Virus record (IMG/VR): IMGVR_UViG_3300025949_000085
Location: 1-25,553 of that record
Source of the DNA: a virus
Reading direction: 5' to 3' (one strand)
Length of the DNA: 25,553 bases
Below are positions 1 through 25,553 of the stretch, piece after piece. Below the pieces are notes generated by a model, which did not search any database, had not been told where the DNA came from, and saw nothing but the letters and a program-made list of their open reading frames with translations. Both the position numbers and the translations under genes were made by a program. Position 1 is the first letter of the stretch, and every line of letters starts with the position of its first letter.

Positions 1-85
1 GGGTTAATTTTGCCAGCGAGTTCCGGTTGGCGGGAAAGCAGTTAGAAAAACCCGCGCCGGATGATTCGCTGGCGTAAATGCTCAT
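1..85 (-). CDS. Partial leftward gene, unknown function
   Basis: An ATG on the minus strand at 85 overlaps the TGA of the upstream winged-helix gene as ATGA, the junction used throughout this operon. The reading frame stays open for 28 codons to the window edge, beginning MSIYASESSGAGFSNC. Only the N-terminus is available and I recognise no domain. The translational-coupling overlap is the main support for calling it real. Confidence 0.5.
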   Translation of the reverse strand, partial: MSIYASESSGAGFSNCFPANRNSLAKLT

Positions 86-360
86 GCCTCAAGTTTGAAA
101 TCAGTTTTAGCAGCCCAAATTATCGCACTATGCCCGCTGTTGTTTTTGCCGCGCCTTCCCGTATCGTAAATCAGGCCAGCGGCTGCAAGTTGCGAAATGC
201 GCGGACGGATTGACAGGACACTCTTGCCCATGATTTCCGCGACCTCGTCGGCGGTGGCTTCGCGCGATTTCAGAATTGCAAGGCAACGCTCGCGCAGCTT
301 GGCAGCGTCCGATGCTGCGGGCATCGCTGCCGCGCTGGTGTCTTGGTGTAGTGAGATCAT
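82..360 (-). CDS. Small winged-helix DNA-binding protein
   Basis: This 92-aa protein has a helix-turn-helix pattern in its middle (LRERCLAILKSREATADEVA, then a recognition-helix-like LSIRPRISQLAAAGLI) followed by a wing-like segment (DTGRRGKNNSGHSAIIW). That is the usual layout of MarR-like or replication-initiator-like winged-helix folds. I chose the ATG at 360 because it overlaps the TGA of the preceding gene (ATGA). An ATG at 441 would add 27 residues lying entirely inside the neighbour. It is likely a transcription regulator or accessory DNA-binding factor of the early operon. The target is unknown. Confidence 0.75.
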   Translation of the reverse strand: MISLHQDTSAAAMPAASDAAKLRERCLAILKSREATADEVAEIMGKSVLSIRPRISQLAAAGLIYDTGRRGKNNSGHSAIIWAAKTDFKLEA

Positions 361-638
361 GGCTGGGTAGGGTTTGATTTCGGCAACGCCTCGCGATTCT
401 TCCGCGCAATCTCGACTTGCTCCGCTGAACAAGCCGCGCATATTCCATGCGACGCCGGCTTCTGGTTGCTCGCAACAGCCTCGCCGGTCACGCGGTCATA
501 CCAGCTACCTTTTCCGCCGAAATGCCACGAGCAATAGCCTAAGATTGGGGCCGCCTCGCGCTCCCTGTCCACGGCCTGATCGCGGTAATCGTCGGGGTCT
601 TGGTTGCTGCCTAGATTGGTGAAGATTGAATGGCTCAT
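357..638 (-). CDS. Small Cys/His-containing protein, possible metal binder
   Basis: A 93-aa protein with a cluster of possible metal ligands: a YCSWHF segment near residue 36, and SHGICAAC near residues 63-70. The spacing could build one small zinc site, but no named zinc-ribbon family is recognised. The first 30 residues are acidic and hydrophilic. Its ATG overlaps the stop of the upstream 49-aa membrane peptide, and its own stop overlaps the winged-helix gene start, so it is translated as part of the leftward operon. Function unknown. Confidence 0.65.
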   Translation of the reverse strand: MSHSIFTNLGSNQDPDDYRDQAVDREREAAPILGYCSWHFGGKGSWYDRVTGEAVASNQKPASHGICAACSAEQVEIARKNREALPKSNPTQP

Positions 639-784
639 TGAAAAATCCCCCAGATCGCCAATCCCCAGCCAATCGCGGCCACGATGAACGACGCCAGTAG
701 AAGCGATTTCAAGCGCGCATTGGCCTGCGACAATTCTTTGTTCGTCTGCGACATCCAGAATCTGTTTGGTGGTTCAAAGTTCAT
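635..784 (-). CDS. 49-aa single-pass membrane peptide
   Basis: Reading the minus strand from the ATG at 784 gives 49 codons: a hydrophilic N-terminus with a short amphipathic stretch (SQTNKELSQANARLKS) and then one hydrophobic segment (LLLASFIVAAIGWGLAIWG) ending at GIFQ. It is very short, but its start overlaps the stop of the DUF4326 gene and its stop overlaps the start of the next gene, both as ATGA, which strongly supports it. A C-terminal transmembrane anchor with a cytoplasmic N-terminus is likely. Roles such as membrane-associated superinfection exclusion or accessory lysis function are possible but unproven. Confidence 0.7.
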   Translation of the reverse strand: MNFEPPNRFWMSQTNKELSQANARLKSLLLASFIVAAIGWGLAIWGIFQ

Positions 785-1101
785 ATTAAGCGAGGGTTTG
801 CGATCCTGAGCAGCACGTCAGCATGACATGGGGTTCCAATTTTACACCAACACGCCAGATTCTTTCCGGCAAGCTCTTCACGGATGTTGGCCAGTGCGAA
901 CGGTGGCGTTGCGCCTTCGGCCAGCATCATCTCGAAGGCTTCAACTGCTTCGGCTTGCGATGCGTCATCCGTGAGTTTTCGCATCGGCCCCTTGCGCACT
1001 TTCCACGGATTTCCCCAGCGCGTCGGACGGCTTACCACCACTGTATTCGGCGGCAACCTCCATCCTTTTTTGCGCGATAGCTGGATTCTTTTTGGTGTCA
1101 T
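781..1101 (-). CDS. DUF4326 domain protein
   Basis: This 106-aa protein matches the remembered signature of DUF4326: an N-terminal RPTRWGNPW motif near residues 26-34, a middle helical region, and a C-terminal GKNLACWCKIGTPCHADVLL motif with paired Cys and His. The family is common in phages and bacterial genomes and its biochemical activity is not established to my knowledge. The conserved Cys/His cluster suggests a catalytic or metal-binding site. It is separated by 85 bp from the GIY-YIG gene upstream and coupled to the membrane peptide downstream. No clear Shine-Dalgarno precedes the ATG. Confidence 0.85.
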   Translation of the reverse strand: MTPKRIQLSRKKGWRLPPNTVVVSRPTRWGNPWKVRKGPMRKLTDDASQAEAVEAFEMMLAEGATPPFALANIREELAGKNLACWCKIGTPCHADVLLRIANPRLI

Positions 1102-1186
1102 AAATTTTCAATTCACCGCCACCGTCTCGGTGTCCTTAACCGTTGCGACCATGCTATGAGGTCTGTCCGCAGCATGGCGGTGAAAA

Positions 1187-1639
1187 TTATTTGGTTGGTA
1201 TTGTTGGTATTTCTACTTTCGGCACACGGATGATATAAAATCCGCCGCGCTCGTCAGAACCGGTTGCGTATTTAATGCCGAGCGATTTTGCCGCGCTACA
1301 AGCCTGCACCCTTTCCGTTTTTGTTGGAACCCAAAAAGATTTTCCGGCAGCAATTCTTTTCCTTATCTCGTTGGTTTTGAATCTTGTTCTCACCGGGTTT
1401 GGCAGATGTTTGTTGATAGGTTCCGATCCTTGATTTCTAAACTCGATAATCCATTTCCTTTCGGCCTTGTTTGCCTTGCTGTAAGCAACAACTTCAAGAA
1501 TCTTAATTTCAAAATCTTCCCGTATGGTGTTGTTGGAACGGTGTGCGCAACCGCGCGCTTTCATGTTTCTGGTTTGGCCCACATACCGGCATTTTCCGGT
1601 AGATTTTGAGAACAGGCCGTAGATAAAAATTCTTTTCAT
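1187..1639 (-). CDS. GIY-YIG nuclease-domain protein with C-terminal module
   Basis: A 150-aa protein. Residues 5-90 carry the GIY-YIG fold: FIYG and YVGQ correspond to the two namesake motifs, the Arg after TRNMKA is the expected catalytic-arginine region, and a Glu in AERKWIIEF is the likely metal-ligand Glu. Residues 100-150 form a separate module (GKSFWVPTKTERVQACSAAK) that resembles the whole of the 62-aa protein encoded immediately upstream. GIY-YIG proteins cut DNA in homing, repair or restriction. A free-standing phage copy could be a homing-like endonuclease or attack competing DNA. Its ATG overlaps the upstream stop as ATGA. Confidence 0.85.
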   Translation of the reverse strand: MKRIFIYGLFSKSTGKCRYVGQTRNMKARGCAHRSNNTIREDFEIKILEVVAYSKANKAERKWIIEFRNQGSEPINKHLPNPVRTRFKTNEIRKRIAAGKSFWVPTKTERVQACSAAKSLGIKYATGSDERGGFYIIRVPKVEIPTIPTK

Positions 1640-1824
1640 ATCGCAGCCACTTTAAATTCTCCGTTGTCCCCCTCTTTGGTGACAACATCGAAATCAATGA
1701 CGCCCGAATCTTTTAGCGACTTCGCAACGCGGGAAGCGGATTGCCGCTCCCGCTCTGATTTAACCATGAAGTGCTTTCCGACCTTTAGCTGCCTGACTCT
1801 TTGGGCTATTTCGATTTGTTTCAT
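1636..1824 (-). CDS. 62-aa protein related to the C-terminal module of the GIY-YIG gene
   Basis: The protein begins MKQIEIAQRVRQLKVGKHF and is essentially one small alpha/beta module. Aligned with the GIY-YIG C-terminus, GKHFMVKSERERQSASRV matches GKSFWVPTKTERVQACSA, with shared G, K, F, V, ER, A and a following AKSL. From memory, similar short modules occur in many phage proteins of unknown role. I chose the ATG at 1824; a TTG at 1848 would add eight residues. This is the first gene of the leftward operon, directly beside the divergent control region, so it may be a small DNA-binding or regulatory protein. Confidence 0.65.
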   Translation of the reverse strand: MKQIEIAQRVRQLKVGKHFMVKSERERQSASRVAKSLKDSGVIDFDVVTKEGDNGEFKVAAI

Positions 1825-1830
1825 TTGCCT

Positions 1831-1859
1831 GATAATGACAGAGCGCAAAATATTGTCAA
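1831..1859 (-). promoter_or_regulatory. Candidate leftward early promoter
   Basis: On the minus strand a perfect TTGACA (1859-1854) is followed after 16 bp by CATTAT, a four-of-six match to the -10 consensus. The -10 lies only about 7 bp before the ATG at 1824, so a transcript from here would be nearly leaderless. The -10 is weak and the assignment is tentative. Confidence 0.3.
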
Positions 1860-2084
1860 CTATTTATCAAAAGTTTTTACCGGCTTCTAAACTTCAACAA
1901 AACCTTTTCAAACATTGGACAAAATCACTTTTCCGCAAATTCAACCCCTCAAATCATCATGGGGATAACACCTGAATTGACATTTTTCCGAAATTGTGTT
2001 GACGAGGGGAAAGGTTTTGGGATGATGGGTGGCGCTGACGCGAGTTGGCCGGTGAGTAGAAACCACCGAATGAATAAAAGCTGA
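1860..2084. promoter_or_regulatory. Divergent intergenic control region
   Basis: This AT-rich stretch separates the leftward accessory operon from the rightward replication genes. On the plus strand it contains TTGACA at 1977-1982 and TTGACG at 1999-2004. The latter has a weak GATGAT-like element at about 16 bp spacing, giving a candidate rightward promoter. AAAACCTTTT at 1899-1908 is matched in inverted orientation by AAAGGTTTT at 2010-2018, possible paired operator sites. A 20-codon open frame (2022-2084, MMGGADASWP...) ends exactly before the ATG at 2085 and could be a leader peptide, but nothing beyond that junction supports it. Confidence 0.4.
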
Positions 2085-2219
2085 ATGAAAATCAAACGAA
2101 ATTTAACGCCGCCATCTTGGATTTGTGCATCTGGGTTTCCAGGATCGCATCGCGATTCTGACTTCCCCGTTTCTACGCAGATTCAGGGTGGCGGCTTTAG
2201 AGTTTGGAGGATTCAATGA
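2085..2219 (+). CDS. Possible 44-aa small protein
   Basis: An ATG at 2085 opens a 44-codon frame whose TGA overlaps the ATG of the next gene as ATGA at 2216. The product (MKIKRNLTPPSWICASGFPG...) has no recognised domain. No Shine-Dalgarno is obvious and codon use is unremarkable. The start/stop overlap is the only positive evidence. The alternative is a plain 5' leader for the downstream gene. Confidence 0.3.
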   Translation: MKIKRNLTPPSWICASGFPGSHRDSDFPVSTQIQGGGFRVWRIQ

Positions 2220-2407
2220 AGCCTAAGATCGTTATTTCTGTAACTTTTGATATTGGAATGTTGGCTCAACTGGCACTTGATGAGGCTCAAAAAATGAAAC
2301 ACTTCAAGGGGTTAAACATCAAGTCGGAGCCGGTTTATTTTGATCACGACGAAACCTGCTTTGATGGGATAAAAATCTCGTCTATTCCCGATACGGAAAA
2401 GGAATAA
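2216..2407 (+). CDS. Small hypothetical protein, first secure gene of the replication operon
   Basis: A 63-aa protein starting MKPKIVISVTFDIGMLAQLA. I chose the ATG at 2216 because a strong GGAGG lies at 2206-2210, rather than a TTG four codons upstream. The N-terminus looks like a beta strand followed by a helix; the C-terminus is acidic (FDHDETCFDGIK). No family is recognised. It ends one base before the replication-initiator ATG, so the two are probably co-translated. Its position suggests a replication or early regulatory accessory, but the sequence gives no direct evidence of function. Confidence 0.65.
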   Translation: MKPKIVISVTFDIGMLAQLALDEAQKMKHFKGLNIKSEPVYFDHDETCFDGIKISSIPDTEKE

Positions 2408-2408
2408 T

Positions 2409-3161
2409 ATGGCAGACTGGTTCAAATTCTACGAGAACGACTTGGACGAAACTCGTCTGCAATACGCCATCTCTCAACTGCCAGAGGTTATTCCGGTGTG
2501 GGTCGGGATACTGTCGGAAGCGTGTCGGCACAAAGTCGGGACAGTGTCTTGGGGATCAGACGAGATTGAGCTTTTTGGATTTTCAAAGAGGCTTGGGCTA
2601 TCCATCCCAAAGGTCAATGAGGCCATAATTCTGCTCGAAAAGATACGATACATCAGCCGCCAGCCGGATTCCGTAACTGTGATAAAATGGGGTGAAAAAC
2701 AGTCAGAATACTGCCAAAAGCTGACCAAAAAGCAAAATCAGGCAGGCGATAAAAACCCAAATAATGGTAAAAGTGTCGGGACACTGTCGGGACACTGTCG
2801 GGACACTGTCGGCCAAGAGGAGAGGAGAGGAGAGGAGATAAGAGAAAAGAAAGAGAGAGAGTTCCCAGAAACTCCGCCAATGAGCCGAAAAGATTTCGAT
2901 TCGCTGGCAGAAATGAGGGGCGTGCCGAAAGACTGCGCTGAATGGTTTTGGAACACACACGACGCATCGAACTGGTTGGATGGCAGAGGTAATCCAATCC
3001 GAAAGGTAGAGCCATTGCTTCTGAATGCACTGAAGGTCTGGCGATCCAATGGGGCAAAAAAAACAAACGGACAATTCCCTTCATCCAAAAAACCTACTGC
3101 GACGATTCGCGACATGGTTCCGACGGCGGAACAACTTCGAGAAATGGGGATCGAGGAATGA
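2409..3161 (+). CDS. O-like phage replication initiator / helicase loader
   Basis: A 250-aa protein. Residues 1-100 (ADWFKFYENDLDETRLQYAI, then FSKRLGLSIPKVNEAIILLE) look like the winged-helix N-terminus of phage replication-initiation proteins that bind origin iterons. Residues about 115-160 are low-complexity and highly charged (EERRGEEIREKKEREFPE). Residues 160-225 (SRKDFDSLAEM ... WLDGRGNPIRKVEPLLLNAL) resemble the C-terminal domain of phage O/DnaD/DnaT-like proteins that contact helicase. The gene carries two 11-bp iteron arrays and a polypurine tract, so it probably contains its own origin. It overlaps the downstream primase-helicase start as ATGA. The family call rests on layout and motif memory, not on a search. 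Confidence 0.7.
   Translation: MADWFKFYENDLDETRLQYAISQLPEVIPVWVGILSEACRHKVGTVSWGSDEIELFGFSKRLGLSIPKVNEAIILLEKIRYISRQPDSVTVIKWGEKQSEYCQKLTKKQNQAGDKNPNNGKSVGTLSGHCRDTVGQEERRGEEIREKKEREFPETPPMSRKDFDSLAEMRGVPKDCAEWFWNTHDASNWLDGRGNPIRKVEPLLLNALKVWRSNGAKKTNGQFPSSKKPTATIRDMVPTAEQLREMGIEE
2502..2545 (+). repeat. Iteron array 1: four 11-bp GTCGG repeats
   Basis: Four units in exact 11-bp register: GTCGGGATACT, GTCGGAAGCGT, GTCGGCACAAA and GTCGGGACAGT. Because 11 is not a multiple of 3, the repeats are read in different frames, so protein-level repetition cannot explain them. The spacing puts each unit on nearly the same face of the helix. They match the consensus of the second array in the same gene. 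Confidence 0.8.
2775..2818 (+). repeat. Iteron array 2: three perfect 11-bp repeats plus a partial unit
   Basis: Three identical GTCGGGACACT units run from 2775 to 2807, followed by a fourth unit sharing only GTCGG (2808-2818). Counting two upstream bases, each junction forms AGTGTC-GG-GACACT or a close variant, a dyad within the repeat. The array lies directly upstream of a polypurine tract. Confidence 0.9.
2815..2861 (+). other. Polypurine tract beside the iterons
   Basis: All 47 bases are purines except a single T at 2839. The first part is a run of AGAGG-type repeats and the rest alternates AG and AAAG. It encodes a highly charged linker of the initiator protein. Such tracts are easily melted or form triplex structures, and placement immediately after iterons fits an origin unwinding element. 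Confidence 0.65.
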
Positions 3162-4855
3162 AATACGAGGACTTCATCAGCCGGTTTCAAAAGACGCGCA
3201 AGACCGGGCAGGGCGTTTTAGTTCGCTGCCCGCATCACGACGATTCAGACAAGACGCCTTCGCTGTCAATCTCGCCGGCCAGAGACGGCGGCGTTCTGGT
3301 CAAGTGTTTTGCCGGCTGCACAATGCCGGAGATTGTCGGCGCGCTCGGCTTGCAGCCAAAGGATTTATTCGCGAAGGAACTACCCGTGAAGTTCACCCCG
3401 CCGCCAGCCAAAGCGGAAAAGAAAAACGGCGAACCTGACGCGATCCCTGTCATTGACAAAATTTATTCCTACCGCGACGCGAACGGGGTTGAGGTTTATC
3501 AGGCACTGCGCATGAAACCGAAATCGTTCCGGCAACGTCACAGGGTCAACGGCGCATGGGTTTGGAAAATGGATGGTGTTGAGCGTGTGATTTATCGTCT
3601 GCCGGAAATCATCAAGGCACAAAGCGTCTGGATCACCGAAGGGGAAAAGGACGTTGAAAATTTAGTCGCGCTTGGATTTGAAGCAACCTGCAATGTCGGC
3701 GGTTCAAAAAACTGGCTGGAAAGTTACGGCGAAAACTTCACCGGAAAAGACGTTGTGATTTGTGGCGACAACGACAAGCCGGGGCTGGAATATGTCCAGT
3801 TCGTTTCTGAAACCATCGCTCCATTCGCGAAGACTGTTCGCGTCGTAAAGATGCCGAGCACGGTCAAAGATGTTTCCGACTACATCGCATCATTTAAAAA
3901 ACCGGACGAAGCAAGGGCGGCACTGCGGGACATGGCCGAAGCTGCGCATCCTTCGGTCAATGGCCACTCTCTGCCGATTTATTCCATTGGAGAAATGGAG
4001 TCGAGCTACAAAAACTTTGTGCGCTCAATGGGTGAAAATTCTTTTTCGCTGGGCAAGTGGCTTCCGACGCTTGGGTTGAGAATGCGCGCGCTCGTTCCCG
4101 GCGAACTTGTATTCATCATCGGCGACACCGGCACTGGCAAGACAGGAATCTTGCAGCAAATCGCCAAGGCGGCGCTGCCGCTACCAACGCTTTTCTTTGA
4201 GTTGGAGCTTCCAAAAGAATTGATGTTTGAGCGATTTGTTTCGATGACTACGCGTATGACGGGCGAGCAAGTAGAGACGACCTATCAAGCCCAAGACGAC
4301 ACGATAGCTTCAGAGATGGACGCCGCGTATGCCGGCCTGCTTGTCTGCCCCGTCGCCCGCCTTACGCTTGCGCGCATGGAGGAAATCATCACACGTTCAG
4401 AACTGAAGTTTGGCGAGCGCCCGCGCGTCGTCATGGTGGACTACATCCAGCTTGTGAAGGGTGAGGGCCAAAACCGGCGCGAGAAGATTTCCGACATTGC
4501 CGAGGAATTAAAAGTGATGGCGAAATCCACGCGAACCATAATCATCGCGTCCAGCCAGATCGCCCGGCCTCAAAATGTTGACGAAGATTGGGAGCCGACG
4601 CTTCACAGCGCCAAGGAATCAGGCAGCATCGAATCATCTTGCGGCGTGATGATCGGAGCTTGGCAGGACGCCAAAGAGGCGGCTACACTGAATCTTCGCG
4701 TGCTCAAATCAACCAAAGGCGGCACTGGAACATTCGTGAAATGCAACTTCGACGGCGCAAGGATGCTAATAACCGAGCGGGCGAAGTTTGCGCCAGAGGA
4801 TTACCCCAACCAGCACAACGGTCGGGGTGAGCGACACGGCCCAAATGAAATATGA
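3158..4855 (+). CDS. Bifunctional DNA primase-helicase (T7 gp4-like)
   Basis: A 565-aa replicative enzyme that should synthesise primers and unwind DNA at the phage fork. Residues 20-60 form a CHC2-type zinc finger (C24, H26/H27, C50, C54). Residues 155-235 form a TOPRIM domain with E161 in EGEKD and a GDND motif at 203-206. Residues 295-540 form a DnaB/RecA-like helicase with Walker A GDTGTGKT (322-329), a catalytic-Glu region FFELEL, Walker B ending at D428 (VVMVDYIQL) and a sensor SSQIARP near 465-471. Length and order match T7 gp4-like proteins. The ATG overlaps the initiator stop (ATGA), fitting a co-translated replisome pair. Confidence 0.93.
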   Translation: MKYEDFISRFQKTRKTGQGVLVRCPHHDDSDKTPSLSISPARDGGVLVKCFAGCTMPEIVGALGLQPKDLFAKELPVKFTPPPAKAEKKNGEPDAIPVIDKIYSYRDANGVEVYQALRMKPKSFRQRHRVNGAWVWKMDGVERVIYRLPEIIKAQSVWITEGEKDVENLVALGFEATCNVGGSKNWLESYGENFTGKDVVICGDNDKPGLEYVQFVSETIAPFAKTVRVVKMPSTVKDVSDYIASFKKPDEARAALRDMAEAAHPSVNGHSLPIYSIGEMESSYKNFVRSMGENSFSLGKWLPTLGLRMRALVPGELVFIIGDTGTGKTGILQQIAKAALPLPTLFFELELPKELMFERFVSMTTRMTGEQVETTYQAQDDTIASEMDAAYAGLLVCPVARLTLARMEEIITRSELKFGERPRVVMVDYIQLVKGEGQNRREKISDIAEELKVMAKSTRTIIIASSQIARPQNVDEDWEPTLHSAKESGSIESSCGVMIGAWQDAKEAATLNLRVLKSTKGGTGTFVKCNFDGARMLITERAKFAPEDYPNQHNGRGERHGPNEI

Positions 4856-4991
4856 ATTGCAACCGAAACGCTATGGCCGGGTTCGCTCCAACCCGTGGTT
4901 CGAGCGTCCGGTCAACGACTTACAAACAATCGGAAGAAATAATGAAATATCTATTGACGTAGCCGCTACGTCGTGTAGATTGGTCACGTAA
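4845..4991 (+). CDS. Possible 48-aa small protein
   Basis: An ATG at 4845, 11 bases inside the primase-helicase end, opens 48 codons (MKYELQPKRYGRVRSNPWFE...). A second frame starts at 4852 as ATGA with the primase stop and gives 34 codons (MNCNRNAMAGFAPTRG...). Neither has a recognised domain or a clear ribosome-binding site, and the interval also holds a palindrome with a promoter-like context. At most one of them is likely to be real. The longer frame is listed as the better guess. Confidence 0.3.
   Translation: MKYELQPKRYGRVRSNPWFERPVNDLQTIGRNNEISIDVAATSCRLVT
4954..4981 (+). promoter_or_regulatory. Candidate promoter with a palindromic operator in the spacer
   Basis: TTGACG at 4954-4959 and TAGATT at 4976-4981 are 16 bp apart, each a partial match to sigma-70 boxes. 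Overlapping the -35 end and filling most of the spacer is a perfect inverted repeat, GACGTAG-CCG-CTACGTC (4956-4972). A regulator bound there would block polymerase. The dyad could instead be a simple RNA hairpin. Confidence 0.4.
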
Positions 4992-5031
4992 AGAGCGACG
5001 GGCCAGTAACCCGAAGCCAAAGAAGAACAAA

Positions 5032-5247
5032 ATGAAAAATACGACGAAATTCAACGTGATCGGAATCAGCAACAACATCGCGAAGCTCCAACGGGTCGGC
5101 GGCGGATTCCTCGCAATGGCGGATGGTGCGGAATACATCGGCAAGGTCGGCGATGTGGTGGAACTGCTCGAAAAAGACTACACGCCCGAAGGCGACCTCG
5201 CCGGATACCAGAAGATGTCTGACATCTATGATGCGGAGGTCGCATGA
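5032..5247 (+). CDS. Small hypothetical protein
   Basis: A 71-aa protein starting MKNTTKFNVIGISNNIAKLQ, with a predicted beta/helix mix and an acidic C-terminal half (VELLEKDYTPEGDLAGYQKM). No family is recognised. The leader is A-rich (agaagaacaaa) with no strong Shine-Dalgarno. It overlaps the downstream basic protein gene as ATGA, so the two are coupled. It sits between replication and packaging genes. Confidence 0.65.
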   Translation: MKNTTKFNVIGISNNIAKLQRVGGGFLAMADGAEYIGKVGDVVELLEKDYTPEGDLAGYQKMSDIYDAEVA

Positions 5248-5405
5248 ACAAGGCCGCCAGTGATTACATGCGCGAAATGCAACGCCGCTCCGCCGAATCC
5301 CGGTGGGGCGGTCTTTCCGCTGCTGAACGGTCGGCGAAAATGAAGGCGCTTCGGGCAAAGGCCAAACGAAAACCCAAGCGCGTCGCCCGGCGCTCGAACG
5401 ATTAA
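5244..5405 (+). CDS. Small basic protein, possible nucleic-acid binder
   Basis: An ATG at 5244, preceded by GGAGG at 5235-5239, opens 53 codons ending at TAA 5403-5405. The product has a helical N-terminus (MNKAASDYMREMQRRSAESR), a WGGLSAAERSAKMKALRAKA segment, and a strongly basic tail (KRKPKRVARR). Composition suggests DNA or RNA binding. The WxxLSAAERS-type motif recalls short phage proteins with Trp-rich repeats, but I cannot name a family. It is coupled to the upstream gene by an ATGA overlap. Confidence 0.65.
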   Translation: MNKAASDYMREMQRRSAESRWGGLSAAERSAKMKALRAKAKRKPKRVARRSND

Positions 5406-5500
5406 CCCCAGCAGCCAAAATGCCAGTGAGGGGGATTTAGGGGGAGGATTTTAATCTCTGTCAAGCCTAAACAACTTTTCAGCTTGAACTTTACCGATAA
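5406..5500 (+). promoter_or_regulatory. Intergenic leader of the packaging operon
   Basis: This 95-bp gap contains two G-rich purine blocks (gggggattta, gggggaggatttt) and, at 5484-5500, TTGAACTTTACCGATAA, the weakest member of a motif family found before several late genes (see 7564, 9835, 11618 and 23640). No terminator hairpin is visible. The motif directly abuts the ATG at 5501, or lies about 21 bp before the alternative ATG at 5522. Confidence 0.4.
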
Positions 5501-5833
5501 ATGAATAAACCTCATGGCAGGATGGAAACTGGTAAAGCTAAAACGCAATTCAAGCCCGGCCAGTCCGGTAATCCCGGCGGTCGTCCGAAGGGTCTTGAAA
5601 CTCTCGTCCGCGAAAAGACCAAGAACGGCGTCGCCATCGTCGAGGTTATGGCTGGAATCGCTTCAGGCGTTTTCAAAATTGACGGCAAGCGTCCGCGTCA
5701 CTCTGACTGCATTGAGGCGAACAAATGGCTTGCAGAACGCGGTTACGGCAAGGTGCGCGACGTGCTTGAAGTTGACGGCTCGGAAAACTTGTCGCTGCTG
5801 GTGGCCGTCGCGCTTGCGAAAAAATCTGATTAA
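5501..5833 (+). CDS. DUF5681 domain protein, putative small terminase
   Basis: A 110-aa protein with FKPGQSGNPGGRPKG at residues 17-31, the hallmark of DUF5681, followed by a helical region ending NKWLAERGYGKVRDVLEV. DUF5681 proteins are often encoded just before the large terminase in phages and are presumed to act in DNA recognition for packaging. That assignment follows from context rather than from a demonstrated activity here. An ATG at 5522 is an alternative start. A large terminase follows within about 210 bp, with one small gene between. Confidence 0.75.
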   Translation: MNKPHGRMETGKAKTQFKPGQSGNPGGRPKGLETLVREKTKNGVAIVEVMAGIASGVFKIDGKRPRHSDCIEANKWLAERGYGKVRDVLEVDGSENLSLLVAVALAKKSD

Positions 5834-5852
5834 ATAAACAAAACCAAAACCT

Positions 5853-6053
5853 ATGTTCGGAAACTTCATATCATCCGCAATCAAAGTCGTGACGCTCCCG
5901 GTGGACGCCGCGAACGCTGCAATGGACATCGCCTGCGGCGGCGACGGAAGCAAACGCTCCCGCAACGCTCCCGACTGTCCAAACCCGCTATCGCTAATCG
6001 AAAGCGTTCGTGATTCCGCGGCTGATGCTGCCAAAGACATTGACGATGAGTAA
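5853..6053 (+). CDS. Small Ala-rich protein upstream of the terminase
   Basis: A 66-aa protein with an amphipathic or weakly hydrophobic N-terminus (MFGNFISSAIKVVTLPVDAA), a Cys/Ser/Asp-rich centre, and an acidic helical end (RDSAADAAKDIDDE). From memory, short proteins with this kind of start and acidic tail recur near packaging genes in podovirus-like contigs, but no function is known to me. Its leader is A-rich with no Shine-Dalgarno. It overlaps the large-terminase start by 8 bp. Confidence 0.6.
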   Translation: MFGNFISSAIKVVTLPVDAANAAMDIACGGDGSKRSRNAPDCPNPLSLIESVRDSAADAAKDIDDE

Positions 6054-7563
6054 CGCCGCCGAAATCGAGCGCGTCGCCAAAAAACTGGCTCACGATTTGG
6101 GCAGAAACTACGACGAAGTCTTGGCTGAAGTCCAAAAAGGTTTCGAGTCTGCCTCACATTCCGGCTTTGCAGAAAAGCAGCTTGGATTTTCTCTCTACCC
6201 AAAGCAACGCGAAGCGTTGGACGCCCTCAACGTCCCCGGCTCACTAGTGTCGTTTTGCTCGTGCAACGGCGGCGGCAAGACGAGTCGCGTGATCCTCGCG
6301 GCCTGCCTTGCTCATTTGGTTCTGCGCAAAGGCAAGGTCATCGCAACGTCCGGCTCTTGGGCGCAGTTGAAAGACCAGTTGATGCCGATGCTTAAGAGTT
6401 TTGAATATCGCTTCCGAAATCTGCGCGTCCTTGAGGATCGAGTTGAGACTGGTGATCCAAACTCATTCCTGCACGCTGTCTCAACGAACGACGCCGGCAA
6501 GTTTGAGGGTCATCACGGGACGGCTGAGCATCCGCTCATGCTGATTTACGACGAATCGAAAACTGTGAAGGACGCTTTCTTTCAGGCCGGTGACCGCTGC
6601 CGGATTCCGCGCGAGCATTGCCGGATTCTATACACGTCGTCCACTGGCTTTGCTCAGGGCGTGTTCTACCTTTCGCAGACCGATCCGAACTTTGGATTGA
6701 CACATCCACCGATTCGCCAACGCGCTTCTGAATGCCCGCACATTTCGCAATCGGAAATTGAGGCAATACGCAAAAAGTGGGGCGCGGATCATCCTCTGGT
6801 GCGTTCGATGCTTGATTGCGAGTTCATGCCGTTCGTCCAAGGTGCGATCATCCAGCTCGGTGAGTTGGATGCGCTGCTTGCCGATCCGCCGCCATTCGAA
6901 CCCGGCGACACCAAGGTTGGATTTGATGCTGCATGGAGCGAGTCAGCCGACGGTGACGAGACGGTCGTTGCCAGGCGCCAAGGAAACCGCGTCCGCATCG
7001 AAGCCGCATTCCGCGAGCGCGGCTTGCACGCGACCGCTGGCCGGCTGGTTGGTGAGTTCATCAAGATGGGTTTGACGCCGATGGATGCTGACATCATCGA
7101 GGGCGATAACGGCGGCGAAGGCTCGCTGCTGATTGACCAGCTTCACAAGATGGGCTGGCACGTTCGCCGTGCAAACTTCGGAGAAAAGCCGCGATTCAAT
7201 GACCGATACCAGAATCTTTGCACTGAAATGTGGGTTGAGCTTTCAATGCTGATAACGCAACGAAAATTGATTCTTCCAGCCGACACCGAGCTTTACGGAC
7301 AACTTCTGAACCGTCGTATTGTCCCAAACAATCGCGGACTTCTCGCCATTGAATCCAAGCTTGCGATGAAAGACCCAAATCGCGAGGGCGGGCCGGTGCG
7401 TTGCTCTCCCGACCGAGCTGATGCAGTGGCCATTGCTTGCGCACGTCTGCCGAACCTCAAAACGTTCAACCTGCAATCGCGCAACATGGCTCAACCATAC
7501 CAGAATCACCGGCACCAAGAGGAGCAGCCGCTTGAACGCGATGCGAACGGTTATCGTTTTTAG
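6046..7563 (+). CDS. Terminase large subunit
   Basis: A 505-aa ATPase-nuclease that should translocate DNA into the procapsid. I chose the ATG at 6046 (MSNAAEIERVAKKLAHDLG), which overlaps the previous gene's stop. The ATPase domain has Walker A CNGGGKT (73-79), Walker B MLIYDE (165-170) and a coupling motif YTSST (196-200). The nuclease domain has VGFDAAW with D294, EGDN at 352-355, and a third acidic cluster in PDRADAVA near the C-terminus. Length is normal for the family. It ends immediately before the portal region. Confidence 0.95.
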   Translation: MSNAAEIERVAKKLAHDLGRNYDEVLAEVQKGFESASHSGFAEKQLGFSLYPKQREALDALNVPGSLVSFCSCNGGGKTSRVILAACLAHLVLRKGKVIATSGSWAQLKDQLMPMLKSFEYRFRNLRVLEDRVETGDPNSFLHAVSTNDAGKFEGHHGTAEHPLMLIYDESKTVKDAFFQAGDRCRIPREHCRILYTSSTGFAQGVFYLSQTDPNFGLTHPPIRQRASECPHISQSEIEAIRKKWGADHPLVRSMLDCEFMPFVQGAIIQLGELDALLADPPPFEPGDTKVGFDAAWSESADGDETVVARRQGNRVRIEAAFRERGLHATAGRLVGEFIKMGLTPMDADIIEGDNGGEGSLLIDQLHKMGWHVRRANFGEKPRFNDRYQNLCTEMWVELSMLITQRKLILPADTELYGQLLNRRIVPNNRGLLAIESKLAMKDPNREGGPVRCSPDRADAVAIACARLPNLKTFNLQSRNMAQPYQNHRHQEEQPLERDANGYRF

Positions 7564-7581
7564 TTGACTATATCGGTAAAG
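7564..7581 (+). promoter_or_regulatory. Late-unit motif copy (TTGAC ... TCGGTAAAG)
   Basis: TTGACTATATCGGTAAAG begins directly after the terminase stop and ends 18 bp before the preferred portal ATG at 7600. It matches the motif seen before four other late genes. If the portal instead starts at the TTG of 7564, the motif would be coding. Confidence 0.5.
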
Positions 7582-7599
7582 AATGTAGAAAAGCTTTGG

Positions 7600-9477
7600 A
7601 TGCCAGTTAATCCTCAATTCGACTCCGCGCAACAAATTCTCACCGAAAGACTGAGATGGGAAACGAAGATTCGGCGTTATTACGCCATGCGCCACGATGG
7701 ACTCCCGCGTCGCGACAAAACGAAGCCTTGGCAGGCCGACCTGCACAGCAAGACCATTGATCGTGCCATTCGGAAATCAAAGCCGTTCTGGATGGGGCAA
7801 CTAACGGCTGGCGATCGACTCTGCAACTTCACGGCACTCAAGCAGCAGGTTCAATCGCAGTCTGACGCGGCTGCGGATTATTACGACTTCATCACGTATC
7901 AAGAAACGGATTTGATTGATGAAATTGACTGCGCTGTTGACCACATGCTGCTAAAGGGCCGCGGCATCATCAAGTCAACCGTTGATCCGTTGGATGGCTA
8001 CCGCATTGTTGACGAGGCCATTGACCCCATGTTCCTGTTGATGCCGAAGTCGGCGAACGACTTTGACGATTCCGACGAGTGGATTCATGTCCGCCAGTTC
8101 ACGGTTGCAAGCTATCGGCTGCTTGATGCTCGCTGGGACACGTCCGAAGAAACAATTCAGAAAATTCGCGGCAACGCAGACTTTCAATCGCTGGGCATCT
8201 ACAAGATTGAAATGGAGCTTCGCGAAGGAATAACTCACTCGTCCGACTCAAACGAAATCCTGGTGTTCGAGCATTGGGTGCGAACCGCAGGCGGCCACAC
8301 GATTCACACCTACTCTCCGCACGCGCCGGAAATTCCACTTCGCAAGCCCTACGGAAATCCCTACAAGTGGCGCAAGAAGGAATCCATTTGCTTCACGTCG
8401 TTTCAGATGGAGTCCAAGGAAAAAGGCTGGTATGCGCCTCGCGGCCTTGGCGAATTGCTAGATGTCCAGGAGCAGAAGGAAACCTACATCGAGAATATGT
8501 GGGCTGACGGGATGCGGATCGCGAACACACGCATTTTCACAAGCCAGAAGGAAATTCAGAACATGGCGAATCTTCGCCTCGATGACGGCCAGTTCATCGG
8601 TGGCGGGATTGAGTCGGTAAACTTCTCGCCGCCGCCCGTGCCTTACACGGAGATGTTGAATTATTCCAAGGCCGTCAGCGAAGAGATTGGGCAGGTGCCC
8701 GACGCCGGGATCACGGCTGCGGACAGCAAGACCGGCGGTAAGCCGATCACTGCCGCTGAGTCGAATCGCATTGGCGCGCTGACGCAGGTCGGCATGGGTT
8801 ACTCGGCAGATTTGTTCCGTCGCCGCCTCGCCAAACTTCACCGTCATCGCTGGGGTTTGATTTGCCAGTTCAAAGAGCGCGATTACGTCTATTATTCAAC
8901 CGGACAGTTGAACACGCTTCCTGAGCAAGCACTGCATGACAGCTACCTGATTACGCCGGACGGATCGCCGGACGGCTGGAATCGCCAAGCCAAGCTGCAA
9001 CGCGAGGTCATGCTGATGAACACCTTTGCGCAGTTGCCAAACAGCAACGCCGATTACTGGGTCAAGCGCGCGATGTCTGCGGCTGATGGGCAAGCGGCCC
9101 TGCAAGGCTTTATTCCGACAGGATTGAAAGACCAGAACGAGTCCGAGGCGCAGGCGATGGAACTGCTTTTGCTGACAGCGATGCCTCCTTATCCAGCCAA
9201 AGTTGAGCCGCAACAGAACCAGCTTGTCCGCATCCAGACGATTCTGCAATGGCTCGAAGCCGCTCACCATCTCGGCAAGCCGATGAATCCGCAGGCGCAG
9301 CAGCTGATCTTCCAGAACCTTGGCCAGCGGATGCAGATTTTGCAGCAGCAAAACCCGGCGGCGCACAAGGCGGCGGCGCAGTTGATGCAACAGATGGAGC
9401 AGGCGTTGGCTCAAGCGCCGGATGGCGCTGGCCCACAAACACAGATTCAACCGCAACCGATGACTCAAACGGCATAA
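7600..9477 (+). CDS. Portal protein (P22-like head-tail connector)
   Basis: A 625-aa protein forming the dodecameric portal through which DNA enters and leaves. The N-terminal part (WETKIRRYYAMRHDGLPRRD, then KPWQADLHSKTIDRAIR) and the central region (LIDEIDCAVDHMLLKGRGII) look like P22-type portal proteins. The C-terminal 60 residues are Gln-rich and probably helical (barrel or crown). A TTG at 7564 would add 12 residues, but the ATG is preferred because the upstream bases fit a repeated intergenic motif. It lies directly after the large terminase, as expected. Confidence 0.85.
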   Translation: MPVNPQFDSAQQILTERLRWETKIRRYYAMRHDGLPRRDKTKPWQADLHSKTIDRAIRKSKPFWMGQLTAGDRLCNFTALKQQVQSQSDAAADYYDFITYQETDLIDEIDCAVDHMLLKGRGIIKSTVDPLDGYRIVDEAIDPMFLLMPKSANDFDDSDEWIHVRQFTVASYRLLDARWDTSEETIQKIRGNADFQSLGIYKIEMELREGITHSSDSNEILVFEHWVRTAGGHTIHTYSPHAPEIPLRKPYGNPYKWRKKESICFTSFQMESKEKGWYAPRGLGELLDVQEQKETYIENMWADGMRIANTRIFTSQKEIQNMANLRLDDGQFIGGGIESVNFSPPPVPYTEMLNYSKAVSEEIGQVPDAGITAADSKTGGKPITAAESNRIGALTQVGMGYSADLFRRRLAKLHRHRWGLICQFKERDYVYYSTGQLNTLPEQALHDSYLITPDGSPDGWNRQAKLQREVMLMNTFAQLPNSNADYWVKRAMSAADGQAALQGFIPTGLKDQNESEAQAMELLLLTAMPPYPAKVEPQQNQLVRIQTILQWLEAAHHLGKPMNPQAQQLIFQNLGQRMQILQQQNPAAHKAAAQLMQQMEQALAQAPDGAGPQTQIQPQPMTQTA

Positions 9478-9495
9478 CAGCAACAAAAAAACAAA

Positions 9496-9798
9496 ATGGA
9501 CTCACAACAAAACATCGAATCACTGCCAATCACAAACCCTTCGCCGCTCGAACAGGAAATCGTCAAAACAAAGCAATGCCGCAAGGATATTGACTTGAAC
9601 ATTGCCGCCGTCCGTGCATTGCCAAAGTCCCGCGAGTCCGCATTGGCGCTTACTAAATTGCAAGAGGCTGTCATGTGGCTCGGTATGAACCTCAAGCGAA
9701 TCAGCGACGAATCTGGATTGGGTTCAAACCCATATCCGAACAGCAAGGACCCCTCCAATACAAAAATCGAGCCGACTGCTGATGGTCTTAAACTGTGA
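9496..9798 (+). CDS. Putative Acb2/Tad1-like cyclic-nucleotide sponge
   Basis: A 100-aa, mainly helical protein. Residues about 20-65 (PSPLEQEIVKTKQC, then SRESALALTKLQEAVMWLG) strongly recall the Acb2/Tad1 hairpin domain, whose signature is R-E-x-(S/A)-L-A-x-T-K-L-E-E-A-x-x-W. Characterised members bind cyclic nucleotide or cyclic-ADP-ribose signals and thereby block CBASS or Thoeris abortive defences; they act in the cytoplasm. The C-terminal third (GSNPYPNSKDPSNTKIEP) looks disordered. It lies between portal and scaffold genes, a late position. Ligand binding is inferred from similarity remembered, not searched. The leader is A-rich (caacaaaaaaacaaa). Confidence 0.65.
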   Translation: MDSQQNIESLPITNPSPLEQEIVKTKQCRKDIDLNIAAVRALPKSRESALALTKLQEAVMWLGMNLKRISDESGLGSNPYPNSKDPSNTKIEPTADGLKL

Positions 9799-9834
9799 AT
9801 CGCGGGCAGTTTGGATGAAGTATAACAAACTATC

Positions 9835-9867
9835 TTGACATCCCATTACCGTTAAAGTAAAACCGAA
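9835..9867 (+). promoter_or_regulatory. Late-unit motif copy (TTGACA ... TTACCGTTAAAGTAAAACCG)
   Basis: TTGACA at 9835-9840, then TTACCGTTAAAGTAAAACCG from 9846. The 22-bp core (9846-9867) matches the copy at 23647-23668 at 19 positions, and the three differences are all transitions. The core ends a few bases before the ATG at 9871. The copy lies in a 72-bp gap between genes. Confidence 0.6.
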
Positions 9868-9870
9868 CCA

Positions 9871-10200
9871 ATGAATTTGCTTTTGTCAACAATTTCGCAC
9901 GACACGCGAAAAGAGTTCAGCAAGGAGATTTCCCTCACGGCACTTCCGGCATCGGGCCAAGCAATCATTTCCAATAACGTCAAGTTTGTCTGCAAGGAGA
10001 TTGTTTTCGTTGCGGATCAAAACGCTCAAGTCATCGCCGACTGTCATGTGCGGACGACGGAAGAATTGCTGAAGTCGTGGGGTTTTGCGGACACGAGTGT
10101 TGTTGACTATCACGAGAAGCCGGTTGCTGTCGAGGTCAAGCCGGAGCCGAAACCAGTGCATGCGCCCGCGCTGACATCGAAGAAAGGCCGTTGGAAGTGA
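9871..10200 (+). CDS. Hypothetical protein in the head operon
   Basis: A 109-aa protein starting MNLLLSTISHDTRKEFSKEI. The N-terminal two thirds look like a compact alpha/beta domain (SNNVKFVCKEIVFVADQNAQ). The C-terminal 30 residues are Pro/Lys/Val-rich and probably flexible (VEVKPEPKPVHAPALTSKKG). No family is recognised. It may be a small virion-associated or assembly protein because of its place between portal and scaffold. Its stop overlaps the next gene's GTG as GTGA. Confidence 0.65.
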   Translation: MNLLLSTISHDTRKEFSKEISLTALPASGQAIISNNVKFVCKEIVFVADQNAQVIADCHVRTTEELLKSWGFADTSVVDYHEKPVAVEVKPEPKPVHAPALTSKKGRWK

Positions 10201-10556
10201 ACTTGCCCTGGTCAAAACCCAAAACCGCGACCGTGGTAAAAGTGATGCCACGGCAGGGTAAATGGCTTGAGGCCGACAAAAATGCGTGGCGCGAATTTCT
10301 CAAGACGACCACCGGCAAGAAGCTGGTTGAACATTGCCAGCACCGCCTGTTCGTTGACCATGTTGACGCCTGTGTTAACGACAAGGACGCGGTGATCCAC
10401 AACGCCTCGATGAAGGGCGCAAACAATTTACTCTCGGCGCAGCTTTACCTTGCGACGGAGGATTCAATTCAGGGCGGCGAGCTACCTGTCAATGGCTCGC
10501 AAACCAATGCTCAACCCGACCCGCTCGAATCGGCGCGAGATTCCCAACGAGTATAA
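10197..10556 (+). CDS. Hypothetical protein in the head operon, GTG start
   Basis: A 119-aa protein read from a GTG at 10197 that overlaps the preceding stop (GTGA); a TTG two codons upstream is less likely. The N-terminal 100 residues appear globular and helical (WLEADKNAWREFLKTTTGKK, then NNLLSAQLYLATEDSI). The tail is polar (NGSQTNAQPDPLESARDSQR). No family is recognised. It ends 3 bp before the scaffold gene, so it is co-transcribed with head genes. Confidence 0.65.
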   Translation: MNLPWSKPKTATVVKVMPRQGKWLEADKNAWREFLKTTTGKKLVEHCQHRLFVDHVDACVNDKDAVIHNASMKGANNLLSAQLYLATEDSIQGGELPVNGSQTNAQPDPLESARDSQRV

Positions 10557-10559
10557 AAA

Positions 10560-11615
10560 ATGACGACCGATACATTGCCCCAATCACCGGACTTGGCCAA
10601 GATGGAAACCGACCTGCGTGCCGCAATGGCCGCACCGGAATCCACCACCAAAGAACCGGCGAAGCCTGATCCTGCGGCTCAACAGGCGGAGCCAGCAAAG
10701 GTTGAAGAAGTCAAAAGCCCAACGGATTTACAGAACGGCACACCTGCGGCGGCTGACAAGGAAAAACAGCCCGACGCGACGAAAGAAACTCAAGCCAAGC
10801 CCGACAACCGGAGCGAATACGCCAAGAACGCGGAACGCCTGGAAAAGAACTGGAAAGCTGTCAACGAACGCAGTCGCCTGCTTCACGAGAAGGAAGCCGC
10901 GCTGTCTGCCAAGGAAAAGGAAATCCAGCTTTCTCAGCAGCGTTTCGAGGAAAAACAGGCGATTGCCCGCAACCGCGTGACACCGGAGCAGAACGAGTCG
11001 TATGCCAAGCAGAAGCTGGCCGACGCCAAAACTCTGACGGATCAAGCGGAAGCGTGGGAAGCACGTGTTGAAAAGCTCGAATCGGACGGCAACTTCACTG
11101 ATGCCGCGAAGGCAAAGGACACAGCCAAGCAATACCGCAAGCAGGCGAATGCGGCGGAAGCGATGGCCGACCTTTACACCGCCAACGCGGAGAATCAGCG
11201 GAAGAATCCCGACCAGACGGCGGAGCAGGTCAGGGCCAGAAACATGCAGCACTTGCAGCATTACACGGTTGAGGCTGCGAAGAACTGGCCGGACATCGGG
11301 GTGACAGGCAGTGAGTTTCAAAAATTGGTCAACTTGGCGGAATCTCAACTCAAGCAGAATGGGTTGGATGTCACCGAGACGCCAGTTTTGCGGTATTTCG
11401 TCGCGGAAGCGGTGGCAAATAAAACTGCCGCCGCAAGTGTGCCGGATTTGAAAAAGAAGTTGGGCGAGTATGAAGCAAGAGTTAAGGAACTTGAAGCTTT
11501 GACTGCGCCCGGTGGCGGGACTGGTTCTGTGCAGCGTTCGGATGTTGCTGAAGTTGATTTCAGCAAGATGACGCCAGCACAACAGGAAGCCCACTTGCGC
11601 AAATTGAGCCGATAA
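10560..11615 (+). CDS. Scaffolding protein
   Basis: A 351-aa, highly charged, Ala/Lys/Glu/Gln-rich protein encoded directly before the capsid gene. Residues 20-90 are Pro/Ala/Lys/Glu-rich and probably disordered. Residues 90-230 are predicted long helices or coiled coil (EKEAALSAKEKEIQLSQQRF, then AKDTAKQYRKQANAAEAMAD). A second helical pair near 300-320 (LKKKLGEYEARVKELEAL) precedes a Gly-rich break and a short C-terminal helix (TPAQQEAHLRKLSR), the usual coat-binding end of scaffolds. Composition, length and position all fit. It would act inside the procapsid and leave before packaging. Confidence 0.85.
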   Translation: MTTDTLPQSPDLAKMETDLRAAMAAPESTTKEPAKPDPAAQQAEPAKVEEVKSPTDLQNGTPAAADKEKQPDATKETQAKPDNRSEYAKNAERLEKNWKAVNERSRLLHEKEAALSAKEKEIQLSQQRFEEKQAIARNRVTPEQNESYAKQKLADAKTLTDQAEAWEARVEKLESDGNFTDAAKAKDTAKQYRKQANAAEAMADLYTANAENQRKNPDQTAEQVRARNMQHLQHYTVEAAKNWPDIGVTGSEFQKLVNLAESQLKQNGLDVTETPVLRYFVAEAVANKTAAASVPDLKKKLGEYEARVKELEALTAPGGGTGSVQRSDVAEVDFSKMTPAQQEAHLRKLSR

Positions 11616-11617
11616 GT

Positions 11618-11636
11618 CTCCGGTAAAGCTCTTGCC
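11618..11636 (+). promoter_or_regulatory. Late-unit motif copy / weak stem before the capsid gene
   Basis: CTCCGGTAAAG ends at 11628, about 17 bp before the capsid ATG, and matches the YCGNTAAAG core of the late-unit motif, but without an upstream TTGAC. The same bases can form a short stem (GGTAA with TTGCC, 11622-11636, one G-U pair) followed by ATTTTTGTT, so a weak terminator is an alternative reading. Confidence 0.35.
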
Positions 11637-11645
11637 ATTTTTGTT

Positions 11646-12743
11646 ATGGCAATGCAAACCACATCCAACCCGGCCAGCTTGGCCGCGTTGCAGCAGATTT
11701 TTCTCGACCAAAATTATTTCAACGAACTGGAGTTCAACCTCAAATTCCACAAATACGGCATCGGTCGTTCCGTGCCGGCCAATTCCGGCCATACGTCGGT
11801 TCGTTACTTCCGTTTTCGGAAGGCGACCACGGCTTACGTTCAGCGCATGGGCGTTGATTACAACGAAGGTGTTGTTCCGACGACCATTGCCGAAGTGCCG
11901 GTCGGCTACATTGACTGCTATCTGACTCAGGCGATCCAGCGCCATCAGATTTCAGACATTGAACTGGCGATTGACCTGATCGAACCGAAGAAACGCAACG
12001 CCAAGTCGCTCGGCAAGGACATGGCATTGTATTTCGACACGGTCTGCGCCAACTCGATGTTCGCCAACCCGGCGATCTCGGCCAACTTGGTTGATTCGCG
12101 TCAAGCGACGCTCTATAACTCCAACACGGCGTTTGAGCGGTTCAACATCCCGGCCCCCACGCTCAATTCAGCCAACGACTTCGCCACTCTGTCGGCGGCC
12201 AGTGCGTCGGCGTCGAAGATGAGCCGCGCGTTTCACATCGGCTGTATGACTCAGCTTGAGGAAAACGACGTGCCGATGGTCAACAACCGTTATCCGGTCA
12301 TCACGGCTCCGCGTGTCATCAATGACATGCGCCAGGATTCAAGCTGGTTCGCGGCGGCGGTGTATAACGCGGAAGCGTTGAAGCTGTTCCCCGGCGGCGA
12401 GTTTGAACTGGACGGCGGTATCTTCGTTTCGACGACTCGCTCGTTCCGCGAGGGCGCGACGTATGGCACCCGGAGCGACACCGGCAGCATCTTCGGTGTT
12501 GCCTATCTCGGCGACGAGGCGTTCGTGGTGCCGAAGCTGTCCAGCGGCAAGGCCGGCGGCAGCGGTGATTCACCGATCATCACCGTGATTGACACCCCCG
12601 ACCATGCCAACCCGGCAAATCAGTTCGCGCAGATCACCGCCAAGACCTATTACGGCGCGGCGTTGATTTACAACCCGACCACCTCGGCGGCGTCTGACGT
12701 GCCGCATGTCGTCCTTGGCCGCGTGCAGTCCACGTTTAGCTGA
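11646..12743 (+). CDS. Major capsid protein (N4-gp56-like)
   Basis: A 365-aa protein that should form the icosahedral shell. The N-terminal region (NYFNELEFNLKFHKYGIGRS, then GHTSVRYFRFRK and YNEGVVPTTIAEVPVGYI) has the pattern of the N4-gp56 family of HK97-fold capsids: an E-loop-like segment with a set of Arg residues and a GVxPT turn. The middle (DMALYFDTVCANSMF) and C-terminal regions (YGAALIYNPTTSAASDVPHV) also fit. It follows the scaffold gene directly. The family name is from memory of motifs and position; the capsid role itself is more certain. Confidence 0.85.
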   Translation: MAMQTTSNPASLAALQQIFLDQNYFNELEFNLKFHKYGIGRSVPANSGHTSVRYFRFRKATTAYVQRMGVDYNEGVVPTTIAEVPVGYIDCYLTQAIQRHQISDIELAIDLIEPKKRNAKSLGKDMALYFDTVCANSMFANPAISANLVDSRQATLYNSNTAFERFNIPAPTLNSANDFATLSAASASASKMSRAFHIGCMTQLEENDVPMVNNRYPVITAPRVINDMRQDSSWFAAAVYNAEALKLFPGGEFELDGGIFVSTTRSFREGATYGTRSDTGSIFGVAYLGDEAFVVPKLSSGKAGGSGDSPIITVIDTPDHANPANQFAQITAKTYYGAALIYNPTTSAASDVPHVVLGRVQSTFS

Positions 12744-12752
12744 ACTTGAAAC

Positions 12753-12776
12753 GGGGGCTGGGTAAAACCGGCCCCC
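12753..12776 (+). terminator. GC-rich hairpin after the capsid gene, TAAAA loop
   Basis: GGGGGCTGG (12753-12761) pairs with CCGGCCCCC (12768-12776), nine pairs including one G-U, around the loop GTAAAA. It begins 10 bp after the capsid stop. No U-run follows (acaaacaatc), so this is more likely an RNA 3'-end stabiliser, processing site or partial attenuator than a strong terminator. Confidence 0.6.
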
Positions 12777-12799
12777 ACAAACAATCAATCAAAACGAAT

Positions 12800-13426
12800 A
12801 TGAAATACAAAATCATCATCACCGCGCTGGCTTTGGTCAGCGTCATTGTGGCTTCCGCCGCGCCGGTCATCGGTTTCAGCCGATATGCCGTCGGCGGGAC
12901 AGCCATCAACGCGGGAACAAACTACGCAATCATCCCTCCTGATAGTGCGAATGGAGGCGAGCCGGTAATCACCTACCTGAACATGAATGCGCTGTTTGCC
13001 ACCGGATCGTCCACGTTGACGGCCTATGTTTCAACGAACCAAACCACGGCCACAGCAGCCAATGCCACCACCACGAACACCGTTGCTTCGACGAACGGCT
13101 TTGCGGCTGGCCAGTGGGTTGTCATCCAGCACTTGACAGTCGAGAACCGGCGCTTCCGAAACGAGGCGGCGATTATCTCAGCGGTGCAGGCGACCAACCA
13201 GATCGTGCTGGCAACGGCTCCGGTGACAGCGGTTGCGGCTGGGGATATTTTTGACCAGCAAGTTGCATGGTCAACGATTCCATTGGCAACATCGGCTACG
13301 GCGCGGGAAATCAGCGGCAGCGGCATCGTTTCCGGTCAAAGATCAGAGCCGTTTTTGCTGACACTGGTCGGCTCTGCGGCGGGGACGAACACCATCAATG
13401 CGGCGGATGCGTTTTTCGCTCCGTAG
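12800..13426 (+). CDS. Exported protein with signal peptide, unknown role
   Basis: A 208-aa protein. Residues 1-20 are a classic Sec signal peptide (MKYK, hydrophobic IIITALALVSVIV, then A18-S-A20 before A21). The mature part is Ala/Thr/Asn-rich and probably beta-sheet (TATAANATTTNTVASTNGFA, then QIVLATAPVTAVAAGDIF). No family is recognised. Its place immediately after the capsid gene would normally suggest a decoration or head protein, but a cleavable export signal is odd for that. It is flanked by two similar hairpins. I chose the ATG at 12800 because the signal peptide begins there. Confidence 0.7.
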   Translation: MKYKIIITALALVSVIVASAAPVIGFSRYAVGGTAINAGTNYAIIPPDSANGGEPVITYLNMNALFATGSSTLTAYVSTNQTTATAANATTTNTVASTNGFAAGQWVVIQHLTVENRRFRNEAAIISAVQATNQIVLATAPVTAVAAGDIFDQQVAWSTIPLATSATAREISGSGIVSGQRSEPFLLTLVGSAAGTNTINAADAFFAP

Positions 13427-13434
13427 CTCAATTC

Positions 13435-13462
13435 GGGGCGGTTGGTAAAATCCAGCCGCCCC
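13435..13462 (+). terminator. Second GC-rich hairpin with TAAAA loop
   Basis: GGGGCGGTTGG (13435-13445) pairs with CCAGCCGCCCC (13452-13462), eleven pairs including one G-U, around the loop TAAAAT. It lies between the exported protein and the next gene. It closely resembles the hairpin at 12753, and no proper U-run follows (accttaatttta). Confidence 0.6.
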
Positions 13463-13473
13463 ACCTTAATTTT

Positions 13474-13800
13474 ATGACAAAACCAATTCCAATGCCGATG
13501 GCCGATCCGGTAGCACCGCCGTCCACCATCACAGTGCCTTTGACATCACTTGCCCAGCCGGATGACAAAGAAGCTATGCAGGCACCCGCAAAAGGTGATT
13601 CTGTGAGCTTTCAAGGTCAGGCTACCGTCGTTGATGTCATGGGCGAAAACGCCGTCATCAGCCTTACGGCGATCAATGGCAACGACCTTGAAGGCGGCGA
13701 AGGATCGCCAGAGGAAGAATCATCCGATGTCGGCGACCTGGACGAGCAGGAGGCAAACCTTCGTCAAGCGATGGGAGGCGCGAGTGGGCCGGTTAGCTGA
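13474..13800 (+). CDS. Small acidic protein in the virion operon
   Basis: A 108-aa protein starting MTKPIPMPMADPVAPPSTIT. Its N-terminal third is Pro-rich. The centre is a small beta domain (KGDSVSFQGQATVVDVMGEN, then AVISLTAINGNDLEG). The C-terminus is strongly acidic and Gln/Glu-rich (GGEGSPEEESSDVGDLDEQE). No signal peptide is present. The family is unknown; a head-associated or assembly role is a guess from position. Its final bases contain the GGGAGG used by the next gene. Confidence 0.6.
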   Translation: MTKPIPMPMADPVAPPSTITVPLTSLAQPDDKEAMQAPAKGDSVSFQGQATVVDVMGENAVISLTAINGNDLEGGEGSPEEESSDVGDLDEQEANLRQAMGGASGPVS

Positions 13801-14041
13801 AATCCTGTCCAGCGGACGCGCGCCGGGATTTGCGGGCATTGCTCGCGACCCCGGCTGTCCGCAAGTGGCCGTCCCGCGCGCGTTGCGCGAGATGGAATCT
13901 GGAACGTCGCGGAAAACGGTTTTCGGCAGTGCGTTTTGCTCGAAACATTCAAAAGGCATGTCGGTTCACGAGATCGAGCGCGCGACGCAGACAGCACCCG
14001 GAAAGTTGAAAAAAGTTTGGTTTAAGAAACAAAATCTATGA
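13784..14041 (+). CDS. Small basic protein, GTG start
   Basis: A frame from GTG 13784, preceded by GGGAGG at 13773-13778, gives 85 residues (MGRLAEILSSGRAPGFAGIA, then HSKGMSVHEIERATQTAPGK). The stop overlaps the ATG of the next gene as ATGA, and the start lies within the end of the previous gene, both typical of real overlapping phage genes. No domain is recognised. The C-terminus is basic (KLKKVWFKKQNL). Confidence 0.5.
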   Translation: MGRLAEILSSGRAPGFAGIARDPGCPQVAVPRALREMESGTSRKTVFGSAFCSKHSKGMSVHEIERATQTAPGKLKKVWFKKQNL

Positions 14042-14415
14042 AGACATCACTCATTTTAATCCTGAGCTTGTTCGCCTTGTGCGGCCACAGTCAGACCGTG
14101 GCGACGCGCGTAACAGGCGACAGCACGGCGACCAACTCATTCGTTGCCTCCACCAAGCCGCAGAAGGTATTTTTGCTGACAGGCTATTCCGCGACGACTC
14201 AATACATCATGGTGTTTGGAACAAATTCTGTTCCGGCCAATGGGGCGAAGTGTAATCTTGGGCCGTTTCCGGTCAGTGCCGGCCAGTTCTATTCGATTGA
14301 CTTTGGTTACTACGGGGCCGATCTCGATGCGGTCACTGTGTGCAATTCTACTACGGCAAACACTTTGACCATAGGAGTCGCCGACACAACCTTCCAAGCC
14401 GTTGTAAAACGCTAA
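14038..14415 (+). CDS. Exported small beta protein
   Basis: A 125-aa protein. Residues 1-18 form a Sec signal peptide (MKTSLILILSLFALCGHS) with likely cleavage before Q19. The mature part looks like a single beta-sandwich (QKVFLLTGYSATTQYIMVFG, then FPVSAGQFYSIDFGYYGADL). From memory, this resembles small phage virion beta domains usually encoded without a signal peptide, so an exported version is unusual. It is coupled to its neighbours by ATGA upstream and TAATG downstream. Confidence 0.7.
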   Translation: MKTSLILILSLFALCGHSQTVATRVTGDSTATNSFVASTKPQKVFLLTGYSATTQYIMVFGTNSVPANGAKCNLGPFPVSAGQFYSIDFGYYGADLDAVTVCNSTTANTLTIGVADTTFQAVVKR

Positions 14416-15608
14416 TGAAAACCATTGTTGCAATTTTTGCGTTGTTTCCGCTGATCGTGTTTGGCGGAATTAACACCGGGCCTTCGACGGTAACACCCGC
14501 CCAACTCGCGGCGGCGAGGGTGGTGACGAATGGGGCAACATGGCAAGTTCTTTATCCAAGCGGAGGGGATGATGCCTTGATGGTGTCGAATGCGGCTGTC
14601 ACCTATTCAAATATCTGGCTGATGGCTGGAACATTCAATGCCTCGAACACCGTAGTCGTTCCAGCTAACACAACTATTCGAGGCAGCGGAAAAGATTCGA
14701 CATTCTGGAATCCTTGCCAGACGAATTACGTTCTGTTTGGAACTACCAATGGTGTTCGCGTCTCTTTCTTTCCGGGCACGAATATGGTTTTGACTGATTT
14801 CACTATCTTGACTGGCCCATCGAATCCGAATGGAAATCTGTCTACCCCCGTTGGAAGTTATAGTAGCACCTATACGAACTTGAAGGCCAGCCTCATTACC
14901 CGAAACATGAGGCTCGGCGCCAACTATGATGGGATTTATTGGCGTTACACCAAGGCCACAAACTCCTGGATAGATTTCAACTCTGAAATTGATTTTCGAT
15001 GGGACTTTGCTGTTATGGGCGCGACCGCAAATTCTTTTGTCACCAACTTCAATACTCGCTATTACAATTCCGGAGTTTTGTCGAACCCATCCCGTTGTGT
15101 CTGGATGCAAGGCGGTTTTGCCGACCTTCAAAACTGTTCATTTGATTACGCCAACAACCTTGGTGGAAATTATGCAGTTTATTTTGATGACACTTTCTTT
15201 GGCACATCAACATTCGCGAGACTTAAAAATTGTTATGTTGGGGATGCTACAATTTATGGTGCCGGGTTTCCTAATTCGTATGTCGTTAATTCTGGTTCGG
15301 CCTTCTCAAACAGCGTTGCAATGGACGCTTCGCTTGGCGGTAATCAAGTTGTTGTTGAGGCAGATTGGCTGCTTCCAAACACAGCTGTTCAAGATGCCGG
15401 CACTCCGACTATAGTGCTTGGGTCAACACATGACGGGCTTTATAGCTATACCAATAGTATTGGTCAAAATTTTGACCTAGGGAATGGAGCATTTTCCCAA
15501 AAAGGAATAGCTGGGATAACTCAAAATATATCCATTCAAACCAATGCCGGACATGGTTACATTTTGAAGTATTCAGGAGGAATCGTGACTAATTCGTCTA
15601 CATATTAG
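14415..15608 (+). CDS. Exported beta-helix-like protein, possible spike or lyase
   Basis: A 397-aa protein. Residues 1-18 look like a Sec signal peptide (MKTIVAIFALFPLIVFGG). The rest is rich in Asn, Thr, Gly and Ser with short alternating strands (NIWLMAGTFNASNTVVVPAN, then TTIRGSGKDSTFW), the pattern of right-handed parallel beta-helices such as pectate-lyase-like and tailspike proteins. Catalytic residues cannot be assigned. A tailspike made by the phage would not normally carry an export signal, so an envelope or extracellular location is a serious alternative. The ATG overlaps the previous stop (TAATG). Bases here are somewhat more AT-rich than in neighbouring genes. Confidence 0.65.
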   Translation: MKTIVAIFALFPLIVFGGINTGPSTVTPAQLAAARVVTNGATWQVLYPSGGDDALMVSNAAVTYSNIWLMAGTFNASNTVVVPANTTIRGSGKDSTFWNPCQTNYVLFGTTNGVRVSFFPGTNMVLTDFTILTGPSNPNGNLSTPVGSYSSTYTNLKASLITRNMRLGANYDGIYWRYTKATNSWIDFNSEIDFRWDFAVMGATANSFVTNFNTRYYNSGVLSNPSRCVWMQGGFADLQNCSFDYANNLGGNYAVYFDDTFFGTSTFARLKNCYVGDATIYGAGFPNSYVVNSGSAFSNSVAMDASLGGNQVVVEADWLLPNTAVQDAGTPTIVLGSTHDGLYSYTNSIGQNFDLGNGAFSQKGIAGITQNISIQTNAGHGYILKYSGGIVTNSSTY

Positions 15609-15610
15609 CC

Positions 15611-16108
15611 ATGACCCGTAACCTCACAACTCTCTTGCTGCTGGCCTGCCTGCTCGGTGCGGGGTGCTCCATTCTTTCCGGCGGTCGCCAGTCTCCCGGC
15701 AACTACGATGGCGGCAATAGTGACAGTTGGACTGGTCAGCCGCAGGCTCCGTGGCCGACGAATGCAAGCATCATGCCGCCGGCAGTTATCCGGGATTCCC
15801 GGATAACTGAAATCAGCACGCCCACCTACGACGAGATGACTCCGGTGAGCTATAAGCCGATGTCGGTAGTCATCACGCCGAAATTGCCGCCTTGTCCGCC
15901 GTTACATTGGGAAGCATCGAACGGCTGGGGTGGCATCGTCATCAGCGGCCCAGATTTAAGCGTGCTAGATTGGAATCACACTGGCTGTCCGCAATATCCC
16001 AACATCTGCGCGGTGCGTGCGTGGTTGACCGAGACGACGGATTACGTTTTGCCGGTTCAAACCTCCGGCCAAGAGTTCGCCAGGATCATCCCGTTTGAAA
16101 CGGAATGA
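15611..16108 (+). CDS. Predicted lipoprotein
   Basis: A 165-aa protein. Its N-terminus is a lipoprotein signal (MTRNLTTLLLLACLLGAGCS) with the likely lipidated Cys at 19; the LGAGC box is slightly atypical because the -3 residue is Gly. The mature chain is Pro/Ser/Thr-rich at first (SPGNYDGGNSDSWTGQPQAP) and then contains a Cys-bearing beta region (PPCPPLHWEASNGWGGIV). No family is recognised. In a phage, lipoproteins can act in superinfection exclusion or as outer-membrane spanins, and either is possible. A perfect 12-bp inverted repeat lies inside the gene. Confidence 0.7.
   Translation: MTRNLTTLLLLACLLGAGCSILSGGRQSPGNYDGGNSDSWTGQPQAPWPTNASIMPPAVIRDSRITEISTPTYDEMTPVSYKPMSVVITPKLPPCPPLHWEASNGWGGIVISGPDLSVLDWNHTGCPQYPNICAVRAWLTETTDYVLPVQTSGQEFARIIPFETE
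15783..15809. repeat. Perfect 12-bp inverted repeat inside the lipoprotein gene
   Basis: CAGTTATCCGGG (15783-15794), the spacer ATT, then CCCGGATAACTG (15798-15809): all 12 pairs match. It could bind a dimeric regulator or form a strong hairpin in mRNA. Coding constraint does not require this symmetry. Confidence 0.85.
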
Positions 16109-16114
16109 AAACTT

Positions 16115-16471
16115 ATGGAGTTCAATCGCGAGTATGACGCCGACACAGAATCAGCTATCGGAATCAGCCCCATCAAGGAGATTCCGAAATTTGAGCCGCG
16201 CATATCCGTGGCCGAAATGGAGCAGTTGATGGATATGGACGAAAAACTCCAGCCGATTGCGATTGCGACCCACAAGGCGCTTTCGATGGCGGAGCAGAGG
16301 GGAAGCTGGCGAGATGAAGTTATGGTCAATTTGGTTGCCCGCGTGCGCGAAATGCGCCGCGAGCAGATACGGGCCGGAAGGTCTAAAAATAGCTGGATTG
16401 GTGAGATCGTGAAGATTGCGATTAGTTCGTTGCTGGCCGCGCTTGCGCTTTGGTGGTTAAAGCTTTTATGA
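16115..16471 (+). CDS. C-terminally anchored membrane protein
   Basis: A 118-aa protein. The first 95 residues are hydrophilic and helical, with acidic (AEMEQLMDMDEKLQ) then basic (VREMRREQIRAGRSKNS) parts. The final 20 form one transmembrane helix (IVKIAISSLLAALALWWLKL). The N-in, C-terminal-anchor topology fits a phage accessory lysis or membrane-associated factor; no family is recognised. Its stop overlaps the response-regulator ATG as ATGA, which suggests the two are made together and may cooperate at the membrane. Confidence 0.65.
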   Translation: MEFNREYDADTESAIGISPIKEIPKFEPRISVAEMEQLMDMDEKLQPIAIATHKALSMAEQRGSWRDEVMVNLVARVREMRREQIRAGRSKNSWIGEIVKIAISSLLAALALWWLKLL

Positions 16472-16890
16472 AACTGACTGACATTTTTGTAAGCGAGTTG
16501 AGGAACTTCAACGCCGACGACTACAAGCGTCCGCGCCGGGTTCTCATCCTTGAGGACGATCCCGACACAGGGCGCCTGTTGAATGAGATCATATCCAGTG
16601 AAGGGTGCCGAGTGACGCTCATTGATTCCGCAGACAGGGCGGTTGAACTGGTGGAGAAAACAATCCCGTTCACGCGCATTTTTGTGGACTTGAATTTGCC
16701 GGTCGGGCCGAGCGGCGCAGTAGCCATCCGCCGAATCCGCGACCGTCTGCCGGACGCGCCGATCACCATAATTACCGGCTTTGTCACGCAGGAATTGGAG
16801 GCCGCTGCGAAGGAAAATAATTGCGACATCCTGCAAAAAGGAACCTTTCTTCCTGAAGACATCAAGGATATTGTCAGGCAATCAAAATGA
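16468..16890 (+). CDS. Stand-alone response-regulator receiver (CheY-like)
   Basis: A 140-aa protein that is essentially one receiver domain. The acidic pocket is E29, D30 and D31 (VLILEDDPD), the phospho-acceptor is D74 (IFVDLNLP), the switch Thr is T103 (IITGF) and the conserved Lys is K124 (LQKGTF). All key residues are present, so it could be phosphorylated by a host histidine kinase. There is no DNA-binding output domain. The first 22 residues form a short helical extension. It is coupled to the membrane protein upstream and to a small gene downstream, both by ATGA. A free receiver within a virion/lysis operon is uncommon. Confidence 0.9.
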   Translation: MKLTDIFVSELRNFNADDYKRPRRVLILEDDPDTGRLLNEIISSEGCRVTLIDSADRAVELVEKTIPFTRIFVDLNLPVGPSGAVAIRRIRDRLPDAPITIITGFVTQELEAAAKENNCDILQKGTFLPEDIKDIVRQSK

Positions 16891-17105
16891 CACTCAAAGA
16901 AATAACCGAATGTCCAGCCAGCCTAGAGGCTTGGGAAACCATGATCGCCTACAGCGTGAAGCGCGCCGGCCACGATGACGCCGACGCTGCCGCCCGCTCT
17001 GCCGTGCGCGGCATGTTCATGGCGCTTAACGCCCGCCAGACGGTGAGCGGAAAAGATGATGTTGCTGGTCTGATTAAGCAGCTTGGCACAATGATGGAGG
17101 ATTAA
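16887..17105 (+). CDS. Small helical hypothetical protein
   Basis: A 72-aa, mostly helical protein (MTLKEITECPASLEAWETMI, then ADAAARSAVRGMFMALNARQ). No hydrophobic membrane segment or recognised domain. The start overlaps the receiver gene stop as ATGA, and the stop is 3 bp before the holin-like gene. It could be a partner of either neighbour, but the sequence does not say. Confidence 0.6.
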   Translation: MTLKEITECPASLEAWETMIAYSVKRAGHDDADAAARSAVRGMFMALNARQTVSGKDDVAGLIKQLGTMMED

Positions 17106-17108
17106 ATT

Positions 17109-17360
17109 ATGAAACAACTCATTCAGAAAAAACTCATGTGGGGCGTCATCGTCATTGTTGTGACACAAATTCTCGGCATGTTGCCCGCGCTGGATTTCCT
17201 GCCGCCGATTTACCTGAAGCTGGTTTCATTCTCACTCGGCATTGTCCTGACCATCGCCAAGGGCGTAGAGATGTTCTTTGACCAGTCCGCGCAGCTTGAA
17301 CAAACCACCGAAACAACCGTAAAAACCACCGTTACAAATTCAGCCCCACCCACCACATGA
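17109..17360 (+). CDS. Holin-like membrane protein
   Basis: An 83-aa protein with two hydrophobic segments separated by a short turn (LMWGVIVIVVTQILGMLPAL and IYLKLVSFSLGIVLTIAKGV) and a polar, Thr-rich tail (QTTETTVKTTVTNSAPPTT). Size and topology resemble class II holins, which make holes in the inner membrane at lysis. No endolysin is recognised beside it, so the holin assignment is moderate. Its stop overlaps the next gene's ATG as ATGA. Confidence 0.6.
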   Translation: MKQLIQKKLMWGVIVIVVTQILGMLPALDFLPPIYLKLVSFSLGIVLTIAKGVEMFFDQSAQLEQTTETTVKTTVTNSAPPTT

Positions 17361-17950
17361 AAACACCACTCGCATTCATCACCGCCCTTGTCATCGTCGC
17401 CGCCAGTTTCTACGGCTGCACCGGCCACGCGCAAACCGTAGTCGTAACCAACGCCGCTGTCATGCCGTCGTTCGCCAATGGAATCCAGATGGTCTATGAT
17501 TCCGTGGCCGGTGCAACCAACTACGGCTTGGCAACCGGCTTCGCCCGCGCCACGCACGGCAACCGAAATGTCGCATTCGCCGAAGTCGCCTACAACTTTA
17601 ACACCGTCTTCGGTGCAATCGTCGGCGGCGATTACCTCTGGACATCAAAGAAGTCTGGCGTGCCGTCAGCGTCCAACATGGTCAAAGGCGGGTTGAATCT
17701 TCAAACCGACCTTTACCCGTTCAAAAACTTCGGCCTGCCGAATCTTAAAGTCACTCCTTTTGCTTTTGGCCTTGTGGCTACCGGCAATGGCGTTGTCAGC
17801 GAAATTCTTGGCGGCGGCGCGAAGACGACGATTGCCACATGGAAAGGAATCAACGTGAATCTCGGCGTAGTTTATGAAACGCGAACCGGCGCGGGCTATT
17901 GGGACGGGCGATACGTCGGCGGATTCTTGGCGATCACGAAAGGGTTTTAA
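17357..17950 (+). CDS. Phage-encoded outer-membrane beta-barrel-like protein
   Basis: A 197-aa protein. Residues 1-25 form a signal peptide (MKTPLAFITALVIVAASFYG, with GHA before Q26). The mature part of about 172 residues shows repeated amphipathic beta strands with aromatic girdle residues (RNVAFAEVAYNFNTVFGAIV, then INVNLGVVYETRTGAGYW). It ends in a terminal Phe (GGFLAITKGF), the hallmark of proteins inserted by the BAM machinery. Size fits an eight-stranded barrel. Possible roles are receptor masking, superinfection exclusion or envelope change; none is shown by the sequence. Confidence 0.6.
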   Translation: MKTPLAFITALVIVAASFYGCTGHAQTVVVTNAAVMPSFANGIQMVYDSVAGATNYGLATGFARATHGNRNVAFAEVAYNFNTVFGAIVGGDYLWTSKKSGVPSASNMVKGGLNLQTDLYPFKNFGLPNLKVTPFAFGLVATGNGVVSEILGGGAKTTIATWKGINVNLGVVYETRTGAGYWDGRYVGGFLAITKGF

Positions 17951-17953
17951 TAA

Positions 17954-18409
17954 ATGACCCCGCAAGAAACACTCGCCATTTGCGGATATGCCCTGACGCC
18001 GGGGCATTTTAGCAGCCGCACAGTCAACGTCATTACGCCTGATTTTCAGGTGTTTGACCTGATGGCAGATGTTTTCTATCTGTCGGCATCTGGAACGCTC
18101 TATAAGCTCGCCAGAGGCTCCGTGAGTGACTTGGCGAGCGTGCCGAAGCCGTTTTGGAATCTGTTGCCTCCGCAAGGCACGGCGGGAGCGGAATACGCGC
18201 TGGCGGCGTTCGGACATGACTGCGCCTATCGGAACACCCTTCGAGTGTGGAACGGTTCGGCGTGGGTTTTGGCGGCTTTGTCCAAGTCTGATTGTGACTC
18301 GCTGTTGAAGGAAATGATGCTGGCTTGCCAAGTGCCAGAAGTGACTGCCGAGACGATTTATCAGGGCGTTAACTTGGCTGGAAGTCATGCGTTCAACGAA
18401 GACCGTTGA
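17954..18409 (+). CDS. DUF1353 domain protein
   Basis: A 151-aa protein with the DUF1353 signature: GSVSDLASVPKPFWNLLPPQ near residues 55-74, then AAFGHDCAYR near 84-93, and a helix LSKSDCDSLLKEMM. The family is common in phages and often lies near lysis genes; its activity is unknown to me, but the conserved His-Asp pair suggests an enzyme. It follows the barrel gene by 3 bp. Because no ordinary endolysin is seen, a cell-wall role is conceivable but unproven. Confidence 0.8.
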   Translation: MTPQETLAICGYALTPGHFSSRTVNVITPDFQVFDLMADVFYLSASGTLYKLARGSVSDLASVPKPFWNLLPPQGTAGAEYALAAFGHDCAYRNTLRVWNGSAWVLAALSKSDCDSLLKEMMLACQVPEVTAETIYQGVNLAGSHAFNEDR

Positions 18410-18470
18410 CAATCCGGCGAGCCGCGCCGCCTTCAGCGGGAGAATTGCGCGGCCTAGAAAATTTGAAAAT

Positions 18471-19928
18471 ATGAAAAAAATCGCTCTAATCGCAATCGTT
18501 CTGGCAGCCTTAATCCGGCTGGATGCGCAGGACTTGACCCAGGGGATCACTTTCACTGACGGCCAACGACTCACCGCCGCCCAGCTTGGGCAGCTTGTCA
18601 ACCTCGCAACCATTAACACGACGTTTTATACAACAAAGGTTTCGCAGGGTGCTCCGGTTTCGGGCGATGTTTTTCTTGTCTATTCGGCATCAAGCGGGAC
18701 GTTCCACAAGCTGACCGCGCAATCACTGCTTTACGGAAATACCGGCATCATCGCCAACCAGACACCTTATTCAACGGTGTCGGATTACTCGTCGTTCCTT
18801 TTTTACGATCCGACAAACTTGTGGCTTGGGCAGATTACGAAATCGAATCTGGCGAGCGTGATTTCCAGCGGAATTGTGTTCAGCAATCTTGTTTTGTGGA
18901 CGACCAACGGCTCGAAAGTTCCGGTTTACCCCATCGCATTCAGTGCCGGCAGCACCAACAACCAGTTGAACATTCTGGTTTTTGATACGAACGGAGTCCC
19001 CAGCTACATCACTGCATCGAATTTCTTGGCGCAGATTTACGACTATCAGTTCACCAACCGATACGAAAACTATGTGTATCGCCAGATGTTTCTGCCGTGG
19101 ACGCTTTACAGCACGAACACGACTGATTTTACGAACGCATGGGGAACGAAGACGAATTTCCCGATCACGTCTCTTTACCTGACAAATGCGTTCAACCCGA
19201 CCAACACCACGCCGCAAATTTTGCCGACAGATACCATTCCATATAATTCTGGCGGGCAGCAGACGAATACGACAGTGACGGTTGGCGCGATCTACAGCTA
19301 CCTGACCAACCTTAACACCTTGCCGGCCTACTCCATTGCACGAGCCAACTTCAGCGGCAACGTCAATCAGACGCGGTTAAGCACATCGCTATTCAACACA
19401 GCGCAGGGATTGTTGAATACAACAAATTCCATTTCAACAAACTCCATTACGGCCATAAGCTTTTTAGCGAATGGCGGGACTATTCCGACCTCGCCGCAGG
19501 TGCTGTCAAACACCGTGTTTTACGCCGTCGCACAGGTGACGAATGCAAATTATTTCCGCATTTGGACGAATTACAACGAGGCGACCGGCAGAACGAACTG
19601 GGTAACGGTGTCATCCGCACCGACCGGAACGCCGTCTGTGTTGCTGCTGACCAATTACACGAGCTTCAACGCCGACGCCATCCAGACGGTGAGCGGCACA
19701 TCTGTTTTGGGCGGCGAATACGACATTTGCTTTAGAACCCCGACACCGGACGCGCTTTACTATGTGTCCGGAGCTTGCATTCACGACGGATCAGGCCAGA
19801 CCATTTCCTTGGAGATTGACAGCTCGCAGATTGTGACGACGAACAAGGTTCGCGTTTCAACTGTGAAATCTGGCGGCAGCGGAACGACCGCCAGCGGTTT
19901 GGTTCACGTTCTCATTCAACCGCAATGA
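18471..19928 (+). CDS. Exported fiber-like protein
   Basis: A 485-aa protein. I chose the ATG at 18471 because it opens a Sec signal peptide (MKKIALIAIVLAALIRLDA, cleavage before Q20). The next part (ITFTDGQRLTAAQLGQLVN) resembles the N-terminal segment of some tail-fiber proteins. The remainder is Asn/Thr/Ser-rich and beta-prone (YLTNAFNPTNTTPQILPTDT), like adhesins or fibers. The C-terminal 80 residues (GGEYDICFRTPTPDALYYVS) may form a compact beta tip domain. The signal peptide is hard to reconcile with a normal virion fiber. A 61-bp gap with no feature precedes it. It ends 4 bp before the adaptor gene. Confidence 0.65.
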   Translation: MKKIALIAIVLAALIRLDAQDLTQGITFTDGQRLTAAQLGQLVNLATINTTFYTTKVSQGAPVSGDVFLVYSASSGTFHKLTAQSLLYGNTGIIANQTPYSTVSDYSSFLFYDPTNLWLGQITKSNLASVISSGIVFSNLVLWTTNGSKVPVYPIAFSAGSTNNQLNILVFDTNGVPSYITASNFLAQIYDYQFTNRYENYVYRQMFLPWTLYSTNTTDFTNAWGTKTNFPITSLYLTNAFNPTNTTPQILPTDTIPYNSGGQQTNTTVTVGAIYSYLTNLNTLPAYSIARANFSGNVNQTRLSTSLFNTAQGLLNTTNSISTNSITAISFLANGGTIPTSPQVLSNTVFYAVAQVTNANYFRIWTNYNEATGRTNWVTVSSAPTGTPSVLLLTNYTSFNADAIQTVSGTSVLGGEYDICFRTPTPDALYYVSGACIHDGSGQTISLEIDSSQIVTTNKVRVSTVKSGGSGTTASGLVHVLIQPQ

Positions 19929-19932
19929 TGCC

Positions 19933-21228
19933 ATGACGCTTCAAGAACTGACCAACATCTGCCTAGCCAAGACGCAGCTTTCTGGAAACACCGGAGAGGA
20001 GTCTGTTTGCAAATCTTTCCTGAGCAAAAAGTATGAGCGGATTTACAACCGCTATCTTTGGAAAGACAGCCTCGCCCCTGTCTCTCTTTCGGTTGATCCA
20101 ATCACCGACCCCGATAATTTGGCTGGAATAGTTTTGCTGCCAGAGCAGATTGAGCGTGTTGTGGCCATGCGCAACAGCAGTAACCGAGCGATTCGAGTTG
20201 AACAACAGGAGAGTTTATACCAAGACAATTACGACCTGTTTTTGAATGGGGGATTCGTCACTGAAAGCGGGACTTGGCAGCGATTCACGCAACTGAGTCC
20301 GGTTTGGTTTACCTGCCGTCCGGGAACAGAGGATTGGGGGTCTGCCATCGCCACGGGAAATATAACAACGACCATTGGCGAGGTTCTGAAGCTGGTTTCA
20401 TCTCAAGCAAACGACAGTGTGCTGTATGATGCTGGATTGTTACTTGGTGGGCCATATACGGTTGTTTTGGCTGGTGGGAACACTGGTTATTATCAAGCAA
20501 TATCAACACACACAAGGGCGCAAAGTTGGATTGCTGGCGTTCCGGGGCCAACTATTTCTGACGGGACGCTGTATTCATTTCAAGGCGTCCTGAATGGACA
20601 ATCCCTGCCGGGCGCAACTATGGTCGTAACTTCTGACGCTGTGATTGATTTGGCCGGTGGTGGAAGTCCAATTCAGGTAAAAATCATCTGGCGCGACGCC
20701 ACGGAACAGCATGTTTACAATGGGACTTTGCCGGTAACATTGACGCCTCAAGACGGAAGCGGTTTCATCGAGGTCGAATCCGTGTTCAAGCAGGTTTCTG
20801 CGGGCAACATCACATTCACGATTCAAAACCCAGTTGCCAGCTATTCTGTTTCGACGTTGATCGGAACATTGTTGCCGTCGGATTTGAGAAGCCCGAAGCA
20901 CAACCGAGTCCAGCTTGTGCCTGCTCCGGCAGTGGCAACAACGATTAACGTCCTTGGCAAAAAGCCTTTTATTCCGCTGGATTTCGATAACGAAACTCCG
21001 GCGATTAAAAACGTGGACGATTGCCTGATTGCCTTCGGCTGCGCCGACTTGCTTGAGCGCGTCCGTCAATACGGCAAGGCGGCGCAAAAACTTCAGGAGG
21101 CGGAAGCGTTGCTGGCTGATTTGGCCAGAATCGAAACCCTGCAAGAAGCGACGCATCAAGTCATGCAGCCAGCGTCCGGTTTTGGAACCAACATAGACTC
21201 CCACAAGTGGGGAAATCCCGGATATTGA
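19933..21228 (+). CDS. Head-tail adaptor-like protein with large beta insertion
   Basis: A 431-aa protein. The N-terminal 90 residues (MTLQELTNICLAKTQLSGNT, then KKYERIYNRYLWKDSL) and the C-terminal 90 (NVDDCLIAFGCADLLERVRQ, then AAQKLQEAEALLADLARIET) are helical, as in podoviral adaptor/gatekeeper proteins that sit under the portal. Between them, residues about 110-330 are beta-rich (EVLKLVSSQANDSVLYDAGL), much more than in minimal adaptors. Position before the nozzle gene supports the call. The inserted domain may contact fibers, but this is inference. Confidence 0.65.
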   Translation: MTLQELTNICLAKTQLSGNTGEESVCKSFLSKKYERIYNRYLWKDSLAPVSLSVDPITDPDNLAGIVLLPEQIERVVAMRNSSNRAIRVEQQESLYQDNYDLFLNGGFVTESGTWQRFTQLSPVWFTCRPGTEDWGSAIATGNITTTIGEVLKLVSSQANDSVLYDAGLLLGGPYTVVLAGGNTGYYQAISTHTRAQSWIAGVPGPTISDGTLYSFQGVLNGQSLPGATMVVTSDAVIDLAGGGSPIQVKIIWRDATEQHVYNGTLPVTLTPQDGSGFIEVESVFKQVSAGNITFTIQNPVASYSVSTLIGTLLPSDLRSPKHNRVQLVPAPAVATTINVLGKKPFIPLDFDNETPAIKNVDDCLIAFGCADLLERVRQYGKAAQKLQEAEALLADLARIETLQEATHQVMQPASGFGTNIDSHKWGNPGY

Positions 21229-23076
21229 ATGAGCGACCTTTCAACCAACCTGATCCAAACGTCATTCGGAAACGAGGCGTTGGACGACCCGTTGATTTTT
21301 TCCTCGCAACAGTCTTTTTCCGGCGGCGAAGATTCATTTATTCGCCCGACGCTGTTGCGTCCCGACCAGTGCCAGCATCTTTTGAATGTGCTGGTGCGCG
21401 ACAATTACGAGGCTCGGACAAGGCCGGGCGCAGACGCCATTCCGTCCGCCAACGCAAAGGTTCAAGGCAACTGGATAACAACACTGACTTTCTTGTCCGG
21501 CGCACAGAATGGAATTACCTGCGGTAACAACTCTGGATTTGCAGTCGGTTCGGTGGTTTCAGGAACCGGCATACCAAACGGAACAACGGTGGCGGCCAAA
21601 GGGGTCGGAACGATTGATCTGAGCGCGGCCACAACCGCTGACAGCGCGGGCGTCTATACTTTCACGGTTACAAGCTACACGCCGGCCACGGCCATTTATT
21701 CCGCGCGCTATTTCGACACGCCGACTTACCAGCAACTACTCGTCTCCGCTGCGGCTGGCGCGACGCCGAAGTTTTTGAAATACGAAGGCTCGGCGTGGAC
21801 GGATTTGAGCGGACTTTATGCGCCGGGATCGTCTGATTCAAGGCTGGCAATGGCGCAGGGCGTGGACAAGGTTTTGATTGCCGACGGATCAGCCAACCCA
21901 TTGCAGATTTACGATGGCTCGACTTTTACCAGTGCCGGAGCGGCGGGCAACACCAATGCGCCGATTGGAGCGACCATACTTTGCTGGCACACGAGCCGAA
22001 TGTTTGCTTCTGGCATTTCAGCGCGACCCGATGAAATTGACGTATCAAACTTCCTGACATTCGCCGCCGGACAGTGGAACCTGACGACCCGTTCATTCCG
22101 TGTTGGGGCCGGCGACGGCGACCCGATTGTTTCACTGGCATCCATGCAGGGCTTCACGCTGGCCTGCCTGAAGCGCAATTCGATTTGGCTGATTAACACC
22201 GATCCGTCGAATGATGCTTCCACGATTTATAACTTTGCCGCCACGCAGCTAATTTCTTCCGGCATCGGCTGCGTTGGTCGGGATGCGTGGTGCTCTTACG
22301 AAAATGACATCCTGTTCATGGCTCAAGATGGCGTCCGTTCAGTTCAGCGGATGCAGGCTGCCGCCGGCCAGTGGCAGCTATCAACCCCATTGAGCCAGCC
22401 CATTCAGCCGATTATTGACCGAATCAATCGCGCGGCATGGGACAAGATTTGCGCCATAAAATACAATGAACTGGCCTTGTTCTTTGTCCCGCTGGACGCC
22501 AGCACAACCAATAATTACGTCTTGGTTTGGAACGGACGTTTGAATTGCTGGCTCGGCGCGTGGGATCACTGGACTGGCCTTTGCGTTGAGCAGACCCGGT
22601 TTTCCGGTGTGGTGCGTTTGGTTTTTGGCGATTCGACCGGGCTTGTGAACCAGTGGAAAGACAATCTGGCCACCAACGGAATCCAAGACGACGCGACCTA
22701 CACCGACAACGGCGTCGGATACAAAACTCAGGCATGGCTGCCAAGCTGGCAGTTCGGCGAAATCAACTGCGACAAGACAGGCCACTTCATCCGGGTCAAG
22801 TTTTCTGGCGGGAATGCGGCCATCAACTTTTCTTGGGTGTCAGACGGCGCAACCGTTCAAACATGGGTTGGCGCATTTCAACCCTCTGGCGACATCCTTG
22901 GAACCGATGTCCTGCCATTTCTGCTCGCATCAAATCAGCCGACCAATCTGCCCCAGCCAATCAGGGGACTACCCACTTTTAACGAGGCATACTTGAAAAT
23001 TGAGTCTCAAAACGGCTGGTGGTTCTTGAAAAGCGTAAGTGCCGGAGCGTTTATCAACCCATTTTCAGAAACATGA
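21229..23076 (+). CDS. Large tail nozzle / tube-like protein
   Basis: A 615-aa protein rich in beta strands and aromatic-Gly turns (LLCWHTSRMFASG-type repeats such as ATILCWHTSRMFASGISARP and GQWNLTTRSFRVGAGDGDPI). This resembles the beta-propeller-containing nozzle or hub proteins of short-tailed phages (P22 gp10-like). Residues about 78-145 form an extra Gly/Thr-rich domain (VSGTGIPNGTTVAAKGVGTI) of the kind also found in phage decoration repeats. It starts one base after the adaptor stop. The structural role is likely; the exact family name is uncertain. Confidence 0.7.
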   Translation: MSDLSTNLIQTSFGNEALDDPLIFSSQQSFSGGEDSFIRPTLLRPDQCQHLLNVLVRDNYEARTRPGADAIPSANAKVQGNWITTLTFLSGAQNGITCGNNSGFAVGSVVSGTGIPNGTTVAAKGVGTIDLSAATTADSAGVYTFTVTSYTPATAIYSARYFDTPTYQQLLVSAAAGATPKFLKYEGSAWTDLSGLYAPGSSDSRLAMAQGVDKVLIADGSANPLQIYDGSTFTSAGAAGNTNAPIGATILCWHTSRMFASGISARPDEIDVSNFLTFAAGQWNLTTRSFRVGAGDGDPIVSLASMQGFTLACLKRNSIWLINTDPSNDASTIYNFAATQLISSGIGCVGRDAWCSYENDILFMAQDGVRSVQRMQAAAGQWQLSTPLSQPIQPIIDRINRAAWDKICAIKYNELALFFVPLDASTTNNYVLVWNGRLNCWLGAWDHWTGLCVEQTRFSGVVRLVFGDSTGLVNQWKDNLATNGIQDDATYTDNGVGYKTQAWLPSWQFGEINCDKTGHFIRVKFSGGNAAINFSWVSDGATVQTWVGAFQPSGDILGTDVLPFLLASNQPTNLPQPIRGLPTFNEAYLKIESQNGWWFLKSVSAGAFINPFSET

Positions 23077-23086
23077 CGATCAAAAT

Positions 23087-23635
23087 ATGAAAACTGAACC
23101 CGATAAATCTTGCTCTCCATTCTTTGTGATAGACGTGGAATCCGTTGGTCTGCACGGCGAGGGATTCGCTGTCGCTGGCGGCGTGTATCTGCCAAATGGT
23201 GCTGCTCAATGGGAGTTCCGGCTGGCGTGCCCGATAGACGAGTGTGCGGGCGATGACGATGACCGCAAATGGGTGAAGGAAAACATCCCTGCCATCGAAG
23301 AAACTCACCGCTCGCCGAAAGCCATGCGTGATGAGTTCTGGCGGCAGTGGATGAAAGCAAAGGCGGATGGTGCTGTAATGGCTGCTGAATGCCAATGGCC
23401 GGTCGAAGCTGGATTCGTGAAAGCCTGCATCGCCGACGAACCGGCGCGCAAATGGGAAGGCCCGTATCCGCTCCATGAAATCGCAAGCTATCTCGCTGCT
23501 GCCGGACTTGACCCGATGGCGAAATATCCGCGCACGCCGAGCGAAATGCCAATGCACGACCCACTCGCTGATGCTCGACAATCGGCGCGACTGCTATCCG
23601 AGGCGATTACAAGAATTTCTATAGATTCCGATTGA
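23087..23635 (+). CDS. DnaQ-like 3'-5' exonuclease
   Basis: A 182-aa protein with an RNase-H-like exonuclease pattern. Exo I is D16-x-E18 in FFVIDVESVG; Exo III is H157 with D162 in MPMHDPLADARQSARLL, the DEDDh arrangement. E101 in AAECQW may lie near the second motif. It would remove nucleotides from 3' ends of DNA or RNA. I chose the ATG at 23087. It sits between the nozzle and ejection genes, so it may be made late; whether it is packaged, or degrades host nucleic acid, is unknown. Confidence 0.8.
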   Translation: MKTEPDKSCSPFFVIDVESVGLHGEGFAVAGGVYLPNGAAQWEFRLACPIDECAGDDDDRKWVKENIPAIEETHRSPKAMRDEFWRQWMKAKADGAVMAAECQWPVEAGFVKACIADEPARKWEGPYPLHEIASYLAAAGLDPMAKYPRTPSEMPMHDPLADARQSARLLSEAITRISIDSD

Positions 23636-23639
23636 AACA

Positions 23640-23668
23640 TTGACTGTTATCGTTAAAGTGAAATCGAA
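23640..23668 (+). promoter_or_regulatory. Late-unit motif copy (TTGACTGTTATCGTTAAAG)
   Basis: TTGACTGTTATCGTTAAAG at 23640-23658, continuing as TGAAATCGAA. The core from 23647 matches the copy at 9846 with only three transitions, and it ends 16 bp before the ATG at 23675 when measured from TAAAG. It occupies the short gap after the exonuclease gene. Confidence 0.6.
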
Positions 23669-23674
23669 ATAATT

Positions 23675-24736
23675 ATGGGATTATTCGGCGGATCAGTTCC
23701 AAATCCAGCAGATGCCGCAGTGGGCGGCATGAAGGCAGACCTTGTCAATTTCCCGTCCACATGGATGGCTAATTCGGCTGCGCAAACAGGCAGCAAGGTC
23801 GTCATCAACGGCAAGGTTTATGATTTTTCGGGGCTGGGCAATGCCGATCAACAGGGAGCCATATCGGACACGATGGCCAAGGCGTTGCTGGACATCCAAA
23901 AAAACTATGGGGCCGATTTTGTAAAGCAACGGCTGGCCGATTTGCAGCGGTCTGACCCCACTGGATTTGCCGCCAGAAAACAGCTTTTCGACAAGATTCT
24001 TGAAGACTCACAGAAGGCCGCCCCGAATCAGCAGATGTCCGAAGACTTGCAAGGGCAGGTCAACACAATGCTCCAAGGGGCTGGCGGTTTGGATGAGCAA
24101 GGCCGTCAAGAGGTTCAAAATAGCGTCAGGGGCCGTCAGGCGGCGCGTGGCATCATCTTGGGCAATGCGCCAGCACAGGAAGAGGCGCAAGCCGTGGTTC
24201 AGGCCCAGGACACGTTGCGCACGCAGCAACAACAGTCTGCTGAGGATTACCTAAAATCCGGCATCAGCCCGCAAGACATCCAGTTCCGCAAGATTCAACA
24301 GGACTTGGCGAACTTGGGGGCATTCCAGAACGGTCAAACACCCGAAGCGCAATTTGGTCAACTTGCCGGTGCTGGAAATGGGGCTGCTCCGTTTTCGACG
24401 CCGAATTATTCCAATCCGGCCAGCCTTAACCCCAACGCCGCCGGCATCGGAATCAATTTTGCTCAATCGAATTTCAACACCAGCCAGCAAAACGCGAATC
24501 CGTTCATGGCTGGCGCTGGAATGGTTATCGGCGGGATTAACAACATCGCCAACTCTGGGTTTTTCAGCCGTCCGACTACAACTTCCAGCCCCTACGTTCC
24601 ATCGTTTAGCTCCCCGGCGACGCAGGTGAGCTACAGCAACGCTTTCTCGACACCGGCCGCGCCGCCTTCTGGAATCTCGTATGAGAATGCCTATTCGGGA
24701 GGCGGTGGATCGGTTGGCTTAAACGCTACGTTATGA
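23675..24736 (+). CDS. Putative internal virion / DNA-ejection protein
   Basis: A 353-aa protein. It starts MGLFGGSVPNPADAAVGG; the first 220 residues are helical and Gln/Asp-rich (QQGAISDTMAKALLDIQKNY, then EEAQAVVQAQDTLRTQQQQS). The last 130 are low-complexity Asn/Ser/Ala/Gly-rich (YSNPASLNPNAAGIGINFAQ). This two-part make-up and the place after the tail genes are typical of podoviral ejection proteins carried inside the capsid. The exact family is not recognised. It overlaps the next ATG by 4 bp. Confidence 0.65.
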   Translation: MGLFGGSVPNPADAAVGGMKADLVNFPSTWMANSAAQTGSKVVINGKVYDFSGLGNADQQGAISDTMAKALLDIQKNYGADFVKQRLADLQRSDPTGFAARKQLFDKILEDSQKAAPNQQMSEDLQGQVNTMLQGAGGLDEQGRQEVQNSVRGRQAARGIILGNAPAQEEAQAVVQAQDTLRTQQQQSAEDYLKSGISPQDIQFRKIQQDLANLGAFQNGQTPEAQFGQLAGAGNGAAPFSTPNYSNPASLNPNAAGIGINFAQSNFNTSQQNANPFMAGAGMVIGGINNIANSGFFSRPTTTSSPYVPSFSSPATQVSYSNAFSTPAAPPSGISYENAYSGGGGSVGLNATL

Positions 24737-25158
24737 ACAAGATTCAGCAAATCAACAATGTGCCGCCGACTATCGTAAGGGTGGATTGTCCGCTGACCAA
24801 TCTGTTTGCGGATGGCATTTACTGGCGCGAGATTCTGATTCCCAAAGGGACAATCGCCGTTGGCCGAAAGCACAAAACCGAGCATATCAACGTGCTGCTT
24901 TCTGGCCGAGTCCGCGTGGTTTGTGACGGAAAGCTGATCGAGCTTTCCGCTCCGCGGGTGTTCAAGTCTCCGGCTGGAGTTCGTAAGGCGGTTTGCGCCA
25001 TCGAGGACACGCGTTGGGCGAATGTTCATCCCAACCCTTCAAACGAGCAGGACATGGACAGTCTTGAGGAGGTTTTTGTGGAAAAGGGTGGCGATTTTCT
25101 TGGATGTGAAAACGAGATCAACCAGCTTTTAAACAATCAACCTGAAAGGATCGAATAA
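24733..25158 (+). CDS. Cupin-like phage protein
   Basis: A 141-aa protein with a single beta-barrel cupin pattern: KHKTEHINVLLSGRVRVVCD, then GKLIELSAPRVFKSPAGVRK and a closing strand with VHPNP. His residues in the first motif (H57-type positions in KHKTEH) and H in VHPN could bind a metal. Similar proteins occur in tail regions of some podovirus-like phages, but their role is not known to me. It overlaps the upstream gene by 4 bp and ends 1 bp before the next, so it is translated with the virion genes. Confidence 0.75.
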   Translation: MNKIQQINNVPPTIVRVDCPLTNLFADGIYWREILIPKGTIAVGRKHKTEHINVLLSGRVRVVCDGKLIELSAPRVFKSPAGVRKAVCAIEDTRWANVHPNPSNEQDMDSLEEVFVEKGGDFLGCENEINQLLNNQPERIE

Positions 25159-25159
25159 T

Positions 25160-25553
25160 ATGGCATGGGTTGACGTCGCACTTGGAGTAGCCAGCATCGG
25201 CATGGGCGCAGCCTCTGCCGCTGGCGCATTTTCTCCGAGCCAGCCGAATCTTGGTTCGGCCAGCCAGAAGATTTCCAATGCACAGTTGTCCTATCTTCCC
25301 ATTCAAAGACAGCTTGAGGCGGCGGCCAATGCCGGAACCAGCGTAACCGTTAATTTGCCGCAGCATCAGGAGGTTCAGCAGTATGTCAACATCCCGTCCA
25401 ATTTTCACGGCGGAGAAAAGACCGGGGCGATTATTGGCAGCGGTGTTGGTGCGGTTTTTGGCGGCCCGCTGGGTGCAATCGGAACTGGAACATTTGGAGC
25501 CGCTCTTGGTGGAATGTTTGGCGACAGTGACAAGCCAGTTCCAGTTCCTTATG
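25160..25553 (+). CDS. Gly/Ala-rich virion protein, truncated by window end
   Basis: An ATG at 25160 opens a frame to the end of the window (131 codons). It starts MAWVDVALGVASIGMGAASA with a hydrophobic Ala/Gly segment, continues through a polar helical part (QLSYLPIQRQLEAAANAGTS), and then a second Gly-rich hydrophobic stretch (GAIIGSGVGAVFGGPLGAIG). Such glycine-zipper-like stretches are typical of phage ejection proteins that enter membranes. The C-terminus is missing. Its ATG lies in AATAATATGG with no Shine-Dalgarno. Confidence 0.65.
   Translation, partial: MAWVDVALGVASIGMGAASAAGAFSPSQPNLGSASQKISNAQLSYLPIQRQLEAAANAGTSVTVNLPQHQEVQQYVNIPSNFHGGEKTGAIIGSGVGAVFGGPLGAIGTGTFGAALGGMFGDSDKPVPVPY

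Follow-up and report, generated by a model that had tools for sequence, protein, structure and literature searches.

A probable phage replication origin of the intragenic iteron kind: 11-bp repeats and a purine tract within an initiator-type gene

The window, the whole stretch of 25,553 nucleotides of a viral contig analysed here (IMG/VR record IMGVR_UViG_3300025949_000085), probably contains a phage replication origin that lies inside the gene for the phage's own initiator, at 2409-3161. It would be of the same kind as the intragenic iteron origins of lambda and Tuc2009, possibly as a two-block variant. As far as the DNA can be read, the locus appears to belong to this kind in function: tandem repeats of non-triplet length lie mid-gene, a tract of the unwinding type adjoins them and a primase-DnaB gene is adjacent. 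Points that count against an origin are a tract that is not AT-rich like that of lambda, the lack of block 1 in the two closest relatives, the weak family match of the protein and a structure model built on few sequences. The elements of the locus are the following:

2409-3161, + strand: gene for an initiator or DnaD-like helicase loader (250 aa; phrog_186 and phrog_678 profile matches; MADWFKFY start)
2409-2750, + strand: codons 1-114, predicted winged-helix domain and long helix, likely DNA-binding part (AlphaFold2 pLDDT mostly 70-92; structural alignment)
2502-2549, + strand: putative iteron block 1, four GTCGG units and a fifth, degenerate GTC at 2546, within the sequence coding for the winged-helix domain
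2751-2873, + strand: codons 115-155, predicted disordered linker (pLDDT <50 at residues 115-155)
2774-2816, + strand: iteron block 2, three identical 11-bp TGTCGGGACAC units and a fourth, partial TGTCGGCC
2815-2861, + strand: purine tract, candidate unwinding or helicase-entry element (46 of 47 bases A or G, partly as GGAGA repeats)
2886-3053, + strand: codons 160-215, small helical C-terminal domain, candidate helicase/primase contact (helices from AlphaFold2, function by inference)
3158-4855, + strand: primase (Toprim) - DnaB-type helicase gene (DnaB_C, E 1.5e-27; Toprim_2, E 8.9e-5; phrog_239)

Profile matches and gene order indicate that 2409-3161 is an initiator-type gene beside a primase-helicase gene, which lies directly downstream and whose start overlaps the initiator stop. 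The product matches the DnaD-like helicase loaders of phrog_186 weakly (E 4.4e-5, residues 3-128) and the O-like replication initiation proteins of phrog_678 at E 0.024 only. No Pfam family reaches its cut-off with this protein, Phage_rep_O (PF04492) gives no match up to E 1 and the RepA_N profile gives none. The neighboring product matches phrog_239, DNA primase/helicase, at E 4.8e-48; the first-pass annotation had called 2409-3161 an initiator gene, and the phrog_186 match together with this adjoining gene upholds that call. The MADWFKFY start is conserved among relatives of the protein. The annotated phages searched with the protein contained no match, and a sequence search of the PDB gave no meaningful one. 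Two scans of a bacterial and archaeal genome collection yielded no relatives, and therefore no host is assigned. GC skew, which had been proposed as a check on the origin, does reach its minimum at ~2.0-2.5 kb; because the gene strand also switches there, the minimum is not independent evidence. The contig also encodes tailed-phage packaging and head genes. Other reading frames of the window comprise a 146-aa response regulator receiver domain protein at 16450-16890 (+) (PF00072, E 2.3e-12), unusual in a small phage genome, a GIY-YIG catalytic domain protein at 1187-1639 (-) (PF01541, E 7.5e-5), at the left end on the strand opposite to the replication genes, a DUF4326 protein at 781-1101 (-) (PF14216, E 6e-23), a DUF1353 protein at 17954-18409 (+) (PF07087, E 1.7e-12) and, near the right end at 24733-25158 (+), a weak cupin-domain match below the curated cut-off (PF07883, E 0.0014).

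Block 2 is a near-perfect array. GTCGG occurs at 2775, 2786, 2797 and 2808, in exact 11-bp register, and the block shows alternating TGTC and GACA half-sites. Its lag-11 self-match is 22/22, a value reached in none of 2000 synonymous-codon shuffles and none of 300 codon shuffles; block 2 is very unlikely to have arisen by chance. The purine tract adjoins it immediately downstream; among all purine and pyrimidine runs in the window, the two longest fall within this tract. Its duplex stability lies ~1.75 SD below the mean of the window, and its GC content is 48%. The first-pass annotation had included this tract in its interval (2502-2861) without mentioning it. It had described eight GTCGG units in two arrays of exact 11-bp register, and these are indeed found at 2502-2535 and 2775-2808. 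Of the single consensus it proposed, GTCGGGACACT, GTCGG is common to both arrays and the rest comes mostly from block 2. Its argument that a unit of non-triplet length cannot result from coding repetition is borne out for block 2 by the shuffles, and also by a relative (L002) that carries the array as its reverse complement. Coding repetition is thus ruled out as the cause of the repeats: a period of 11 bp does not fit whole codons, and the inversion changes the peptide.

Protein search with the window protein found eight loci, about five of them distinct, and a profile search with the alignment of these relatives returned only the same eight. The relatives are 25-69% identical to the window protein; the position of the array and the purine tract are kept and the unit sequence is changed. 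In the closest relative (L002, 69% identical) the units are CCCGACAGTGT and the array matches that of the window exactly, over 39 of 39 bases, but as the reverse complement. The encoded peptide therefore differs while the double-stranded sites are kept, which points to selection on the DNA sites rather than on the protein. The arrays of the other relatives consist of 11-bp CCCGACACACT/CCCGACAGTGT units (L003), 10-bp GTCCAGAAAA units (L004) or ACTACCCACAA units (L008), and that of L005 is degenerate. All lie between the N-domain and the C-domain and are followed by a purine-rich tract, mostly of the GGAGA or GAGTA/GAGAA type. The prediction that the repeats would be conserved where the protein diverges, set in advance as a check, thus holds for block 2, both among these relatives and across a large set of other phages; block 1 is absent from the two closest relatives. 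An exact search for the unit pair of the window located the same repeats in initiators with another N-domain, Lin1244_N/DUF4373. Three of these (L010 at 7966-8718, L011 at 3300-4082 and L012) carry the window iteron, on the AGTGTCCCGAC strand, followed by in-phase TCCAGAA units that resemble those of L004. This arrangement may reflect an exchange of sites between initiator types.

Contigs collected by the purine tract alone gave 225 unique contexts, 220 of which were analysed for periodicity. In the 90 bp upstream of the tract the lag-11 identity was 0.366 (z 43 against shuffles), with harmonics at lag 22 (z 18) and lag 33 (z 10), whereas identity was ~0.27 in the 90 bp downstream and at 250-400 bp upstream, with no 11-bp signal downstream. 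Taking one protein per homology group (n = 38), lag-11 identity was 0.372 vs ~0.25 for neighboring lags. Nine of ten sampled survey proteins match PHROG replication initiation or replisome families, some weakly; the exception, L173, matches families of unknown function only. Named Vibrio, Pantoea, Pseudoalteromonas and Escherichia phages, which were not chosen by their tracts, agree with the 11-bp period, and most of the sampled named phages with DUF4373 initiators have TCATGA-type units in 11-bp register. Lag-11 identity was 0.33-0.35 in 29 contexts chosen by homology of the C-terminal domain, a sample imperfectly independent of the tract, since one search peptide overlapped tract coding. A 5-bp period was considered as a general property of the purine tracts and dropped, several homology-sampled tracts having a 6-bp period. 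Examples of this layout of intragenic repeats and tract have already been described in a few phages and plasmids; the survey suggests a wide occurrence, in some cases with doubling.

Doubling concerns block 1 of the window. Here GTCGG recurs at 2502, 2513, 2524 and 2535, again in exact 11-bp register, in the units GTCGGGATACT, GTCGGAAGCGT, GTCGGCACAAA and GTCGGGACAGT, which have in common GTCGG and a few more bases. The gap to block 2 measures 224 bp, close to the earlier estimate of about 230 bp, and block 1 sits ~265-315 bp upstream of the purine tract. A four-unit GTCGG run with 11-bp spacing arises at this place in 0.35% of synonymous shuffles and in none of 2000 whole-gene codon shuffles; plain lag-11 identity gives p = 0.005-0.01, and the recurrence of block 2 motifs in the N-terminal part of the gene gives p = 0.001. 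Block 1 could nevertheless be a coding coincidence produced by codon choice, with the origin consisting of block 2 and the tract only, an explanation that is compatible with the main one and has a little less than an even chance. The two closest relatives, L002 and L003 (56% identical to the window protein), lack block 1, its units are degenerate beyond GTCGG, and the p values lie at 0.001-0.01 for a pattern picked by eye. Against coincidence, both the unit of block 2 and its 11-bp phase recur at this place, and the linker motif also recurs in the N-terminal part of other initiators, a signal that weakens on averaging over homology groups. Two or more pairs of array motifs 10-12 bp apart occur in the N-domain part in 52% of 150 loci, vs 12% with swapped motifs, 6% downstream and 15% for synonymous shuffles. 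The distances between paired motifs have maxima at 11-12, 22-23 and 33-34 bp, with 384 pairs at 11 bp vs 52 in synonymous shuffles (~7x), and the matches are concentrated 200-375 bp upstream of the tract. This recurrence is strongest in one large homology component (104 proteins; 70% of scorable members) and sporadic in the others, the mean over components being 0.20 vs 0.09. Because of this sporadic distribution outside one component, its absence from L002 and L003 and a signal that is only suggestive in L004 and L005, block 1 is regarded as plausible, not established. In the N-domains of L158, L193 and L240 an apparent VTRNVTRNVTV-type insert, encoded by GTAAC/GTGAC repeats, occupies the place of block 1.

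A broader proposal, tentative and somewhat likelier to fail than to hold, is that many tailed phages have a two-block origin in the initiator gene, with one block in the part coding for the DNA-binding domain, a second block of the same sites in the linker, and then the purine tract. The two blocks would change together and keep the 11-bp phase, and the initiator would bridge them by looping or wrapping. The site would be passed on, exchanged and kept matched to its reading domain. In the literature searched, a partial set with few subscription papers, no two-block intragenic phage origin was found.

Among known systems, the rep2009 gene (orf16) of the Lactococcus phage Tuc2009, which encodes a DnaD-like replisome organiser, is like the window in having 11-bp units mid-gene. 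Five such units (GGCAACCAAGT, GTCAACCATTC, CGCAACCAAAT, GACAACCAAAT and GTCCGCACAGG) are directly followed by GGATAGGATAGGAGAGG, in a 5-bp-periodic purine-rich tract, as the array of the window adjoins its own. Tuc2009 Rep, which served as positive control, is annotated "contains origin of replication", and Rep2009 binds repeats inside its own gene that serve as ori (PMC8965321). The unit sequence is unrelated to that of the window, the C-domain is Rep_Org_C, not detected in the window protein, and, unlike in the window, the downstream gene is not a helicase. A block 1 in Tuc2009 is not claimed: the count was formally significant, but the matches are scattered AT-rich 5-mers. TP901-1 rep has no 11-bp array, and its strongest repeat is at lag 15. 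In lambda and the Stx phages, ori lies in gene O, where mid-gene iterons are followed by an unwinding tract and the initiator takes part in helicase loading (PMC7466680). The lambda iterons are 18 bp long and ~20-24 bp apart, in contrast to the 11-bp units of the window, and the adjoining tract is AT-rich. Lambda ori has one block only, with no motif recurrence in the N-terminal part of O, and its initiator belongs to Phage_rep_O, whereas the window protein is not a member of the lambda O family. The parallel to lambda ori drawn by the first-pass annotation is supported, with Tuc2009 as precedent, and is qualified by the missing block 1 of the two closest relatives.

Two further systems share parts of this organisation. 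Rep of plasmid pSK41 (RepA_N type) binds, through a winged-helix N-domain, Rep boxes central in rep; the linker encoded by the ori is dispensable, the C-domain contacts primase and the protein resembles DnaD (PMC5703833). The plan of winged helix, linker and C-domain is the same as in the window, although pSK41 is a plasmid and the likeness is one of plan. In phage SPP1, oriL lies in gene 38, whose product gp38 binds direct repeats there, and an unwinding element is also present (PMC6316719). Compared by description only, SPP1 differs from the window in its AT-rich unwinding element, a second origin (oriR) ~13 kb away and a separate loader, gp39. Alternatively, sites of this kind could be operators and no origin, used by the initiator or by a phage repressor to control transcription of its own operon. 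Arrays inside an early gene could serve autoregulation and the two functions are compatible, but the array lies mid-gene and not at a promoter, its coupling to the purine tract is constant and the Tuc2009 precedent is an origin; operators without an origin are therefore improbable.

The AlphaFold2 model, built on six sequences and with a mean pLDDT of 66.8, comprises a winged helix to residue 92, a helix at 96-114, disorder at 115-155 and a small helical C-domain (helices 160-169, 174-183 and 200-215) that differs between relatives. The winged-helix part aligns to CRP/FNR-type and plasmid initiator (RepA N-terminal) winged helices with Z 7.2-7.8 over 65-83 residues; the N-domains of RepA_N plasmid initiators (Z 7.2-7.5 over 83 residues) are tied with the CRP/FNR winged helices. 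Winged helices are a common fold, and all matches here have Z <8. The structural alignment of the model supports DNA binding by the N-domain and points to no particular family. The predicted disordered linker coincides with block 2 and the purine tract. Such a tolerant segment might have acquired its repeats by low-complexity slippage, without any function at the DNA level, and purine tracts can slip. However, unrelated phages with different units have a common 11-bp period (the one-per-homology-group value given above), neutral coding slippage should favor multiples of 3, and the array was flipped in L002 without conservation of the protein, all of which makes slippage improbable. Lastly, although two clusters of 11-bp direct repeats recall plasmid R1 parC, a partition (centromere-like) site such as the parC of a ParMRC system with short direct repeats is scarcely credible, since no ParM/ParA- or ParR-like protein occurs in the subset of window ORFs scanned and the array lies inside a replication gene beside a helicase gene.

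For the replication origin, the preferred reading, a sequence of events can be proposed. The winged-helix N-terminal domain would bind the iterons along a single face of the DNA, each helical turn taking up one molecule or half a dyad. Once assembled, this complex would strain and open the adjoining purine tract, and the C-terminal domain would bring in the helicase of the primase-DnaB type encoded by the next gene. Block 1 would probably be a second cluster of the same sites upstream of block 2, a weakly supported step; the same protein might then hold the two blocks together, or block 1 might serve autoregulation.

To our knowledge, the origins of most uncultured phages are unmapped. Any contig can be screened for an 11-bp-phased array beside a purine tract midway through an initiator gene, a signature independent of the repeat sequence. 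The many natural pairs of DNA-binding domain and site located on one gene would be useful for understanding how winged-helix initiators change their specificity, and, with a motif shared by both blocks, such origins allow a direct test of looping or bridging.

Follow-up and report, generated by a model that had tools for sequence, protein, structure and literature searches.

Tailed-phage virions are taught as assembling wholly in the cytoplasm, and Cor and T5 Llp are among the phage-encoded proteins that are exported. Lom of phage lambda, another exported protein, is a barrel encoded between tail genes (PMC12309495), and host Sec is used for a late protein by signal-bearing endolysins such as Lys44 of fOg44, by SAR endolysins and in the export assisted by Ms6 Gp1 (PMC6116005). 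While Sec use for late phage proteins is thus already known, our literature search, which subscription journals mostly lay outside, found no tailed phage described as having spike, fibre or decoration-type proteins with signals, and no precedent for a tailed-phage virion that is finished with exported parts. Here we analyse a conserved block of virion-type genes with such signals in a 25,553-base linear viral contig, IMGVR_UViG_3300025949_000085:1-25553, referred to as the window in its full length.

The window has the gene order of a podovirus, with primase-helicase, terminase, portal, scaffold-like, capsid, adaptor-like and nozzle-like genes (Table 1); for the adaptor-like protein, searches of PDB and PHROG gave no match. 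At 24733-25158, it also encodes a cupin-like protein that is kept in relatives and is strongly matched by PHROGs named short tail fiber and tail fiber adhesin, and at 23039-23635, among the late genes, a possible 3'-5' exonuclease-like protein was noticed by eye. The nearest terminases are those of Akkermansia muciniphila phages, making a Verrucomicrobiota host likely; as two scans of sequenced genomes yielded no prophage, the assignment rests on this match of 30-32% identity, and the host of the phage group is probably a member of the Verrucomicrobia (Verrucomicrobiota). Portal alignment recovered 16 related IMG/VR loci, which together with the window represent about 14 distinct phages, one of them (G014) a circular genome with a 127-bp end repeat. 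Profile searches of PDB with portal, capsid, adaptor, nozzle, 12800, 14038 and 18471 returned nothing usable.

Table 1. Features of the window discussed in the text; genes of the block are named by their first position.
Position	Strand	Assignment	Basis
6010..7563	+	terminase large subunit	phrog_2 2.9e-13; 30-32% identity to Akkermansia phages
7564..9477	+	portal	tblastn to annotated portals; 41-66% to relatives
10560..11615	+	scaffold-like protein	position, composition, family HMM
11646..12743	+	major capsid protein	phrog_1357 2.3e-11
12800..13426	+	exported jelly-roll protein with inserted phage virion beta-barrel	predicted model; signal in homologues
13474..13800	+	small acidic conserved protein, no signal	family HMM
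13784..14041	+	small cytosolic protein, start inferred	directly upstream of or fused to signal-bearing gene in 12 phages
14038..14415	+	jelly-roll protein, signal variably present	model and family alignment
14415..15608	+	spike-slot protein: signal, short motif, variable domain	relatives' domains; beta-helix-like by eye
15611..16108	+	putative lipoprotein	L-G-A-G-C; detector
16115..16471	+	small protein, C-terminal TM	hydropathy
16468..16890	+	stand-alone receiver domain	PF00072 2e-12
16887..17105	+	small protein without signal	detector
17109..17360	+	2-TM holin-like protein	TM count; G015 counterpart
17357..17950	+	exported, probable outer-membrane beta-barrel	C-terminal F, alternating pattern (by eye)
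17954..18409	+	DUF1353 protein	PF07087 1.7e-12
18471..19928	+	exported fibre-like protein: conserved N-terminal domain, swappable C-terminal part	family alignment
19933..21228	+	adaptor-like tail protein	position; conserved after 18471 in relatives
21229..23076	+	nozzle/head-closure-like protein	phrog_578 5.4e-7

An earlier note on this DNA had described the genes between capsid and adaptor as an inserted cassette with six Sec or lipoprotein signals (12800, 14038, 14415, 15611, 17357 and 18471). In every relative that spans the region, however, members of the block come after the capsid gene, and contigs that extend far enough show adaptor and nozzle behind them; this is the family's standard late region, and we therefore dropped the insertion of a foreign cassette. 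The remainder of the description held. Intergenic distances stay between -4 and +6 nt through most of its length, making it one packed late block, in keeping with a single programme, and the receiver, the DUF1353 protein and two membrane proteins, 16115 and 17109, do lie between the signal genes. The receiver was found only in the window, with no counterpart in any related phage. As for the signals, our rule-based detector, which recovers 8 of 12 well-known E. coli signals and is falsely positive for 1.4% of shuffled proteins, called all six named products and none of the 17 genes outside the cassette; its sole additional call inside the block, a doubtful one, was 17109. All six starts show a charged n-region and a hydrophobic core, followed by either an A-x-A-type site or a lipobox; the first two, together with small residues at -3 and -1 and the absence of a further transmembrane segment, are the features by which the rule recognizes type I Sec signals. 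By reading of the sequences, Gln directly follows the likely cleavage point in three products, as had been claimed, namely in 14038 (HS|Q), 17357 (HA|Q) and 18471 (DA|Q), the site chosen by rule for 14038 lying three residues downstream of HS|Q.

The same picture emerged from the family. In the window and its 11 IMG/VR relatives taken together, signals are carried by 44 of the 101 genes of the capsid-adaptor block, compared to 10 of 297 genes elsewhere (including 63 from two Akkermansia phages, none with a signal); this contrast is large, and the Fisher P of 5e-21 is only nominal, since the genes counted are related. Among 49 curated N-termini, 36 have Lys at position 2, after the Met, and 14 have Gln at +1 against a background of 3.9% (P 3e-9; the site picker is blind to +1). 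Such an enrichment of Gln would not be expected of an anchor helix, and we therefore infer that most of the family's signals are cleaved. We had at first expected sequence identity to be lower in the signals than in the mature parts; this was not seen and plays no part in the argument. Chance hydrophobic N-termini are ruled out by the block enrichment, the Gln +1 and Lys counts and the 17 negative outside genes, and wrong start codons, for the main families, by the alignment of starts across relatives. By sequence criteria, these findings support the hydrophobic N-termini as real signals that are conserved by position.

The signal of 12800 is strong and present in 10 of 10 homologues. Its model is a beta protein (pLDDT 79) in which residues 78-155 resemble the phage tail-tube domain 9n71 (Z 12.3, rmsd 1.6, 74 aa, 27% identity), followed by matches at Z 8 to 10.4 to phage tail-tip, baseplate, spike and capsid chains, including the P22 coat; as modelled, this domain has a fold common to phage virion proteins. 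Outside these residues, the protein is a jelly roll with weak matches. Also 14038 is modelled as a jelly roll (pLDDT 91), and its nearest matches are tailed-phage proteins, including one from Ralstonia phage RSK1. Naming its jelly-roll family from PDB was given up, the matches being tied with plant-virus coats and others; likewise, the HFTV1-type turret or cement jelly roll scored Z 6.5 against 14038 and 7.3 against 12800, tied with unrelated jelly rolls. These folds, together with the domain swapping in the 14415 spike slot, agree with the virion-like character that the products had been given, and the fold matches of 12800 and 14038 say nothing on location.

Signals at the same positions in relatives, for which the earlier note had proposed a search, were found for 12800 and the 14415 slot in every gene read and in 8 of 10 cases for 18471, but not throughout the 14038 family, of which seven members have a signal, while eight rows from seven contigs begin directly at the mature domain. 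Homologues without hydrophobic N-termini, named beforehand as one half of what would speak against the proposal, thus occur for 14038, one of the six families. The 14038 signal underwent at least two changes on the portal tree, and the sisters G010 and G015 differ from each other; this indicates that export is not essential to the role of 14038; the natural pair with and without signal offers a ready-made comparison. Other tailed phages, too, encode relatives without a signal, two of which each form the end of a long repetitive protein. In all of the 12 phages checked, a protein like 13784 adjoins a signal-bearing gene, either 14038 (five), 18471 (five) or, by fusion, 18471 (two; G006 and G015, with the cytosolic domain in frame ahead of 18471). 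It usually overlaps the downstream signal gene by 4 nt, in loci including L006, L015, L040, L041, L045 and L047, and, by analogy with the part of Ms6 Gp1 for its endolysin, could assist export or assembly in a coupled manner.

Every gene of the 14415 slot that we read has a signal, followed by a short motif, often by a Gly-rich linker, and then by unrelated domains; the stretch from signal to linker is the part common to close relatives. The exchanged domains include, in G002, an SGNH hydrolase whose Pfam match lies below the cut-off and which also matches the tail fiber family phrog_11419, an alpha-galactosidase in G006 and a match to the tail protein family phrog_18920 in G008. In 18471, about 100-200 N-terminal residues are kept, and the remainder is replaced in G006, G008, G012 and G016; the two relatives outside the clear calls for its signal, G006 and G012, have atypical N-termini that the rule does not recognize. 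Judged by these alignments, the 14415 slot and 18471 follow the pattern of podovirus spikes and fibres, a conserved N-terminus with exchangeable C-terminal domains. The window's own 14415 and 18471 had no usable match in PHROG, Pfam, PDB or phage records, and single-protein searches with 12800, 18471 and 14415 found no close relatives in named phage records; by eye, the window's 14415 looks like a beta-helix.

Additional signal-bearing genes accompany these two in several relatives. Those in G006 and G008 carry ARNAAEARARLGI, a motif known from fibres, and that in G014 (locus L054, oriented 8409-11313), with collagen-like GPQGPPG and LamG-like sequence, is inserted within the adaptor region, where it splits the adaptor gene in two. 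In G015 (L056, oriented 21950-22022), the adaptor frame continues upstream through the signal-like MLRTIILAALLSLSSAKA, which we read either as an alternative start or as what is left of a gene since lost. Spike- or fibre-like genes with a signal also adjoin a 14038-like gene in L068 (5085-6893) and L070 (4300-5718), more distant phages with capsids of the unrelated families phrog_544 and phrog_1328, respectively; given these other capsid families, the trait may extend to more than one lineage.

Other genes of the block point to the envelope. The L-G-A-G-C of 15611 fits the PROSITE lipobox pattern. 17357 is a probable outer-membrane beta-barrel, its family ending in F in four phages (GLRAGF in the G015 homologue), and showed no match to the Lom/Ail Pfam family at E<=1. 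The only Pfam hit of 17109 was DUF7940 (0.019, below the cut-off), while its G015 counterpart matches the holin family PF23987 and, in L056 (oriented 19400-20248), is fused in frame to an outer-membrane-barrel-like protein. 17357 and 15611 resemble plain envelope proteins, which makes at least part of the block an envelope programme; with 17109 and the G015 fusion, it probably includes lysis genes as well.

How might these two sides of the block belong together? We tentatively favour a model in which proteins for adsorption and decoration are exported ahead of lysis and are added to the virions when the cell lyses. The block would encode these proteins of a short-tailed phage family as Sec precursors, alongside a lysis- and envelope-like set. 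The precursors would cross the inner membrane before lysis and be cleaved, and the mature proteins would be kept in the periplasm or on the cell surface while heads and tails form in the cytoplasm; after opening of the membrane by the holin, the spikes and fibres, now mature, would bind to tail and capsid. Before release, spike enzymes could in addition trim the glycans of the envelope, and receptors could be masked by bound fibres. In favour of this late joining, we count the signal enrichment, the Lys at position 2 and Gln at +1, the folds of 12800 and 14038, the signal-less half of the 14038 family with its relatives at the ends of long repetitive proteins, the spike-slot domains, the swapping in 18471 and G014; against it stand the signal changes in 14038, the envelope-like 17357 and 15611, the lack of a precedent in the literature we found and folds that give no location. 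Our preference derives from two of these points. By inspection of its circular genome, G014 has no fibre or spike candidate without a signal, so that any fibres that the family possesses are probably to be sought among its exported proteins; and the role of 14038, being also feasible from the cytoplasm, fits a virion part added at lysis better than a function in the envelope only. The full claim, that in a tailed-phage family the virion is completed only when the inner membrane opens at lysis, by the joining of spikes, fibres and decoration proteins exported through Sec, is somewhat more doubtful, and we regard it as less likely than not.

Nearly as likely as late joining is that the exported proteins never enter virions, and that virion-derived domains have been reused on the host envelope for glycan trimming, as receptor masks and as an outer-membrane barrel, which together would give superinfection exclusion or easier release. 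That each 14415-slot gene read has a signal, that a barrel-like gene and a lipoprotein share the block, and that Lom sets a precedent (PMC12309495) all accord with this; but it would leave G014 without an obvious fibre or spike, the signal-less half of the 14038 family could not act in the envelope, and a kept N-terminus with a swapped C-terminus is what virion-attached fibres show. Far less probable is a division in which only the spike slot, 15611 and 17357 are truly exported, while 12800, 14038 and 18471 are virion proteins whose weak or partly bypassed signals leave a cytosolic pool for assembly: the gain and loss of the 14038 signal and the fusion of 18471 behind a cytosolic domain in G006 and G015 would suit it, the strong signal in all homologues of 12800 would not. 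The poorest candidate, uncleaved short anchors in place of export signals, holding the proteins in the virion or in a membrane during DNA entry, for which the shared N-terminus of the 14415 slot resembles the short anchor peptides of branched spikes, is improbable in view of the Gln at +1 and A-x-A sites, the varied core sequence, the signals on lipoprotein and barrel-like neighbours, and the existence of 14038 in both forms.

A conserved virion-type block with signals would mean either that part of a virion is delivered via the envelope, as in the late joining that we favour, or that spike-type proteins are displayed on the infected cell. To our knowledge, jelly-roll turret and decoration proteins assemble in the cytoplasm; the likeness of 12800 and 14038 to the HFTV1 turret, to decoration jelly rolls and to accessory beta-barrel domains of phages is one of predicted folds, and for the turret jelly roll it is weak. 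Like Lom, 17357 is a phage-encoded, signal-bearing envelope protein among late tail genes, but it lacks a match to the Lom family, and here fibre-type and jelly-roll proteins have signals too. With podovirus tailspikes and branched depolymerase fibres, the block proteins share a short conserved N-terminus and exchangeable SGNH hydrolase or glycosidase domains, yet they have a Sec signal ahead of the anchor. Finally, Lys44, the SAR endolysins and the Ms6 system are likewise cases of tailed phages using host Sec for a late protein; those proteins, however, are lysis enzymes, whereas the proteins of this block are of the adsorption and decoration type.
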